64,000 bases of DNA from Verrucomicrobiota bacterium (lineage in GTDB: Bacteria > Verrucomicrobiota > Verrucomicrobiia > Opitutales > Opitutaceae). Made by a program: the position numbers and the translations under genes. Within the stretch, counting starts at the first letter, position 1, and each line of letters begins with the position of its first letter. The DNA lies in contig JACRQG010000004.1 in assembly GCA_016222805.1 (NCBI GenBank), forward strand, positions 62,001-126,000. The letters run 5' to 3'. A model generated the notes under the pieces. The model ran no database searches and was not told the origin of the DNA. It saw nothing but the letters and a program-made list of their open reading frames with translations. Positions 1 through 64,000 of the stretch are shown here, in pieces.

Positions 1-1496
1 CGCTCGTCTCGCTGGATTTCTATCAACTGCGCGGGGCGGTGGCACCGGGCATCCCGGAGTACCGGGTGGCCAGCGGTCAGAAGATCGTGGGGCCTTACCT
101 GGGATTGGCGGGATTCAACGCCCTGGGCCCCCAGGCCGGCATCCGCCGCCGCAGTGCGGTGGCGAGCGCAATTCTCGACGCGCAGGTGCATCCCAAGGTG
201 GCGCTGCGGGCCGGGATCGAGGGCTGGTGGCGGCGGATCGAACAGGACCGGTTCACCACCGGGTTGATCAACCTGACCACGGGACGGTTTGAGGGCATCC
301 GGGAACCGATGCACGCGGAACAGCCGCAGAGCGCCCTGGTGGTGCGGTCGGACATCACCGGGCGGTTTGCGGTCCGGCAGACCGATCACAAGCTGATGCT
401 CGCCGTCAGCCACACGTTGACCGACTACTATCGCGAGGATCGGGCGCTGTCGCTCGCGTTGCGCAACGCCCTGCCGGTGACCCTGCGGACCTTCAATCCG
501 GCGGCACCCGACTATTCCCTCTTTCCCTACAGCCAGGAGGCCTACAGCCGCATCCTCACGGATCGTCGGGAGTGGGCCCGGTTCACGGCGATCGAAGCCA
601 GCGAGCGGATGAGCCTCGCCAAGGGGCGCACGGTCCTGACCGCCGGAATCCGGCAGGACCTGGTCGGCCTGCGCGTGTACGATCGCCGGGTGGGACTGGC
701 GCCGGCCCTGGCGCGGGTGAAGGACACCGCCGGGCAGCTGACCGGACACTTCGGGGTGAATGTCCAGGCGGTGCCGAGCCGTTTGCTTTTCTTTGGCACG
801 GCCAGTTCGGCGTTCAACCCCTCGACGCGGGTGGACCAGCGGACGGGCCAGATTCAGGGCAACGAAACCACCCGTGGCGTGGAGGGGGGCGCGAAACTTC
901 GCCTGGCCGAGGGGGATTTTTCCATCACCGCGTCGGGATTCACGTTCGTCAACCAGGACATCTCGCGCCGCAATCCTCTCTACGGTGACCCGGTGCAGGA
1001 TGCGAACCACACCCAGCCGCAGTTGGTGGCGGCGGGCCAGGAGGAGTATACGGGCGGCAAGATCGAAGGCCGCTGGAGGCCCATCCTTCCGCTTTCGTTC
1101 TCGTTGCTGGGGTCGTATGTCCGCGGCATCACGACCGCATCGCCGGACCTGCCCGAGGAAGTGGGGCGCCGGCTGACCCGCTATCCGCCCTTCAACACGA
1201 GCCTGTCGGCGAGCTATTCCTTCGGTGCGGGCTTCTGGCAGGGCCTGGCCGTCAGCGGCAGCTGGGTGTATGTCTCGGATTTCACCGCCTATTACGAGGA
1301 TCGTCAGCGGTACCGGCTGGATTACCCCGGCCATGGCCTGGTGTACCTGACCGCCAGCTATTCGCGCCGCCTCCGCGACATCACCCACAGCTTCGTCCTG
1401 TCAGTCCGCAATCTCTTCGACCGGGACCTCCTGCGCAGCCTGAATCGCCTCGGGGGCGAACGCGAGTGGGTCCTGACCTACCGCCTCTACTTCTGA
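1..1496 (+). CDS. TonB-dependent receptor, C-terminal part (5' end outside window)
   Basis: The frame is open from base 3 and runs in from outside the window, so the N-terminal plug is not visible. The visible part has the alternating hydrophobic/polar strands and frequent aromatic residues of a 22-strand outer-membrane barrel. It ends in the TonB-receptor signature: a conserved SVRNLFDRD segment and a last strand finishing YRLYF, with the terminal Phe needed for BAM-dependent insertion. The family imports siderophores, vitamins, oligosaccharides or metals using TonB energy; the substrate cannot be told from this part. It is followed by an RND efflux operon after 244 bp with no gene, so cotranscription is uncertain. 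Confidence 0.85.
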   Translation, partial: LVSLDFYQLRGAVAPGIPEYRVASGQKIVGPYLGLAGFNALGPQAGIRRRSAVASAILDAQVHPKVALRAGIEGWWRRIEQDRFTTGLINLTTGRFEGIREPMHAEQPQSALVVRSDITGRFAVRQTDHKLMLAVSHTLTDYYREDRALSLALRNALPVTLRTFNPAAPDYSLFPYSQEAYSRILTDRREWARFTAIEASERMSLAKGRTVLTAGIRQDLVGLRVYDRRVGLAPALARVKDTAGQLTGHFGVNVQAVPSRLLFFGTASSAFNPSTRVDQRTGQIQGNETTRGVEGGAKLRLAEGDFSITASGFTFVNQDISRRNPLYGDPVQDANHTQPQLVAAGQEEYTGGKIEGRWRPILPLSFSLLGSYVRGITTASPDLPEEVGRRLTRYPPFNTSLSASYSFGAGFWQGLAVSGSWVYVSDFTAYYEDRQRYRLDYPGHGLVYLTASYSRRLRDITHSFVLSVRNLFDRDLLRSLNRLGGEREWVLTYRLYF

Positions 1497-1740
1497 GCGA
1501 CGCCCCAGGGCGGTGGGGCGGGGCCGGCGGGCCTGCAAGGAGCCGTTCGAAGCCGTGCGGCGCGGCGCCGTAACGCGGTGCGGGCTGTGGCGTCTCGCAG
1601 GATCCATTCCCCGGTTTCCGGGCCCTCAGGTCAGGCCCGGAAGCCGTTGATCGAAACCTTTGACCCGTCCCTGATTTCACCTGAACAATTCACCTTGCGG
1701 TGGGCCGGCGCGCCCTTCCGGTCTTCTAACTCCTCTCGTC
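1497..1740. other. Intergenic region before the first RND operon
   Basis: This 244-bp G+C-rich spacer lies between the TonB-dependent receptor stop and the GTG chosen for the RND adaptor. I see no RNA gene, no convincing terminator with a U-tract and no recognisable promoter box. It presumably holds the promoter of the RND operon. Confidence 0.4.
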
Positions 1741-3057
1741 GTGCAGATCCTTCGTTACCCTGCGATTCCCCTCCTGTTCCGGGCCACGCCGGCCGTCGCC
1801 GGCCTCCTGATCGGAGGGTGGGCCGGATGCGGGCGTCCTCCCCCGCCACCGGCTCCGAAGGCGGCCCCCGCTCCGGCGGCGGCTCCCCAGGGGGCCACTG
1901 CGACGGCCGCAGCGACGCCGGCCACCCCGGCGCCAGCCGCGCCGGTGGCCGCCAAGGCCGGGGCGCCAGGGGAGGTGCCGGGCGGGCCGCGGCGGGTGTC
2001 GGAAGCGGATCGGGAAAAGGCCCGTCAGACGGCGGCGGAAATGGTGCCGGTGGAGACCTCCCTGGTCACCCGGGGGCCGATCTCCGCCTTTCTGACCTTC
2101 AACACCACGCTCGAGACGGAGGCGATGGTCGATCTCTACCCGCAGACGACGGGCCAGGTGGAGGCCCTGCTGGTCGAGGAGGGGCGGATCGTGAAGGAGG
2201 GCGATCCCCTGCTCAAGATTGAGGACCGCGAACTCCGGGTCGACATGGAGGAAAGCGAGGCCAACTACGAGCAACTCCGCCGCAATTTCGGGCGGACGCA
2301 GGATCTGTACGAGCGCAAGCTCGTCAACAACCAGGACTACGAGACCCAGAAGAACGCCCTGGATCTCGCGCGACTGCGCTACGAGCGGGCGAAGATCCGC
2401 CACTCCTACGCGACGGTGCGGGCACCGTTCGCGGGGGTGATCGCCACGCGGGAAGCACAGGTGGGCGCCCGGGTGAGCACGGGGACCAAACTCTTTTCCA
2501 TGGTGAAACAGGATGAGGTCGTGGCCAAGGTGTACGTCCCGGGGCGCTATTTGCCCGTCGTGGCAGAGAATCAACCGGCCGCCGTGACCTCCGAATTTCT
2601 CCCGGATCGCACCTTTGCCGGCTGGGTCAAGCGGATCAGCCCCGTCATCGATCCCAAGAGCGGCACCTTCAAGGTGACGGTCGGGGTCCGGGGTGACAAA
2701 CCCAAGGAACTGCCCCCGGGGCTGTTCGTGAACGTCCGGGTGATCACGGACACGCGGCCGTCCGCGGTGCTCGTGCCAAAGCGCGCGGTGATCTACGAGG
2801 GCGGTGAACGGTACGTTTTCGCGGTGGTCAACGACCGGGCGGTGAAGCGGAAGCTCGCGGGCGGGTACGAGGACCCGGAGAACGTCGAGGCGCTTTCCGG
2901 TTTCGAGGTGGGCACCCCGGTGATTGTGCTGGGACAGAGCGGCCTCAAGGACGGTTCGCTCGTCCGTTCCGTGAACAAGCCGATGCTGGCGGCCGGTGCG
3001 GGTTCGCCGGTGCCCGCTCCTGCGGCGCCGGCACCCGTCTCCCCGCCGAAACCCTGA
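1741..3057 (+). CDS. RND efflux periplasmic adaptor (membrane fusion protein), lipoprotein
   Basis: 438 residues. The N-terminus is a lipoprotein signal ending WAGC (Cys30), followed by a long Pro/Ala-rich linker to about residue 85. Then come a lipoyl half-motif (GQVEALLVEEG), an alpha-hairpin (about 165-215), the second lipoyl half (RAPFAGVIATREAQVG) and beta-barrel/membrane-proximal domains, the standard HlyD/AcrA order. It would bridge an inner-membrane RND pump to an outer-membrane channel. Two RND pumps follow (21-bp gap, then 1 bp), but no TolC-type gene is in view. The GTG start is chosen because it gives a complete lipoprotein signal; no good ribosome-binding site is seen. The extra-long low-complexity linker is unusual but not rare in high-G+C Gram-negatives. 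Confidence 0.9.
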   Translation: MQILRYPAIPLLFRATPAVAGLLIGGWAGCGRPPPPPAPKAAPAPAAAPQGATATAAATPATPAPAAPVAAKAGAPGEVPGGPRRVSEADREKARQTAAEMVPVETSLVTRGPISAFLTFNTTLETEAMVDLYPQTTGQVEALLVEEGRIVKEGDPLLKIEDRELRVDMEESEANYEQLRRNFGRTQDLYERKLVNNQDYETQKNALDLARLRYERAKIRHSYATVRAPFAGVIATREAQVGARVSTGTKLFSMVKQDEVVAKVYVPGRYLPVVAENQPAAVTSEFLPDRTFAGWVKRISPVIDPKSGTFKVTVGVRGDKPKELPPGLFVNVRVITDTRPSAVLVPKRAVIYEGGERYVFAVVNDRAVKRKLAGGYEDPENVEALSGFEVGTPVIVLGQSGLKDGSLVRSVNKPMLAAGAGSPVPAPAAPAPVSPPKP

Positions 3058-3078
3058 ACCGCTGGCCGCCTTCCGCGC

Positions 3079-6000
3079 ATGAGCCAACGGGTCGCCTTCC
3101 GGATCGACGATTCCCACTACGCCCTCGTCGTGCGGCGGCCGGTGGCCATCCTGATGGTGACGCTGGCAGTCGGCGTCTTTGGTTTCGTCTCCTATCAGCG
3201 CCTGGCGCTGACGCTCATGCCCGACATGAGCTACCCGACGCTCACGGTGCGGACGATGTATCCCGGCACCGCGCCGGAGGACATGGAGAACGTGGTTGCA
3301 CGGCCGCTGGAGCAGCAGCTCGGCGTCGTGCCCAAGCTGGTCTCGATCAGCTCGGTGTCCAAGGCCGGCCAGTCGGACGTGATCCTGGAGTTCCAGTGGA
3401 AGACCGACATGGATTTGGTGGCGCAGGAGGTGCGGGAGAAGATCGACCGCCTGCGCCTGCCCGACGGGGCGCAGCGGCCGCTCCTGCTGCATTTTGATCC
3501 TTCCCTCGATCCGATCCTGCGCCTCGGGCTCGCCGGGCCGCAGTCGCTCTACGAGCTGCGCCGCCTGGCCGAGCATGACGTCAAGCGGCGCATCGAATCA
3601 CTGCCCGGCGTGGCCGCCGTGCAGATCAAGGGCGGCCTGGAGGAGCAGTTCCTGGTGGCGCTGGAGGAGAACAAGCTCTCTGCGCTGAAGCTGGACATCA
3701 GCCAGATTGCCGCCCGCCTGCAGCAGGGGAATGTCAACCTTTCGGGCGGTCGCCTCAGCGAGGGGCAGGTCGAGTACCTGATCCGCACCCTGAACGAGTT
3801 CCGGTCGATCGAGGAGATCGGCCAGCTGATCATCGGCCGGCAGAACAACATCGACATCCGCCTGCGCGACGTGGCGACGGTCACGCGATTCCATGAGGAC
3901 CGCCAGGTGATCACGCGGGTCAACGGGCAGGAGAGCGTGGAGATCGAGATCTTCAAGGAGGCCGACGCCAACGTGCTCGTGGTGGCGGAGACGGTGCGGG
4001 CGGTCCTGCTGGGCACGCCGGAGCAGCAGGCCTACGTCGCCGGGCTTAAGGAAGGGGAGGCGGCGCCGCGCGAAGCAATCGCAGGCAAGTCGAGGCCGGG
4101 GACGGCCGGAGGCAAGCGGCGCTCCACCGCGGCCGAACTGATGGCGAGTGAGCGCCTCAAGGCGCAGAGAGTAATCGACCACCGGCGCCTCACTGACTTC
4201 CTCGCCTACCAACTGCCGCCGGGAGTGTCGCTGCAGGTCCTTTCCGATCAGTCGATCTTCATCAAGAACTCGATCGACGAGGTCCAGAGCAACGCCGTCT
4301 CCGGCGGGTTGATCGCGGTCGTGGTGCTCTACCTCTTCCTGCGCAACGTGACGCAGACCCTGATTGTCGGGCTCTGCATCCCGATCTCCATTCTGGCGAC
4401 CTTCGCGCCGATGCACCTCTCGGGGATCACCCTGAACATCATTTCGCTGGGGGGACTGGCGCTCGGGGTGGGCAACCTGGTCGACAACGCCATCGTGGTG
4501 CTCGAGAGCGTCTTCCGCTGTCGCGAGGAGGGGGACGACGCGGTCACGGCGGTCGTGCGCGGCACGAGCGAGGTGGCGATGCCCGTGGTGGCGTCGACGC
4601 TCACGACCGTCGCGGTGTTCTTCCCGATTGTCTTCGTCGAGGGGGTGGCGGGGCAGGTGTTTGGCGACCTCGCGCTGGCGGTGGTGTTCTCGCAGGTGGC
4701 CTCCCTCATCGCGGCCCTTTACCTGATTCCGATGCTGGCGGCGGTGGCGGCCGGCGGGGCGGCGAAGATCGGCGCCGGGGGGGCGATCTCCTGGCGGGCC
4801 AGCGAGTTCCTGCGGTTTCCGGCGGCGCCCGCCGAGCGGGGTGCCCGGCTGGCCCATCCGTTTCGGCTCCTCGGGCTGGTGCTCCGCCGGGCCGGCCTGG
4901 GCGTAGTGATGGTTCTCGCCGCCTTGTTGAAGGGCGTGGGGGTGGCGGCGGTGACCCTGGTCTGGCCGGTGCTCTGGGTGTTCGATCCCGTCTTTCGCTC
5001 CGGCCGAACCGGGGAAATGCCCGGCGCCTGGACACGCTTTGTGGCGTGGACGATGGCGGATCGGTGGGGACCGTGGACGGGAGAGCAGATCTGGCCCGGG
5101 TTGCTCGCGTTTGGCGCCCCCGCGCATTTCCTGGGAAGCGCCGCCAAACTGGTGCACTGGCTCTGGGCGCGGCCCCGCTGGCGGTTGCCGCTGCGGCTGG
5201 CGCCCGCGCTGGTCGCCCTGGTGTTTCTCGCGGTTCGATTTGTGGCCGAGGTGGCGGTGCGCATCCTGGGCACGCTGGTGCAGGGCTGCGGCCTGACGCT
5301 GGGACAGGGGATCATCGGTGCCTTTCAGGGATTCGTGCTCGTGGGATCGCCCGCGACCAGTGCCGGCCTGCGCTGGTTCGAGGCGGCCAACGACTGGTTG
5401 CAGAACAACTACCCGGTGTTGCTGCGCGCGGCCCTCCGCCGCCGCGTGGCCGTGCTCGGGGGCGCCTCGGCGGCCATGGTGGTGGCCGGCGTGATGGTGC
5501 TGCCCCGGGTGGGGACCGACCTGATTCCGGTCGTGCACCAGGGCGAGTTCTACCTCGATGTCACCCTGCCCATCGGTACGCCGATCGATCGCACGGCACA
5601 GGTGGCGGATCGCATCGATCAGGTGGTGCGGCGGGAGCCGGAGGTGTACCGCACCGCCGTTACCGTCGGCGTCGAGGAAGGATCGAACACCGCGATCGAC
5701 GGCGGCGAGCACACGGCCCGCCTCACGGTGCGGATGGTGCCGGACTCCTCCGCCGCGCAGGAGGTCGCGTTGATCGAGCGCATCCGCGGCGAGTTTGTGG
5801 ACCTCCCGGACCTCAAGCTGGAGGTGCGCTACCCGTCACTCTTTAGCTTCAAGAGTCCGATCGAGGTTGAGATTCGCGGCCACGACATCGCCTTGCTGAA
5901 GCAGGTCTGCCGGCAGGCGGAGACTCTGCTGGCCGCGGAAGTGCCGGGTCTGGCCGACATCCGCTCCAGCTTGCAGGCCGGGCATCCCGAGATCCAGGTG

Positions 6001-6984
6001 GTCTACAACCGCGACCGGCTGGCCGAACTCGGGCTCAACCTGCGGACGGTGGCCGACCTGGTGCGCAACAAGATCCAGGGCCGGGTCGCGACCGCCTTCC
6101 GCCAGGAGGATCAGCTCATCGACATCGTCGTGCGCCTGCGCGAGCAGGACCGGTTCGGGCTGGAGGAACTCAAGCGGCTGATCGTCAATCCCAGCGGCGC
6201 GGTGCCGATCCCCCTGTCCTCCGTCGCCACCCTCACGGTCACGGAGGGTCCGAGCGAGATCCGCCGCGTCGACCAGCAGCGATGCGCCGTGATCACCGGC
6301 AACCTCCGCGGGGGCAGCCTTTCGACGGTTTCGCACGACATCGTCAACGCCATGGAGACCCTGGAGCTGCCCCCCGGCTTCTCCTACAACCTGGCCGGCC
6401 AGAACAAGGAGATGAAGACCTCGCTGAACAGCCTGCTCCTCGCCTTCTCCCTCGCGGTGTTCCTGGTCTACATCGTGATGGCCAGCCAGTTCGAGTCGCT
6501 CGTCCAGCCGCTCCTGATCATGACGACGGTGCCGCTCGCGATGGTCGGTGTCGTTATCGTGCTCTGGCTCGCCTCGATTCCGGTCACGATCATGGTGTTC
6601 CTCGGTTTGATTCTGCTGGTGGGCATCGTGGTCAACAACGCGATCGTGCTCATCGACTACATCAACATCCTGCGCGGGCGCGGCCTGCCCAAGGCCGATG
6701 CGATCGTCGAGGCCGGGCGCGCGCGGCTCCGCCCGATCATCATGACCGCGCTGACCACCGTGGTGGGCCTGATTCCGATGGCCCTGGGCATCGGCGAGGG
6801 CGCCGAGATTCGGGCCCCGATGGCGATCACGGTCATCGTCGGACTGTCGAGCGCCACGCTGCTGACCCTTGTGGTCATCCCGATCCTCTACTCCCAGTTC
6901 ACCTCGGATCGGCCGCCGGTGACGGTGGGTGCCGACGCGACCGGGGGGGCGACGGCGCCGGAGAATCCGCCCCTCGGAAAATAA
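3079..6984 (+). CDS. RND efflux transporter with two large insertions
   Basis: 1301 residues, about 250 longer than a usual AcrB-type pump. Core RND features are present: TM1 and the porter-domain start (TLMPDMSYPTLTVRTMYPG), the TM4 motif GNLVDNAIVVLE with its essential acidic residue, and the second-half equivalents (LLVGIVVNNAIVLIDY). One insertion of about 50 residues sits near 308-365 in the periplasmic loop before TM2. A larger one, roughly 560-768, lies between TM6 and TM7 and contains several hydrophobic stretches that could be extra membrane helices. The adaptor is just upstream and the second pump starts 1 bp after the stop, so the three genes form an operon. A proton-driven exporter is certain by family; substrate is unknown. 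Confidence 0.9.
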   Translation: MSQRVAFRIDDSHYALVVRRPVAILMVTLAVGVFGFVSYQRLALTLMPDMSYPTLTVRTMYPGTAPEDMENVVARPLEQQLGVVPKLVSISSVSKAGQSDVILEFQWKTDMDLVAQEVREKIDRLRLPDGAQRPLLLHFDPSLDPILRLGLAGPQSLYELRRLAEHDVKRRIESLPGVAAVQIKGGLEEQFLVALEENKLSALKLDISQIAARLQQGNVNLSGGRLSEGQVEYLIRTLNEFRSIEEIGQLIIGRQNNIDIRLRDVATVTRFHEDRQVITRVNGQESVEIEIFKEADANVLVVAETVRAVLLGTPEQQAYVAGLKEGEAAPREAIAGKSRPGTAGGKRRSTAAELMASERLKAQRVIDHRRLTDFLAYQLPPGVSLQVLSDQSIFIKNSIDEVQSNAVSGGLIAVVVLYLFLRNVTQTLIVGLCIPISILATFAPMHLSGITLNIISLGGLALGVGNLVDNAIVVLESVFRCREEGDDAVTAVVRGTSEVAMPVVASTLTTVAVFFPIVFVEGVAGQVFGDLALAVVFSQVASLIAALYLIPMLAAVAAGGAAKIGAGGAISWRASEFLRFPAAPAERGARLAHPFRLLGLVLRRAGLGVVMVLAALLKGVGVAAVTLVWPVLWVFDPVFRSGRTGEMPGAWTRFVAWTMADRWGPWTGEQIWPGLLAFGAPAHFLGSAAKLVHWLWARPRWRLPLRLAPALVALVFLAVRFVAEVAVRILGTLVQGCGLTLGQGIIGAFQGFVLVGSPATSAGLRWFEAANDWLQNNYPVLLRAALRRRVAVLGGASAAMVVAGVMVLPRVGTDLIPVVHQGEFYLDVTLPIGTPIDRTAQVADRIDQVVRREPEVYRTAVTVGVEEGSNTAIDGGEHTARLTVRMVPDSSAAQEVALIERIRGEFVDLPDLKLEVRYPSLFSFKSPIEVEIRGHDIALLKQVCRQAETLLAAEVPGLADIRSSLQAGHPEIQVVYNRDRLAELGLNLRTVADLVRNKIQGRVATAFRQEDQLIDIVVRLREQDRFGLEELKRLIVNPSGAVPIPLSSVATLTVTEGPSEIRRVDQQRCAVITGNLRGGSLSTVSHDIVNAMETLELPPGFSYNLAGQNKEMKTSLNSLLLAFSLAVFLVYIVMASQFESLVQPLLIMTTVPLAMVGVVIVLWLASIPVTIMVFLGLILLVGIVVNNAIVLIDYINILRGRGLPKADAIVEAGRARLRPIIMTALTTVVGLIPMALGIGEGAEIRAPMAITVIVGLSSATLLTLVVIPILYSQFTSDRPPVTVGADATGGATAPENPPLGK

Positions 6985-6985
6985 G

Positions 6986-9900
6986 ATGAGCCGCGAAGGC
7001 TTCACCTCCGCCATCCCGCGCTTCTCGGTCTCCCGGCCGGTGACGGTGGTGATGCTGCTCCTGGCCATCGTCGTGGTCGGGTATATTGCCTACACCCGCG
7101 TCCGGCTGTCCCTCTTCCCCGAGGATCTCGAGGGTTCCCAGCTCCACGTCAGCGTCAGTTATCCCAACGCCTCGCCGCGTGACATCGAGGAGAAGATCAC
7201 CCGCAAGGTGGAGGACATCATCGGCACGGTGCCCGATGTGCGGCGCATCACCAGCTACGCGAGCCCCGGGTATTCGTACACGCGGGTGGAATTCCAGACC
7301 GGTATCAACCTCCGCGAGGCCTATGCGGCGCTGAGCGATCGGATGGATCGGGTGAAGCCGCTGCTGCCCGACGACGTCGACCGCATCTACGTGCTCCGGT
7401 ACGATCCCTCGACGGAGCCGATGATGAACCTGGTCGCGCAGGTGCCGCGCGACATGGACGACGCCGCCTACCGGCTCGAGAACTTCGTCAAGCCCGCCCT
7501 CCAGCGCATCGACGGGGTGGGCAACGTGGATATCTGGGGCGTGCAGTCCCGCGAGATCAACCTCGACCTCATCGACCAGCGCCTGCGGAGCCATCGCATC
7601 GACGTGCCGGCGATGCTGAGCGCCCTGCGCTCGCAGAACATCGCGATCTCCGGGGGCTACGTCTACGAGGCGGGCCGCAAGATCTACGTCCGCTCGCTCG
7701 GCCGCTTCACGACGCTGGATCAGATCCGCGGCCTGATCATCGATCCGGTGCGGAAACTCCGCGTGGCGGACGTCGCCAATGTGTCCTTCCGGCTGCCCCG
7801 CCGCGAGTGGGTGTACCGCGTGGATCGGCAGCCGGCCATCGGCCTGCAGATCACCCGGGATTCCACCGGCAACATCGATCGCATCAGCCGCGATGTCCGC
7901 GCCACGCTGCAGGAACTGGCGCGCATGCCGCAGCTCGCGGGGGTGAAATTCGAAATCTTCTCCGACCAGGGCAAGGACGTCCGCGATGCCATCGAGCACC
8001 TGAAGGAGGCCGGGTTGTGGGGCGGGCTGTTCGCCGCGCTCGTGATCTACATCTTCCTGCGGGCGCCGCGCATGACCGGCATCCTCACCCTGGCCATTCC
8101 GCTTTCCCTGCTCTGCACGATCATCTCCCTCTTCTTCTTCGGCTGGTCGTTGAACCTCGCCACGATGATGGGCCTTCTGCTCGCCGTGGGCATGGTCGTC
8201 GACAACGCGATCGTGATCGTCGAGAACATCTACCGGCTCCGCCAGGAGGGGATGGAGGGCACCCAGGCCTCCATCGTCGGCACCGGCGAGGTGGGGCTGG
8301 CCGTCGTCATGTCCACCTGCACGACGATCGTCGTCTTCCTGCCGTTGATCCTGATGGGCAAGTCGCACGAGTTCTCCTTCTGGATGCTGCGCATCGGCGT
8401 CCCGGTGATCGTGTCGCTGCTGGCCTCCCTGTTCATCGCCCTCGTGTTTGTGCCGCTGGCGGCGCAACGGCTCTCGCGCGGGCAGCGGCACGAGGACATC
8501 GCCCCGGTGGCGTGGGTGCGCGAGCGTTACAGCCGGGCCCTGCGCTGGGTGCTGACCCACCGGCTCGATGCCGTCATCATCGTCCTCCTGGCGGTCGGGA
8601 CGATCTGGTACCCGTACAGCAACGTGCAGCGCTCCGGAGGCGGCCTGATGGGCCGCAGCGGCCGCAGCATGCACCTCTACTATGATCTGCCCAGCGGCAG
8701 CACGATTGAGCAGGCGGACGAATTCTTCACCAAGATGGAGGCCTTCCTGGAGGGGAAGGCCGCGCTCTACGGCATCGAGCGCATCGAGACCCGGTTCCGC
8801 AACAACAACGGCCGCATCCAGCTCAAGCTGATCCAGAAGGCCAACGACGCGTGGTATGTCGCCGCCTGGGAAGCGCTCCTGCTCTCGCTCGACCTGGCGA
8901 AGCCGCCGATGGACCGCAACGACATCGAGGTGCACATCCGTGACAACTTCGAGCTGCCCGCGGGCATCATCTGCCGCTCGATCCAGCGCAATGCGGGGGC
9001 ACCGCAGGACACCGTGATCGGCTTCAGCATCTTCGGGGAGGACACCTCCACGCTGATCGATCTCGCCGAGGAGGCCTCGCGCCGTCTGCGCACCATTCCG
9101 GGCATGCTGTCGGTCGACACCGACATGGAGCGGGGCGGCCAGGAACTGCGCATCCAGCTCGACCGGGATCGCTCCCGGCGCCTTGGCATCAACCCGCAGG
9201 ATGTTTCCAACGCGATCAGCAACACCATCCGCGGACTCGAGGTCGGGCGCATGCCGGTGCCCGACGGGCGGGAGGTGCGGATCTACGCGCAGCTGGGCGA
9301 GGCCGATCGCACCCGGATCGACGACGTGAAGACAATGGCCTTTGGCGCGGACAGCGGGATGGATGTGCCGCTCGAGTCGATTGCGAACCTCTCGGTCAGC
9401 AAGGCGATGAGCACCATCTACCGGGAGTCGCGCCAGACGGTGATGCGGATCACGGCCCGGGTGCCCCGCCAGGACTATCGCACGCTCAATGTCGCCATCG
9501 ACAAGGCGATGGAGGGCTTCGAGATGCCGCGCGGCTACCGGTTCGACCGGGGTTACTATTTCGGCCAGAGCAGCCGTGACGAACAGGCCATGCAGTTCGC
9601 ACTCACGCTCGCCGTCATCTTCGTGTTCCTGCTGATGGGGCTGCTGTTCGAGTCGTTCATCCTGCCGCTCGCCGTGATCATCGCGGTGCCATTTTCGATG
9701 CTGGGGGTCTACTGGACCCTGCACCTGACCAAGACGCCGCTCGATATGATGGCGACGATCGGCATCGTCATCCTCGTCGGCGTGGTGGTGAACAATGCCA
9801 TCGTGCTCGTCGACATGACCAACCGCCTGCGGGCGGCCGGGAAGAACCGGTTCGATGCGCTGATGGATGCCGGGCGGCACCGCTTCCGCCCGATCCTCAT

Positions 9901-10177
9901 GACCACGCTGACGACCGTGTGCGGCATGATCCCGATGGCGGTCGGCAACTCCAAGATCATCGGCGTCCCCTACGCGCCGCTCGGCCGGACCATGATTGGC
10001 GGCCTGCTCGTCTCCACGCTGCTGACACTCCTGGTGGTGCCGCTGTTCTACACGCTGCTCGACGATCTCCGCGAGCACGCCGCCCGCGTCTGGCAGGCGG
10101 CCTTTGGGGAGCGTACACCGAAGTCATCCGGCGGCGGGGCCGGAGGGGAGTTGGTGCCGTCCGCCCGCGAAAAGTGA
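6986..10177 (+). CDS. RND efflux transporter (second pump of the operon)
   Basis: 1063 residues from the ATG at 6986, one base after the previous stop; the frame is open further upstream but this start gives the canonical N-terminus (a short cytosolic segment, then PVTVVMLLLAIVVVGYIAY). It has the two-fold RND layout: TM1, porter loop (SLFPEDLEGSQLHVSVSYP), TM2-6 with the TM4 motif GMVVDNAIVIVENIYR, a second TM block with GVVVNNAIVLVDMTNR, and a normal total length. Two different pumps behind one adaptor suggest either a heteromultimeric pump, as MdtB/MdtC, or two pumps sharing an adaptor. Both are inferences; substrate unknown. Confidence 0.92.
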   Translation: MSREGFTSAIPRFSVSRPVTVVMLLLAIVVVGYIAYTRVRLSLFPEDLEGSQLHVSVSYPNASPRDIEEKITRKVEDIIGTVPDVRRITSYASPGYSYTRVEFQTGINLREAYAALSDRMDRVKPLLPDDVDRIYVLRYDPSTEPMMNLVAQVPRDMDDAAYRLENFVKPALQRIDGVGNVDIWGVQSREINLDLIDQRLRSHRIDVPAMLSALRSQNIAISGGYVYEAGRKIYVRSLGRFTTLDQIRGLIIDPVRKLRVADVANVSFRLPRREWVYRVDRQPAIGLQITRDSTGNIDRISRDVRATLQELARMPQLAGVKFEIFSDQGKDVRDAIEHLKEAGLWGGLFAALVIYIFLRAPRMTGILTLAIPLSLLCTIISLFFFGWSLNLATMMGLLLAVGMVVDNAIVIVENIYRLRQEGMEGTQASIVGTGEVGLAVVMSTCTTIVVFLPLILMGKSHEFSFWMLRIGVPVIVSLLASLFIALVFVPLAAQRLSRGQRHEDIAPVAWVRERYSRALRWVLTHRLDAVIIVLLAVGTIWYPYSNVQRSGGGLMGRSGRSMHLYYDLPSGSTIEQADEFFTKMEAFLEGKAALYGIERIETRFRNNNGRIQLKLIQKANDAWYVAAWEALLLSLDLAKPPMDRNDIEVHIRDNFELPAGIICRSIQRNAGAPQDTVIGFSIFGEDTSTLIDLAEEASRRLRTIPGMLSVDTDMERGGQELRIQLDRDRSRRLGINPQDVSNAISNTIRGLEVGRMPVPDGREVRIYAQLGEADRTRIDDVKTMAFGADSGMDVPLESIANLSVSKAMSTIYRESRQTVMRITARVPRQDYRTLNVAIDKAMEGFEMPRGYRFDRGYYFGQSSRDEQAMQFALTLAVIFVFLLMGLLFESFILPLAVIIAVPFSMLGVYWTLHLTKTPLDMMATIGIVILVGVVVNNAIVLVDMTNRLRAAGKNRFDALMDAGRHRFRPILMTTLTTVCGMIPMAVGNSKIIGVPYAPLGRTMIGGLLVSTLLTLLVVPLFYTLLDDLREHAARVWQAAFGERTPKSSGGGAGGELVPSAREK

Positions 10178-10278
10178 CGGGTGAAACCGGGTGCGCCCCG
10201 GGGCGTTTCCAGCGCGACCTGTTTTTCGGTGGAATCCGCACGGGGCCGGGACATTGATGGCTGACCCCGATTCGCCCC

Positions 10279-11691
10279 ATGCTCCGCGCCTGCGCCTCCC
10301 TTGCCCTGGTCCTGTCTCTCGCCGCCTCCGCCGCGGCCGCGACCCGTCCGCCCAATCTCATCTTCATCCTTACCGACAACCAGGGCGCCTGGACCCTGGG
10401 TTGCTACGGCAACCCCGACATCCGCACGCCCCATGTCGATCGCCTCGCGGCGGAGGGCCTGCGCTTCACGCGGGCGTTGAGCAGCAATCCGGTGTGTTCG
10501 CCGACGCGGGCGACGTTCCTCACCGGGCTGCTGCCTTCCCAGCACGGGGTGCACTCCTTCCTCGACCCCAAGTTCATGATGGGTCCGGAAGCCTACAACA
10601 CGCTCCGCGAGTTCACCTCGCTGGGCGAAATCCTCCGCGACGCCGGCTATGTCTGCGGCCTGAGCGGCAAGTGGCACCTCGGCGCCAACCTCACGCCGTC
10701 GGAGGGTTTCACCTCCTGGGTGACCAAGCCCGACGGGCACACACGGGAATTCTACGATCAGGAGGTGATCGAGGACGGCAAGGTACGCAAGGAGGCCGGC
10801 TACACCACGGATCTCTGGACGCGCAAGGGGATCGAGTTCATCGAGCGCAACCGGGAGCGGCCCTTCTTCCTCTTCCTCGCCTACAACGGACCCTACGTGC
10901 TCGGGCAACTGATGAACCACCCGCCCCGCAACCGGCACGCGGCTTATTACCGCGGCCGGCACTTCACGAGCTTCCCGGTCGATGCGATGCACCCGTGGCA
11001 GAACGCCAACAAGGGGTTTCACAACCGGCAGCTCGCGATGGAGCGGACCGCCGCCGAGGTGAGCGGGGTGGATGACGGCGTCGGCGAGATCCTCGCCACA
11101 CTGCAGCGCCTCGGACTCGGCGACGACACGGTGGTGGTCTACGCCTCCGATCAGGGCTGGATGGGCGGCCAGAACGGGATGTGGGGCATGGGGGATCACT
11201 TTCGGCCGACCGGCGCGCACGAACTGATGATGCAGATTCCGCTCATCTTCCGCCATCCGGGCCGCATTCCGGCCGGCCGCACCAGCGACCTGCTGGTGAG
11301 CAACTACGACTTCCTGCCGACGATCCTCGCCCACCTCGATCTGGGAGCAAAGATGCCGACCGCTCCGCGCTCGCCCGGCCGCGACTTTTCCGCGGCCCTG
11401 CGCGGCGGCAGCCCGCCGTGGGACAATGTGATCTACTTCGAGATGGAGACGACGCGGGCGATCCGCACCGACGACTGGAAGTACGTCGCGCGCTTCCCGA
11501 ACGGCCCGTTCGAGCTGTACGACATGAAGCGCGACCCGCGCGAGCGGTTCAACCTCTACGGCCAGCCCGGCATGGAGGAACGCCGGGCGGAACTCTCCCG
11601 GCGACTCGAGGACTTCTTCGCCCGCCATGCCGATCCACAGTATGACGTGTGGAAGGGCGGCCGATCGAAGGCCAAGCGGCACGCGCCGTGA
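10279..11691 (+). CDS. Sulfatase (type I, formylglycine-dependent), exported
   Basis: 470 residues. A signal peptide ends near SAAAATRPP, followed by the sulfatase N-terminal strand NLIFILTDNQGAW with metal ligands Asp33 and Asn34. The catalytic signature CSPTR at 73-77 carries the Cys converted to formylglycine by an anaerobic-type or FGE enzyme. The conserved GKWHLG motif follows at about 129-134. This family hydrolyses sulfate esters, commonly of polysaccharides in Verrucomicrobiota; the specific substrate is not readable. It is 101 bp downstream of the RND operon and convergent with an M13 peptidase gene. Confidence 0.93.
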   Translation: MLRACASLALVLSLAASAAAATRPPNLIFILTDNQGAWTLGCYGNPDIRTPHVDRLAAEGLRFTRALSSNPVCSPTRATFLTGLLPSQHGVHSFLDPKFMMGPEAYNTLREFTSLGEILRDAGYVCGLSGKWHLGANLTPSEGFTSWVTKPDGHTREFYDQEVIEDGKVRKEAGYTTDLWTRKGIEFIERNRERPFFLFLAYNGPYVLGQLMNHPPRNRHAAYYRGRHFTSFPVDAMHPWQNANKGFHNRQLAMERTAAEVSGVDDGVGEILATLQRLGLGDDTVVVYASDQGWMGGQNGMWGMGDHFRPTGAHELMMQIPLIFRHPGRIPAGRTSDLLVSNYDFLPTILAHLDLGAKMPTAPRSPGRDFSAALRGGSPPWDNVIYFEMETTRAIRTDDWKYVARFPNGPFELYDMKRDPRERFNLYGQPGMEERRAELSRRLEDFFARHADPQYDVWKGGRSKAKRHAP

Positions 11692-11708
11692 CGGCGGGTT
11701 CCGTCGCT

Positions 11709-11744
11709 GCCGGTCGACCGGGGCTGGAGCCCCCGGCGACCGGC
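11709..11744. terminator. Bidirectional hairpin between convergent genes
   Basis: Outer arms GCCGGTCG (11709-11716) and CGACCGGC (11737-11744) pair perfectly. Inner arms CCGGGG (11718-11723) and CCCCGG (11731-11736) also pair, with one bulged A and a 7-nt loop. It sits in the 69-bp gap between the sulfatase and M13 peptidase stops, where a shared terminator is expected. No U-tract follows on either side, so the mode of termination is uncertain. Confidence 0.65.
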
Positions 11745-11760
11745 GGTCTCCGCCGAATGG

Positions 11761-13809
11761 TTACCAGATCTTCGTCCGCTCCGCGGGCGGCTTCCACATC
11801 TTGTCACCTTCCTTGATGCCGAAGGCGTCGAAGAAGGGCTGGAAGTTCACGAGCGGACCGTACGCCCGGAAGTTGCCGGGGGCATGCGGGCCCCGGGCCA
11901 CCTGCAGGCGCATCGCGTCATCGCGGTAGGATGTGCGCCACTGCTGCGCCCAGGAGATGAAGAAACGCTGCTCTGGCGTGAAGCCGTCGATCTTCGGCGG
12001 CGTGGGCTTGCCCTGGAGCGAACGCTGCAGGGCCTCGAAAGCAATCGAGGTGCCGCCCAGGTCGGCGATGTTCTCGCCCAGCGCCAGCTGCCCGTTGATC
12101 GCCAGCCCCGGCAGCGCCTGATAGCCGTTGAACTGCTCGACGAGCCGCTGTGCGCGCTCGCGGAACTTCGTCGCATCCTCCGTCGTCCACCAGTCAGCCA
12201 GGTTGCCGTCGGCGTCGTAGCGGCGTCCCTGATCGTCGTAGCCGTGGGTGATCTCGTGTCCGATCACCGCGCCGATCGCGCCGTAGTTCACGGCGTCGTC
12301 GAGCTGGGGATCGAAGAACGGCGGCTGGAGGATGCCGGCGGGAAAGACGATCTGGTTGGTCGTCGGCGAGAAGTAGGCGTTCACCGTCGAGGGCGTCATG
12401 CTCCACTCCCGCTTGTCCACCGGCTGGCCGGTGCGATCGATCCGGCGGCGGGCGTCCGCCAGCGTGGCGCGCACCAGGTTGCCGAAGTAGTCGTCGCGAC
12501 GGATTTCCACCTTCGAATAGTCGCGCCACTTGTCGGTGTAGCCGATCATCGCCTCGAACCGGGCGAACTTGGCCAGCGCCTTCTGGCGGGTGGGCTCGCT
12601 CATCCACTCCAGGCCGGCGAGGCGGTCGCGGAGCACGGCCTTGATGTTCTCGATCATCTCCATCATCCGCGCCTTCGACTCGGGGGGGAAGTGGCGGGCC
12701 ACGTAGATCTGCCCGAGGGCGTCGCCGATGGCGCCGTTGATCACGCGGGAGGCCCGCTGCCACCGCGGTTCCTGCTGGGGTGTGCCGTTGAGCACGGTGC
12801 CGAAGAACCGGAAGTTCTCCCCTTCCAGCGCCTCCGACAGGTACGGCGCCGCGGCGCTGAGCAGGTGCCAGCGCACGTAGGTCTTCCATTCCTCGAGCGG
12901 GCGGGCGGGCAGCAGCTTCGCGAGGCCCTCGCAGAACTTCGGCTGACCGACGATCACGTCCTTGACGCTCGCGGGAAGTCCGAGGGCGCTGAGATAACGC
13001 GGCAGCGGCAGGCCGGCGTAGGCCTGCACCGCCTCGGCGATGCTCATCTTGTTGTAGTTGGCCAGGCGGTCGCGCAGCTCGACGGGGAGCTTGGCGTTTT
13101 CCGCGAGGGCTTTCTCGAGGCTCAGCACGATTTCAGCCTGCCGGTAAGCCTCGGCCTTGGCCGTGCCGGCGAGTTCCAGGGTCTTCGCCACGTGGCCGAC
13201 AAACTCCCAGCGCTCGCGGGCAAATTTCTCCGAGAAGTAATAATCCTTGGAGGGCAGGCTGAGGCCCCCCTGGAAGAGGTAGAAGCCGTAGGTGTCGCTC
13301 TTCTTCTGGTCGGGAAAGAAGGCCACCGTGAAGAACGGGTTGCCGAGCTGCAGGTGCATCCGCGCGGTCAGCTCCATCAGGCCGTCGAGGTCCTTCACCG
13401 CGGCGATGGCCGCCAGGTCGGCCTCGATCGGCTTGGTCCCGAGGGCGTTGATCCGCGCCACGTCCATCGCCGACGCGAAGAAGTCCCCGACCTTCTGGGT
13501 GTTGGAACCGGCGGCGCCGGGGGCGGCCGCCGCCTCCTCGACGATCCGGCGCACGTTTGCCCAGTTGCGCTCCGCCAGCTCATCCATGCCTCCCCAGCGG
13601 GACTTGTCGGAGGGGATGCTGGTGCGCCCGTACCACCCGCCGGCGGCGAACTTCGCGAAGTCCTCCCGGGGCGAGACCGACAGGTCCATGTGTTTGACGC
13701 TGAACGCCGGGTTGGCCGGGGGTTGGTTCGGGGAAGCCTCCGCGCCGCGCGCGAGTGGGAGCAGGGCGACGAGCAGCGTCGTGGAGGGGAGAATACGGGG
13801 AAGGATCAT
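11761..13809 (-). CDS. M13 family zinc metallopeptidase (neprilysin/PepO type), exported
   Basis: 682 residues with an N-terminal signal peptide (cleavage near RGAEA), then the Peptidase_M13_N region. The catalytic domain has HEITH (His518, Glu519, His522), the distal zinc ligand Glu579 in ENIADLGG, and the substrate-binding NAYFSPTTNQIVFPAG segment. Length and order match bacterial PepO/neprilysin-like enzymes, which cleave short peptides, here presumably in the periplasm. The C-terminus ends in KIW, the hydrophobic end typical of the family. It diverges from the dsbD-like gene across a 147-bp spacer that must hold both promoters. Confidence 0.95.
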   Translation of the reverse strand: MILPRILPSTTLLVALLPLARGAEASPNQPPANPAFSVKHMDLSVSPREDFAKFAAGGWYGRTSIPSDKSRWGGMDELAERNWANVRRIVEEAAAAPGAAGSNTQKVGDFFASAMDVARINALGTKPIEADLAAIAAVKDLDGLMELTARMHLQLGNPFFTVAFFPDQKKSDTYGFYLFQGGLSLPSKDYYFSEKFARERWEFVGHVAKTLELAGTAKAEAYRQAEIVLSLEKALAENAKLPVELRDRLANYNKMSIAEAVQAYAGLPLPRYLSALGLPASVKDVIVGQPKFCEGLAKLLPARPLEEWKTYVRWHLLSAAAPYLSEALEGENFRFFGTVLNGTPQQEPRWQRASRVINGAIGDALGQIYVARHFPPESKARMMEMIENIKAVLRDRLAGLEWMSEPTRQKALAKFARFEAMIGYTDKWRDYSKVEIRRDDYFGNLVRATLADARRRIDRTGQPVDKREWSMTPSTVNAYFSPTTNQIVFPAGILQPPFFDPQLDDAVNYGAIGAVIGHEITHGYDDQGRRYDADGNLADWWTTEDATKFRERAQRLVEQFNGYQALPGLAINGQLALGENIADLGGTSIAFEALQRSLQGKPTPPKIDGFTPEQRFFISWAQQWRTSYRDDAMRLQVARGPHAPGNFRAYGPLVNFQPFFDAFGIKEGDKMWKPPAERTKIW

Positions 13810-13956
13810 GGTTTTGGGCTGCTAGCTGGAGGATTTCGGGCGGAAAATCAACCGGGCAGCGACGAGTGGGGGAATTCCCGGGTCCGAACCGGAAGCACGG
13901 TGTTTTCCCCAACCTCCCCGTTTGCGCTGCGTCCTCTTTCGGGCACACTCCCGACC

Positions 13957-16113
13957 ATGTCCATGCCCTCGCGCCTCTTCCAACTCCTGGTCCTGACCTT
14001 GCTGGCCGGCACCGCCCCTCTGGGCCACGGGGCGGCGCCGCAGCGCGTCAAGGCGACGCTGGTGGCGGCCGACGCGTCGGTGCAGCCGGGACGACCGCTG
14101 ACCGTCGCACTTCGCCTGGTGCACGACCCCCATTGGCACACTTACTGGCTCAATCCGGGCACCGGCCTGCCGACTACCCTGGCGTGGAAACTCCCGCCGG
14201 GCTGGACCGCCGGCGAAATCCAATGGCCGGCTCCCATCGTCTTGCGGGACAAGCCCGGCAACATCGTGGGTCAGGGATACGAAGGGGAGATCCTGCTACC
14301 GGTGACCCTCACTCCTCCCGCGACGCTTGCGGCGGGCGGCACTGTCGAGCTGGCCGCGCGGGCGGACTGGTTGATGTGCGAGGAGATCTGCGTGCCCGGT
14401 GGCGCAGACGTCGGCCTGACGCTGCCCGTGCGGGCTGAGGCGCCAGCGCCGGACCCGGCCTGGGGTGAGAAGATCCGTTCCACCCTGGACCGGCTGCCGC
14501 GGACTGATCCGGCCTGGAAGGCCAGCGCGGAGCGCCGCGGCGCGGAAATCATACTCACCCTCACACCGACGGGAGGCAGGACTTCACCCGCGCATGTTCC
14601 GGAAGGGCTGCGGTTTTTTGGGGCGGATGGCCTGATCGTCTATGACGTGCCCCAAACCGTCACTCCCGACGGGCGGGGTGGGTTCATTCTGGCCCTGAAA
14701 GTGGACACCTCCGCGCCCGCGGACGCGAAGCGGCTGGTCGGCGTGGTCACGGCAAAGAACGGCTGGCGGGCAGATGGCACGCTGCCGGGGCTGGCGGTGG
14801 CCGCGGAGATTGCGGCCGGCGGCGGGGTGGGAGGGGCGCCGTCGGCCGCGAAGATCCCGGCCAAGGGAGGTTCGGCGGCGGCCGCTGGCGGCTCCCTGCT
14901 CGGCACGCTGGCGCTCGCGTTCATCGGCGGGCTCATCCTCAACCTGATGCCGTGTGTCTTTCCGGTCCTCGGAATCAAGGTCCTGGGTTTTGTGGGCCAG
15001 GCGGGGCAGGAACGCGGAAAGATCGTGGCGCATGGCCTCGTCTTCACTGGCGGGGTGCTGTTGTCGTTCTGGTCGCTGGCCACCGTGCTGGCGGTGTTGC
15101 GGGCGGGCGGGGACCAGCTCGGCTGGGGCTTCCAGTTGCAGTCGGCGCCCTTCGTCTACGCCCTGGCGGTGCTCCTGCTGGTGTTCGGGATGAACATGAG
15201 CGGCGTCTTCGAGTTTGGGCTGGCGGCGACGTCGGTCGGCGGCGAACTGCAGATGAAGTCGGGGTATGCGGGGTCGTTCTTCACCGGCATCCTGGCGACC
15301 GTGGTGGCGACGCCGTGCAGCGCGCCCTTCCTGGCGCCGGCGCTCGGGGCCGCATTGGCCGTGCCGCCGCTGCAGTCGTTCGCGCTGTTCACCAGCATCG
15401 GCGTCGGGCTCTCGACGCCCTACCTGCTGCTCTCGATCTTTCCCGACCTGGTGAAGCTGCTGCCGCGCCCCGGTGCCTGGATGGAGACCTTCAAGCAGTT
15501 CATGGCCTTTCCGCTCTACGCGACGGTGGGCTACCTCGTGTGGGTGCTGGCCGCCCAGACGAGCGAGGAGGGCTTTCTTAATCTGCTCATCAGCCTCGTG
15601 CTGATCGCCCTCGGGGTCTGGTTCTACGGACGGTGGAATGCGCCCGGCGCCAAGCCGGCCCGCGCCCGTTTCGGCATGGTGGCGCTGCTGGTCTGCGGTG
15701 CGCTCGGGCTCTGGCTGGGCTGGCCGCGGGCAGCGGTGGCGGGCGGCACCGGCCCCGGCGCCGTCCCAGCGATTACGTGGGAGCCGTGGAGCCCCGAGGC
15801 CGTGGCGAAGCTGCGAGTCGAAGGACGCACGATCTACGTCGACTTCACGGCGCGCTGGTGCGCGACCTGCCAGACGAACAAGAAGCTCGTCTTCGGCTCC
15901 GACGAGGTGCTCCGCACCTTCGCCGAGAAGAAGATCGCCACTTTGCGTGCCGACTGGACGAACAAGGATCCGCGCATCACCGCCGAACTGGCCGCGTATC
16001 AGCGCTCGGCCGTGCCCTTCAATCTGCTTTGGAAACCGGGCCAGGAAAAACCCGTGGAACTTCCGGAGATCCTCACCCCGGGGATCGTGCTGGAGGCCGT
16101 GCGCGGGAAGTAG
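13957..16113 (+). CDS. DsbD-type thiol:disulfide interchange protein
   Basis: 718 residues from the ATG at 13957; the same frame is open far upstream but there it only shadows the M13 gene. Order: signal peptide, periplasmic DsbD-alpha-like beta-sandwich with Cys141 and Cys145 (CEEIC), an eight-helix membrane core with Cys333 (MPCVFPVLG) and Cys454 (TPCSAPF), and a C-terminal thioredoxin domain with Cys635-Ala-Thr-Cys638. All three redox pairs are intact, so it should carry electrons from cytosolic thioredoxin across the membrane to periplasmic partners, such as DsbC-like isomerases or cytochrome c maturation. It stands alone here with no obvious operon partner. Confidence 0.94.
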   Translation: MSMPSRLFQLLVLTLLAGTAPLGHGAAPQRVKATLVAADASVQPGRPLTVALRLVHDPHWHTYWLNPGTGLPTTLAWKLPPGWTAGEIQWPAPIVLRDKPGNIVGQGYEGEILLPVTLTPPATLAAGGTVELAARADWLMCEEICVPGGADVGLTLPVRAEAPAPDPAWGEKIRSTLDRLPRTDPAWKASAERRGAEIILTLTPTGGRTSPAHVPEGLRFFGADGLIVYDVPQTVTPDGRGGFILALKVDTSAPADAKRLVGVVTAKNGWRADGTLPGLAVAAEIAAGGGVGGAPSAAKIPAKGGSAAAAGGSLLGTLALAFIGGLILNLMPCVFPVLGIKVLGFVGQAGQERGKIVAHGLVFTGGVLLSFWSLATVLAVLRAGGDQLGWGFQLQSAPFVYALAVLLLVFGMNMSGVFEFGLAATSVGGELQMKSGYAGSFFTGILATVVATPCSAPFLAPALGAALAVPPLQSFALFTSIGVGLSTPYLLLSIFPDLVKLLPRPGAWMETFKQFMAFPLYATVGYLVWVLAAQTSEEGFLNLLISLVLIALGVWFYGRWNAPGAKPARARFGMVALLVCGALGLWLGWPRAAVAGGTGPGAVPAITWEPWSPEAVAKLRVEGRTIYVDFTARWCATCQTNKKLVFGSDEVLRTFAEKKIATLRADWTNKDPRITAELAAYQRSAVPFNLLWKPGQEKPVELPEILTPGIVLEAVRGK

Positions 16114-16151
16114 GAACGGCGGAATGGATCAAATCAACTAAGTCTGCAAAA

Positions 16152-17246
16152 CTAGTGTCCTGAGCGATCAATCCGTGAACAAAGAGTCTCAACCCGTCCA
16201 AGGATGAGATCGGCGGAAGCGGTCCAGACAAAAGGCGTCGGATTGCGATTGTTGGTTTCGAGATACTGCCGGATCGCCTTTTCCAAGTCGGCTATGGAGT
16301 GGAAGGCGCTGCGACGCAGCCGCTGCTCGGTGATTCTGGCGAACCAGCGCTCCACTTGGTTGAGCCACGAACCGCTGGTCGGCGTAAAATGCAGATGATA
16401 ACGCGGCCGGCGCTTGAACCATGCGGCGACCTTCGGAGCCTTGTGCGTGCCGTAGTTGTCCAGCACCAGATGAATCTCGAGCGCCGCGGGCACGGCGTCC
16501 TCGATTTGTTGGAGGAACCGCAGGAACTCCTGGTGCCGATGTCGGGGATGACAGCGTCCGATGACCTTGCCGGTGGCGATGTCCAGCGCCGCGAAGAGCG
16601 AGGTAGTGCCGTGGCGGAAGTAATCGTGCGTGCGCCGTTCCACTTGGCCAGGGCGCAGCGGCAGGATGGGCTGGCTGCGATCCAGCGCCTGAATCTGGCT
16701 CTTCTCGTCGACACACAGGACAATCGCGCGGGTTTTCTCCGGCGGATTGAGGTAGAGCCCGACGATGTCCCGCACCTTCTCCACAAAGAACGGATCGGCC
16801 GAGAGCTTGAAGTTTTCCTGCAGATGCGGCTTCAGCCCAAACGCACGCCAGATGCGAACGATGGCGTTTTGCGTCAGGCCGCTCGCCTTCGCCATCGAGC
16901 GAGTGCTCCAGTGAGTCGCTCCCACCGGCTTCTTCTCCAGGGTGCGTGTGACGACCGCCTCGATTTTGGCGTCGGTGATCTTGCGCGGTTGCCCCGGCCG
17001 CGGCGCATCACCCAGCCCGGCGAGTCGCTGCGTCACGAATCGCTGCCGCCACTTGCCGACCGTCGCCAGCGTCACCTCGTAGCGTTCCGCCACCGCCGTG
17101 TTGCTCAGTCCGCTCGCGCAATCCAACACGATCCCGGCCTGCAGCGCCGTGCGTTGATCCGACTTCGGCCGCCGGGCCATCGTCGTGAGTTTCGCGGTTT
17201 CTTCCGCACTCAACACCAGTTTCGTCAGGGGTCTACCAAGGGCCAT
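16152..17246 (-). CDS. IS630 family transposase
   Basis: 364 residues from the ATG at 17246 (a GTG lies one codon earlier). The N-terminal half has a helix-turn-helix region ([20 protein letters not shown]) and a second HTH-like part. The C-terminal DDE domain has Asp180 (LCVDEKSQ), Asp263 (VLDNYGTHK) and Glu299 (WLNQVERWF), the D-x35-E spacing of IS630/Tc1-like enzymes. The frame is intact, so the enzyme may be active. The stop codon TAG is formed partly by flanking DNA just outside the terminal repeat, so the reading frame uses the TA target site to end. Confidence 0.95.
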
Positions 17247-17300
17247 CACGCAGAAGATCTGAGCTTCTTCTTTATTGCACGCATTAATCGCTCAGGACAC
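16155..17300. mobile_element. IS630-family insertion sequence
   Basis: One DDE transposase gene is bounded by inverted repeats. GTGTCCTGAGCGAT at 16155-16168 is matched exactly by its reverse complement at 17287-17300, and the similarity extends inward to 23 bp with 2 mismatches (16155-16177 and 17278-17300). The left end abuts TA, the dinucleotide duplicated by this family, but the right end abuts TT. The target duplication is therefore damaged or the two flanks were rearranged. The element sits next to the attachment end of the integrative element. Confidence 0.9.
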
Positions 17301-17327
17301 TTGCCGAAGAGCGCAAAACGCGCGGAA

Positions 17328-17353
17328 GTTTGCCAAAGTGATTTTGGCAAATC
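17328..17353. repeat. Inverted repeat TTTGCCAAA / TTTGGCAAA (left end, outer)
   Basis: TTTGCCAAA at 17329-17337 faces TTTGGCAAA at 17342-17350 with a 4-nt spacer; the right arm extends to TGGCAAATC at 17345-17353. It is the same motif as in the repeat just before the integrase gene and at the other element end. It is likely an integrase or excisionase binding site. Confidence 0.6.
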
Positions 17354-17453
17354 ATCCGAGGCTCGCTCGCCGCCGCGATAAAATAGGGGCATCCGAGGTA
17401 TTCCCCTCTCGAGAAACTGCCCCAAACCCACATGCAGGTTTTCGACCTCGGAA

Positions 17454-17493
17454 CCCGCTTCCGCGGTGGGTTCGAATCCCACCCTCTCCGCCA
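17454..17493 (+). pseudogene. tRNA-Ser 3' fragment (variable arm to CCA), probable attachment site
   Basis: A small variable-arm hairpin is followed by a perfect 5-bp T-stem (GTGGG / CCCAC) around loop TTCGAAT. Then come a 7-nt acceptor strand CCTCTCC, discriminator G and encoded CCA. The discriminator G and long variable arm point to serine. The matching 5' acceptor GGAGAGG and the D and anticodon arms are not upstream, so the gene is incomplete. Its place directly before the integrase gene fits a tRNA 3' attachment site. The missing 5' part may have been lost by rearrangement at the neighbouring IS630. Confidence 0.7.
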
Positions 17494-17535
17494 TTTAAGT
17501 ATCGGGCAGTTCGTTACTTAATTTTTCCTACTCCC

Positions 17536-17560
17536 GATTTGCCAGTTGACGTGGCAAATC
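17536..17560. repeat. Inverted repeat GATTTGCCA-N7-TGGCAAATC before the integrase
   Basis: Perfect 9-bp arms at 17536-17544 and 17552-17560 (10 bp if the flanking C/G pair is counted), centred on a 7-nt spacer. It ends 4 bp before the integrase ATG, so bound protein would also control integrase expression. The motif recurs at the distal end of the element. Confidence 0.7.
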
Positions 17561-17564
17561 GGCC

Positions 17565-18776
17565 ATGAAGCAGGCAGCAACGTTCGTCATTACTGAATTC
17601 ACGAATCCCTCCGGGGAGATCGTTCTTCGCGTTTCCGGTTGGCTCGATGGAAAGCGCGTTCGCAAAAACTTTCACACGCGCGCCGAGGCGCGCGCGGAAG
17701 TTGAGGGCCTCGAAGTCGACGCCACGCAGGCCGAGACCGGTTTGCGCCGCGCGGTCACGCGGCTCACCGAGGCGCAGCTGAAGGACGCCGAAGCCGCAGT
17801 CCTCCGACTCGAAGGCAAAGCGCACACGCTGGGATTTTGCGTGGATTTCACGCTGACGACCTACCGCGCGCCGGAGCGTGAGAAGGCGCTCGCCGATGGC
17901 GTGGCCGATTACCTCGCGGCAAAGAAGCGCGAGGCCGAGCGCGGCATCATTTCCCTCGTTCAGGTCGGCAGCATTAAGAAGGAGCTGGCGCTCCTCACCG
18001 CGGCGTTTCCGAAAGCGACGGTCGCGGCGCTCGCGACCGCGCAGCTTACGGCCTTCTGCGAGCGCGGAGACCCCTCGCTCAAGACCTTTAACAATCGCCG
18101 CGGCATCCTGAGCACGTTTTTCAAATACGCCTTCCAGCAGGACTGGATCGCCGCGAACCCCATCGAGAAAATGGCCTATCACCGCATCGCGCATCGCCGC
18201 GGGTCAGCGAAAACGCTGTCGGTTGAACAATGCCGCGAGCTGATGGAGTTCGTCGAGGCGCACGAGGGCGGCCGGCTCGTGCCGTTCTTCGCGCTCTGCC
18301 TGTTCGCCGGTATCCGCCCCTGCGTGCGCGGTGGCGAGATCATAAAGCTCAAGCCGTCCGATGTGCGGCTAGACACTGGCGTGATTCACGTTGAACCCGA
18401 GGTCTCGAAAGTGCGCATGAAGCGCCGCGTCACGATCCAGCCGAATCTCGCCGCCTGGCTCCGGGCTTACCCACTGGAGCAGTTCCCCATCGCACCGCCA
18501 AATCTCCAGACGCTTCGCGCCAAGGTGGCGAGGAAGATTCCCCTCACGAAGGACGTGATGCGGCACACGTTCATTTCGATGTTCGTCGGCAAGTTCCGGT
18601 CGATGGGCGAAGCGGCGCTGCAGGCCGGGAATTCGGAAACCATCATCCGCAAGCACTACCTCGACCTCATGACGCCGGAGGAAGCGGAGGCGTTCTTCGG
18701 TATCCTGCCTCGTGGCCGTGGCGAGATCATCGCCATGCCGGTGCCGGAGAAAAACGACACCCGTGTCGCAATCTGA
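17565..18776 (+). CDS. Tyrosine recombinase / integrase
   Basis: 403 residues. The N-terminal part has an AP2-like/arm-binding region (about 1-60), then a SAM-like core-binding domain (about 105-205). The catalytic domain has an Arg in AGIRP, a Lys in the beta-hairpin (SKVRMKRR), the RHTF box and the nucleophile Tyr365 in RKHYLDL. The usual His of the HxxR box reads Asp (DVMR), a variation seen in some integrases, so activity is plausible but not proven. It starts 72 bp from the tRNA-Ser CCA end and 4 bp after an inverted repeat. It would integrate and excise the surrounding element. Confidence 0.92.
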   Translation: MKQAATFVITEFTNPSGEIVLRVSGWLDGKRVRKNFHTRAEARAEVEGLEVDATQAETGLRRAVTRLTEAQLKDAEAAVLRLEGKAHTLGFCVDFTLTTYRAPEREKALADGVADYLAAKKREAERGIISLVQVGSIKKELALLTAAFPKATVAALATAQLTAFCERGDPSLKTFNNRRGILSTFFKYAFQQDWIAANPIEKMAYHRIAHRRGSAKTLSVEQCRELMEFVEAHEGGRLVPFFALCLFAGIRPCVRGGEIIKLKPSDVRLDTGVIHVEPEVSKVRMKRRVTIQPNLAAWLRAYPLEQFPIAPPNLQTLRAKVARKIPLTKDVMRHTFISMFVGKFRSMGEAALQAGNSETIIRKHYLDLMTPEEAEAFFGILPRGRGEIIAMPVPEKNDTRVAI

Positions 18777-18817
18777 GGCAGTCTCGCACCTCGCTGACTT
18801 GACCGGCAGCGAGGTGC

Positions 18818-19042
18818 GTGGAAACGCAACTAACACTCCTCACTGAAACTCGGCTGACGGACATTGTTGGCCTCCGCCAGAGCGGCGTCTTCCCGGACGG
18901 AAAGGCGCCTTCGATCCGCACGCTGCGGAAGTGGACCAAGCTTCGCCGCATTCCCTTCCACCGCGTCGGACACTTCGTTTACTTCGACCCGTCGGAGGTC
19001 GCGCTGCACATCCGCACGAGGCTCAAAGTGGCGCCGCGCTAG
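18818..19042 (+). CDS. Small HTH protein, excisionase-like
   Basis: 74 residues from a GTG start. The segment around APSIRTLRKWTKLRRIPFHRVGHFVYF has the winged-helix, MerR/Xis-like pattern: a short helix, RxxRxWxKxxxIP, then a beta-wing followed by YFDPSEV. It sits 41 bp after the integrase, the usual place for a recombination directionality factor. It may bind the GATTTGCCA repeats and bias recombination to excision, but this is inferred from size, fold pattern and position only. Confidence 0.6.
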   Translation: METQLTLLTETRLTDIVGLRQSGVFPDGKAPSIRTLRKWTKLRRIPFHRVGHFVYFDPSEVALHIRTRLKVAPR

Positions 19043-19193
19043 TCTCCCGCGCCGGCCCCTGCGAACGCCGCCTTTCGAGGCGGCGTTTTGTTTTTGGAGG
19101 CCAGCGCACGGCATCGGGAAAATACCGACGGCGGCGCGCGCTGCGCTCCGCCCCCAATTTTGGCGGCACCGGACGGCGTATGGTCGCGGCGCA
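19043..19193. other. Spacer within the element
   Basis: A short spacer between the HTH gene and the next small gene. It includes a GCCGCCTTTCGAGGCGGCGTTTTGTTTTTG-like stretch at about 19068-19097: arms CGCCTTTCGAGGCG form a compact hairpin followed by TTTTGTTTTT, which is a good Rho-independent terminator for the integrase/HTH transcript. Confidence 0.6.
19066..19098 (+). terminator. Rho-independent terminator after integrase-HTH genes
   Basis: A self-complementary G+C stem (CGCCGCC ... GGCGGCG) with loop TTTCGA is followed at once by a T-rich tract (TTTTGTTTTT). It lies downstream of the 74-residue HTH gene and would end that transcript. Confidence 0.7.
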
Positions 19194-19484
19194 ATGAAAA
19201 CGAACAATCCAAACCATCCCGATCCGTTCTTCGCCGAGTCGCCCGACGCTTGCACCGCCGCGCGGCTCATCGCCAATGCCGTCCTCGCTCGCCTCCTCAT
19301 TTGGCAGGCCGACGCACCGTCACTCGAAGACCGCGGCCTCCGAACCACGGTTGCCCTCTACTGCGTGCGCCCCGACTTGATCGCGGCGGCGACGCTCGAG
19401 GAGATCGGCGACCGCACCGGCCGGACCAAGCAATGGGTGCACGCCCTTGCCGACAGCTTCCGACTCACCACGGGGATTTCGTAA
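19194..19484 (+). CDS. Small mobile-element protein, sigma-region-4/HTH-like C-terminus
   Basis: 96 residues from the ATG at 19194. The C-terminal half (ATLEEIGDRTGRTKQWVHAL) reads like a sigma-70 region-4 or CII-type helix-turn-helix. The first half is helical with no recognisable motif. Its TAA overlaps the next ATG (TAATG), showing translational coupling with the DUF3102-like gene. A small DNA-binding regulator of the element is the best guess; no family was confidently recognised. Confidence 0.6.
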   Translation: MKTNNPNHPDPFFAESPDACTAARLIANAVLARLLIWQADAPSLEDRGLRTTVALYCVRPDLIAAATLEEIGDRTGRTKQWVHALADSFRLTTGIS

Positions 19485-20023
19485 TGAACCTGGCCCCCGC
19501 CCACGGCTCGGTGATCGAGCAGATTAATTGCCTGCACGCGGTCGCAGTCCGGATGGCGGGCGATTCGCGGAATGCCCTGCGAATGGCGCTTTCGGCCGCC
19601 TGGAAGGCGGGCCAGCTCCTATCCGCGGAAAAGAAACGGGTGAGGAAGCAAATGGGTCATGGTGCGTGGGGCGACTGGCTGGACGCCAACTTTGACGGCT
19701 CCGTCCGGACCGCCCAACGCTACATGTGCCTCGCGGCTTCGATCGCGGACACCCGTTTCCTCCGGGGACTTAGTCTCCGGCAAGCCTACTTCCGGCTCGG
19801 GATCGCGACCGAGCCGAAGTCGCGCCGAGACGCCGTGGCCGTCCCACCTCTGCCGGAACCGGTCCGGCTGGCGGGACGGCTCATCGAGGCGTTGCGATCC
19901 GAGCCGCCCCAGTGTCGCGACGACCTGCGGCCCTTGTTCGAGGAACTGCGGCGGTGGTTCGAACCCGCGAACAATTCCCGCGGAACGGTTTCGATATTGT
20001 CATGGCCAAGCCCGCCCCGGTGA
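19484..20023 (+). CDS. DUF3102-like mobile-element protein
   Basis: 179 residues. The central part (AWKAGQLLSAEKKRVRKQ ... GAWGDWLDANFDGSVRTAQRYM) matches the pattern of DUF3102/ParB-like phage and ICE proteins, which follow the theme of a helical entry, then HGxWxxWLxxNF and SxRTAQRYM. The function of that family is not established. The gene is coupled to its upstream neighbour and overlaps the next small gene by 22 bp, giving a compact phage-like arrangement. Confidence 0.65.
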   Translation: MNLAPAHGSVIEQINCLHAVAVRMAGDSRNALRMALSAAWKAGQLLSAEKKRVRKQMGHGAWGDWLDANFDGSVRTAQRYMCLAASIADTRFLRGLSLRQAYFRLGIATEPKSRRDAVAVPPLPEPVRLAGRLIEALRSEPPQCRDDLRPLFEELRRWFEPANNSRGTVSILSWPSPPR

Positions 20024-20208
20024 CTCCTGACGTCGCGCTCCTGCGGCGGCTGCTCACGGAGACCGACGAAAGCGCCAATCTCTGGGCTATCGGAGCGAAA
20101 TTACGGCAATTGGCGGAGGTTAAAATTGATTATTTTGGAGGGCTTCCCGCCAGTCACAGCGAGCCTGATCCTTGGCCAGGGACGGTCCTCGTCTGGCCAA
20201 AAAGTTAG
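20002..20208 (+). CDS. Short mobile-element ORF, probably truncated at the cargo junction
   Basis: 68 residues from the ATG at 20002. The first 38 or so residues (KPAPVTPDVALLRRLLTET ... LRQLAEVK) look like a genuine small helical protein. After about 20115 the base composition drops and the frame runs antisense through the 3' end of the nucleotidyltransferase gene. The gene was therefore probably cut by the arrival of the cargo module, and the present C-terminus is accidental. Confidence 0.4.
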   Translation: MAKPAPVTPDVALLRRLLTETDESANLWAIGAKLRQLAEVKIDYFGGLPASHSEPDPWPGTVLVWPKS

Positions 20209-21027
20209 CTGCTTGGGCAACGGCAATTCTTCTGGTTCGTCATTGCCTTGCTCGGCGTGACGTCGTGCGAATTCGATGGCGCGGCTAAAAACGCTGATCG
20301 GCCATTGCGCGGTCCCATAGTGTCTTACTTGAATATTCGTGAGTTCGTCCTCTGACATTTCCGAACCCACTCGCGCCAGGTAGCGTAAGAGGCGCGGACC
20401 TACTTTCCATTTGAGGTTCCCCGCCATGACGACTGATCGAACCACGCATAGGCCAGGAAAAGGATTCTCCTCTCGATTGATCTCGATTATTCTTTCAATT
20501 ACTCCGCGGAAAAATTGGTCGTCAGCAGAATAGATCGATCGGGGTTTTCCAGCGCGGGACAGCACGTCAACCGCGACTGCTTCCAAATTAAAGAAGGTAG
20601 AGCGTGGCAGGTCATCGAAATCTGGATGGCTTAAACCTGCTTCTTTGAGAGCATGCGTCTCCTGCAGAGGCCAAACGTCAAATTGCCAGCCGACGCGTTG
20701 TAATTGAAGACCTCCAAATCGAGTTCGACGGGCAACGTATTTCTCAAACTGCTGCTGAAGGTCAGGTAACCGTGTATCTCGAATTACGATATCAATGTCT
20801 CGGGGCCGCCCCAGCACGTTGTGAGTTAGGCGAGAAAGTAGCAGCGAACGCAGTGTGCCGCCGAAAAACACGGCGGGCCAATGTCCTTCTCGGATTTCAT
20901 CCACCGTGGTTGCGATAGCCTGCTTCCACCGGCGGTTGTTGTGACGACAGAAAAGCGAGACCTCGTGTCGCAGCAGCCGCTTCAGGCCGTCAATTTCCGA
21001 GGCTGAAGCCATTCTTGAGTTCACCAT
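20101..21027 (-). CDS. Pol-beta-type nucleotidyltransferase
   Basis: 308 residues from the ATG at 21027 (alternatives: TTG 21042, ATG 21012). The catalytic head reads FFGGTLRSLLL ... GRPRDIDIVI: a GG motif at 56-57 and the metal-binding Asp77-x-Asp79, as in CCA-adding/poly(A) polymerase heads and AbiEii-like toxins. A third acidic residue is probably Asp in QFDVWPL. The remaining 200 residues are helical and unassigned. It overlaps the dGTPase-like gene by 23-38 bp in the same direction, so the two are translationally coupled. It could modify an RNA, a protein or a nucleotide; the substrate is unknown. The gene is clearly A+T-richer than the host flanks. Confidence 0.75.
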   Translation of the reverse strand: MVNSRMASASEIDGLKRLLRHEVSLFCRHNNRRWKQAIATTVDEIREGHWPAVFFGGTLRSLLLSRLTHNVLGRPRDIDIVIRDTRLPDLQQQFEKYVARRTRFGGLQLQRVGWQFDVWPLQETHALKEAGLSHPDFDDLPRSTFFNLEAVAVDVLSRAGKPRSIYSADDQFFRGVIERIIEINREENPFPGLCVVRSVVMAGNLKWKVGPRLLRYLARVGSEMSEDELTNIQVRHYGTAQWPISVFSRAIEFARRHAEQGNDEPEELPLPKQLTFWPDEDRPWPRIRLAVTGGKPSKIINFNLRQLP

Positions 21028-22408
21028 GCAGTCGCTTCGCAAATGAGTCCGTCATGCCGCAAACATAGTCGGTCACCAGTTGCAGGCGATGGTAAGCCTC
21101 TGGCAAGTGTTTCAGATCGTGAACAGAATGGAGGAAGACGCTGCGGTAGTTGTTCGAGAGCAATGCTCCGATGCGCCCTGGGAAATTGTTAGTTTTCACC
21201 TTACCGTCTAGCGGTAACACCTTCGCTCCCTCCCAGAAGAGGTCCATCAAGTCGGTGATGATTGCGCGACCCATTAGCTCCAATTTCAAAGTAGGAGAAG
21301 TACAGTAGATCCGCGTTTTCCCGATGGTCTTCAATTTCTCGATGAAGCCCCGGTAGCTACTGTCTTTTACGAGCTCTCCGAGATACGTGCCGCCCATGAT
21401 TTCATCGTATTTGATCTCGAACGCTTTTTCTACGGCCTCGACCATTAGCCCGATCGCCGCTGTGCGGAAAGCCGAACCGTGAACATCGTCCGGGAGATTA
21501 TCTGGCGGAGCATCTCGGCCCGCTTTCAAAATTGCTTCCTTTCTTGAAAGCACCGCTTGCAAGCATTCGTTAGCGCGCGCCTCGTCAGCTTCATTTTTGC
21601 AGCTGGTTTTGCGCAGAATCTGTTCGAGTTGCGGCCACGTGAGAATCCCCTTCTTGATTCCGTCCTCGATATCCGCGACCGAATAGACGATGTCATCTGC
21701 GGCCTCGACCAAGAATGTGATGGGGTTGCGTGCGTCTCCCGTCCCTGTTTTCTCTCGGATCGATGCGACAAGACTTGCTTCGGAGGCAAAGTAGCCGGGC
21801 TTCGCCTTCGCGTGGTTCGTGTGTTCGCTGTTCGCTTCGTGGGAGGCCGCGGTGTATTTACATGCCGCGGAGAGCGTCCCAAACGTTAGGTTGAGGCCAT
21901 TGAAGTCCGCGAGCAATTGAAGCTTTCCGACCAAGCGCAGCGTCTGCGCGTTACCCTCGAAGGCCCTGAAGTCTTGCACGAGTTGCTTTTCCTTCAACAA
22001 GTCGGTCAGCCCTTTCTCGCCAAAGCGTTGCTCGAACCAGTATCTAATCGCATCTTCGCCAGCGTGTCCGAAAGGCGGATTCCCAAGATCGTGAATTAGG
22101 CCGCAAGTAGCGGCGATCGCTTCGATTTGCCGCGTCATGTTCGCCTGAATATGGCCCTTCTCCTCCAGACGCTTCCCAACGGAAATCGCGATACCTCGTG
22201 CGACAGATGACACCTCAAGCGAATGCGTGAGGCGGGTTCGTATGGCATCGCAGGGTTCCAGAGGGAAGACTTGGGCCTTGTCTTGGAGGCGCTTGACCGG
22301 CGTAGAGAAAATCGCGCGATCAAAGTCCCGCTCGAATTGGACGCGATGGTCGGGGCCAATGGTCGTCGTCCGTTTCCGTTCCGCACAAAGCAGTTGCTCC
22401 CACTTCAT
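20990..22408 (-). CDS. dGTPase-like HD-domain triphosphohydrolase
   Basis: 472 residues from the ATG at 22408, preceded by AAGG. It has the Dgt N-terminal pattern (FERDFDRAIFS ... VKRLQDKAQVFPL) and HD metal ligands His62 (RLTHSLEVS), His106-Asp107 (GLIHDLGNPPFGH) and Asp238/239 (EAADDIVYS). The Dgt-specific FEGNAQTLR is also present. The family hydrolyses dGTP (some members other dNTPs) to the nucleoside and tripolyphosphate. Dgt homologues act as anti-phage factors by depleting dNTPs. Its place in a mobile element, coupled to a nucleotidyltransferase and divergent from a LexA-like repressor and methyltransferase, favours a defence role over housekeeping. Confidence 0.88.
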   Translation of the reverse strand: MKWEQLLCAERKRTTTIGPDHRVQFERDFDRAIFSTPVKRLQDKAQVFPLEPCDAIRTRLTHSLEVSSVARGIAISVGKRLEEKGHIQANMTRQIEAIAATCGLIHDLGNPPFGHAGEDAIRYWFEQRFGEKGLTDLLKEKQLVQDFRAFEGNAQTLRLVGKLQLLADFNGLNLTFGTLSAACKYTAASHEANSEHTNHAKAKPGYFASEASLVASIREKTGTGDARNPITFLVEAADDIVYSVADIEDGIKKGILTWPQLEQILRKTSCKNEADEARANECLQAVLSRKEAILKAGRDAPPDNLPDDVHGSAFRTAAIGLMVEAVEKAFEIKYDEIMGGTYLGELVKDSSYRGFIEKLKTIGKTRIYCTSPTLKLELMGRAIITDLMDLFWEGAKVLPLDGKVKTNNFPGRIGALLSNNYRSVFLHSVHDLKHLPEAYHRLQLVTDYVCGMTDSFAKRLHGELKNGFSLGN

Positions 22409-22617
22409 CACCTTAGTTTTTCGCTAAACACGGCTCCGGACAACGTGAAACGTTCGTGGATGAAACGCATGTAACCTGTGGCGCTCCTCCTCCCCGGAAG
22501 GCGATTGGTTGGACTCAGGACGACAAAGAAGACGACAAATGTCTTCTTGTTGTCGCTTTTTAACAAACACGCCCGACATTGCTTGACAAGGACGACGAAT
22601 CGCCGACCCCTTGTGAG
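22409..22617. promoter_or_regulatory. Divergent control region of the two cargo operons
   Basis: This 209-bp A+T-rich segment separates the leftward dGTPase start from the rightward repressor ATG, so it must hold both promoters. It contains one inverted repeat and several copies of GACGACAAA (22519-22527, 22531-22539, near copy GACGACGAA 22591-22599, inverted TTGTCG 22550-22555). No confident -35/-10 pair was identified on either strand. Confidence 0.65.
22526..22548. promoter_or_regulatory. Candidate operator: AAGAAGAC-N7-GTCTTCTT
   Basis: Perfect 8-bp inverted arms at 22526-22533 and 22541-22548 around a 7-nt centre. It lies 70 bp before the repressor ATG and about 118 bp from the dGTPase start, a suitable place for control of both directions by the LexA/CI-like repressor encoded next door. 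It overlaps one GACGACAAA direct repeat. Binding is inferred. Confidence 0.55.
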
Positions 22618-23223
22618 ATGTTGCAGGTGGAACAACCACGTCAGCTTGCCATCATCCGAGAGCGACTGGGCCTCAACCAGTCGGAGATGGCGCGCAAACT
22701 CGGGATTTCGCGGCAGCACCTTTCTAAGCTGGAGAATTCGGCCGACTCGTTGTCGCCGAAGCTTTCCCGGAAAGTTGCGGATCTTTGTCGAGCTCACGGA
22801 TTGTCAGTCGTTGGCCCTCTAAGCGGAATCAGGGCAATCCCGGTGCGATCCTGGGCTCAAGCGGGCATTGGGCGTGATTTTGAGGAACTCCCTTTCGATT
22901 GGCAGCGGACCATTCCGACAGATTGCCCGGATGACCAAGCTTTCGCGGTAGAGGTCGAGGGAGACTCAATGGAGCCGAAGTTTCTCCAAGGCGACATTGC
23001 TGTGATTATGCCGTCACATCAGCCCAAAAATGGGAGTCTGGTGGTGGCGCGGCTGGAGCGAGAAGGGATCGTTTTCAAAGTGTTCACTGCACGCCAAGAT
23101 GGATCGGTGCGCCAATGCAGCTTTGCTAGTTATCATCATGCTTACCGACCGATCGAAGTCTCAGAAAATTCAGTCATCTGGAATTTTCCGGTTTACCAAG
23201 TGGTAAGGCAGGTGTGGCGCTAA
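22618..23223 (+). CDS. LexA/CI-like repressor: XRE HTH plus S24 autoprotease
   Basis: 201 residues from the ATG at 22618; a TTG 13 codons earlier is also in frame but adds no conserved sequence. Residues 8-62 are an XRE helix-turn-helix (GLNQSEMARKLGISRQHLSKLE). Then come a cleavage site Ala82-Gly83 (WAQAGIG) and an S24 fold with Ser117 (VEGDSMEP) and Lys154 (IVFKVF). The spacings 35 and 37 equal those of LexA (Ala84, Ser119, Lys156), so RecA-stimulated self-cleavage is likely. It is the first gene of an operon with the methyltransferase (1-bp gap) and probably represses itself and the divergent dGTPase operon until DNA damage. Confidence 0.88.
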   Translation: MLQVEQPRQLAIIRERLGLNQSEMARKLGISRQHLSKLENSADSLSPKLSRKVADLCRAHGLSVVGPLSGIRAIPVRSWAQAGIGRDFEELPFDWQRTIPTDCPDDQAFAVEVEGDSMEPKFLQGDIAVIMPSHQPKNGSLVVARLEREGIVFKVFTARQDGSVRQCSFASYHHAYRPIEVSENSVIWNFPVYQVVRQVWR

Positions 23224-23224
23224 A

Positions 23225-26200
23225 ATGAACTTAGCTCTCGCACACGAGAAACTGGGCTGGCCCGAGCCGGACACCGTGCTCAAACCGCGCGGATCGGGGC
23301 CAGCAATGTTCGCGGATAAAGCCCGCACGAAAATTGGTTTGTCACTGAAACGTGCATACGCCCAAGAGCGATTTAGAATTGGTATTCTACACGCTGACTC
23401 AAACACCACGGATTCTCAGCCCCCCCTAGCAGTTGTTTGCGAATTTTCTACCGCTCCGTCTGCCAGCACGCTAACGGAAACCCATCGGCTTGCTTGGAAT
23501 TTTTGCCATGCGCCATTGCTGGTGACGTTGGAGCCTGGGATGATTCGTATCTGGAATTGCGGGCACGAGCCGCCGCGGCAATCGAACGATCTTTTCGTAA
23601 ACGAAGATGCGGTTGTTTTTTCTCGTTCGGACAGCCAGCTGGATGACGAAGCGGTGCGGCTTTTGCACTGGGTGAGTTTGGCGACAGGTCAATTCATTCG
23701 GGAGCGGATTCCCGCCGCCAAGATAAAGCCCGAGCAACGCGCTGACCGGTCATTGCTCGAAAATTTGCGGCGCGTGCGTAGCAAATTACGAGAACTCAAG
23801 ATGCCAGTGGATATTTGCCACGATCTCCTGGCTCGGGTTATCTTTGTGCAGTTTCTCTGGGATCGTCGTGATGCGAACGGCGATGCTGCGCTGTGTCCCG
23901 ATCAGCTCGCTCGATGGCACGAGCGAAACATCCTGAAACACAAGCACGACAGCATTGGCTCGGTGCTCCGGCATCGCGATGATGCCTACGCGCTTTTTCG
24001 GGAGCTGGATAGGATCTTCAATGGTGACCTCTTCCCGGGCAAGGAGTCCGCCTCGGCGGCCGTGCGCACTGCCGCCTGGCGCCGCGAGCAACGGTTCGTT
24101 CAAAAAGAACACCTCGATTGGTTGGCGCGCTTAGTTGAGGGTAAAGACGATTCGAAGACCGGCCAGTTCTGGTTATGGCGGATGTATTCTTTTGACACCA
24201 TTCCGCTCGAATTCATTAGCAGCATCTACGAGGAGTTTGTAACACGCGACGAGGTTGGTGATGGCGCAGCTCGAGATGATGGTGTTGTCTATACACCTGG
24301 CAGGGTTGCAGATTATGTATTGGATCAAGTCTTGCCGTGGCATGGAATCGCATGGCGAATGCGCATTTTTGATCCCGCTTGCGGATCGGGCATTTTCCTC
24401 GTCAAAGCGTTTCAACGATTAGTGCATCGGTGGCGGCGTGCGAATCGCGGCCGTCCCGTAGTCGCCTCGATTCTTCGACAAATACTCGAGCGGAATCTGC
24501 TTGGAGTGGACAAGAATGCACACGCTATTCATGTTGCATCGTTTAGTCTTTATCTGGCGATGCTCGATGAGTTGGAACCGAAGGATTATCTCGAGCGTGT
24601 TCGCTTTCCTTCGCTACGCAATAGTCGACTAATCTCGAGCGACTTCTTTACAGAGGACTGGCGAAAGGATTTTCGCCCGCGAAACCTGAAATTCGATATC
24701 GTTATCGGCAACGCCCCTTGGGGTGACAAAACTGCAACACCGGTTTCGATTTCTTGGGCGGAAAAGGAAGAGTGGTCCATTGCTGATCACAACATTGGTC
24801 CACTTTTTCTTCCTTCTGCCGTGCAATTTTTGGCTAGAAACGGGCGCGTGGCGATGTTGCAGCCTGCGATGACGCTACTGTTCAATCGCGCGGAAACGGC
24901 GAATGGATTCAGGCGGCGTTTCTTCTCTGAATTCAACGTCCACAAAGTTGTAAACTTTGCTCCCGTGAGATTTATTCTCTTTGGGAAGCGTGCGATCTCA
25001 CCGGCTTGCCTTATCGTGTTTGATGGAGGCTCACCAGCTTCTGACGAGCGGGATGAGCCTCGTATTGAATACGCGACGGTCAAACCTAGGCAGACTTCGG
25101 AAGACAACTATGCTCTGACGATCGAACCTTTCGACATCCATCTGATCTCTCCCAAGGAAGCAGCCAATGACCCGCTAGTGTGGACAACATTGAGCTGGGG
25201 TGGGCGACGGGATCTTTCCTTGCTTCGCTCACTTTCACACTTTCCCTCGATTGCTAAGCTTAAGGCCGACAAAAAGGTCAAGACGCGCGAGGGGGTTAAT
25301 CGCGGGGACCGCAAGAAAGTGCAGAAGCAGATTGTTGGATGGAGAATGCTGGAAGGCACGGAATTTCCTCCGAATTCGTTTCCGCGCCTTTCGAGTAGGA
25401 AATTACCGGTCAACGACGATCCGCTCACTGATGGTCGAGCCTCCACCGATTTTTCTGCCTTCGAGCGTCCGCAACTGCTCATTAAAGGTGGTTGGAAGAC
25501 TGACGAGAGTCGTTTCCAAGCATCGCTGGTCGACTATGAAAAGTCGGACGAAATTGGAGTTTTGTGCAGCCAGAGTTACATAACCGTTAGTGATCCGAAT
25601 GCCGTTGCAGGTCAGTCCTCGATTCTCGATGCGGCTACAATCGTCCTGAATAGCAAGCTTGCGGTTTATCATTTGCTGCTAACAAGCAGCCGCTTTGCCT
25701 CCTATCGGCCAGAACCGCTAGTGGCTGACTTTCTAAATGTTCCCCTGCCACCAATAAAAGGGGACGCGTTAGATTATGTCCGTAAGCCGGCTGATTGTGA
25801 TGTTCTCGTTCGCAATGGTTTCGAGTTAGCTAGGGAAGACTGGGGTCTAGTCGAAGACCTGTTCGACTACACATTGCCCGATTTCAAGGGCGACGCTACA
25901 TCTCCAGGGCGGCGTCGGACTACCAGAAAGGACGAACCCCAACTTTCGAAGTATTTCGAGTTCTTTTCTGCGGTCCTTTTAGAAGCGTTTGGTCCAGACA
26001 AACGAATCACCGCAACTATTTACCAAGAGCTACCTGGAGAGGAGTTACTAGGACTGCGACTAGTTGCAATTGAACTTGGAGCGACCGGAACGAGGGAGGA
26101 TATTTCAGTTCGTCCTCTCAATACACCGCGACTGTTGGCGGAAATCGCGGAAGTTCAGTCGCGAGAATCGGAGCGGGCAAAGAATAGCTGGTTGTCCGGT

Positions 26201-26365
26201 GCAATCGTTCGATTGTATGGTTCAAGCGGCACGGGTCGCAATAAGACACCTACGATTTTCCTGCTCAAACCAGACCAGCATCGTTATTGGACTCGTAGCA
26301 TGGCGATGCGGGACGCGGATGAAGTCGCGGCGGATTTTCTGACCGGAATCGTCGAGGGGTCCTAG
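23225..26365 (+). CDS. N6-adenine DNA methyltransferase (type IIG/BREX-PglX-like)
   Basis: 1046 residues. The SAM-binding motif I is DPACGSGIFL (383-392) and the catalytic motif IV is NAPW (496-499), the NPPY/W variant of gamma-class adenine methyltransferases of type I, IIG and BREX systems. The region after about 620 would be target recognition (GWKTDESR, then IVLNSKLAVYHLLLTSSRFASYRPEPLVADFLNVPLPP, a pattern common in Eco57I-type TRDs). The N-terminal 300 residues are unassigned; no clear PD-(D/E)XK nuclease motif was seen there. It starts 1 bp after the repressor stop and is followed 6 bp later by a putative nuclease, giving a three-gene operon. Base composition is A+T-richer than the host. 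Confidence 0.87.
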   Translation: MNLALAHEKLGWPEPDTVLKPRGSGPAMFADKARTKIGLSLKRAYAQERFRIGILHADSNTTDSQPPLAVVCEFSTAPSASTLTETHRLAWNFCHAPLLVTLEPGMIRIWNCGHEPPRQSNDLFVNEDAVVFSRSDSQLDDEAVRLLHWVSLATGQFIRERIPAAKIKPEQRADRSLLENLRRVRSKLRELKMPVDICHDLLARVIFVQFLWDRRDANGDAALCPDQLARWHERNILKHKHDSIGSVLRHRDDAYALFRELDRIFNGDLFPGKESASAAVRTAAWRREQRFVQKEHLDWLARLVEGKDDSKTGQFWLWRMYSFDTIPLEFISSIYEEFVTRDEVGDGAARDDGVVYTPGRVADYVLDQVLPWHGIAWRMRIFDPACGSGIFLVKAFQRLVHRWRRANRGRPVVASILRQILERNLLGVDKNAHAIHVASFSLYLAMLDELEPKDYLERVRFPSLRNSRLISSDFFTEDWRKDFRPRNLKFDIVIGNAPWGDKTATPVSISWAEKEEWSIADHNIGPLFLPSAVQFLARNGRVAMLQPAMTLLFNRAETANGFRRRFFSEFNVHKVVNFAPVRFILFGKRAISPACLIVFDGGSPASDERDEPRIEYATVKPRQTSEDNYALTIEPFDIHLISPKEAANDPLVWTTLSWGGRRDLSLLRSLSHFPSIAKLKADKKVKTREGVNRGDRKKVQKQIVGWRMLEGTEFPPNSFPRLSSRKLPVNDDPLTDGRASTDFSAFERPQLLIKGGWKTDESRFQASLVDYEKSDEIGVLCSQSYITVSDPNAVAGQSSILDAATIVLNSKLAVYHLLLTSSRFASYRPEPLVADFLNVPLPPIKGDALDYVRKPADCDVLVRNGFELAREDWGLVEDLFDYTLPDFKGDATSPGRRRTTRKDEPQLSKYFEFFSAVLLEAFGPDKRITATIYQELPGEELLGLRLVAIELGATGTREDISVRPLNTPRLLAEIAEVQSRESERAKNSWLSGAIVRLYGSSGTGRNKTPTIFLLKPDQHRYWTRSMAMRDADEVAADFLTGIVEGS

Positions 26366-26371
26366 TCGGAC

Positions 26372-27049
26372 ATGGCTAAATCACCTATCAGGCCACGTGT
26401 AGCGTCACCAGTAGTGAGCGTCCTTCCATCCGACTTTACCGACCTGGTTTCGACCTGGAGGCCCGATGCTCTTGCGCGATTGATGAACAACGTGTGGAAG
26501 GGTTATGACGATCTTTCTCGAAATCCGTCGCCTGACATTGACTGGAACAATGAATGGAGCCTCAACGCCCACCTCGGCCGTAGGATACGCCGCCTTTGGC
26601 CGCGAGCCTCGCCCTTTGAATTTGAGTCATCATGGCCGGTCATGGACAAGCGGGTTACGCCGAGAAGTCAGCCTCCCACTCCGGATTTCTCGATCCTCTC
26701 CCGCGACAACCGGATTTCAGCCAGCTTCGACTTTGACGCGAAACTCATTCGGCAAATCAACGACACCAAAGCCTATGCCGATAAGATCGCTGAGAGCTTC
26801 CTCACAGGTCGATACTCCGGCGGTTCCCGCGGAGGAGGAATGATTGCCTACGTTCTCCCTTCGGATGCGAAGGATTTTCAAACCAACATCGCCTCGGTGT
26901 TGAAATGCGAGTTGATAGCATGGCCGCCGATGGCGCCCCGATTACACTTCGTGAGCAATCATGTCCGAATGCGAAGGCAACCTCCCGCAAGCGCAAACTT
27001 CGCGCTCCATCACCTTCTGATGGGTCTACGGCAGGCTTCCCCCGTGTAG
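26372..27049 (+). CDS. Putative PD-(D/E)XK restriction endonuclease partner
   Basis: 225 residues, starting 6 bp after the methyltransferase. Pro104-Asp105 (PTPDFSIL), about 17 residues, then Asp122-Ala-Lys124 (FDFDAKLI) gives the PD-x(n)-(D/E)xK layout of restriction nucleases. An upstream acidic helix (ESSWPVMDKR) and the following ADKIAESFLTGRYSG ... GGMIAYVL resemble small nuclease-like proteins next to adenine methyltransferases, which share the theme of F.xGRYS followed by GxMIGYV. Function is inferred from this pattern and the operon position. It could instead be a specificity or control subunit. Confidence 0.6.
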   Translation: MAKSPIRPRVASPVVSVLPSDFTDLVSTWRPDALARLMNNVWKGYDDLSRNPSPDIDWNNEWSLNAHLGRRIRRLWPRASPFEFESSWPVMDKRVTPRSQPPTPDFSILSRDNRISASFDFDAKLIRQINDTKAYADKIAESFLTGRYSGGSRGGGMIAYVLPSDAKDFQTNIASVLKCELIAWPPMAPRLHFVSNHVRMRRQPPASANFALHHLLMGLRQASPV

Positions 27050-27202
27050 AAAAAAAACGAAACTAGCGGGCGCCAAAAGCCGACGAAGGCTACGAGTTTT
27101 CTAATTTGCCTCGGATTTGCCAAACTACGCCGGATCTATTCCCAAAAACGTAAGAAGTGGGTGCGATACCCACACTCAAATATTTGCCAGAGATCGGAAA
27201 AC
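27050..27202. other. Right end of the integrative element
   Basis: 153 bp without a gene. It carries AATTTGCC (27104-27111), GATTTGCCA (27114-27122) and TATTTGCCA (27181-27189), the same motif as at the left end, and a small perfect hairpin GTGGG-TGCGATA-CCCAC (27157-27173) that resembles the tRNA T-arm at the left end. This is the probable attR region. Confidence 0.55.
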
Positions 27203-27585
27203 TCACAGGGCCGCCTTCTTCAGGAGGCGGAGCGTGAGTTCAAAATCCCTCGTTCGCAGCCGCGCACGCTCGGTGCCGTGGATCTTCCGCTCGTCCCATT
27301 CGCGCTCCATCCCATACAGGTGCCCGATCAAACGCAGCATGAACGCTGCGGCCACCGGCGTCGTCTCGAGGGCGTCGTTAAACTTCCGCCTCGCGTGAGC
27401 AAAACACGCCACCCGGATTACCTGGGGATTGTTGGCGGCGTAACGGGCGTAGCCGTCGTAGCCATCCGACTGGAGCACGCCCTTGAAGCCGTCCAACAGG
27501 CTCGTGATCTCGCCGTGCTGGCGCGTCAGCCGCCAATCGAAGACGACATCATCATCCGGGCGACTGATCACCCAGAGGTAACCTT
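27203..27585 (-). pseudogene. IS66-family transposase fragment (TnpC)
   Basis: About 127 codons with the IS66 core: GYLWV..SRPDDDVVFDWRLTRQHGE, then LLDGFKGVLQSDGYDGY and ACFAHARRKFNDALE. A full TnpC is about 500 residues. Here the N-terminal two thirds and the extreme C-terminus are missing; upstream of about 27586 the frame loses similarity and the left end stops 14 bp from an element-end repeat. It is a relic, perhaps the sequence into which the integrative element inserted or one trimmed by it. Confidence 0.85.
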
Positions 27586-27660
27586 GGAAGAGGAAGAAGA
27601 AAGACGCGGGTGGGAACGCCTATGGTGACGGCCTCGTTACCACTGTGCGATCCCTGCAGA

Positions 27661-28083
27661 TCAACCGTGGCTGTTTCCCGGAAGGGCGGGGTTCTTGCGC
27701 TCCAGGAGATCCCAGCGGTTGCCATACAAGTCCTCGAAGACCACGACGGTGCCGTAGGTCTCCTGGCGGGGTTCCTCGCAGAACCGCACGCCCCGCTCGG
27801 CATAGCGGCGGTAGTCGCGCCAGAAGTCATCCGTGTGGAGGAAGAGAAAGACCCGGTTGCCGGCCTGACGGCCGATCCTCGCGGCATCCTCCTCTGTGCG
27901 CGGCTTCGCCAGCAGCAGGCCGCAGTCGACAGCGCCGGGCGGTGCGACCACCACCCATCGTTTCCCACCCGGGCCTACGGTGATGTCCTCGACGAGGCGA
28001 AAACCCAGGACCTGCGTGAAGTACGCAATGGCCTCGTCGTAGTCGCGAACGAGAAGGGAGACCTGGCCAATCGCCTGTTTCAT
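27661..28083 (-). CDS. VOC family (glyoxalase/bleomycin-resistance fold) protein
   Basis: 140 residues. It has the repeated beta-alpha-beta-beta-beta layout of the vicinal oxygen chelate fold: start MKQAIGQVSLLVRDYDEAIAYF.xVLGF, middle RVFLFLHTDDFWRDYRRYAERGVRF, end TVVVFEDLYGNRWDLLE with the distal metal-site Glu. Members bind metals and include glyoxalase I, dioxygenases and antibiotic-binding proteins. The function of this short single-domain version is not evident. It stands alone next to a PEP-CTERM gene, both read leftward. Confidence 0.85.
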   Translation of the reverse strand: MKQAIGQVSLLVRDYDEAIAYFTQVLGFRLVEDITVGPGGKRWVVVAPPGAVDCGLLLAKPRTEEDAARIGRQAGNRVFLFLHTDDFWRDYRRYAERGVRFCEEPRQETYGTVVVFEDLYGNRWDLLERKNPALPGNSHG

Positions 28084-28152
28084 GGCTTCGCCGGGGAATG
28101 AACGCTAGGTCCCGTTGGTGGCGGCGGTGAGCCGCGATGGGACAACTTTGGC

Positions 28153-28827
28153 TTAACTGCGGGACGCCCCGGGACGGCGGAGCCGCCGGCGCCACGTGGC
28201 GAAGCCCAATCCCAGGCCACCCGCGATCGCCGCGTAGGCGCCTGGCTCCGGCACCGCAGAGATCGTCATGCTGCCGACGGAGGCGAAGTTTCCGGCGGCA
28301 TCCACCGGATAGAAATCCGTGATGGTGAAGTTGAGGATCCCGCTCCCGCTGGTTTTCGACATGACCTCGTCGTAGAAACTGGAGGAGGTGCCGGCGCCGG
28401 TGAGGAAGGCGCTTCCCGTCCCGATGGCGTGAGTATCGAGGTTGTTGTCCACCTCCGTGCGCAGAAAGACGGGAGTGCCGGTGGCCCAGAGGGCGCCGTT
28501 GTAGCGGACCTCGAACGTGGCCGAACCGGACGCAGTATACCGCTCGAACCCGCTCGTGGCTCCACCCGGGCTCTGATAGGTATTCAGATCGAGGTTGGTG
28601 AAGTTGAACGTGAGCAGCGAAAGGTCGACCGAGGCGAGGGAGGTGAAACCGCTCTGGGTCGTTCCCGTGAAGGCAGCGGTTTGCACCGTCCCCCACATCG
28701 TGGAGCCGGCGACCCACGAGATGGCTGTCAAGTTGGTGGCGTGTGCGGTGCCGGTATAGTTGAGAGTCTGCGCGGCTCCGGCACTCGTGAACACAGCCAA
28801 GGGTAAAAGAAGACAGCACTTCTTCAT
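28153..28827 (-). CDS. PEP-CTERM sorting-domain protein
   Basis: 224 residues from the ATG at 28827, giving a signal peptide MKKCCLLLPLAVFTSAGAA; in-frame ATGs at 28836 and 28839 are possible starts. The middle is a Ser/Thr/Gly-rich beta-sandwich-like secreted region without recognised domains. The end is the classic sorting signal: VPEP (AVPEPGAYAA), a hydrophobic helix (IAGGLGLGFATW) and an Arg cluster. Exosortase would cleave there and attach the protein at the cell surface, usually with an exopolysaccharide system. No exosortase gene is in the window. It diverges from the large lyase gene. Confidence 0.88.
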   Translation of the reverse strand: MKKCCLLLPLAVFTSAGAAQTLNYTGTAHATNLTAISWVAGSTMWGTVQTAAFTGTTQSGFTSLASVDLSLLTFNFTNLDLNTYQSPGGATSGFERYTASGSATFEVRYNGALWATGTPVFLRTEVDNNLDTHAIGTGSAFLTGAGTSSSFYDEVMSKTSGSGILNFTITDFYPVDAAGNFASVGSMTISAVPEPGAYAAIAGGLGLGFATWRRRLRRPGASRS

Positions 28828-29021
28828 GCTGGTCATCATCGGATCCAAATCGCCCGGGTGCAGGAAAATCGGTGAAACAGGCCTTCCCCTGACGGCGGGG
28901 TGGGCGCGAAGGTCCGACCGTTCCAAGCCGAGCATGTTGAGGCGCCGCGGCGCCGCGATGGCGGCATTTTCCTCCGGTTTCGTGTAATTTCTCCACACCG
29001 TTGGTGCAATTGATGGGCAGT

Positions 29022-32000
29022 ATGATTCCCACTGCCCCTCGTTTCCTTCGTCGTGTCTGCCTTTGGCTCCTGCCGGCTGTGCCGGTCCTGGCGACCGTGC
29101 TCAACGCCGCGCCGGCCACCGATCATCCTCGCGTGCTCGTGCGCGCGTCCGAGCTTCCGGCCCTGCGCGCGCGCATGACCAACTCCAACGACGTCTGGGT
29201 CCATTTCCGCGATCACGTCGTCGTGAAGGCGCTCGCCGACTGGAAACGCACGCGCAACGCCGCCGGCGACATTGTCGAGCCGGACGGCACGATCATCCCC
29301 GCCAACGTGGCGACGGGCAACGGTTGGGTGGCGGCCCCCGAAGATGACATCGGCGCGCACACGGGCGGTCAGCCCCTGATTTCGGAGCAGTACGCGATGC
29401 TCTTTGCGTTCATGGCGATGCTGACCAAGGACGATCCGGCGCAGGCGGCGCAGCACGCTGAGTATGTGGCGGCCGCGAAAGAGTGCCTGTTCAAGGTCAT
29501 CGATCCGGCCTCGCTTGGTCACCCGGCGCCCGACGTCAACGGCAAGTACCCGCCGTTCCGCCATCCGGGTTTCGCATTGCAGGACCGGAGTTTTGCCCAG
29601 GAGGCCTTCGGGCTGACGGTCGACTGGATCTACGACTCTTTCACGCCCCAGGAACTGGCGAAGATTCGCAAGACCTTCCTGCTGTGGACGGCCGACACCT
29701 GGAAGAAGCCGTACTACAGTCCCATCAATCCGAACAACCTGATCAACGATCCCGCGATCCTCGGTCTCAACTCCCCGGAACAGGCGGTGAAGCGCAGCAA
29801 CCTCCGCATCGCGCTCAACAACCACTACGCAAATCACCTCCGGCAGATGGCGCTCTACGCGCTGGCGTTCGATCCCAAGGACGACGTACCGAGTGCATTT
29901 GTGGAGGTGGCTGACGCCGCCCCGGCCGGGGCGTTGACTGGATTCACGCCCGGCCCGGGAGGTCCGAACGACTGGGTCTACCAGAACACCGGTGTGCTGC
30001 GCGGCGTCACCGGCTCCTGGCTCTATCTGACCGACTATGCGCTCCGCCACGACGGCGCGGGCGGACTTTCCCTCGAAGGCACGCAGTACGCCTCCAACGG
30101 TCTCGGGCCGCTGGCGTTGACGATGGCCGCCCTCCACAGCGCGGGCCAGGACGACGCCGCGCGTTGGGGGCCCCAGGTGGCGCTGGCGCAGCATCCGTTC
30201 TGGACGCGCGTGCTGCCGGGCTACCTGGCGCAGCTCACGCCGACGCCGCGCGTGAATTCAGATCCCAACTACACCTACCTCGGCACGCACTTTCAGCCGC
30301 CGCTCACGGGCGACCTGGAGAATTACGCCATGATCAACGACCAGAACATCAAGTTCCTGGCGCCGCTTGCGCTGCACGACTGGCGGGTGAATGGCACGAC
30401 CGGCCCCGTCGTCCAGGCCGTGCGCTACATCCAGCGGCATCTGGCGCCGGGCGGGGCCTCGCGCCTCGAGGATCGCATCCGCTCCACGCGCTCCGAGCAC
30501 CGCTACCGGGACGCGATTTACTACTTCCTGTTGTTCGATCCCTTTGCTCCAGCGCCCGCGGATCCCCGGCCGGCGTTTCAGGAGAAGACGTTCTGGGCTC
30601 CGTATGATCCCGCCGGCAAGATGGGCATGGTGCTGGCGCGCACGGGCGCCGCGCCGCAGGACACGTATTTCCAATGGCAGATCGGCTGGCGGCGCATCGA
30701 CCACCAGCAGGGCGACAACCTGGGTTTCGGTCTGTGGAAGAACGGCCTCTGGCTGACCAAGATCATGACCGGTTACGGGTTGCTGCAGGGTTGCTCCGAC
30801 TACCGCAACGCGCCCGCGCTCCAAAACAGCCCGGCTGCGCCGGACCAATACGGCGGCCAGGCCAACACGCAGCTCCAGATCAACCACGGCAGCCAGCTGG
30901 CGTACGAATCGATGGGCGATCCACAGATCCTCGCGCGCTCATTTGCCAACGGCTTCATCCACCTCGATGCCGATGCGACCAACCTCTACAACTCGTACAA
31001 CCGGCCGGAAGTACGCTCGGTGGAACATGCCAGTCGCAGCCTCGTCTGGCTGAAGCCCGATACCATCGTCGTCTACGACCGGGCGAAGTCCCAGGCCGGG
31101 TTGTGGAAACGGTTCTACCTGAACCTGCCGTCCGTCCCGGTGATTGCCGGCAACGTCGCCACCGCCACGGCATCCGAAGGGGCAGTGGTAAAGGCCCGGC
31201 TGTTTGTTTCCTCCCTGCTGCCCGCGGGTGCGACGGTGGCCAGCACCGACATTTCGTCGGGACAGCCCTCGCCGGGCGAGGACATGAAGGCCCGCCTCGT
31301 GGTCGAAGCCCCGGGTGCTCCGGCGGAGTCGCGTTTCCTTCACGTCGTGCAGGGCGCGGATCCGGCGATGGCGACAGCGGAGACCACGCAACTGATCGCG
31401 AGCCTCTCAGGTGCAGCCTACGACGGCGCGGTGGTCGGGGTGCGGGCCATCCTCTTCAAGCGCGAAGCGACGGTGGCCGTGACCACCCTGACCTACGAAG
31501 TACCGGCGGTTGTGACGCAGCACTTCATCACCGGCCTGGCTCCGTTTTCTCCCTACACGGTGACGCTGGGTGCCGGCGCCAACGGCAACACGCTGGTTAC
31601 GCTCAACACCGGAGGCGTGTCTCCGATCTGCTCCGACGGCGGCGGCGTGCTGGTGGTGGGCGGCGCTGAACTGCCCCGACTCGAAATCAAGGCCTCGGTG
31701 TCCTCCCTGCTCGAGAGTGCCGGCACGCCGATCGCCTTTACTGTCGCCCGCAGTGGCGACGTGAGCGCGCCGCTGACCGTGGGGATCGCCCTCGACCCCA
31801 AGACCAGCCAAGCGACGGCGGCCGACATCTCTTCCCTGCCGGCGGTGATCACGATTCCGGCCGGAGCGGCAGCGGCATCCTTCACCCTCACGCCGGTGGC
31901 CGATGGCCTGAACGAGGGCCCGGAGGATCTCGTCGTGGCGCTGCAGCCGGCGCCGGGCGTTTACGTCAGCGAGGCCGGCCGCACTGCCACCGTGACCCTC

Positions 32001-34142
32001 ACCGAGGCGGCACCCAATTCCGGGAAGGTCCAGTTCTCCTCGGCCACCTATAGCGTGGCGGAGAACGTCGCCTCGGGCGTCGCGGTCGTCAGCGTCGTGC
32101 GCACGGGAGGGGCGGAAGGTCCGCTCTCGGTGCAGGTGTCGGCGACCCCAGGCACGGCGAGCGCCGCGGACTTCACGGCGGCTCCCGCCACCCTCTCGTG
32201 GGCCGACGGGGAAAGCGCAGCCAAGACCTTTCCCGTGACGATTGCCAATGATCCGACCGCCGAAAGCAGCGAGACGGTCCTGTTGTCTCTGACGTCGCCT
32301 TCCGCCCCCGGTGCGCTCGGTTCTCCCGCGGTGGCCACCCTGACGATCACGGACGACGACACTCCGGCCGGTGGCAACCCCGGAGGAGATCCGGTTCCCG
32401 GTGGCGGCAGCCCCGGCGTGATCCAGTTTGCCGCTTCCTCCCACAGTGTGACGGAGGGCCAGCATCCCACGGTCACACTCACCGTCACGCGCACGGGCGG
32501 TTCCAGCGGGGTGGTCGGCGCCAGCTACTATACGCTGATGTACTCAGCCGTGCCGGGCATCGACTACGCCGCCACGGGCGGATCGCTGACCTGGGCCGAT
32601 GGCGACACGACATCCCGCACCCTAAGTGTGACGATTCTCGATGACGACGTCACCGAGCCGGCCAAGTATTTCAAGGTCACCCTCGACAACCTGACGGGCG
32701 GGGCCACCTACGGCGCCAACCAAGTGACGCAGGTCAACCTCGCGGACGATGACATCCCGCCGCCGGTGTACGAGGTCGGTCCCGGCCAGGCGCTGGCGTC
32801 GCCCGCGGAGGTGCCCTGGACGACCCTGCCGCCCGGCGCCAAGGTGCGCCTGCACTGGCGGGCGACCCCTTACCAAAACAAGATTCTCCTCTCGACGCGT
32901 GGGACGGCAGCCAAGCCCATCATCTTCGAGGGCGTGCCGGGGCCGGCCGGGGAGTTGCCGGTGATCGATGGTTCCGGCGCCGTCGCCACCGCGGCACTCA
33001 ACTATGCGCCCTGGTATGGCGATGTGATGGAGCGGAGTGTCATTGCCGTGGCCCGCAATGCGGCGCAGCCCACGGCGTTCAAGCCCGGCCACATCGTGAT
33101 TCGGAACCTCGAAGTCCGGATGAGCGGCCCGAAGGTGCCGATGCCGACCTACGTGAAGCCCGACGGCGCAAGTGCGGCCTACTATTCGGGCACCGGGGCG
33201 ATCTTCCTCTATGGAGCGGAACACGTGGTCATCCACGGCTGCGTCCTTCACGACGTGCCCAACGGCATCGTCACGGCCAGCGGGTCGGTGGAAGCAGCGG
33301 TCACCCGCGGCGTCACGGTCGAGTACTGCTGGCTCTATCAGGCCGGCAAAGGCGGCGAATACCACGGGAACAACCTGCGGACGGAAGGCGTTGGGCTGAC
33401 GCTGCAGTTCAACCGCCTCGACCGCGGCCTCAACGGCTCCAATGTACCCAACATCGAGGATCGCTCCGCCGGCACCGTCGTCCGCTTCAACCGCATCGAA
33501 GGGGGCGCCAAGTTGCTCGACTTGATCGAACCGATCGCGGCGCCGGCCGTCATCGTCGCCGACCCCGGGTTTGGGGTGACGCAGGTTTACGGCAACCTGC
33601 TCCTCAATGGGGCCGGGGACTACGGCACCGACGGCAGCAACCTCCTGCGTTACGGCGGCGACTGGGGCAGCGTGGCGAACTTCCGCGCGGGGACGCTTCA
33701 CTTCCACCACAACACCGTGGTCGTGGACTCGCTCCGCTGGCAGACGACGGTCTTCGACGTCACCCAGGCGGCGGCGATGGTGCACGCGGGCAACAACGTG
33801 CTGCACCATGCGAATCTCTCGGCGGCCGGCGGCCCCTTCAACGTCATCAAGTCCGGCCGCACCGTCACCCTCGGCCGCAATTGGATCACGGCCGGCTACA
33901 CCCTCAACGGCCTCGCTGCCACGGGTACGGGCCTGATCATCGGAGGAAGCGCGCCTGGATTCGTGAATCCCGCGGCCAAGGACTTCCTGCCGGCGGCGGG
34001 TTCACCCCTGGTGGACGCGGCCTTGCCGCTGCCGGCTGGGGCCCTGCCGATCGAGTCCACGTATGTTCCCGAAGCCGATGGCGGCCCGCGCGCGGTGGTC
34101 GGCACCGCCCTGGATCTCGGGGCGCTCGAACGGCCCAACTGA
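29022..34142 (+). CDS. Giant modular polysaccharide lyase: heparinase-like, Calx-beta x3, beta-helix
   Basis: About 1706 residues; start ATG 29022 (29013 also possible) gives a signal peptide ending near VLNAAPA. Residues about 30-880 look like a heparinase II/III-type alginate or glycosaminoglycan lyase: HPRVLVRASELPALRARM toroid start, then a beta-sandwich with QQGDNLGFGLW and an RSLVWLKPDTIVVYDR strand. Three Calx-beta-like repeats follow at about 885-995, 1000-1120 and 1130-1245, each with acidic DDD ends that bind calcium. The C-terminal part (about 1270-1706) is a parallel beta-helix ending in a DxGALE-like motif typical of surface pectate/alginate-lyase-type proteins. It is secreted and probably acts on an acidic polysaccharide. 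Confidence 0.8.
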   Translation: MIPTAPRFLRRVCLWLLPAVPVLATVLNAAPATDHPRVLVRASELPALRARMTNSNDVWVHFRDHVVVKALADWKRTRNAAGDIVEPDGTIIPANVATGNGWVAAPEDDIGAHTGGQPLISEQYAMLFAFMAMLTKDDPAQAAQHAEYVAAAKECLFKVIDPASLGHPAPDVNGKYPPFRHPGFALQDRSFAQEAFGLTVDWIYDSFTPQELAKIRKTFLLWTADTWKKPYYSPINPNNLINDPAILGLNSPEQAVKRSNLRIALNNHYANHLRQMALYALAFDPKDDVPSAFVEVADAAPAGALTGFTPGPGGPNDWVYQNTGVLRGVTGSWLYLTDYALRHDGAGGLSLEGTQYASNGLGPLALTMAALHSAGQDDAARWGPQVALAQHPFWTRVLPGYLAQLTPTPRVNSDPNYTYLGTHFQPPLTGDLENYAMINDQNIKFLAPLALHDWRVNGTTGPVVQAVRYIQRHLAPGGASRLEDRIRSTRSEHRYRDAIYYFLLFDPFAPAPADPRPAFQEKTFWAPYDPAGKMGMVLARTGAAPQDTYFQWQIGWRRIDHQQGDNLGFGLWKNGLWLTKIMTGYGLLQGCSDYRNAPALQNSPAAPDQYGGQANTQLQINHGSQLAYESMGDPQILARSFANGFIHLDADATNLYNSYNRPEVRSVEHASRSLVWLKPDTIVVYDRAKSQAGLWKRFYLNLPSVPVIAGNVATATASEGAVVKARLFVSSLLPAGATVASTDISSGQPSPGEDMKARLVVEAPGAPAESRFLHVVQGADPAMATAETTQLIASLSGAAYDGAVVGVRAILFKREATVAVTTLTYEVPAVVTQHFITGLAPFSPYTVTLGAGANGNTLVTLNTGGVSPICSDGGGVLVVGGAELPRLEIKASVSSLLESAGTPIAFTVARSGDVSAPLTVGIALDPKTSQATAADISSLPAVITIPAGAAAASFTLTPVADGLNEGPEDLVVALQPAPGVYVSEAGRTATVTLTEAAPNSGKVQFSSATYSVAENVASGVAVVSVVRTGGAEGPLSVQVSATPGTASAADFTAAPATLSWADGESAAKTFPVTIANDPTAESSETVLLSLTSPSAPGALGSPAVATLTITDDDTPAGGNPGGDPVPGGGSPGVIQFAASSHSVTEGQHPTVTLTVTRTGGSSGVVGASYYTLMYSAVPGIDYAATGGSLTWADGDTTSRTLSVTILDDDVTEPAKYFKVTLDNLTGGATYGANQVTQVNLADDDIPPPVYEVGPGQALASPAEVPWTTLPPGAKVRLHWRATPYQNKILLSTRGTAAKPIIFEGVPGPAGELPVIDGSGAVATAALNYAPWYGDVMERSVIAVARNAAQPTAFKPGHIVIRNLEVRMSGPKVPMPTYVKPDGASAAYYSGTGAIFLYGAEHVVIHGCVLHDVPNGIVTASGSVEAAVTRGVTVEYCWLYQAGKGGEYHGNNLRTEGVGLTLQFNRLDRGLNGSNVPNIEDRSAGTVVRFNRIEGGAKLLDLIEPIAAPAVIVADPGFGVTQVYGNLLLNGAGDYGTDGSNLLRYGGDWGSVANFRAGTLHFHHNTVVVDSLRWQTTVFDVTQAAAMVHAGNNVLHHANLSAAGGPFNVIKSGRTVTLGRNWITAGYTLNGLAATGTGLIIGGSAPGFVNPAAKDFLPAAGSPLVDAALPLPAGALPIESTYVPEADGGPRAVVGTALDLGALERPN

Positions 34143-34166
34143 TCCGGTTGGCGCCACTCGACCCGC

Positions 34167-34646
34167 ATGATCTCCCCCGGCTGCCGCAGCGGAAGGCGCA
34201 CCTGGTGCGGCTTCACGCTGGTGGAGATCATGGTGGTGGTCGTGATCATCGGCCTGCTGGCGACCCTCGCGCTGCCGGCCTTCCAGCGGGTGCGGCGGCG
34301 GGCGATCGCCGCCCGCTTCGTCAACGACGTGCGCCAGATCCGGGACGGAGCCGAACGGTACGCCGTGGAACACGGGGCCTTTCCTCCCAACGGCGTGGCG
34401 GGCCTGCACGCCAATCTGCGGGGTTACATCCCGGACAGCGTGTTCACCGCGACCACCACTCCGCTGGGGGGCGTGTGGGATTGGGATTATCAGCAGAACG
34501 GAATCACGGCCGCGATCTCCGTCTACCAGTACACGGCGACGGATGACCTGCTTCGGGAGGTCGATCGCACGTTGGACGACGGGGACCTCTCCACCGGGCT
34601 CTTCCGGCGAATTGGCAGCAAGGCCGTGCTGATCATCGAACCGTAG
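34167..34646 (+). CDS. Type II secretion / type IV pilin-like pseudopilin
   Basis: 159 residues with a prepilin signal: a short basic leader, then Gly-Phe-Thr-Leu-Val-Glu with the +5 Glu, and a 20-residue hydrophobic helix (GFTLVEIMVVVVIIGLLATL). The prepilin peptidase would cut after the Gly. The globular part is of GspG/H type, commonly numerous and orphan in Verrucomicrobiota. It follows the lyase by 24 bp and may be its last operon member, but no other secretion gene is near. Confidence 0.9.
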   Translation: MISPGCRSGRRTWCGFTLVEIMVVVVIIGLLATLALPAFQRVRRRAIAARFVNDVRQIRDGAERYAVEHGAFPPNGVAGLHANLRGYIPDSVFTATTTPLGGVWDWDYQQNGITAAISVYQYTATDDLLREVDRTLDDGDLSTGLFRRIGSKAVLIIEP

Positions 34647-34864
34647 CCGATGATCCTCGCGGCGCGCTTGCTGGCTCCCCTGGTGGCGGGCTTCGAACTG
34701 CGTCAGGTTCAAAGGCAACCAAGTGGGGCGGCAGGTCCGGCATAGGGTGCATTGCGCCAGCGGCATTCGCTACGAGGCGTCCGGTTGGTAGTCGACGATT
34801 CGGTTGTTGTTTACAACCACCTGGCGGCTGGGATGCCGTTGGTCGCGGACGATGGGGGTTGATC
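34647..34864. other. Spacer at the left edge of the protease-ATPase island
   Basis: 218 bp without a gene. Composition changes here from host-like to A+T-richer. A TGGTGGCGGG ... TTCGAAC-like stretch at 34681-34700 weakly resembles a reversed tRNA end but does not have proper T-arm geometry. Nothing else is recognised. Confidence 0.35.
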
Positions 34865-37459
34865 CTAAGAACTCCGAACGGTGCTGCGCTCCCTTATCCT
34901 GGCTTCGATTTCCGTCTGAACCGGAACGTAAATCGGGAGGTCGCCGTCAACCGCCTCGAATCCGACTACCAACACGAACCTCGCTTTTGAGTCGATCGTA
35001 TCGCTGGCCCAACCGGTGTGCCCGTGCACCGCGATGCAAAGAGTGGACGGTAATTCGTAACTTTTCAGATAGGCCCAGTCGCGCTGAACTGTTCCACCAT
35101 TACGCGACACGCCACGAATCACTCCGTGGTGCGGACGCCGTTCCAGTTGCCACGGTATGGAGCGGTTATCCTCCTCGCTGGGATCGCCGGCTCCAACAAA
35201 TGCCCTGGCGCGGAAATCCTCCGCTGGCTCGTTGCGACGGGATGCGATCCATTCAAGCCACGTTCCAAGGTATCCCGTTCGGGCGCGCCGCGTCCGTCTC
35301 GGCTGAGCTGCATACGACAACGTCACATCTATCCGGATGGTCCGCTCCAATCCGGGACGATTGATTTCCGCTGGGATGGGCACTTCGAAAATCGCCGCGT
35401 CCCCAGGGCCAAGCGCAAAGACGCCGTTAGTAATGAGCGTCACGCGAAAATCATTGTTCTCCGTCGCACGCGTGATGTCGGGAACGCCGTATCCAATCGT
35501 CCGAAGAATCTCCAAGCGCTGATTGGGCGGTGCCGACTCTGCCCACGCCGGCCAGCGAGCGGATTGAACGACTAACGCCCGATACAAAAGGCTCGAATGG
35601 TCGGGATAGAGCGCCGCGAGTCTTGCCGCTAAATGCGCGACCTTTGGTGCGGCATAGGATGTTCCGACATCGTCCCGCGCGTGGGCCGGACCGGCTTCGA
35701 TAAGGGTAGACCGAACCAAATCCGGGCAAACCTCTGGTGGCCGAGTAAGCAGGGGCGGAGTTGCACCGTCCCGAACGTAGTCGCCGCCGAATTCCACCAC
35801 TTCGGGCTTGATGCTGTCCCACATCCCAAATCCGGAACGAGTAAACGCTGACGGCTCGAGCGCCGCGGCGATTGAACGCCGGTCGCCGTTCACAAAGGCT
35901 TCAGCAGCGATGGACCCTACGGTTAAGGCCTGCAGGCTTTGTGCCGGATTGGAAATCCGCGATGACGGTTCCCGCAGGTAAGCAGGGTAGTCCCTGCCCT
36001 CAGCAAGATGCTGCCTGACACCTGGAGCACCCGGCACAGTGCTTGAACCCGAGATATTGCCAGCCGCTTGGATGAACAGCACGTCGTGTTCGTAAGACAA
36101 CAAGTCCATTTCAGCGGCCCACGTGCTCATGCGCCGCACCCGGCACGGACCATTTGATGCCACCGAGTGATTATAGATTCGTGTTCGCCGCGTGGTGCTG
36201 CGGAAGTGCGCCACGATCTGCCGCAATGCCGCAGGCGGATACAATGCCGCCGGGATGTGTCCGTTGCTATCCAAAAGCCGAGCGTTTTGGACCCAACACG
36301 GCGCTTCAGCGGTGCCGGTCGAGGGTATCTCTCGCGGATAAATGACAGCCCCAGCTACCCGAGTTCCGTGACCGGCGGGACCAAAGTAATCTGCAACGTC
36401 CGTGGCCGGCACGCCCGGCAAGAACGACCGTGAGTGCCCGGCATCAATCGCGGGCTGAAGCAGTCGGTGTCCCTCTTGAATGCCGCTATCAATGACGCAC
36501 ACGGCGGGTGCGTTTGCGGGCGGCGCGGTGACTGTGAAATCCCCGTCCGCCTTCGCTTTCGCGGCCTCGGCCGCAGGTATGCGCAGTTCGTCTGGCTCGG
36601 ATACCTCGAAGAGGTTTGGAAAATTCTGGATCAGATCCTTGAATCCCTTCCCCGACATTTGAATGCGTGCGGAAAAGCTGTCAGGAAAATCTACGACAGC
36701 GTTTTCTCCGCCGGCCGCATCCACGAATGACGAAAGAAACGTTCCGCCGTAAAACTTCACCAGAGTCTCCAACCCTTCCTCTCGCTCGATACGGGTATCT
36801 TCCCATTTCACCAGAATACGGTCGCGCTGAGCTTCCCATTCGATGACGCGCGCGCCGAATGCCTCAGGCGACTCGTTCTTCCGCGGCTCCGTTGGGCGCG
36901 TGCCTAACGATCCTGCGAGTCCCGCCGTCTGGATCGACACGTCCAGAACGAAGACCGCGTCATCAGCGAAGGGCCAGTGCGCCAGCAACGCTGGCGCCAG
37001 AACTTTCTCTAGGCGGTCACGTGAGGCGTCGTCGTAAACGGCGAGCAGGTTCGCAGTCTGAGTGCTGCCCCATTCCTCTTGGGTGAAAGAGGCGATCATA
37101 TCCTTGAGGAGTCTGAAGTCTAGGTCTGTCGCAGCCACAGCGACAAAGCCGTCCTCATACTCTGCCACAATTTCTAGTCCTAGCTTCTCGGCGAGGAACT
37201 CCAACATTTGGCCGTTTGTCACCTTTACCAGGAACGGCGTGCCCCCAGGGATGGGTGGCAGACCTTGCGCGGCACGTTCTACGCTGACTTTCTGCGCGTG
37301 CCCGGCGATCTTTCCGATGCCCTGAAGAAGATTGGCCGCGTGCTGCTTCCGGTTCTCTTTATTCAGCTCAGCCTGATTGTTTTTCTCGCCTCCGCCGTGA
37401 AGGCGCGCTGGACCGTGTCGAACTTCCGCGAGAATGAGGTGGGGAAAGTCGCCCGGCAT
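34865..37459 (-). CDS. ietS: Subtilisin-like (S8) protease, IetS-like
   Basis: 864 residues from the ATG at 37459 (a TTG 8 codons earlier overlaps the upstream gene). The first 310 residues are unassigned. The S8 domain has Asp324 (CVIDSGIQ), His364 (AGHGTRVAG) and Ser601 (GTSYAAPKVAHLAARL), the full catalytic triad in the D-H-S order. There is no signal peptide, so the protease is cytoplasmic. It starts 16 bp after the AAA ATPase gene. A subtilase with a AAA ATPase is the IetA/IetS pair of Agrobacterium plasmid stability, also reported as an anti-phage system. The gene symbol is by analogy. Confidence 0.8.
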   Translation of the reverse strand: MPGDFPHLILAEVRHGPARLHGGGEKNNQAELNKENRKQHAANLLQGIGKIAGHAQKVSVERAAQGLPPIPGGTPFLVKVTNGQMLEFLAEKLGLEIVAEYEDGFVAVAATDLDFRLLKDMIASFTQEEWGSTQTANLLAVYDDASRDRLEKVLAPALLAHWPFADDAVFVLDVSIQTAGLAGSLGTRPTEPRKNESPEAFGARVIEWEAQRDRILVKWEDTRIEREEGLETLVKFYGGTFLSSFVDAAGGENAVVDFPDSFSARIQMSGKGFKDLIQNFPNLFEVSEPDELRIPAAEAAKAKADGDFTVTAPPANAPAVCVIDSGIQEGHRLLQPAIDAGHSRSFLPGVPATDVADYFGPAGHGTRVAGAVIYPREIPSTGTAEAPCWVQNARLLDSNGHIPAALYPPAALRQIVAHFRSTTRRTRIYNHSVASNGPCRVRRMSTWAAEMDLLSYEHDVLFIQAAGNISGSSTVPGAPGVRQHLAEGRDYPAYLREPSSRISNPAQSLQALTVGSIAAEAFVNGDRRSIAAALEPSAFTRSGFGMWDSIKPEVVEFGGDYVRDGATPPLLTRPPEVCPDLVRSTLIEAGPAHARDDVGTSYAAPKVAHLAARLAALYPDHSSLLYRALVVQSARWPAWAESAPPNQRLEILRTIGYGVPDITRATENNDFRVTLITNGVFALGPGDAAIFEVPIPAEINRPGLERTIRIDVTLSYAAQPRRTRRARTGYLGTWLEWIASRRNEPAEDFRARAFVGAGDPSEEDNRSIPWQLERRPHHGVIRGVSRNGGTVQRDWAYLKSYELPSTLCIAVHGHTGWASDTIDSKARFVLVVGFEAVDGDLPIYVPVQTEIEARIRERSTVRSS

Positions 37460-37475
37460 ACCGTCGTCCGCGCGT

Positions 37476-38507
37476 TTACGCAACCCGACGCTGTTCCGTC
37501 ATCGCGCCCTCAAAGTCCTTCCATGTTACGGCGTGCCTGCTGGCCAGCACCGATCGCTTCGCGGCGTTTTGGCAGATCGTAACGATCTCCGAGCATGACC
37601 GAGCTTGTAATTCCACCGCAGCTTGGTTCCACGGAAAATCCTTTTCAGTCTCCAATGAGGAAAAGGAAAGCTTAAGTAGTCTGACGATTTCAGTGTCCCC
37701 CGGCTTTGGAATCTCAAGCACTTCGTCAAAGCGCCGGAAAAGCGCCGGGTCTAGGGTGTCGTCTAAGTTAGTCGCGGCGATAACGATCCCATCGCCTCGA
37801 AACTCCTCTAGCAGTTGCAGCAGCATGTTCACAATCCGGGAAACCTCACCAACATCGTTACGATCACCACGCGCCCGGGCGATTGTGTCGCATTCATCCA
37901 AAAACAAGGCACACGGCTGCGTGGTCGCCGCATCGAAAATCTTGCGAAGATTAGCCGCAGTTTCGCCAAAGTAGGACGAGAGCAAGGTGTCGAACCGAAC
38001 TTTTTGAAGGCTGAGGCCTGTCGCCCAAGCCAATCGTTCCGCTCCCAAACTTTTTCCGCACCCAGGCGGACCATGCAATAGGATGCGATTGCGCGGTCGT
38101 AGACCATACGTCGCGAGGCGGGCGCGTGCAGCGTATTCCTTCTCGATGCGCAGGAACCTCGCTTCAACATCCGTTGGCACCACCATGTGATGGCGCAACT
38201 GTTCGTGTGGGATGGACTGCAGCAGCGGGGACGAGTCTCGCCGGCTAGTCGGCAGTGTTGTTAGCGCGTGCCCTTGCGTCGGAGGCCGTGCGGCCGGCGG
38301 AGGGGAATGCAAAATCGACGAAAGCTGTTTCGCGACTTTCTGGTGTCCCAGTCGCTTCTCTTCCGCGATGATCTTCTCGCAGAGCTGGGCCACATCGGCG
38401 TCTCTGCCCTGTTGGATCGCGCTGAAGAGTCTTTTGAGGATCGTCGAATTCACCCGTCGTTTTCTCCGGGGGAAAATGAACGCCAACTCAGAAGAGGAAG
38501 CAATCAT
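37476..38507 (-). CDS. ietA: AAA+ ATPase, IetA-like
   Basis: 343 residues. An N-terminal helical/adaptor region (1-110) precedes a single AAA+ module: Walker A GPPGCGKS (146-153), Walker B LFLDECD (201-207, Asp204-Glu205), sensor-1 Asn247 (AATNLDD) and Arg finger Arg258-Arg259 (FRRFDEVLEI), as in FtsH/Vps4-type unfoldases. Such ATPases can present or unfold substrates for the partner protease. The start is the ATG at 38507; a GTG 18 codons in is an alternative. It is immediately upstream of, and co-directional with, the S8 protease. Base composition is lower in G+C than the flanking kinase gene. Confidence 0.82.
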   Translation of the reverse strand: MIASSSELAFIFPRRKRRVNSTILKRLFSAIQQGRDADVAQLCEKIIAEEKRLGHQKVAKQLSSILHSPPPAARPPTQGHALTTLPTSRRDSSPLLQSIPHEQLRHHMVVPTDVEARFLRIEKEYAARARLATYGLRPRNRILLHGPPGCGKSLGAERLAWATGLSLQKVRFDTLLSSYFGETAANLRKIFDAATTQPCALFLDECDTIARARGDRNDVGEVSRIVNMLLQLLEEFRGDGIVIAATNLDDTLDPALFRRFDEVLEIPKPGDTEIVRLLKLSFSSLETEKDFPWNQAAVELQARSCSEIVTICQNAAKRSVLASRHAVTWKDFEGAMTEQRRVA

Positions 38508-38665
38508 GCCCGGACGAATGGCGACGACGAAACCGAGATGTCAAACGGCACGCAAGATCTCTCAGATCAGCGTTCGGTCGGCCTTCTCCTGCGCGACATC
38601 GGCCGCCGCACTCGCTGAGGACTTTCGTCAGAGAACGCCGACGAGCATTAGGAACTGTTGTTTGA

Positions 38666-38687
38666 GTTTCGCGGATGTTCGCGAAAC
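38666..38687. repeat. Inverted repeat GTTTCGCG-N6-CGCGAAAC
   Basis: Perfect 8-bp arms with a 6-nt centre, about 160 bp upstream of the ATPase gene. There is no T-run on the minus-strand exit side, so a protein-binding operator is more likely than a terminator of the kinase gene. Confidence 0.5.
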
Positions 38688-38727
38688 AACGAACCCGCAT
38701 CTCACGCGGTGAGTGCTGGTTATTTCT

Positions 38728-38755
38728 TGGTGCGGGCGGACGGAATCGACCCGGT
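38728..38755 (-). pseudogene. tRNA 3'-end-like fragment (possible attachment-site remnant)
   Basis: On the minus strand the sequence has a T-loop-like GTCGATT, a 5-nt half-stem, a 7-nt acceptor-like strand CGCCCGC, discriminator A and CCA, exactly the tRNA spacing. The T-loop starts with G instead of T and only 3 of 5 T-stem pairs form, so it is degenerate. It abuts the kinase stop codon and marks the outer edge of the A+T-richer ATPase-protease segment, as expected for the duplicated tRNA end of a past insertion. Confidence 0.4.
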
Positions 38756-38758
38756 CGC

Positions 38759-41398
38759 CTATCGCGCCGACTCGGCTTCCGCGGCGTAAGCTCCGACCTC
38801 CCGCAGAATCCGGGCACGTCCAAGGGCGGGAATCTTCTCCTGGTTTTTCCGGACCAGCGCGGCGTTCTCCTGCACCAGGATCCGACCCTCTGGCGCCCGG
38901 CCCAGTCGCACCAGGGCTGCTCCGAGCTGGCAGCGGGCCAGGGCGGTTTGCCAGGTGCCGGGCTGGGCCTGGTCCGCGTGGGGCAGGGCCTCCCGAAGGA
39001 GTGCCTCGGCAGCGGCGGCTTCTCCGAGTTGCAGGCGGCAGGCTGCCACGGTGCGGACGGACTCGAGGGTCTCGAAATGCTCGGGGCCGAGCTTCTCCCG
39101 GCGGGCCGCGAGCGCCTCGACGTGACGAAGCAGCGCCTCCTGGAGTTTTCCCCGGTCAGCGAGGCAGTGGCCGAGGAAGTCCGTGATTCGGGCGGTGTCC
39201 GCGTTGGTCGGTCCCAGCAGGCGCAGGCGGACTTCCCGGACCTTGGTGGCCAGCTGGATGGCCTCGTCCAACTGCCCGCGCTCGCGGGCGAGGCCGGCAA
39301 CGGTGACGGAGGTGTTGAGGGTCTGCGGATGATCGGGTTCGAGGGTGCGGCGCCGGGTCTCCAGCACCTGCCCGAGCAGCGCGGCGGCTTCGTCGAGACG
39401 GCGTTCGCGAAAATAGACGACCCCGAGCGAGTTCATCGCGTTCAGCGTCGCGGGGTGCTCGGGCCCGAGGGCTTTACGGCCGGATTGGCAGGCTTCGTCG
39501 AGCAGGGGAATCGCAAGGTGGTACTGGTCCAACCGGCCGTAGATGCCGGCCAGGCTCGTGAGCGTGACGATGGTGGTCTCGTGGGTGTCGCCGAGGCTGG
39601 CCCGCGCGCGGCGCAGCGTCTCCTCCACGAAGGCGGCGGCTTCCTGCAGGCGACCCCTCCGCGTCAGGATTACTCCCAGGATGGAGCGACTGTTGACCGT
39701 GGACGGATCGTTCGGGCCGAACACCCGTTCCTCCCGGGCAATGGTCTCCCGCAGGAGGGTCTCGGCCTCCTTCAGCTTGCCCTGGTAGTTGTAGACCGCG
39801 GCGAGGTCGCTGGCGGTATTGAGGGTCGCGCGGTGGTCGGGCCCGAAGCGATCCCGGTGCAGCTGGAACAGCCGGTGCTTGGCGGCCTCGGCCTCGGGGA
39901 GCTTTCGCGTGTAGACGAGGATGCTGGCGAGTTCGTTGTCGATCCGCAGCGTGCGGAAATCGTCCGGACCGTAGAGTTGCCGGGCGAGCACCAGGGCGCG
40001 TTCGAGGTGCTCGCGCGCGACCGGGTACTGGCCGACGCTCGTGTAGGTGACGCCGAGGACTTCGCGGATCGGGGCCTCGACATCGGGCTGCCCGACAAAG
40101 CGCTGGCCGATGGAGCGCGAGGCCCGATCGAGGACGGTCCGGAGCCGGATGTCGGGGTCGGACTGTTGTTCGGGGCCGGCCTGGGCCAGCAGATCGTCCT
40201 GGAGGAAATTGACGACCGCCGTGGCGGCGGCGGCCTCGCGGGCCGCGCGTTTCTCCGCCCGCGTGGCGCGCACGGCCAGGGTCGTGCTGGTCACGATGCC
40301 CGCGGTGAGGGTGAGGGTGGCGGCGCTGGTGGCGGCCAGGGCAGTGCGATGGCGGCGGGCGAACCGCCGGAAGCGTTCCCCGAGGCCGGGCGGCCGGGCC
40401 ACAATCTCCACGCCGGCGAGGAAGCGGGCGAGGTCGTCCGCGAATTCCGCCATGCCGCGATACCGTCGGGTGGGCTCGCGCTCGAGACACTGCAGGCAAA
40501 TCGTCTCGAGGTCGCGGGGGGTGGCGGGTGCGAGTAGGCGCAGCGCGGGCGGCTCCGCGTGGGAGAGCAGGGCGGGCAATTCGGCGGCGCTGGCGCCCGC
40601 AAAGGGAGTGCGGCCGGCCAGGGCCTCGTAGAGGATCACTCCGAGTGCGTACTGGTCGCTGGCGGGGCTCAGGGCGGCGCTGCCGCCTCGCACCGCCTCC
40701 GGCGCGAGGTAGTGCGGCGTGCCGATGATGGCCGAGACCATCGTCAGGTCTCCACCGGCCTCGATCTGGGCGGCCAGGCCGAAGTCCGCCAGCCGGGGTT
40801 CCTCGCCATCGAGCAGGATGTTCGAGGGCTTCAGGTCGCGGTGAATGACACCCTCGGCATGCGCATAGGCGAGGGCGCGCGCGGTTTTCTCGAGGAGGGC
40901 CGCGATTTCCCGCGGCGCCGGGGGCTGTTCGCGCAGTCGGTGGGCGAGGTCGCCGCCCTCGATGTAGTCCATCGCGAAGTAAACGTAGCCGTCGGCCCGG
41001 CCCGAGTCGTGGATGGCGACGATGTGGGGATGGCGAAGGCGGGCGACCGTCTGGATTTCGCGCAGGAAGCGTTGCTCCAGCGCCTCGTTGGCGGGTCCGC
41101 CCGCGAGGACTTTCAGCGCCACGAGACGATCGAGCCGCGGCTGGCGGGCGCAGAAAACCCGCGCCATGCCGCCGCGACCCAGTTCATCGATCACTTCGTA
41201 GGGGCCAATCCGGGCGGGCAGTCCGGCGGGCGCCGCGGACACCTCGGGCACCGGGACGTCCAGCGACGGCTCGACGGAGTCCTCCAGATCGATCGCGAGG
41301 GCGCGTACACCGGCGCAACGCAGGCAAAGACCACCGACCCCGAATGGAGAATGCGTGCTGCGGCGGCAGCGGGGACAGGTGGAGGCGGCCGGGGACAT
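38759..41398 (-). CDS. Ser/Thr protein kinase with C-terminal TPR domain
   Basis: 879 residues from the ATG at 41398. The N-terminus holds a small Cys cluster (CPRC and CLRC), probably a zinc ribbon. A complete Hanks kinase domain follows: GRGGMARVF glycine loop, ALKVL lysine, HRDLKPSN catalytic loop, DFG, APE. Next comes one transmembrane helix (TALAATSAATLTLTAGIV), then about 10 tetratricopeptide repeats with the NB-ARC/kinesin-light-chain style pattern ALGPEHPATL. It lies just after an ECF sigma factor gene read the same way. Kinase-TPR/ECF pairs are characteristic of Planctomycetota and Verrucomicrobiota, where the kinase is thought to control the sigma factor. Confidence 0.94.
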   Translation of the reverse strand: MSPAASTCPRCRRSTHSPFGVGGLCLRCAGVRALAIDLEDSVEPSLDVPVPEVSAAPAGLPARIGPYEVIDELGRGGMARVFCARQPRLDRLVALKVLAGGPANEALEQRFLREIQTVARLRHPHIVAIHDSGRADGYVYFAMDYIEGGDLAHRLREQPPAPREIAALLEKTARALAYAHAEGVIHRDLKPSNILLDGEEPRLADFGLAAQIEAGGDLTMVSAIIGTPHYLAPEAVRGGSAALSPASDQYALGVILYEALAGRTPFAGASAAELPALLSHAEPPALRLLAPATPRDLETICLQCLEREPTRRYRGMAEFADDLARFLAGVEIVARPPGLGERFRRFARRHRTALAATSAATLTLTAGIVTSTTLAVRATRAEKRAAREAAAATAVVNFLQDDLLAQAGPEQQSDPDIRLRTVLDRASRSIGQRFVGQPDVEAPIREVLGVTYTSVGQYPVAREHLERALVLARQLYGPDDFRTLRIDNELASILVYTRKLPEAEAAKHRLFQLHRDRFGPDHRATLNTASDLAAVYNYQGKLKEAETLLRETIAREERVFGPNDPSTVNSRSILGVILTRRGRLQEAAAFVEETLRRARASLGDTHETTIVTLTSLAGIYGRLDQYHLAIPLLDEACQSGRKALGPEHPATLNAMNSLGVVYFRERRLDEAAALLGQVLETRRRTLEPDHPQTLNTSVTVAGLARERGQLDEAIQLATKVREVRLRLLGPTNADTARITDFLGHCLADRGKLQEALLRHVEALAARREKLGPEHFETLESVRTVAACRLQLGEAAAAEALLREALPHADQAQPGTWQTALARCQLGAALVRLGRAPEGRILVQENAALVRKNQEKIPALGRARILREVGAYAAEAESAR

Positions 41399-41560
41399 GG
41401 CGGGCGGCGGGTGCGGAGGTGGCGGGAAAGTGGTTAGGTTGGTGTCCCCGGGGAGGTTCACGGGAAGCGGCGACTTCGCCGCGCCGGGTGGAGAGATTTC
41501 ACCCCGAGGGACGGGTCGCCAGGTGGGTTTGGGGAAAGTGCGGCCGGAAATTACGGGAAA

Positions 41561-42310
41561 TCAGCCCCGGAGCGCCTGCAGGAGGTGGCGCATCTCGTTC
41601 TTCACCTCGGCGGGGTCCTGGAGGCTGGCGGCGACTTCCAGGCGCACGAGCTCGGCGTAGCGGCGGTTCAGGCGGAAGATCCAGACCGCCACGGTGGCCC
41701 GGGTGGTGCCGAGGGCCAGGGCGGCGTCATCGTATTCCCCGCGGGTCGGCGTGGTGCTGAGGTAACCCTTCAGGACGCCGAACTGCCGCGCCCGGCCGGC
41801 GGCGGCCTGCTCGGCTTCCAGCCTGCGGAGGGCGTTGGACATCACGGTGAGCGCCCAACTCGTCTCGTAGGCCGCGCTCGGGTCCTGCTGGGACTGATCC
41901 TGGGCGAGGAACTCCCGCTCCGCGTCGAGGGAAGCCCAGTCGATGAACTGCGCCCCGCCGCCGCGCTTCTGGGCCGAGGCGTGCCGGGATTCCCCGGCGA
42001 GAAAGTGCTTCAAGGCGCCGATGAGGTAGCCGCGAAACCGGCCCTTGGCGGGATCGGGGCGGTCCAGGAAGTCGCCCTCGAGGAGGTAGAGAAAGAAACC
42101 CTGCGTGAGATCTTCCGCATCGGGCGGCGCATGGCCGCGGCGCCGCAGGTACCCGTAAATCGGCAGCCAGTAGGCCCGGCAGAGTCCCTCGAGCGCCGTA
42201 CGGCGATTGGCGGAGTCGCTTCGGGTCTCGAGCACCAGGCTCCATTGCGTGGAGGCAAAGGCGGTTCCTTCCTGCGGACCGGACGTAGGGGTGGCGGCAG
42301 AGCCGGACAT
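41561..42310 (-). CDS. ECF-type RNA polymerase sigma factor
   Basis: 249 residues from the ATG at 42310; the frame is open further upstream but conservation begins here. Region 2 contains LCRAYWLPIYGYLRRRGH with DAEDLTQGFFLYLLE, typical of the planctomycete/verrucomicrobial ECF group. Region 4 has the helix-turn-helix EYDDAALALGTTRATVAVWIFRLNRRYAELVR. Slightly longer than most ECF factors, as in this lineage. No anti-sigma gene is adjacent; instead the kinase-TPR gene follows after 162 bp, suggesting control by phosphorylation. Confidence 0.9.
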   Translation of the reverse strand: MSGSAATPTSGPQEGTAFASTQWSLVLETRSDSANRRTALEGLCRAYWLPIYGYLRRRGHAPPDAEDLTQGFFLYLLEGDFLDRPDPAKGRFRGYLIGALKHFLAGESRHASAQKRGGGAQFIDWASLDAEREFLAQDQSQQDPSAAYETSWALTVMSNALRRLEAEQAAAGRARQFGVLKGYLSTTPTRGEYDDAALALGTTRATVAVWIFRLNRRYAELVRLEVAASLQDPAEVKNEMRHLLQALRG

Positions 42311-42433
42311 GGGACAAGTCCGGCGAAGCATGCCACGCGGTCCGCGGCTGTCGATGGCGGTGATGGCGGGAGACCCGCCGTCCACCGCTTTTCGTCTTGG
42401 GGCGGTCCCGGGGTTGGCGCACCTTCCTGGCTG

Positions 42434-43444
42434 ATGAAGCGACCCCTCCCCCTGCTCGCCCTGTGGCTGCTCGCCCCGTGGGTCCTGGGTGCCGCCGCCC
42501 CGGAAGGAACGCGCCGCGTGCGCCTCCTGAATTATCCCGACTGCATCGAACTCTCGAACGCCGACGTCACGGTTGTGCTCGGCCACCACGCGGGCGGGCG
42601 CGTGCTGCGCTACGCCTGGCGGGGCAAGGACTCGCTTTACTTGAGTCCGGAGGAGGAAAAGTGGAAACCCGGTGACGCCGGTTCGCGCCCGGTCATCACC
42701 GCGGGGCGGTTCGACATCGGCCCGGAGTACCTCATCCCCCGCCGCGACGTGCTCTGGTCGGGCGCCTGGCAGGCGGAAGTCACCGGACCTCGCGCCGCCC
42801 GGCTGATCAGCCAGGCCGACCGCGCCACGGGTGTGCAGCTGGTGCGGGAGTTTGTCCTCGCTCCCACGGGATCCCATCTCGCCTGCACCCAGATCATCCG
42901 CAACGTGTCCGCGGAGCCGCGGGCCTGGTGCCACTGGAGCCGGACGTTTGCGCTGACCGGCGGCATCGCGGTCGTGCCGCTGACGCCGGCGAGCACGAAG
43001 TTCCCCCACCAGTATGTGATGTACCAGCAGGGACAGCAGAATGCGATCCTGCTGCGGCCGGTGGATCCGAAGATCCGGGTTCGCGAGGGCTTTCTCGAGG
43101 TGCTCGGGCCCCCGCAGTTTCCCAAGCTGGGCTTCGATTCGCACGCCGGCTGGTTCGCGTACCAGCTGCCGAACGATCTGCTGTTCGTGAAGCGGTACGC
43201 GACGTATCCGGATCGAGTCTACAACGAGGTGGCGGGACTGACGGTTTCGATCTACTATCCGGATCCGGCGCGCCTGCCCGCGGTGGAACTGGAGCCGATT
43301 GGTCCGCGCAACGAGCTGGCCCCCGGGGCGAGTGCCGCGTTCACCGAGCATTGGTGGCTGCTCGAGCGGCCCTTTCCGCCGGCCGGTGAGTCGATTGATC
43401 TCCGCGCCCTGGCGGCCCAGGTGGCGGCCGAGGCCCGGCAGTAG
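42434..43444 (+). CDS. Exported protein of unknown function, beta-sandwich-like
   Basis: 336 residues from the ATG at 42434. A signal peptide (LPLLALWLLAPWVLGAAA) is followed by a domain with an early LSNADVTVVLGHHAGGRVLRY strand pattern and a run of aromatic beta strands (GWFAYQLPNDLLFVKRY). The layout resembles galactose-mutarotase-like or DUF4380-type domains, which bind sugars. No catalytic residues could be assigned. It diverges from the ECF sigma gene with a 123-bp spacer and is followed by a GNAT gene after 60 bp. Confidence 0.7.
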   Translation: MKRPLPLLALWLLAPWVLGAAAPEGTRRVRLLNYPDCIELSNADVTVVLGHHAGGRVLRYAWRGKDSLYLSPEEEKWKPGDAGSRPVITAGRFDIGPEYLIPRRDVLWSGAWQAEVTGPRAARLISQADRATGVQLVREFVLAPTGSHLACTQIIRNVSAEPRAWCHWSRTFALTGGIAVVPLTPASTKFPHQYVMYQQGQQNAILLRPVDPKIRVREGFLEVLGPPQFPKLGFDSHAGWFAYQLPNDLLFVKRYATYPDRVYNEVAGLTVSIYYPDPARLPAVELEPIGPRNELAPGASAAFTEHWWLLERPFPPAGESIDLRALAAQVAAEARQ

Positions 43445-43504
43445 GCCCGCGCGGCGCTGATCCGGCATTGTGTCTGCTCCCCGCGGGGGGCTTGGATTGC
43501 GGTC

Positions 43505-44329
43505 ATGAACGACGAATACCCGGCGGTCCTCGACTTCGGCCTGGAGCGCGCGGCGGAAGTCCTCACGCGCGGTTTCTCCGACTACTACATCAAGGTTCCC
43601 TTCACCGCGGCGATGTTGGTGCAGCTGGCCCGGACCGACAGTGTCGACCTGCAGGCGAGCCGGGTCATCCAGCGGGCAGGAACTCCGGTGGGGGTGGCGC
43701 TGATCGCCCGGCGCGGCTGGACGAGCCGGCTGGCGGCGATGGCCGTCGTGCCCGAGGCGAGGCGAAGCGGGGCGGGGCGGGCCGTGATGGAGCAGCTGCT
43801 CGCCGAGGCCCGCGCCCGCGGCGACCGCGCGATGGTGCTCGAGGTGATCGAGCAAAACATGCCGGCGGTGCGCCTGTATGAGGCCACGGGGTTCGCGAAG
43901 GTGCGTCGTCTGGTGGGCTACGCGGGCGCGGGGGAGGCCGACCCGCCGGCGGCCGCGCTCGTCGAGGAGGATCCGCGCGCCCTGGCGACGCTGGTGATCC
44001 GCGATGGGCTCCCGGATCTGCCGTGGCAACTGTCCGGCGAAACCCTGGCCCAGATGACACCGCCCGCCCTCGCGTATCGACTCGAGGGCGCCTGGGTCAT
44101 GCTCGTGAATCCGGGTGCGGCGGCAGTGACCATCCGTGCCCTAATTACCGAACATGGACGGCGCCAGCAGGGGCGGGCGCATGCGGTGCTGCGGGCGGTC
44201 ATGGCCCGCTATCCCGGCAAGGCTTGGAAGGTTCCCGCGATCTGGCCCGAGGAACTGGGCGGGGTCTTCGCGACGGCGGGGCTGGCCCGCAGCGAACTCT
44301 CCCAGTGGCAGATGACGCGGGCGCTGTGA
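43505..44329 (+). CDS. GNAT family N-acetyltransferase
   Basis: 274 residues. The acetyl-CoA-binding motif A is clear: LAAMAVVPEARRSGAGRAVM, with the R-x-x-G-x-G/A pyrophosphate loop, followed by motif B (NMPAVRLYEATGFAKVRRLVGY). That domain covers about residues 10-140. The second half is probably another, degenerate GNAT-like domain, giving the double length. The substrate is unknown. It is probably cotranscribed with the exported protein upstream. Confidence 0.85.
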   Translation: MNDEYPAVLDFGLERAAEVLTRGFSDYYIKVPFTAAMLVQLARTDSVDLQASRVIQRAGTPVGVALIARRGWTSRLAAMAVVPEARRSGAGRAVMEQLLAEARARGDRAMVLEVIEQNMPAVRLYEATGFAKVRRLVGYAGAGEADPPAAALVEEDPRALATLVIRDGLPDLPWQLSGETLAQMTPPALAYRLEGAWVMLVNPGAAAVTIRALITEHGRRQQGRAHAVLRAVMARYPGKAWKVPAIWPEELGGVFATAGLARSELSQWQMTRAL

Positions 44330-44471
44330 GGTGGCGGAAACGCTGCCGGTGGCCGAGTGGCGATTCGTTTCAAGGCGGGGAAACTCGCCCGCGGAACCAA
44401 GGGAGCCACCGTCGGCGCCCCGTTTGGCCGGTGTGGTTCAAGGGGACGCGGCTTGCGTCCGGCGGGCAGTC

Positions 44472-45428
44472 TCAACCGCCGATCAGCCGCCGGAGGTTGC
44501 CTCCGAGCACCAGGTCCGTCTCCTCGGCCGGCAAACCCCAGGCGCGGATTTCGGCGAGATCGTCCCGGAGCGCGCGCCGGTTGTCCGAGTTCCATGGATA
44601 CCCATGCCCGTAGACGATGCGAGCCGGGCCGGCGACGTCGCGCAACGTGCGGATTTGTTCCGCGCGCAGGCCGCTTTCCGGAAAGCGGCCGGTCGGGCCG
44701 GTCTCCATCGTGTAGCCGGCATAGGTCGTCTGCTTGTGGTTCATGAGCACGGACAGGGCCTGATCAAACAGCGCCATGCCTCCGACATGCTCGATCAGGA
44801 TCGGCAGTTTGGGATGGTCGCGGGCGATGTCGTCGAGCAGCAGCGGCAGGTAGTGTTTGAGATACCAGCCATGCGCCCCGGTGTGGCAGACCACCGGTAG
44901 TCGCAGTTCCTCCGCGGCGGCAAAGAACGGCCGGCAGGCGGGATCGTTGAGGGCCGTCTTCATCACCGGAGGATGGATCTTGATCCCCTTCAACTTCATC
45001 GCCGCACAGTCGCGGACCCGGCGGGCCGCATCGGGGTGTTTGGGATCGATGGCGGCAAAGCCGACCAGATTGGGATGGGAGGCCAGGGTGTGCACCAGCC
45101 ACTCGTTGGGATCCCGGCCCTCCTGGGCCACGAAGGGCGCGAAGACCACCGCCCCCGCCACTCCGGCGTCCGCCAGGGTTTCCTGCAGGTCGCCGACCGT
45201 GCCGACATGCGGCCGGCCGCTGGTGTCGCGGCCAAACTTCTTCGCGGCGATGTGGCAGTGGTTGATAAAAGGAGCGGGTCGCGAGGCGGAGGCGGCCGGG
45301 GTGGCAGCGGTGAACCGTGGGGCAAGGGCCAATCCGGCGGTTCCGGCGATTGAAGCCAACCAGTTCCGGCGGGAAATCGACCGGGAGCGAGGCCGGATTT
45401 CCGGCGTTGGAGCAGCGGAGCGGATCAC
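44472..45428 (-). CDS. Tat-exported amidohydrolase-2 family protein
   Basis: 318 residues from a GTG. A twin-arginine signal (ISRRNWLASIAG, with SRRNWL) precedes the amidohydrolase_2 TIM barrel. It begins with FINHCHI (HxH-like; the first His is replaced by Asn-His-Cys-His spacing), has GIKIHPPVMK (barrel Lys/His), VVCHTGAHG, EHVGGMA and a late YGHGYPW Asp-equivalent. Enzymes of this family decarboxylate or hydrolyse aromatic or lactone acids, and the intact set of His residues suggests a working metal centre. Read alone, convergent with the GNAT gene. Confidence 0.85.
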   Translation of the reverse strand: MIRSAAPTPEIRPRSRSISRRNWLASIAGTAGLALAPRFTAATPAASASRPAPFINHCHIAAKKFGRDTSGRPHVGTVGDLQETLADAGVAGAVVFAPFVAQEGRDPNEWLVHTLASHPNLVGFAAIDPKHPDAARRVRDCAAMKLKGIKIHPPVMKTALNDPACRPFFAAAEELRLPVVCHTGAHGWYLKHYLPLLLDDIARDHPKLPILIEHVGGMALFDQALSVLMNHKQTTYAGYTMETGPTGRFPESGLRAEQIRTLRDVAGPARIVYGHGYPWNSDNRRALRDDLAEIRAWGLPAEETDLVLGGNLRRLIGG

Positions 45429-45531
45429 GTTCCCAGCACAGACGATTTAAGGTCGGGGCGCGATCGCCAAGTGGTACGCGAGCCGGCTTTGGAGGCGTGC
45501 CCGCCGGTTTCCCTTCGCCGGCCGTCCGGGC

Positions 45532-46125
45532 TCACGCCAGGCGCAGCCAGGGTTCTGGATCTTCGCCCTCGTCCTTCCGAAGCGAGATCTCCCTGGCCTC
45601 GTTTGGTTGCGCCACTCCAGAGCGCGGAGACGTATTGCCCCACAAGTCGTGAGCTCGGGGCGCGGTGGCGCGCGCCGGCGGAAACCGGCGGGCGGCTCGA
45701 AAATACCACCGCAGTGCCCGCCGGGCGTGGGGGCGGGCCGACAGCAGCGGCACGATGGCCAGGTATTCGCGGGCATTCGACGGGTCGACCGGAAGCTCCA
45801 GGACCTCGCAATAGCGAAGGAAGCGTTGGATCTCGATCGCGTAGCGTCCCCGTTCGAAGGGGGAAAGGCGGGCGGCGGCGAGGGCGTCCTTCCACGGGAA
45901 AACGGAGGAATCCGGTGGGATATGCGCAAGCCGGCGCGGAGTGGGGTGGTGGGGCTTCAGGGGGGCACTCGAGCCGGGCTGGCGTCGTGGTGTCACGGCC
46001 GAGTTAACCCCAAATTTGGGTATAAGGCCCGGGGGCTGTGCTGAAGTCACGGTGGGCGGGGCGACCTGCCCCGCGCGAGGCGGGCACCGAAACCAAGGAT
46101 CGGGCCGAGGTCGTCCCACCCACAC
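45532..46125 (-). CDS. Orphan N-terminal domain of a tyrosine/integron-type integrase
   Basis: Up to 197 residues; the true start is unclear because no Met follows the first codon. Residues about 70-150 (PPDSSVFPWKDALAAARLSPFERGRY ... EIQRFLRYCEVLELPVDP ... AREYLAIVPLLSARPHARRALRWYFRAARR) match the SAM-like core-binding domain at the start of integron-type integrases. The catalytic domain is absent, and the end is a Glu/Asp-rich tail. It may be a broken integrase or a small DNA-binding relic. A perfect 12-bp palindrome (46009-46020) lies inside the frame. Confidence 0.4.
   Translation of the reverse strand: MWVGRPRPDPWFRCPPRAGQVAPPTVTSAQPPGLIPKFGVNSAVTPRRQPGSSAPLKPHHPTPRRLAHIPPDSSVFPWKDALAAARLSPFERGRYAIEIQRFLRYCEVLELPVDPSNAREYLAIVPLLSARPHARRALRWYFRAARRFPPARATAPRAHDLWGNTSPRSGVAQPNEAREISLRKDEGEDPEPWLRLA
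46009..46020. repeat. Perfect 12-bp palindrome CCCAAATTTGGG
   Basis: An A+T-centred palindrome in otherwise G+C-rich DNA, near the 5' end of the orphan integrase-like frame. It may be a protein-binding site or a remnant recombination site. Confidence 0.4.
46056..46074. repeat. REP-like hairpin GCGGGGC-N5-GCCCCGC
   Basis: 7-bp perfect arms. With the flanking GTGGGC and GCGCG it matches a second copy at 60902-60926 (shared pattern GTGGGCG-S-GGCGA...GCC...CGCGCG). It looks like a dispersed intergenic repeat. Confidence 0.55.
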
Positions 46126-46143
46126 AAACCTGCCAAAGCAAAG

Positions 46144-47643
46144 TCAATCGGTGCCGCGCAGGTCGTAGCAGAGCAGACGGGCCGTCGTGCCCTGGTCGCG
46201 ATCGGGGGTGTTCTGGCAGATGTAGATCAAGCCGCGGCTCAGCGCCGGAGGAGTCCAGGTCTCGGTCGCAGCGAACAGCCAGGTGCGGGCCAGGATGCGG
46301 CAGCCGGCGGGTGAGAGATCGAGCCACAGCAGATGTCCGAATTCCCCAAGGCAAAGCACGCCTCCGTCGACCTGCACGAGCCACGACCGGAACGTCCCCG
46401 CGGTGATTTCCCGGGCACCGCGCGCGCCGGGGAGGGTCTCGCGCCAGAGTGGTTGCGTGCGCCAGACTTCGTGTCCCGTGGCCAGAGAGACGCAGACGAG
46501 TTCGGCATCCTGGGGCCCGTGCCCATGGACGCCGTAGACGTGTCCGCCGATCACGAGGGCCGTCATGAAGTGAATGCCGAAGTTGGGATTGGTCCAGACC
46601 GTGCGGACTCCGCCGCCGGCTTCGCTTTCCACCAGGGCGGCGCCGGAGCCGTAGCACTCCGAAACCAGCACGCGCGAGCCGCTGACCACCGGTGCGGCGG
46701 CGTTGACCGACTCGTAGCGCTTGCCGCGCCAGGGAAAGCGGAAATCCACCCGGCCATCCTCCGGATCAAGGCAGAGCAGGCCGCCGGTCGGCGGCTTGCT
46801 CTCGCCGCCGGCAAAGATCAGGACGCGCTCCCGGCCGTGGAGCACGTGTGGCACCGGGGCGGCGTAGCCCGCTCCCCAGCTCGTTTCGGCGCCCCAGAGG
46901 AGCGCCCCGGTTTCCAGGTGGAAAGCGGCGACCGCGGGTCCACCGGGCGCGCCGAGCACGACGATGACGCGGTGGCCGTGCACGAGGGGAGAGGCGCCCA
47001 CGCCAAAGAAATTCTGGCGCAGGCTGAATTCGGCGGCGAGGTCGCGTTGCCATAGGACCTGCCCGTCGGCGAGGGCGAGGCAGCGCAGGCGACCTTCGGC
47101 GCCAAAGGTGATCACCCGGTCGCCGGCGATGACGGGACTGGCCCGCGGCCCGGAGTTGTAGCCGTAGCGATCCCGGTAGGAGGTGGGTTGCCGCGATTGC
47201 CAGAACCGGCGGCCGGAAGACGCCTCGAGACAGTCGATGACTTCCTCGTTGCCGACGCGGTGGAAGAGCACGACCCGGTCACCGGCGACCACCGGGGCCG
47301 CGAATCCCTCTCCTTTCCTCATCTCCCAGCACGGCTGCATGGTCCCCGGCGCGAAGTCGTGACGAAGGGCGGTTTCAGGGGAGACCATGTTATACGACGG
47401 GCCCAGAAAGGTGGGCCAGTCGGAGACCTTGGCTCCGGCACGCAAGGGACGAGGGGCTGCGTGGAAAGTGACTTCCGGATTGGGCGCTGGTCGCACCGCG
47501 GTGGACAGCCTCGCCGGAGGCACCGACCGGGGTGGCGCCGGATCGACAAACCGACGGGTGCCGGGCGAGCCTGCCGGAGTTTGCGCGGCCAGCGGCGCGG
47601 CACAGAAGCAGGCAAGAAGGAGGGCTCGAGGGGCCAGGATCAT
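46144..47643 (-). CDS. Secreted PQQ-like beta-propeller protein
   Basis: 499 residues. A signal peptide (LALLLACFCAAPLAAQ-like) and a Pro-rich linker are followed by seven or eight repeats of the PQQ/YWTD-like blade pattern (for example ALADGQVLWQRDL, LETGALLWGAE, LATGHEVWRT), each ending in a Trp. Related proteins such as BamB-like or quinoprotein-like propellers bind other proteins or, with specific residues, PQQ. No PQQ ligands were identified, so a scaffold or binding role is more likely. It diverges from the membrane-protein gene. Confidence 0.8.
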   Translation of the reverse strand: MILAPRALLLACFCAAPLAAQTPAGSPGTRRFVDPAPPRSVPPARLSTAVRPAPNPEVTFHAAPRPLRAGAKVSDWPTFLGPSYNMVSPETALRHDFAPGTMQPCWEMRKGEGFAAPVVAGDRVVLFHRVGNEEVIDCLEASSGRRFWQSRQPTSYRDRYGYNSGPRASPVIAGDRVITFGAEGRLRCLALADGQVLWQRDLAAEFSLRQNFFGVGASPLVHGHRVIVVLGAPGGPAVAAFHLETGALLWGAETSWGAGYAAPVPHVLHGRERVLIFAGGESKPPTGGLLCLDPEDGRVDFRFPWRGKRYESVNAAAPVVSGSRVLVSECYGSGAALVESEAGGGVRTVWTNPNFGIHFMTALVIGGHVYGVHGHGPQDAELVCVSLATGHEVWRTQPLWRETLPGARGAREITAGTFRSWLVQVDGGVLCLGEFGHLLWLDLSPAGCRILARTWLFAATETWTPPALSRGLIYICQNTPDRDQGTTARLLCYDLRGTD

Positions 47644-47906
47644 CGGGGAGTGGGCGGCGCGGTCGCCAGTGGAAGGGTAGGCGAATCGCCCGCGAGAGCA
47701 TAGGAAGTTCTCGTGCAGGAAAAGCCAGTCGATCCCCCTCGCCGTCCGAACCCGCCGGGGAGGTCCCTGCCGGGAGCGGAAGGGACAGGCAATCGGTCGG
47801 CTGGCCCGGCGCCAGCACGGGGCGCTTTCTGAGTCGCCGCCTCGCCGCCGGAGACTTGAATCGGCGACGGAATACCCCTTGGCGTCACGCCCGCCTCACC
47901 CCACCC
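47644..47906. other. Divergent spacer
   Basis: 263 bp between the divergent beta-propeller and membrane-protein genes. It must contain both promoters. No RNA gene or obvious repeat is seen. Confidence 0.4.
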
Positions 47907-49139
47907 ATGAATGCCGCGCAGCCGAGTCACGCTGGGCCGTCGGTCCTCACCCCGGGCAGATGGCGCCTGGCCTTCGTCGCTGCGAGCCTGGTGATCGCGA
48001 TGCACGCCCTCTGGGCGGCGTGGCTTTCCGGCTCCCCGCTTCCGCCCATCGTGGTGCCCCGGCAGGCCAACGGCGATGCCGTCCTCGGAGAAGTCTCGTT
48101 GCGGCTCGGCCCCGAAATGAGCCCCGTGCTCGTGGAACTCCACACAAGGCTGGTGGGAGGAGGTTCTCCCCGGTGCGAGTTCGAGCTGATCGCGCCGGAC
48201 GGACGCACCGTGGCCAAACGCGATACTGGAGCACCGGAGCGCGACCCCGATTCAGGTCGAAGCGGCTTCGATCAGCGCCGCCTCGAAGAGGAAAGGGTCA
48301 CACGGCTGGTCCGATTCGAGGTCACGAAGGCCGGACCCCATCGGCTCCGGGTTTCTGTCACCCCGGGTGAATGGCAGGAACTGCGTACGGTCGAGATCCG
48401 CGCCCAGCGCAACGCGGCTGAATCCCATTTCTTCCGCAACCTGGCGGCACTGGTGCTGATCTATGTTGCGATCGGCCAGTGGCGGAAAGGGCGGACCTCC
48501 CCAGCGCCGTCCACGCCAGCCGAGCCACGCCAGCCACCGTCGCCGGCGCTGCCGCCGGAGGAGCGGAGGCGACGGCGGATACAGCTCGAGGGACTGGCCT
48601 TGTTGATCAGCGTGGTTCGTCTGCCGCTCATCGGGTCCTATACCGCCCTGCTAATCATTGCCCTGATCGTGGGATTTGGATTTGGGGACGGAGGCTCACG
48701 CTGGGAGGCGGCGAAGGGGGTGCTGGAGTCCCTGGCGGGTTACGAGCGGTACCTGGCCTGGGTTCTGCCGCAAGGCGAGTATCACGGATGGGAGGTTGCG
48801 TGGGTGCTCGGTGCCATCGGGGGGACCATCACCTTTGCCATCTACCTATTTACGCTGCCATTCCGCCTGCTCCTGCCACCGCGACCGCCCCCGACCTTCC
48901 GCCAACGGGCAGGGCGTATGTTCTACTGGCATGTTGCCCTGGTGGTGGCCTGCGGGTTCTGGTGGGCGGGGCAGCCCGGGCTGACCGGTGAGACTTACGA
49001 GGAGATGCTCATCGTGTTCAGCGTGCTCAATGCCATGCTCTATGGTCCTGCGCTGTTGCTGGCCACCGTCACCGGCTGGATAGAACGGTCGATTGGTCAG
49101 CTGGCAGCGCCTTCCAGGGGCGGTTGGCGGCAGAACTGA
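47907..49139 (+). CDS. Multi-pass membrane protein of unknown function
   Basis: 410 residues from the ATG at 47907. One N-terminal helix (WRLAFVAASLVIAMHALWAAW) is followed by an extracytoplasmic beta-rich domain (about 45-180) and a cluster of about six helices in the second half (ALLIIALIVGFGFG, WVLGAIGGTITFAIYLFTLPF, MFYWHVALVVACGFWW). A Pro-rich, basic loop divides the two. I recognise no family. It is followed by a beta-propeller gene after 208 bp. Confidence 0.65.
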   Translation: MNAAQPSHAGPSVLTPGRWRLAFVAASLVIAMHALWAAWLSGSPLPPIVVPRQANGDAVLGEVSLRLGPEMSPVLVELHTRLVGGGSPRCEFELIAPDGRTVAKRDTGAPERDPDSGRSGFDQRRLEEERVTRLVRFEVTKAGPHRLRVSVTPGEWQELRTVEIRAQRNAAESHFFRNLAALVLIYVAIGQWRKGRTSPAPSTPAEPRQPPSPALPPEERRRRRIQLEGLALLISVVRLPLIGSYTALLIIALIVGFGFGDGGSRWEAAKGVLESLAGYERYLAWVLPQGEYHGWEVAWVLGAIGGTITFAIYLFTLPFRLLLPPRPPPTFRQRAGRMFYWHVALVVACGFWWAGQPGLTGETYEEMLIVFSVLNAMLYGPALLLATVTGWIERSIGQLAAPSRGGWRQN

Positions 49140-49347
49140 CTCCGAAGTCCGGGCGTCTGTGGGGCGGCAGCACCCCCGCGCCCGACCACGCGCCGAGGCC
49201 AGAGCGGAATCCGGAGATGGGGATCTGCGTCGGAGGTGATCAAATTGCGTTGCACTGGCGGTCGATTGTGCGGCGTTTTCTTGGTGTCAGGGGCCGCCGA
49301 CCGGAGTCCCGTCCGGGGGCGGACATCGAAGTTCGACGACTCCTCTC

Positions 49348-50619
49348 ATGAAACTGCTCTTCCGCCTCCTCCGCATCGTGCCGGGCCTTGGCGCCGGCCT
49401 TTCGTTCGCCACCGCCGCCGAATGGTCCCACCTCATGGGCCCGAATCTCGACCGCAAGGCCGCCGAGCCGGCTCCGGCCCGCTGGACAGCCGGCCAGCCC
49501 CGGCGAGTCTGGGAAACCCCAGCGGTCGGTGGGTTCAGTTCCTTTGTCACCGGAGGCGGTCGGGCCTACACGGTGATCCTCGCCGACGGCGAGGGAGGAA
49601 AACGCGAAACCGCCATCGCGGTCGACCGCCAGAACGGCAAGGAGCTGTGGCGGACGACGCTTGGCATCGCGACCTACGAAAAGGGCGGCGATCGCGGAGC
49701 CAAGGGCAACGACGGCGGCGATGGGCCGCGGGCCACTCCGGTCTTCGCCGACGGGCGGATCTTTGTCTTTGGATCGAAGTTCGATCTGTACGCGCTGCAG
49801 GCCGACACGGGAAAGGTGATCTGGAAGCGCGACCTCATCAAGGAGCATGGCGGCAAGGCCATCCAATGGTCCAACGCGATCACTCCCCTCCTGGTCGGGG
49901 ATCGCCTGCTGGTCGCGGGAGGCGGGGAGAAACAGACCTACCTGGCCCTGCGGCCGGCCACGGGTGAGGTCATCTGGAAAAGCGGCACCGATCGGCCGAC
50001 GCATGCGACGCCGGCGCTGGCGACGATTCACGGCCAGCAGCAGGCGATTTTCCTCATGGTCCGCGGACTCGTGGCCATTGACCCCGCGGACGGACGCGAA
50101 CTGTGGCACTATCCGTTTCCGTTCCGGGTCTCGACCGCGGCGTCGCCCGTGGTGTGGAACGACATGGTGTTCTGCACCGCCGGCTACGGCGTGGGCGGGG
50201 CGGCCTGCCAGCTCAAGCGCGATGGGAGCAAGTGGGAGGTGACGGAACTCTGGCGCAGCCCGAGCAACAAGGACACCGCCGCCCACTGGAGCACCCCGGT
50301 GGTGCACGAGGGGTACATGTACGGATGTTATGGGTACGCCGAGTACGGCACCGCGGCGTTCAAATGCGTCGACATCCGGACGGGCAAGGTACAGTGGAGC
50401 CAGCCGGGCTTCGGGCACGGGCAGGTCATCATGGCCGGCAACCGCCTGATCGCGACGAGCGATGGAGACCGCCTCGTGTTGCTTGAGCCCGACCCGAAGG
50501 CCTATCGCGAGGTGGTCGGTGCCAAGGTGATCGAAGGAAAGGTCTGGGCCAGTCCGGCACTGAGCGGCGGCCAGGTCCTGCTGCGCAGCACCACGCACGG
50601 CGTCTGCCTGGAACTCTGA
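49348..50619 (+). CDS. Secreted PQQ-like beta-propeller protein (second copy type)
   Basis: 423 residues with a signal peptide (SFATAAE) and blades with the outer-strand Trp pattern (DRQNGKELWRTTLG, ADTGKVIWKRDLI, PATGEVIWKSG, DGRELWHY). It resembles verrucomicrobial and planctomycete 'PQQ-binding-like beta-propeller' proteins found near catabolic or sulfatase loci. It is related in kind to the propeller protein encoded on the other strand at 46.1-47.6 kb but not a close copy. A structural or binding function is likely. Confidence 0.85.
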   Translation: MKLLFRLLRIVPGLGAGLSFATAAEWSHLMGPNLDRKAAEPAPARWTAGQPRRVWETPAVGGFSSFVTGGGRAYTVILADGEGGKRETAIAVDRQNGKELWRTTLGIATYEKGGDRGAKGNDGGDGPRATPVFADGRIFVFGSKFDLYALQADTGKVIWKRDLIKEHGGKAIQWSNAITPLLVGDRLLVAGGGEKQTYLALRPATGEVIWKSGTDRPTHATPALATIHGQQQAIFLMVRGLVAIDPADGRELWHYPFPFRVSTAASPVVWNDMVFCTAGYGVGGAACQLKRDGSKWEVTELWRSPSNKDTAAHWSTPVVHEGYMYGCYGYAEYGTAAFKCVDIRTGKVQWSQPGFGHGQVIMAGNRLIATSDGDRLVLLEPDPKAYREVVGAKVIEGKVWASPALSGGQVLLRSTTHGVCLEL

Positions 50620-50916
50620 TCCACCGTTGCGCGTCGGGGGTGCGGAGGCCTCAAGCCACCGGCGCCGCTTCGCGACGTCTCTCCTGTAGCCGGGGGCGCC
50701 GACCCCGGCCGTCAGCCTCGATCCGTTTGATCGGGGCCGGCCTCAACGAGGCCGGTTCCATCGTGCCGTGATTCTCCGAACGGCTTTTCAACGATGGATG
50801 GACACGACCGGACCTCGATGAAGGTCGGTCCCGTGGTGTTTGTTCGTGGCGGTCCGTGATTGGGAAAGTCCGGGACGCTGCCTCATGAAGACGGTCCGGT
50901 GACCGGCGGGGCCTGG
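50620..50916. other. Spacer with two related hairpin repeats
   Basis: 297 bp between convergent genes. It holds two hairpins of one family: CCGGCCTC-AAC-GAGGCCGG (50737-50755) and GACCT-CGATGA-AGGTC (50811-50826), each embedded in similar CCGG...CGGT.CC sequence. They are probably REP-like elements and may also terminate the two converging transcripts. Confidence 0.5.
50737..50755. repeat. REP-like hairpin CCGGCCTC-AAC-GAGGCCGG
   Basis: Perfect 8-bp stem with a 3-nt loop, and a divergent sister hairpin 70 bp to the right. Located between the stops of the beta-propeller and antiporter genes. Confidence 0.6.
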
Positions 50917-52146
50917 TCACCGGTGTCGCCCGACCAGGTGCTCGAAGATCGGCGAGGCCATCAGCGTCGTGACCACCGCCATGATCACGAGCGTGGCGAA
51001 CAGTGCCGGCGAGATGATCCCGCGCTGCAGGCCGATGTTGATGATGATGAGTTCCATCAGGCCCCGCGCATTCATCAGGGTCCCGATGCCGAGTGACTCG
51101 CGATTGCCCAGGCCGGTCGCCCGCGCGGCGAGCCAGCACGCCACGCCCTTGCCTCCCACGGCGGCCAGCAACACGAGCCCGGCCATTCCCCACAGCCACC
51201 AGGAGTCGAGCAGGCCGATCTGGGTGTTGAGTCCGGAATAGGTGAAGAAGAGCGGCAGCAACAGGGCGACCGTGAGCGGCTGGATGCGGTGCATCAGCTC
51301 ATCCGCAACCAGGCCGCGCGGCATCGCCGCGCCCATGACAAACGCGCCGAAGACCGCGTGCAGGCCGATGGCGTCGGTGCACCAGGCTCCCAACGCCAGC
51401 AGCACGATGCAGCCGACGAACTCCCGATCGGAGAGCAGGCCGCGCGCCGCGACTCCTTCCGCCCAGCGGGCGAGGAGGGGCCGGATCACGAGCAGCACGA
51501 CCAGCACGTAGGCGATGCCGCCCCCGATGTTGGCCACGGCGTAGCTCAGGTTGCGATCAAAGCTGGCCAGCACCACGGCCAGAAGCGCCCAGGCGGTGGC
51601 GTCATCGATGGCGCCGGCCCCGAGCGCCACCGTTCCCATCGTCGTGCCGGCGAGCTTCTTGAAATGGATGATGCGCGCGAGCATCGGGAAGGCCGTGACA
51701 CACATCGAGGCACCGAGGAAGACCGTCGCCTCGAGCAGCGTGGTCTTTTCCGGAAAGAGGTTCGTGTGCCCGTGAAAATACCAGCCGAGGAGGGCGCCGA
51801 GCACGAAGGGAGCCACCATGCCGGCCAGCGACACCGCGACGGCGCTCCGCATCTGCTTCCGGACGATGTCGACCCGAAACTCGATTCCGACGACAAACAT
51901 GTAGGCCGCGAGTCCGAGCTGGGAGACCGGAAAGAGCACGCGCATCGTGTCCGCTGGAAACAGGCGGGTCTGCAGCTCCGGCCAGAACAGCCCGAGGAGG
52001 GAAGGGCCGAGCAGCACGCCGGCGATCATCTCGGAAACGACCTGGGGCTGCCCCAACCGCCGGCCGATCAGCCCCACCACCTGGCAGAACGCCAGGATCA
52101 CGGCGATCTGCAGGAAGAAGTGAATCGCCAGTTGGAGGTTCGTCAT
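50917..52146 (-). CDS. CPA2 family Na+(K+)/H+ antiporter
   Basis: 409 residues from the ATG at 52146. About 12 transmembrane helices in the KefB/NapA-like arrangement: QPQVVSEMIAGVLLGPSLLG (helix 2 motif), FVVGIEF, GASMCVTAFPMLARII, the ion-site segment LGAGAIDDATAWALLAV with Asp-Asp, LPLFFTYSGLNTQIG and TLMNARGLMELIIINIGL with Asn-Ala-Arg-Gly. The DD pair suggests an electrogenic Na+/H+ exchanger. There is no TrkA regulatory domain, so it is the short form. Convergent with the beta-propeller gene. Confidence 0.93.
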   Translation of the reverse strand: MTNLQLAIHFFLQIAVILAFCQVVGLIGRRLGQPQVVSEMIAGVLLGPSLLGLFWPELQTRLFPADTMRVLFPVSQLGLAAYMFVVGIEFRVDIVRKQMRSAVAVSLAGMVAPFVLGALLGWYFHGHTNLFPEKTTLLEATVFLGASMCVTAFPMLARIIHFKKLAGTTMGTVALGAGAIDDATAWALLAVVLASFDRNLSYAVANIGGGIAYVLVVLLVIRPLLARWAEGVAARGLLSDREFVGCIVLLALGAWCTDAIGLHAVFGAFVMGAAMPRGLVADELMHRIQPLTVALLLPLFFTYSGLNTQIGLLDSWWLWGMAGLVLLAAVGGKGVACWLAARATGLGNRESLGIGTLMNARGLMELIIINIGLQRGIISPALFATLVIMAVVTTLMASPIFEHLVGRHR

Positions 52147-52416
52147 GAGGGGGCGGCAGGCGAGACGTCCGAAGGGGCGGGCGGTTGCGCTGCTCCAACA
52201 CATGCGGCCCGGCCGGGGCGTCAATCGCGCCCGCGGATTTCCAGTGGCCTCCGAACCGGTCCGGCGGTCGGAAGGGCCGGGCGGACGGCGCCCCGGCGAA
52301 CTCCGGGCTTGCGGCCGGCCCGGGCGCGCGCTGCAACCGTCGGGTCCCGCCAGCGTCTTGCGCCCCGGTAGATCCGTCCGCCTTTCGCCGTTCGCTCGCG
52401 GCTGCCTCCCTCCGCC

Positions 52417-53577
52417 ATGATGAAATCGTTGCTGCCGTCCCTGCTCGCCGCCTCGGGCCTCGTTCTCTTCGGGGGCTGCAAGCCCGCCGGTGGCTCCGCC
52501 GCGGCCGTCGGACCGATGCCGCCGGTTCCTGTTCAGGTCGCGGTGGTCCGCCAGTTGGATGTGCCGCGGGTGATCGAGGCCGTCGGGACCATGCAGGCCC
52601 TCCGCACGGTCGCGGTGAAGTCGCAGGTCGACGGCATGATTGCGCGGATCCACTTCCAGGAGGGCGACGAGGTGCAGGCGGGCGATCTCCTCGTGACGCT
52701 GGACCGGCGCCCGTTTGAGAACTCGCTCCGGATCGCCCGCGCCGATCTGGCCAATGCGCGGGCCGAGGCGGCCAAGGCGGCGGCCGATCTCGAGCGCTAC
52801 CAGCGCCTGGATCAACAGGACGCGATCTCCAAGGAGCAGTTCGCGCAGCTTGGAACCAAGGCGGAGACCACCCGGGCCTCCCTGCAGGCCAAGGAGGCCG
52901 CCGTGGCGAATGCCGAACTCCTGCTCGGCTACACCGAGATTCGGGCCCCGATCGCCGGCCGCACCGGCCAGCGGATCCTTCATGAAGGGGCGCTGGTGAA
53001 GGCCAACGACGCCGGCCAGTCCATCGTCACCCTGAACCAGCTCGCGCCCATCGCCGCGGCCTTCGCCGTTCCGGAACGTGCGCTGGGCGACATCCGTGCC
53101 GCGCTTACGCGGCGGGACGCGGTCGTCACCGTCACGGATCGTGCCGCGGGCCTCTCCCGCAGCGACGGGCGCCTGAGTTTCTTCGACAACAGCGTCGACG
53201 CCTCGACGGGCACCATCCTGCTCAAGGCGACCTTCGACAATGCCGACCACGTGCTGTGGCCCGGGCAGTTCGTGCAGGTGCAGGTGCGGCTCGGCCTGGA
53301 TCGGAATGCCCTCGTCGTGCCGTCGGCGGCGGTGCAAATCGGGCAGAACACGACCCAGATCTACGTGGTCAAGGCCGACCGTTCGCTGGAGATCCGGCCG
53401 GTGAAGGTGGGGCGCAGTTTCGGCGACGAGACCGTGCTCACCGAGGGCGTGCGGGCCGGCGAGACCGTCGTGACCGACGGGCACCTGCGGCTCACCCCGA
53501 CCTCCCGGGTCGAGGTGAAGAGCCTGACCGGGGCGGCGCCCGCGGGTTCGCCGGCGCCGGCCCGGCCCCAGCCATGA
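52417..53577 (+). CDS. RND efflux periplasmic adaptor (MdtA-like), lipoprotein
   Basis: 386 residues with a lipoprotein signal (LVLFGGC, Cys22). Layout: first lipoyl half, alpha-hairpin (ARADLANARAEAAKAAADLERYQRL), second lipoyl half (IRAPIAGRTGQRILHEGALV), beta-barrel and membrane-proximal domain with the late FVQVQVRLG signature, a standard HlyD/AcrA member. Overlaps the start of the next gene by ATGA, so the pair is translationally coupled. No outer-membrane channel is adjacent. Diverges from the antiporter gene across about 270 bp. Confidence 0.93.
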   Translation: MMKSLLPSLLAASGLVLFGGCKPAGGSAAAVGPMPPVPVQVAVVRQLDVPRVIEAVGTMQALRTVAVKSQVDGMIARIHFQEGDEVQAGDLLVTLDRRPFENSLRIARADLANARAEAAKAAADLERYQRLDQQDAISKEQFAQLGTKAETTRASLQAKEAAVANAELLLGYTEIRAPIAGRTGQRILHEGALVKANDAGQSIVTLNQLAPIAAAFAVPERALGDIRAALTRRDAVVTVTDRAAGLSRSDGRLSFFDNSVDASTGTILLKATFDNADHVLWPGQFVQVQVRLGLDRNALVVPSAAVQIGQNTTQIYVVKADRSLEIRPVKVGRSFGDETVLTEGVRAGETVVTDGHLRLTPTSRVEVKSLTGAAPAGSPAPARPQP

Positions 53578-56500
53578 ATCTCCCGTCCCTCTGCATCCGC
53601 CGGCCGGTGATGACGACGCTGCTCACCGCGGCGCTCTGCGTGTTTGGCGTGATGTCCTACCGGCTGCTGCCGGTGAGCGACCTGCCCAACATCGATTTCC
53701 CGACCATCGTGGTGAGTGCGAGCCTGCCGGGGGCGACCCCGGAGACGATGGCCTCGGCGGTGGCCACGCCGCTCGAGCAGCAGTTCTCCACCATCGCTGG
53801 CATCGACTCGATGACCTCGTCGAGCTCGCTCGGCTCGACCACGATCACGATTCAGTTCGCGCTTTCCCGCAGCATCGACGCCGCCGCGCAGGACGTCCAG
53901 GCGGCGATCGCCGCGGTCCAGCGCCGGCTGCCGACGGACATGCCGGCGCCGCCGTCGTTGCGGAAGACCAACCCGGCGGACCAGCCGGTCCTCTGGCTCG
54001 CCCTGTCCTCCCCCACGCTGCCGCTGTCCGTGGTGGATGAATACGCCCAGACCTACCTGGCCCAGCGCATCTCGACGATCGAAGGCGTGGCCCAGGTCCA
54101 GATCTTCGGGTCCCAGAAATACGCCCTGCGCGTGCAGCTGGACCCCGGAGCCCTGGCCGGGCGCGGGATCACCCTCGAGGAAGTCCGCAGCGCCCTGGTC
54201 ACGCACAACGTCAACCTCCCGACCGGCATCCTCGATGGCAACCAGCAGGCGATGACGGTCGTGGCCACCGGCCAGCTCGCCAGCAGCACCGAGTTCAGCC
54301 AGATGGTGGTGACCTACCGCAACGGGGCGCCGGTCCGGCTCGGGGAACTCGCCCGGGTGATCGACAGCGTGCAGGACAACCGCATCGCGAGCTGGTTCTA
54401 CGATCCGCAGGGCAGCAGCCGATCCGTGGGCCTGGGGGTGCAGCGGCAGCCCGGCACCAACACCGTGGAGATCGTCCGCCGCGTCCGCGAACTGATGCCC
54501 GGTTTCCGCCAGCAGCTCCCGGCCTCGGTGAAGCTTGAGGTGATGTTCGACCGGTCGGTGTCGATCCACGAGTCGGTCGAGGACGTGAAGTTCACCCTCC
54601 TGCTTTCGATCGGGCTCGTGGTCCTGGTGATCTTCCTGTTCCTGCGGACGCTCACGGCGACGGTGATCCCCAGCGTGGCGATCCCGATGGCGCTGCTCGG
54701 CACGTTCATCGTGATGTACTTCGCGGGCTTCACGATCGACAACCTCTCGCTGCTGGCCCTCACGCTCTCGGTCGGCTTTGTGGTCGATGACGCGATCGTG
54801 ATGCTCGAGAACATCGTGCGCTACGTGGAGCAGGGCCTGCCGGTGCGCGAGGCGGCCCTGAAGGGCGCCGGGGAGATCGGGTTCACGATCCTCTCGATGA
54901 CGCTGTCCCTGGTGGCGGTGTTCATTCCCGTGCTGTTCATGGGGGGAATCGTCGGCCGCCTGCTGCACGAGTTCGCCGTGACCATCACGGCCTCGATCCT
55001 CGTGTCGGGCCTGGTGTCGCTGACGCTGACGCCGATGTTGTGCAGCCGGTTCCTGCGGCCGCATCGTTCGGCCGGGACGGTTCCCGGGGCGGCGGCGCAC
55101 GGCCGGTTCTACCGGGCGATGGAGCAGGTGTTCAACGGGATGGTGAGCTTCTACGCCCGCACGCTGGCGCTCGCGATGCGCCGGCGCCGGATCACGGTGG
55201 CGGTGGCGGCGGCGATGGTGGTGCTGACCTACCTGGTGGGGCGCGCGCTTCCGACCGGATTCATCCCGACCGACGACACCGGCTCGATCTTCGCGCCGAC
55301 CGAGGCCGCACAGGACGTTTCGTTCGCCGAAATGGTGCGCCACCAGCTCGCGGGGGCGGCGATTGTCGCCCGGCACCCCGCTGTCGAAGCGATCAACTCC
55401 TCGATCGGCGCCGGGGGATCGCTGACGGCGACCGCGAACCAGGGACGTTATTTCATCAAGCTCAAGCCGCGGAAGGAGCGGGCGCACGCCGCGGTGGTGG
55501 CGCAGGAGCTGCGCCGCCAGCTTGCCGTGGTGCCCGGCTTCCGGGTGTATCCGCAGGTGTTGCCGCCAATCCGGCTCGGCGGGACGATCTCGCGGGCGCT
55601 GTACCAGTTCACCCTCTTTGGCAGTGACCTGAAGGAACTATACGCCGCGGCGCAGGCAATGGAGGTGAAGATGCGCGCATTGGACGGGTTGCAGGACGTG
55701 AACTCCGACCTGCAACTTGCCAACCCGCAGCTGCGGGTCGAAATCAAGCGCGATCGGGCGGCCGCCCTGGGCATCACGCCGCAGCAAATCGAGGACACCC
55801 TCTACAGCGCGTACGGCTCGCGGCAGGTCTCCACCATCTACACCCCGACGAACCAGTACTTCGTCATCATGGAGATGGCGCCGGAATTTCAGAAGACACC
55901 CGAGGCGCTGTCGCGACTCTACCTGCGCAGCCGCAGCGGCAAGGTCGTACCGCTCGATGCAGTGGCGGAGCTTAAGCGGGATGTTGGACCCCTGACAGTG
56001 AATCACCTCGGCCAGGTGCCCGCCGTGACGATCTCGTTCAATCTTCGCCCGGGCTTTTCGCTGGGGCAGGCCACCGCGGCCGTGACGGATCTCGCGCGCC
56101 GGGAATTGCCCGCGACGCTTAGCTACGGCTTCCAGGGGTCGGCGCAGGCGTTTGCCTCCTCGATGCAGGGGCTGGGCCTCCTGTTGATCATGGCGGTCCT
56201 GGTGATCTACATCGTCCTCGGGATCCTCTACGAGGACTTCATTCATCCCATCACGATCCTGTCGGGCCTGCCGGCCGCCAGTTTCGGGGCGCTGGCGACG
56301 CTCTGGCTGTTCAAGGAGGAGCTGAACGTGATGGGTTATGTGGGGATCATCCTCCTCATCGGCATCGTGAAGAAGAACGCGATCATGATGATCGACTTTG
56401 CCCTGGCGGCCCGCGCCCAGGGCGAGACATCCCCGGAAAAGGCGATCGTGCAGGCCTGCCTCGTCCGCTTCCGTCCGATCATGATGACGACCTTCGCGGC

Positions 56501-56723
56501 CCTGGCGGCCGCCGTCCCGATTGCACTCGGGCTCGGGGCGGGGGCGGATTCGCGGCGCCCATTGGGCCTGGCCGTGGTGGGGGGACTCGTGGTGTCGCAG
56601 CTGCTGACGCTTTATATCACCCCGGTGATCTATGTGTACCTCGATCGGTTCACGGCCCGGACGCGGCGGCGGTTGTCTGACGCCGAAACGGCGTCGGAGA
56701 CGGTGACGGCTGGAGCCAAATAG
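53574..56723 (+). CDS. RND multidrug efflux transporter (MdtB/MdtC-like)
   Basis: 1049 residues from the ATG at 53574, overlapping the adaptor stop by 4 bp; frame is open upstream but only as shadow. Has TM1 and porter start (LPVSDLPNIDFPTIVVSASLPGA, a MdtB/C-like sequence), the TM4 motif GFVVDDAIVMLENIVRY with Asp-Asp, and second-half TM block with GIVKKNAIMMIDFAL. Normal length without insertions, unlike the first pump of the 3-10 kb operon. A typical drug or toxic-compound exporter; substrate not readable. Confidence 0.94.
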   Translation: MNLPSLCIRRPVMTTLLTAALCVFGVMSYRLLPVSDLPNIDFPTIVVSASLPGATPETMASAVATPLEQQFSTIAGIDSMTSSSSLGSTTITIQFALSRSIDAAAQDVQAAIAAVQRRLPTDMPAPPSLRKTNPADQPVLWLALSSPTLPLSVVDEYAQTYLAQRISTIEGVAQVQIFGSQKYALRVQLDPGALAGRGITLEEVRSALVTHNVNLPTGILDGNQQAMTVVATGQLASSTEFSQMVVTYRNGAPVRLGELARVIDSVQDNRIASWFYDPQGSSRSVGLGVQRQPGTNTVEIVRRVRELMPGFRQQLPASVKLEVMFDRSVSIHESVEDVKFTLLLSIGLVVLVIFLFLRTLTATVIPSVAIPMALLGTFIVMYFAGFTIDNLSLLALTLSVGFVVDDAIVMLENIVRYVEQGLPVREAALKGAGEIGFTILSMTLSLVAVFIPVLFMGGIVGRLLHEFAVTITASILVSGLVSLTLTPMLCSRFLRPHRSAGTVPGAAAHGRFYRAMEQVFNGMVSFYARTLALAMRRRRITVAVAAAMVVLTYLVGRALPTGFIPTDDTGSIFAPTEAAQDVSFAEMVRHQLAGAAIVARHPAVEAINSSIGAGGSLTATANQGRYFIKLKPRKERAHAAVVAQELRRQLAVVPGFRVYPQVLPPIRLGGTISRALYQFTLFGSDLKELYAAAQAMEVKMRALDGLQDVNSDLQLANPQLRVEIKRDRAAALGITPQQIEDTLYSAYGSRQVSTIYTPTNQYFVIMEMAPEFQKTPEALSRLYLRSRSGKVVPLDAVAELKRDVGPLTVNHLGQVPAVTISFNLRPGFSLGQATAAVTDLARRELPATLSYGFQGSAQAFASSMQGLGLLLIMAVLVIYIVLGILYEDFIHPITILSGLPAASFGALATLWLFKEELNVMGYVGIILLIGIVKKNAIMMIDFALAARAQGETSPEKAIVQACLVRFRPIMMTTFAALAAAVPIALGLGAGADSRRPLGLAVVGGLVVSQLLTLYITPVIYVYLDRFTARTRRRLSDAETASETVTAGAK

Positions 56724-56842
56724 GCGGGTCCACCAGGAAACCGGTGCGGAATTTCTGCCGGCAAATCACGGACTGCCAGGTGCCGGCAGCTCTGGTGAAA
56801 CCTTGCGCGTGGTCCGATGTCGGACAGACTGCTTCCTTCACC

Positions 56843-57439
56843 ATGAAAGCCCTCCTTGCCCTCTCCGTGGCGCTGGCTGTAGCGCTGCCCGTTCAGGCTG
56901 AGTTGTTCCGTCCACACGCGGGCCGTGGCGACCGTGGCCATGTGGGTCCCCGCCATTCGCCGCACGTTTCCTGGTCGGGCCACTCCCGCGGAGGGTATGT
57001 TTATCGGCACCATCCTTCGGTATATGTGGGGTTTGGACCGGCGTACTACCCGGCATACGGGTACTATCCCGGGTACGGTGCCGACTACCCGTACTACGGG
57101 AGCTGGGGAGGTTATTATGGTTCGGGCAGTGCGGCGTCGTCGGGATTCTGGCTTGGCGCCCTCGCCGGCGGGATCATCGGGCACAACAGCGGCGAGTTCC
57201 GCCACAACGGCTGGCGCGGTGCCGCCTGGGGCGCCGGAGTCGGCTGGCTCCTGGGTTCCATCGCGGATGCCAACCGGCGCCCGGTCACCTACGTTCCAGC
57301 CCAGGTGGTGTCGGTCCCAGCGGCTTCGGTTGTGGCCCCCGTGTCGCAACCGGCGGCAGCCCCGCAGCAGATCACGATTATCAACAACTACTACAACTCA
57401 TCGCCGATGAGCGGGGCCAACAGCCTGTTTGGCCGCTGA
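56843..57439 (+). CDS. Exported Gly/Tyr/His-rich small protein with glycine-zipper region
   Basis: 198 residues from the ATG at 56843 with a clean signal peptide (LLALSVALAVALPVQAE). A His-rich region is followed by a Tyr/Gly repeat stretch (YGYYPGYGADYPYYG), then a hydrophobic Gly-rich segment (FWLGALAGGIIGHNSGEF ... GVGWLLGSIAD). The last resembles a glycine-zipper that inserts in membranes. The C-terminus is Gln/Pro/Asn-rich. Probably an envelope-associated structural protein. It precedes the LpoB-like cluster. Confidence 0.65.
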   Translation: MKALLALSVALAVALPVQAELFRPHAGRGDRGHVGPRHSPHVSWSGHSRGGYVYRHHPSVYVGFGPAYYPAYGYYPGYGADYPYYGSWGGYYGSGSAASSGFWLGALAGGIIGHNSGEFRHNGWRGAAWGAGVGWLLGSIADANRRPVTYVPAQVVSVPAASVVAPVSQPAAAPQQITIINNYYNSSPMSGANSLFGR

Positions 57440-57541
57440 GACCCCCGGCCGGTCGACCCCCTGTGACAAAACCCGGCCGGCTTGCGTCGTTCCCGGGTGG
57501 AACCTTCCGCACACCTCGTCCGCACCTTTCCGCCTGACACC

Positions 57542-58174
57542 ATGACCACCAATGCCGTTTTTGCCCGAGCCGGCCTCCTGGCCGGCCTCGCCCTCCTCGC
57601 CGGATGCGCCACCACCGAGGGGGTGAAGAACCCTTCCGGGGTTCCCGTCACTGAAATGCGACCGGATGAACGCGGCTTTGTCGCGGGTACCGGGATTGAA
57701 GCCCAGGATCTCGTGACCGTCACCGATCGCATGGCCCGCAGCATTCTGGGCATTCCGCAGATTGCCCGCGCGCAGACGCCCCCGAGCGTCGTGCTCGAAC
57801 CGGTCGTCAACAACACCCGCTTTCCGATCAACAAGGACATCTTCCTGACCCGGATTCGGACGCAGTTGAACTCCAAGGCGGCCGGGCAGGTGTCCTTCCT
57901 GGATCGGGAGATGATGAAGACGCTCCAGCGGGAGCGTGAGCTCAAGCGCACCGGCCAGGTCACCGCCAGTGCCGATCCCAATGTGGTGGAGTTCGGCGGA
58001 GCCGACTACTTCCTCACGGGCAAGTTGGACGGCATGACGACGCGCACCACGGCCGGTACCAGCGACTATGTGCTCTACAGTTTCCGCCTGACGGACGCCC
58101 GCACCAGCCGGATCGTCTGGGAGGATTCGGCGGAGATCAAGAAACAGGGCCTCGAAGACGCCGCCTATCGCTGA
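57542..58174 (+). CDS. LpoB-like lipoprotein (penicillin-binding protein activator)
   Basis: 210 residues from the ATG at 57542, lipobox LLAGC. The LpoB signature is present: VVLEPVVNNTRFPINKDIF (a conserved strand of the CsgG-like fold), FLTGKLDGMTTRTTAG, DYVLYSFRLTDARTSRIVWEDSAEIKKQGLEDA at the end. LpoB in enterobacteria activates PBP1b from the outer membrane; in other lineages the partner is unknown. Neighbouring COG3014- and YcfL-like genes support the assignment. Confidence 0.85.
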   Translation: MTTNAVFARAGLLAGLALLAGCATTEGVKNPSGVPVTEMRPDERGFVAGTGIEAQDLVTVTDRMARSILGIPQIARAQTPPSVVLEPVVNNTRFPINKDIFLTRIRTQLNSKAAGQVSFLDREMMKTLQRERELKRTGQVTASADPNVVEFGGADYFLTGKLDGMTTRTTAGTSDYVLYSFRLTDARTSRIVWEDSAEIKKQGLEDAAYR

Positions 58175-58299
58175 ACCGGGCCGGCGAACGATGATTGGAC
58201 CATTTCCGGGGACGCACGGATCGATCAGAGGAAGTCCCGCCGTGATGGTCCGGCCTCTCCCGCCGTGGACCTCCCCCGGCGCTTCCCTTTTCGTCCAGC

Positions 58300-59508
58300 A
58301 TGCCTCGAACTCTCACGGCCCTCCTTCTCGTCGTCCTGCTCGCCGGCCTGTCGGGCTGCGAGTCCGTCCCCGACGAACCGCGCGCGCGTGACGGACGCCG
58401 GGCCGCCCGGGCCGAGGCGAGTCGCGGCGTGCCCGAGGTGCCGGAGCGCGAACGCGTCCTGCACGCGTACCGCGCCGCCGCCACCGCGCTCCGGACGGGC
58501 CAGTACGAGGTGGCGAAGGCAAGGCTGGATGACGCCATCGCCCGCATCGGCGGCATCATCGCCAACGATGCGGACGCGGCCCGGGCCCGTGGGCTGTTCT
58601 CGGCGGAAAGCACCAAGGTTTTCATCGGCGAGCCCTACGAGCGGGTGATGGCCTATTACTATCGCGGCATCCTGTACTGGCGGGATGGGGAGCCCGACAA
58701 CGCGCGCGCCTGCTTCCGCTCCGGCCAGGTCATCGACAGTGGGCCGGAACAAGAGAAGTACGACGCGGACTACGTGCTGCTCGACTACCTCGACGGCCTG
58801 GCGTCGGCCAAGCTGCAGGCAGACGGAGGCGACGCCTGGGCGCGAGCCCAGGCGCACGCCGGGGAGAAGGTGGCCCTGCCGCCCTACAATCCGGCCGCCA
58901 ACGTGCTGGTCTTCGCGGAGTACGGGTATGGCCCCCGCAAATACGCGGCCGGACCTTACGGGGAGCAGCTGCGGTTCCATGTGGAGGACTCGCCCTCGCG
59001 CACCGCCCGGTTGGTGCTGAACCAGGGCCGGATGATTGTGCCATTGCCCCCCTATGACGACCTTGGCTACCAGGCGACGACCCGCGGCGGCCGCGTGATG
59101 GATCACATCCTCGGCAACAAGGCGGTCTTCAAGGCGGGGGCGGATGTGGCCGGCGATGTGGCGCTCGCCGGGGCGGCGATCGCGCACGACCAATCCCGGC
59201 GCCGCGAGCGCCGGGGCAAGGACGGCGATGACGCCGAAGCCGCGGCGATCGGGCTGGGGATTCTCGGGGTCATTGGCAAGGTGGCGGCGGCCGCGACGCG
59301 ACCGGAGGCCGACACCCGGCAGTGGAACAACCTGCCGCAGCGCCTGAGCTTCGCCGCGCTGAAGCTGGCCCCCGGCGAATACTCCGGTCGGATCGAGTTC
59401 CTCGATCGCGACGGCCACCTGCTGCCGGCCCGGACCCGGCCGGTGGCCTTCACCGTCGCGGGCGACGAGCGCGATACCGTCGTTTTTTTCAGCGAACTTA
59501 CCGGTTGA
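58300..59508 (+). CDS. COG3014-like lipoprotein of the LpoB cluster
   Basis: 402 residues, lipobox LSGC. The first half has helical tetratricopeptide-like repeats (ALRTGQYEVAKARLDDAIARI, ERVMAYYYRGILYWRDGEPDNARACFRSG), then a region with the ALPPYNPAANVLVFAEYGYGP signature and a second-half hydrophobic loop. COG3014 proteins are conserved next to LpoB in many Gram-negative genomes and are of unknown function. Position 125 bp after the LpoB-like gene fits that cluster. Confidence 0.7.
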   Translation: MPRTLTALLLVVLLAGLSGCESVPDEPRARDGRRAARAEASRGVPEVPERERVLHAYRAAATALRTGQYEVAKARLDDAIARIGGIIANDADAARARGLFSAESTKVFIGEPYERVMAYYYRGILYWRDGEPDNARACFRSGQVIDSGPEQEKYDADYVLLDYLDGLASAKLQADGGDAWARAQAHAGEKVALPPYNPAANVLVFAEYGYGPRKYAAGPYGEQLRFHVEDSPSRTARLVLNQGRMIVPLPPYDDLGYQATTRGGRVMDHILGNKAVFKAGADVAGDVALAGAAIAHDQSRRRERRGKDGDDAEAAAIGLGILGVIGKVAAAATRPEADTRQWNNLPQRLSFAALKLAPGEYSGRIEFLDRDGHLLPARTRPVAFTVAGDERDTVVFFSELTG

Positions 59509-59545
59509 ACCCAAGTCTCACCTTTTCACCACCGCGCACCGCACC

Positions 59546-59965
59546 ATGAACTCCTCGTCGTTTTCCCTGCTTGTCCCGGCTGTCGCCCTCCTGCTCGCCG
59601 CCGGCTGCGCCACCCAGACCGGACCCTTTCCGCCGCTGGACACGACCAAATTCACCCTCGAAAACTCGGACCGCTTTGTCCTCCTCGATCAGCCGGCGCA
59701 GAACTCGGTGACCTGCACGGGGCTGCAGGAGGTGCCGCTCAGTGACGGCCGTCTGGAGGTGGTCGCCAACGTCAAGAACCGGGAGAACCGCCGGATCGAG
59801 GTGCAGATCAATTGTGTGTTCAAGGACGCACAGGGTTTCTCCACGGGAGACGAGACGCCGTGGCAGACCCTGATCCTCTCCGAATTTGCCACCGAGGCCG
59901 TGCGCTTCACCGCGATGAACACGCAGGCCAAGAAATACACGGTCCGAGTCCGCCAGGCCCGCTGA
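59546..59965 (+). CDS. YcfL/DUF1425-like lipoprotein
   Basis: 139 residues with lipobox LLAAGC. Contains the DUF1425 beta-sandwich pattern: TLENSDRFVLLDQPAQNS, GRLEVVANVKNRENRRIEVQI, WQTLILSEFATEAVRFTAMNTQAKKYTVRVR. In enterobacteria ycfL lies directly before lpoB, so its presence here in one cluster is a conserved association with envelope synthesis. Function unknown. Confidence 0.8.
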   Translation: MNSSSFSLLVPAVALLLAAGCATQTGPFPPLDTTKFTLENSDRFVLLDQPAQNSVTCTGLQEVPLSDGRLEVVANVKNRENRRIEVQINCVFKDAQGFSTGDETPWQTLILSEFATEAVRFTAMNTQAKKYTVRVRQAR

Positions 59966-59985
59966 GAAACCTCCCCGCTCCCGCC

Positions 59986-60828
59986 ATGAACCGCTCCCTG
60001 CTGTTTGGTCCGGTCGCCTTCGGCCTTGCGCCGTTGCTGTTTGCCCAGAGTTCAAACGAGCCTCCGCCCCCGCCGCCGCCCGTGGCGCAGGCGCTGCCGC
60101 GGACGCCGGCACCGGGCCTGCCGTCGGCTTCGCCCAGCCAGCGGGTCTACGGGCCCACCGCCGACACGCTCATCGCCCGGACGACGGCCGAGGGGATCAT
60201 CGATGGGTTCCGGCGCGCCTACAAGAGTGACAGCGCCCCGCGGGTCGTGATTTACGTGAACCGCGCCCTGGTCGACACGGTTTCGGGCCTGAAGCTCACC
60301 GCGCGTAGCGAGCAGTTTGAAAAGACCGAAGCAGCTCTGAAGTCCACCGGGACGAACGCGTATCAGGTGAAGGCTCCGGCCTCCCCGACCCTGGCCGACC
60401 AGCAGACCGTGCGGGAAATCGAGCGGCTGTTCGGGCGCGCCTTCCGCCATGCGGGGGCGCAGCTTGCCGATCAGAACGTCGCCGCGTCGTTGCTGCCGGA
60501 GCAGCCGGGCGCCCATTTGGTGGGCGATCGGGCCGAGAAGGACCGCCAGGCCCTGGCCAACATCGCCGACATCGCGATCGAGATCCTGATTTCCAGCCGA
60601 TCGATCGTCGTGCCGGAAGTGGCCGGCGACACCACCTACCCGGTGCCGGACATCCAGGCGACGGCGATTCGACTGAAGGATGCGGCCATCGTCGGGCAGG
60701 CGGCGGCGTCGGATATCGTCGGTCGCGGCACCCAGGCCGGGCGGGTGGTGCGCCAGTTCAGCGTGCAGGACATCACCGAGGCCACCGCGCTCGCGCTGAT
60801 GGAAGACATGCTGACGGGCAAGCGTTGA
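59986..60828 (+). CDS. Exported protein of the LpoB cluster, possibly CsgG/LpoB-like
   Basis: 280 residues from the ATG at 59986. A signal peptide (LAPLLFAQS) and Pro-rich linker are followed by a mixed domain beginning PRVVIYVNRALVD and ending with DITEATALALMEDMLTG. The start strand and the last helix resemble the CsgG/LpoB fold family, but this is a pattern impression only. It starts 20 bp after the YcfL-like gene, so it belongs to the same operon. Confidence 0.55.
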   Translation: MNRSLLFGPVAFGLAPLLFAQSSNEPPPPPPPVAQALPRTPAPGLPSASPSQRVYGPTADTLIARTTAEGIIDGFRRAYKSDSAPRVVIYVNRALVDTVSGLKLTARSEQFEKTEAALKSTGTNAYQVKAPASPTLADQQTVREIERLFGRAFRHAGAQLADQNVAASLLPEQPGAHLVGDRAEKDRQALANIADIAIEILISSRSIVVPEVAGDTTYPVPDIQATAIRLKDAAIVGQAAASDIVGRGTQAGRVVRQFSVQDITEATALALMEDMLTGKR

Positions 60829-61108
60829 TCCGGCTGGCGGCGGGTCGCCCGCTTGTGCCATCCGGCAAATCTCCACACAGCCCGGGAAACCGGTGTCGTT
60901 TGTGGGCGCGGCGATCTTGCCGCGCGGTGAAACGCATCGTCGGTGGATAATCGCGGGACGGGGTCGCCCCGCCTACATGGGCCAGAGTCACTGCTGACGT
61001 TCTGGATATTTCCGCGCGGCTTTGATCTGAATCAAGGCCAGGGGCGCGGGGCCGCGCTAGGGTCGTGGCGCGTCGGGCTCGAATCGTTCCGATCCGGCGC
61101 CCAGCCCC
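60829..61108. other. Spacer with REP-like hairpins
   Basis: 280 bp. Holds the hairpin at 60906-60925 and a second (CGGGG-TCG-CCCCG) at 60959-60971, the type of short G+C palindromes common between genes in this lineage. The azurin promoter probably lies after 60990. Confidence 0.5.
60906..60925. repeat. REP-like hairpin GCGCGGC-N6-GCCGCGC
   Basis: 7-bp perfect arms with loop GATCTT. Sequence and flanks match the hairpin at 46056-46074, so both are copies of one dispersed repeat family. Confidence 0.55.
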
Positions 61109-61618
61109 ATGATCCCTTCGCTGCCTCGCCTTGCCGTGTCCTTGTCCGTCGCCGCCCTCTGGCTGGGCGGTTGCAGTCCGGCGGAAAAGCCCTCCGCCCA
61201 GACTCCGCCCAGCGCTCCCCCGCCGGCCGCCGCCGGGGTCCGCACCGTGTCGATCACGGGGGACGACACCATGAAGTTCAATGTCACGGAGGTGGCCGCG
61301 GCACCGGGCGAACCGCTGCGGGTGGTATTCACCAACGTCGGCAAGCTGCCGAAGCAGGCGATGGCCCATAATTGGGTGCTGCTGCAACCGTGCAGCGAGG
61401 CCGAGTTGAATGCCTTCGGCACGGCGGCCGTTCTCGCGGCCCCCACCCATATTCCCGCAGCCAAACAAGCGCAGGTCATCGCCCACACGAAGCTGCTTGG
61501 CCCGGGGGAGTCGGACACGATTGACTTCAAAGCCCCGTCCCAGCCCGGTGAATACCCGTTCATCTGCACGTTTCCCGGGCACTTCGCGATGATGCGCGGC
61601 AAGCTGGTGGTGAAATGA
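61109..61618 (+). CDS. Azurin-like blue copper lipoprotein
   Basis: 169 residues, lipobox LGGC (Cys22) then an Ala/Pro linker. The cupredoxin domain has all azurin copper ligands: His87 (AMAHNWV), Cys153, His158 and Met162 (C-x4-H-x3-M, FICTFPGHFAMM). The Asn after the first His and PGEYPFICTFPGH are typical azurin. It is a periplasmic one-electron carrier, here membrane-anchored by lipid. Candidate partners are cytochrome c oxidase or nitrite reductase; none is in the window. Confidence 0.93.
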   Translation: MIPSLPRLAVSLSVAALWLGGCSPAEKPSAQTPPSAPPPAAAGVRTVSITGDDTMKFNVTEVAAAPGEPLRVVFTNVGKLPKQAMAHNWVLLQPCSEAELNAFGTAAVLAAPTHIPAAKQAQVIAHTKLLGPGESDTIDFKAPSQPGEYPFICTFPGHFAMMRGKLVVK

Positions 61619-61721
61619 CGCCGCGCGCAACTCCCCGCCCCGCCGCCCACCTTGGAGGCTGCCGTCGACCGGCGGGCCGGCCGGGTTTCCCTCGGGTCGG
61701 GATCCCTGACTCCGCCGGCTG

Positions 61722-62153
61722 ATGTCACCGCGGGTGCTGCAGTTCCTGGATGCGCGCCGCGCGGCGATTCGGTCGCGCTGGATCGAACTGCTGTTTGTCG
61801 AACCGGTGAACTCGCCGCTGGCCAACCCCAACACCATGCTCTTCATGCTCGATGGAACGCTGGACGAGGTGTTCGCCGCCCTCCGCCGGGGAGAGACCCC
61901 GCGGGAGGTGCCGGTGCCGGACAGCGCCGGCGCGCCCAACCCTTATCTCGCGTACTTTCGCGCCGGCACCCAGGCCCTGCATGAGGCTTTGATCTTGATT
62001 CAGGCGGAAACCCCGGAACTCGATCCACGCGAACGCGATGCCACGTTTGCCGAACTCAACACGGTCATCCGCCGCCTCGCGCGGCGGGAAATCGAGGGCT
62101 TTGCCGCGCTCTGCCAGTATCCGGGCCGGACGGAAGGCGTCGGTACAACCTGA
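61722..62153 (+). CDS. Conserved helical protein of unknown function
   Basis: 143 residues, entirely helical in appearance, with the start LQFLDARRAAIRSRWIELL. This resembles the N-terminal RsbRD-type or similar sensor helical bundle, but not clearly enough to assign. No signal peptide or motif. It lies between the azurin gene and a small ORF, and may be cotranscribed with azurin (103-bp gap). Confidence 0.5.
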   Translation: MSPRVLQFLDARRAAIRSRWIELLFVEPVNSPLANPNTMLFMLDGTLDEVFAALRRGETPREVPVPDSAGAPNPYLAYFRAGTQALHEALILIQAETPELDPRERDATFAELNTVIRRLARREIEGFAALCQYPGRTEGVGTT

Positions 62154-62172
62154 GCCGCCGAAGGAAGATCCG

Positions 62173-62274
62173 GTGGTCCGCGCCTATGCGAGCCCGGCCT
62201 GCCAGCTCGCGGATTTTTTCGAAGACGACGAGGCCGTCCGGGCAACTGTGCCGCGACGGGACGGTGGTCGCTGA
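62173..62274 (+). CDS. Possible 33-residue small protein with YASPAC motif
   Basis: A short frame beginning at GTG 62173, preceded by AAGGAAG at a suitable distance. It reads VRAYASPACQLADFFED then a basic tail. Short proteins with a Tyr-Ala-Ser-Pro-x-Cys motif are known next to unrelated genes, so this looks translated rather than random. Too short for a firm call. Confidence 0.3.
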   Translation: MVRAYASPACQLADFFEDDEAVRATVPRRDGGR

Positions 62275-62334
62275 GCGTGTCATCCGGAAGGGGTGTTCTT
62301 GAGGCGAGGCCTCGGTCGGGGATAGTTGCCTCCC

Positions 62335-63492
62335 ATGAGTTCGACCCACCCGACGCGGCGCGCCGCCACCCTGTGCATTCATGCGGGCACCCATCACGAC
62401 TCCGCCACGGGCGGCGCGTGCAGCCCGATCTTCCCGTCGACGGCGTATGCGTTTCCCCACCCGACCGGTGCCAACATCTATCCCCGCTACTTCAACACGC
62501 CAAACCAGCGGGTGATTGCGGGTAAGCTGGCCGCCCTCGAACAAGGCGGGGAGGCGCTCGTGTTTGGGTCCGGCATGGCGGCCATCGCGACGGTCCTGCA
62601 GACGGAACTGCGACCCGGCGACCACGCCGTCTTCCAGGCGGATTTGTATGGCGGGACGCACCATCTCGTAACCCGGGAACTCGCCCGCGGGGGAGTGGAG
62701 TACTCGTTCGTCCGCGGGGTCGAGGAGTTTGCCGCCGCCATCCGCCCGCGGACCCGGCTGCTCTACCTCGAGTCGCCCTCGAACCCGCTCCTGCGCTGCC
62801 TGGACATCGCCGCGGTGGCCGACATCGGGCGCCGACACGGGGTGCTGACGGTCATCGACAATACCTTTGCGACCCCGATTAATCAGAACCCGCTTGCGCT
62901 GGGAATCGACGTGGTGATCCACAGCGCCACGAAGTACCTCAACGGGCACAGCGACCTGAATGCCGGGGTGGTGGTGGCGTCCGCCGCCTGGATTCAACGG
63001 CTGACCGAGGTGGCGACCCACCTCGGCGGGATGCTCGATGCGCACGCCTGCGGGCAGTTGGAGCGGGGGTTGAAGACCCTGGCGCTCCGGGTCCGGCAGC
63101 ACAACGAGAACGCCGGGCGCCTGGCGCGCCATCTGCAGCAGCATCCTGCCGTGCGGTGCGTGATCTATCCCGGATTGCCGGAGCACCCGGACCATGCCGT
63201 GGCGGCGCGGCAGATGCGGGGCTTTGGCGGCATGCTCTCGTTCGAGCTGCGTGCTCCCTCGCGAATCGATCGGTTCCTGGGCCAGCTGCGCGTGGTCCTT
63301 CCGGCGCTGAGCCTGGGGGGCGTGGAAAGCCTCGTGTGCGTGCCGAGCCGGACCTCGCATCGACTGATGACGCCGGCGGAACGGCACGAGGCGGGGATCA
63401 GCGACGGGCTGGTGCGCCTTTCCGTTGGGATCGAAGACATCGAGGATTTGATCGAAGACGTCGACCAGGCGCTCGCCGCGGACAGCCCGTAG
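62335..63492 (+). CDS. Cys/Met metabolism PLP-dependent lyase (cystathionine gamma-synthase/lyase type)
   Basis: 385 residues from the ATG at 62335. Fold-type-I features: YPRYFNTPNQ with the active-site Tyr region, FGSGMAAIATVL (PLP phosphate loop), ESPSNPLLRCLDI, VIDNTFATPINQNPL (Asp for the pyridine nitrogen), and the Schiff-base Lys200 in SATKYLNGHSD. End ISDGLVRLSVGIEDIEDLIEDVDQAL is the family C-terminus. It catalyses gamma- or alpha,gamma-elimination or replacement in methionine/cysteine metabolism; synthase, lyase or methionine gamma-lyase cannot be separated from sequence alone. No riboswitch was identified upstream. Confidence 0.92.
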   Translation: MSSTHPTRRAATLCIHAGTHHDSATGGACSPIFPSTAYAFPHPTGANIYPRYFNTPNQRVIAGKLAALEQGGEALVFGSGMAAIATVLQTELRPGDHAVFQADLYGGTHHLVTRELARGGVEYSFVRGVEEFAAAIRPRTRLLYLESPSNPLLRCLDIAAVADIGRRHGVLTVIDNTFATPINQNPLALGIDVVIHSATKYLNGHSDLNAGVVVASAAWIQRLTEVATHLGGMLDAHACGQLERGLKTLALRVRQHNENAGRLARHLQQHPAVRCVIYPGLPEHPDHAVAARQMRGFGGMLSFELRAPSRIDRFLGQLRVVLPALSLGGVESLVCVPSRTSHRLMTPAERHEAGISDGLVRLSVGIEDIEDLIEDVDQALAADSP

Positions 63493-63629
63493 TGGCGCGG
63501 GCCCGGGCCGCCGTCCAGGTGGGCGAAGCAGGTCTCCGCGTCCCCGACAAGGCTGCAATCGGGTGACTGCGTGTTTTCCCGCGTGACTTTGGACACGCAC
63601 GGACATGCTCATGGGCAACTACACCTCTC

Positions 63630-64000
63630 ATGAAGCGTACCCCGTTTCTTTTGGTTGTACTGGCACTGGCTTCAGCGGCGTTGCTGCGGGCCACCGTTGG
63701 CCTGGGATTGCAGGCGCAATTGGGAAACCCCAGTGGCGCGACGGCGAACCCCGCCAACCACCAACGTTACCTGATTGAACGGGCGCAGTACTCGCTCGAC
63801 TACAGCGACGAACTGCGGGAACCCAACTGGGTCAGCTGGAACCTGACTTCCACCGATGTGGGTTCGGCGGGGCGCTCCCCGGACTTCTTTGTCGATACGA
63901 CCCTGCCGGCGGGCTTCACCGCGGTGCTGACGAGCGACTATTCCGGTTCCGGCTACGATCGCGGGCACATGTGCCCCTCTGGTGACCGCACGCTCTCGCG
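63630..64000 (+). CDS. Secreted DNA/RNA non-specific endonuclease (3' end outside window)
   Basis: The first 123 codons, running off the window. A signal peptide (LLVVLALASAALLRA) is followed by the NUC1/NucA beta-beta-alpha-Me domain start: YDRGHMCPSGDRT with catalytic His113 in the DRGH motif. Enzymes of this family cut DNA and RNA without sequence preference, needing Mg2+, and are exported for nutrient acquisition or biofilm turnover. The rest of the gene, including the metal Asn region, is not in view. Confidence 0.9.
   Translation, partial: MKRTPFLLVVLALASAALLRATVGLGLQAQLGNPSGATANPANHQRYLIERAQYSLDYSDELREPNWVSWNLTSTDVGSAGRSPDFFVDTTLPAGFTAVLTSDYSGSGYDRGHMCPSGDRTLS

Follow-up and report, generated by a model that had tools for sequence, protein, structure and literature searches.

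We analyzed a 64,000-nucleotide stretch of a Verrucomicrobiota genome (hereafter the window), in which the gene of a predicted repressor stands directly ahead of genes for a DNA methyltransferase and a predicted restriction nuclease. As a marker of the host phylum, TIGR02599 gave a weak partial match. The features considered here, in window coordinates, are the following:

17565-18776, plus strand: integrase (phrog_1, 2.7e-20).
20101-21042, minus strand: 313-aa protein, for which family matches were sought; its 5' end and the 3' end of the dGTPase gene overlap.
20990-22411, minus strand: divergent dGTP triphosphohydrolase (dGTPase) gene (TIGR01353, 3.1e-92).
22517-22554, plus strand: candidate operator with direct repeats AGGACGACAAA and AAGACGACAAA and an overlapping inverted repeat AAGAAGAC..GTCTTCTT; weak statistical support.
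22589-22599, plus strand: AGGACGACGAA, the half-site of this candidate operator in a third copy, from a repeat search.
22618-23223, plus strand: repressor of 201 aa with a Cro/CI-type helix-turn-helix (HTH) and an S24 peptidase domain (Pfam, AF2 model).
22861-22866, plus strand: codons of A82-G83, the predicted self-cleavage site, aligned with the lambda CI Ala-Gly (direct reading).
22966-22968, plus strand: codon of S117, the predicted nucleophile (direct reading, alignments).
23077-23079, plus strand: codon of K154, the predicted general base (direct reading, alignments).
23225-26365, plus strand: N6-adenine DNA methyltransferase, type IIG/Eco57I-like, 1046 aa (Pfam, PADLOC).
26372-27049, plus strand: predicted PD-(D/E)XK restriction nuclease, 225 aa (conserved residues, AF2 model).

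The repressor ORF opens with an ATG at 22618; a start at the alternative in-frame TTG, 22579, would lengthen the protein by 13 residues and leave the spacing of the catalytic residues unaltered. A single base separates the repressor stop codon (23221-23223) from the methyltransferase ATG at 23225, and the nuclease ATG at 26372 lies 6 bases past the methyltransferase gene. Judged by this layout, the repressor is the first gene of a tight predicted operon of three genes: repressor, methyltransferase and nuclease.

Pfam detected HTH_3 (1.5e-10) and Peptidase_S24 (PF00717, 1.2e-16, above the gathering score) in the repressor. Its best match among PDB sequences is lambda CI (3bdn, 1.5e-5), with QAG, GNSM and FKKL of CI opposite QAG, GDSM and FKVF of the repressor. 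The AF2 model (pLDDT 88.2, pTM 0.65) is nearest to lambda CI and LexA in a Foldseek search, whose 34 matches at or below 0.001 also include UmuD' and the RecA-bound entries 8trg, 8gmu and 8s7g. Confidence inside the model is lowest for the block of residues 81-90 (58), which would fit a mobile cleavage loop. The LexA DNA-binding domain (PF01726) was absent from the repressor in the Pfam scan, and the NCBIfam lexA model (TIGR00498) gave 22.1 bits versus a cut-off of 110.95. By domain content and equivalog score, the protein is not a LexA orthologue.

The original prediction, made from the DNA sequence, had placed A82-G83, S117 and K154 at distances of 35 and 37 residues, equal to those in LexA. 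Direct reading confirmed both the residues (S117 lies within GDSMEP, residues 115-120) and the distances; for E. coli LexA we take the positions to be A84, S119 and K156. The HTH that the prediction combined with this site is likewise present, alongside a complete cleavage site and Ser/Lys dyad. The weight given to the exact LexA spacing did not survive an alignment of the operon-linked repressors described below with 36 S24 homologues outside restriction-modification (R-M) operons, taken from the fetched loci. The 35/37 spacing also occurs in L002, L193, L194 and L195, and L004 keeps it with Cys in place of Ser and Arg in place of Lys. We rejected the spacing as a diagnostic sign because L004 has 35/37 with neither catalytic residue.

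The residues themselves proved more informative. Among the 36 unlinked homologues, the full set is present in 20, which by eye are mostly LexA- or UmuD-like, and 16 lack the Gly, Ser or Lys. Arg replaces Lys in L003, L004, L005, L047 and L050; of these, L003 and L047 retain Ala-Gly, and L050 is degenerate in the alignment. At the cleavage site, nine unlinked rows have AA, and three have AK or AM. By comparison, Ala-Gly, Ser and Lys are intact in 9/9 operon-linked repressors (Fisher P = 0.011 against 20/36, an optimistic value because the S24 rows compared are related). From these alignments the spacing appears to be a family trait; it is less usual, and more telling, for a CI-type protein to have all the residues intact.

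The methyltransferase matched Eco57I (1.4e-15) and N6_Mtase (1.5e-12) in Pfam and REase_MTase_IIG (5.5e-45) in PADLOC. A profile built from 12 of its relatives matched solved N6 methyltransferases including BseCI, BsaXI, MmeI and BrxX. Among the 12 aligned sequences, the window protein and L044 deviate in motif IV, with NAPW; the remaining 10 have NPPW or NPPF. The methyltransferase shares its N6-adenine core with Eco57I, MmeI and BREX PglX; on sequence score it falls far short of the BREX PglX model cut-offs (BREX_2_MTaseX, 53.3 bits versus 400).

In 83 of the 98 relatives' loci examined for this, the next gene after the methyltransferase is an ORF of 150-420 aa. In an alignment of 84 rows of this family, window included, E61 is conserved in 84, D105 in 83, K124 in 84 and H214 in 83; position 122 is E in 82 and D in two, and the window protein has D122. 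These residues correspond to the PD-(D/E)XK pattern and mark the protein as a predicted nuclease. Its AF2 model (pLDDT 88.4) gave weak fold matches, none reaching 0.001, with DdmDE first, followed by the BspD6I small subunit, Can2, SwaI, PaqCI and BstYI; nucleases and restriction enzymes account for several of them. The window nuclease had no match in Pfam or PADLOC and the family none among PDB sequences; one of 43 members weakly matched PDDEXK_9 in Pfam and one of 38 gave a weak match in PADLOC. Unlike in Eco57I and MmeI, the nuclease is a separate 225-aa protein outside Pfam.

To place the repressor in a wider context, we collected loci with relatives of the methyltransferase. The window's own phylum contributed 12 other genomes among 288 and, in a second sample, 18 loci, the window's among them, from 17 of 387 genomes. 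A genome-contig search with the single methyltransferase sequence returned no relative, and its alignment-based repeat gave at least 577, of which the best 80 were included; others came from viral contigs (15/15 confirmed) and plasmids (6/43 records). The 118 relatives' loci include 107 with at least 600 bp of upstream sequence.

Of the 118 loci, 9 have an S24 gene immediately upstream and in the same orientation, and 109 are without one. The nine make eight distinct cases, since L151 and L152 show identical ORFs and were counted once. With the window, there are nine distinct S24-linked loci (window, L151, L070, L051, L058, L059, L193, L194 and L195). Elsewhere in the 118 loci we found 2 S24 genes per 1,000,053 bp, a background from which we calculate about 0.15 expected in the upstream slots; the search profile had nine seeds including the window, L051 and L059 repressors, a small bias. 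The own-phylum sample has an S24 gene upstream in 7 of 18 loci; of the others, at least L053 and L192 have too little upstream sequence, and L044 has about 600 bp. Two of the linked repressors are CI-type (window and L151) and seven are LexA-like; in six of these seven the LexA DNA-binding domain scores above its Pfam cut-off, whereas L070 has an S24 match only.

In a methyltransferase tree of 111 sequences (8 of 119 were left out as short, duplicate or weak), the operons with an S24 gene fall on six separate branches: the window; L151; L070; L051; L058 with L059; and L193 with L194 and L195. Supports around L070, L051 and the window are low, and the number of recruitment events is therefore approximate. 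The distribution points to a recurring design, in which the methyltransferase-nuclease pair appears to have acquired an S24 repressor, of CI-type or LexA-like kind, on several occasions. Control of R-M genes by DNA damage, as originally predicted, is supported better by these comparative data than by residue spacing; the interpretation was right in direction, its argument incomplete.

In other relatives the same slot holds a protein of about 98 aa, one of 158 aa, an HTH_11 protein, or nothing. The ~98-aa protein (YEEFxxELGKAGLSVR... by eye) recurs upstream of the methyltransferase in L064, L065, L083, L085, L088, L089, L090 and L105; the L090 copy had no Pfam match, and this is perhaps a new controller family. 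A protein of about 160 aa, MerR-like by eye, occurs there in L066, L067, L084, L146 and L155, and its L066 copy had no Pfam match. Two cyanobacterial loci have LexA-like genes on the opposite strand, about 2 kb from the methyltransferase (L073, 3395-4000, minus; L147, 3134-3739, minus).

We consider it moderately probable that a CI-like self-cleaving repressor is both first gene and dedicated switch of the R-M operon, as a recurring design. The main alternative resembles the C proteins, which are likewise HTH regulators beside R-M genes: the repressor would be an autorepressor of HTH type, setting the timing of methyltransferase and nuclease once the operon has entered a new cell, with the S24 domain serving dimerisation only and damage irrelevant. 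Such a role would suit the small proteins, HTH-like by eye, that hold the slot in L064, L065, L083, L085, L088-L090, L105 and L053, and C.BclI is among the weaker HTH matches of the repressor model (Foldseek). However, the cleavage site is lost in 16/36 unlinked S24 homologues and in 0/9 operon-linked ones, and LexA-like proteins fill the slot in seven loci, which makes this alternative unlikely. C proteins are also small and HTH-only, whereas the window regulator adds an S24 domain; the available text of PMC12707154 does not mention a peptidase for them. The same text describes C proteins as widespread in type II systems, so that the earlier statement that most restriction systems are expressed constitutively was too strong.

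The segment carrying the operon was probably acquired, because its GC content (53-56% in the operon and the divergent neighbours) is lower than that across the window (65%) and because neither the methyltransferase nor the repressor has a match in G010, a genome of the same genus. The segment has a DDE_3 transposase on its left (16152-17249, minus), presumably IS630-like, and an IS66 transposase fragment on its right (27203-27571, minus). The integrase is followed by an ORF (to 20023, plus) whose DUF3102 match is weak and below threshold; the arrangement is reminiscent of integrative elements. A search for att-like direct repeats over 16000-29200 gave one 24-mer pair (26999 and 27299, 79% alike), away from the island ends, and this candidate was rejected.

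Could the protein instead be the master repressor of an integrated element or prophage remnant, with the R-M genes merely downstream? In a PHROG comparison of six window proteins, the nearest family of the repressor is the repressor family phrog_4 (1.1e-21). Repressor relatives occur in 50 phage records (top row 27% identity), with no plasmid relative at 1e-12, and an integrase gene is present. We regard this reading as very unlikely, as the methyltransferase gene is one base away, a dGTPase pair stands between repressor and integrase, and the pairing with LexA-like proteins recurs at other loci. The earlier label of mobile-element repressor is not supported for the same reason, the integrase being about 4 kb off, past the divergent dGTPase gene. 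As for the proposed control of cargo operons, the methyltransferase-nuclease operon alone is tied to the repressor. The divergent dGTPase gene may share the repressor control region, and the pair (20101-22411, minus) could be a second defence module on it. Searches of Pfam, PADLOC, NCBIfam and PHROG at 0.001 gave no match for the 313-aa protein, nor did those of plasmids and viral contigs; by eye it has a nucleotidyltransferase-like GG..DIDIV stretch.

We also searched the promoters of the linked repressors for operators. The E. coli LexA box is ACTGTA-N6-TACAGT, and we scored it over -100 to +20, having chosen it after palindromes had been noticed. G187b reached 11/12 (0/2000 shuffles), G091 10/12 (2/2000), G168 10/12 (6/2000), G187a 10/12 (20/2000) and G205 9/12 (101/2000); G162, L070, L151 and the window stayed at 7/12, no better than shuffles. 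An E. coli-type box thus stands at the promoters of five of the seven LexA-like genes, and G162 and L070 are without one. The best palindromes were equalled in 0 of 300 shuffles for G187a and G091, 8 for G168, 9 for L151, 16 for G205, 30 for G162, 50 for the window, 82 for G187b and 95 for L070. The L070 palindrome includes GAACGAACGTTC, which has the form of the Bacillus-type box.

For host genes we used TGTTC-N4-GAACA, which we take to be the Verrucomicrobia LexA motif. A perfect copy is found at the host lexA of G187, G091, G000 and G010 (0/500 mononucleotide shuffles each) and none at that of G162, G168, G205 and G158. The recA genes of G000 and G187 also have it; starts were poorly placed for several of the host promoters scanned, and of the recA scans these two positive ones were used. 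At the seven LexA-like promoters and the window the motif scored 6 to 8 of 10 with no perfect copy. Since the host lexA carries the perfect TGTTC-N4-GAACA and the linked promoters the E. coli-type box, the two lexA genes in G187 and G091 differ in their box. Genome G187 has two such operons.

The window promoter has neither the E. coli-type nor the host-type box, and its control region (22412-22617) had no match to a sigma-70 promoter. This region contains three near copies of AGGACGACAAA and the inverted repeat. Three copies of the 11-mer arose in 2/200 shuffles, and the other four settings gave 10, 49, 68 and 70 of 200; the operator is a suggestion because the repeat array is clear at one of five settings. 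We rejected a host SOS box near the operon, since its sole near match, found at 22138 with one mismatch when the window was scanned, does not rise above chance level; nor does the GACGACAAA pattern across the whole window (14 found versus 12.2 expected). On the IMG/VR contig L151, three near copies of TTTATCGACGTTTTTT, two direct and one inverted, are present where the gene for the CI-type repressor starts (3163-3240); the 16-mer arose in 1/100 shuffles and shorter words in 12 and 24 of 100.

The host of the window encodes both RecA and a LexA of its own, and SOS-type boxes stand at these genes. That the repressor is released or cleaved by another signal (an antirepressor, a protease or redox) and not by RecA filaments is quite improbable: although IrvR, a LexA-like protein, is said to be an exception to RecA dependence (in the available text of PMC7101444), the Ala-Gly, Ser and Lys set is complete, RecA-bound LexA and CI structures are among the fold matches, and the host has a RecA with an SOS-type box.

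We return to the self-cleaving, dedicated repressor, for which the most likely mechanism is autorepression of the entire operon, lifted by RecA-stimulated cleavage. In an undamaged cell, the repressor would bind its own promoter and keep the whole operon low. RecA-ssDNA filaments would form once DNA is damaged, a phage attacks or under-methylated host DNA is cut. They would stimulate cleavage of A82-G83 by S117/K154, and loss of the repressor would free both methyltransferase and nuclease at the same time. Phage defence, renewed methylation of repaired DNA and persistence of the element itself are possible benefits. The sequence shows the layout of the operon, its domains, the intact residues, the recurrence and the LexA-type boxes at five of the seven LexA-like genes; we infer restriction activity, induction, RecA dependence and DNA binding. 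Points that count against this account are the 109 of 118 relatives' loci with no S24 gene adjacent, the two LexA-like promoters and the window promoter that have no E. coli-type box, the weak operator of the window, and the departures of its methyltransferase (NAPW) and nuclease (D122) from the common residues. On the comparative evidence, the operon is probably a damage-inducible, self-contained R-M operon, and the own repressors found here and in some relatives suggest that DNA damage switches these defences on.

Each component has known counterparts. Lambda-type CI (XRE-S24, e.g., 3bdn) has the domain order, Ala-Gly site, Ser/Lys dyad and fold of the window repressor; it belongs to a lysogeny region, whereas the window protein is, by position, the first gene of an R-M operon. 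LexA shares the S24 fold and catalytic set, and LexA-like proteins occupy the slot of seven related operons, but the window repressor is without a LexA DNA-binding domain match. BrxR and CapW (WYL) are, by the available accounts, likewise transcription factors dedicated to a defence operon; their protein families differ. CapH belongs to another family, and its HTH is just a weak fold match of the window repressor. The symE gene of E. coli lies among restriction genes. SymE is an SOS-induced, LexA-repressed toxin according to the available text of PMC1891008. It is under host LexA and is not an R-M enzyme, whereas the window operon has its own repressor. Restriction alleviation is linked to damage. 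It reduces type I nuclease activity (available text of PMC4231737). Alleviation lowers the nuclease, whereas the window operon would raise both enzymes together.

The literature covered by our search (titles and abstract starts, few subscription papers) contained no R-M operon with its own LexA/CI-type repressor. R-M control is described through C proteins, promoter methylation and antisense RNA in the available text of PMC12707154, and in a term search of it LexA and S24 do not occur. An R-M operon with a dedicated regulator is a known design, and the self-cleaving class of regulator would be the new part. According to the available text of PMC8565304, lexA duplications often go with motif divergence, and the SOS response of Bacteroidetes is run by a non-canonical repressor. 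Tentatively, as a possibility we judge just short of even, there may be a class of self-contained damage-inducible R-M operons, with their own CI/LexA-like repressor and an operator that differs from the SOS box of the host; damage, the nuclease's own included, would raise modification and restriction together, and a foreign lexA and its boxes would be carried into new hosts.

Two questions thereby become testable, namely whether restriction is raised by its own damage and whether mobile defence operons import diverged lexA copies. If the class exists, mobile operons could be among the causes of the turnover of LexA binding motifs, which is puzzling, and restriction would be joined to RecA-sensed damage via a switch apart from the host SOS regulon.
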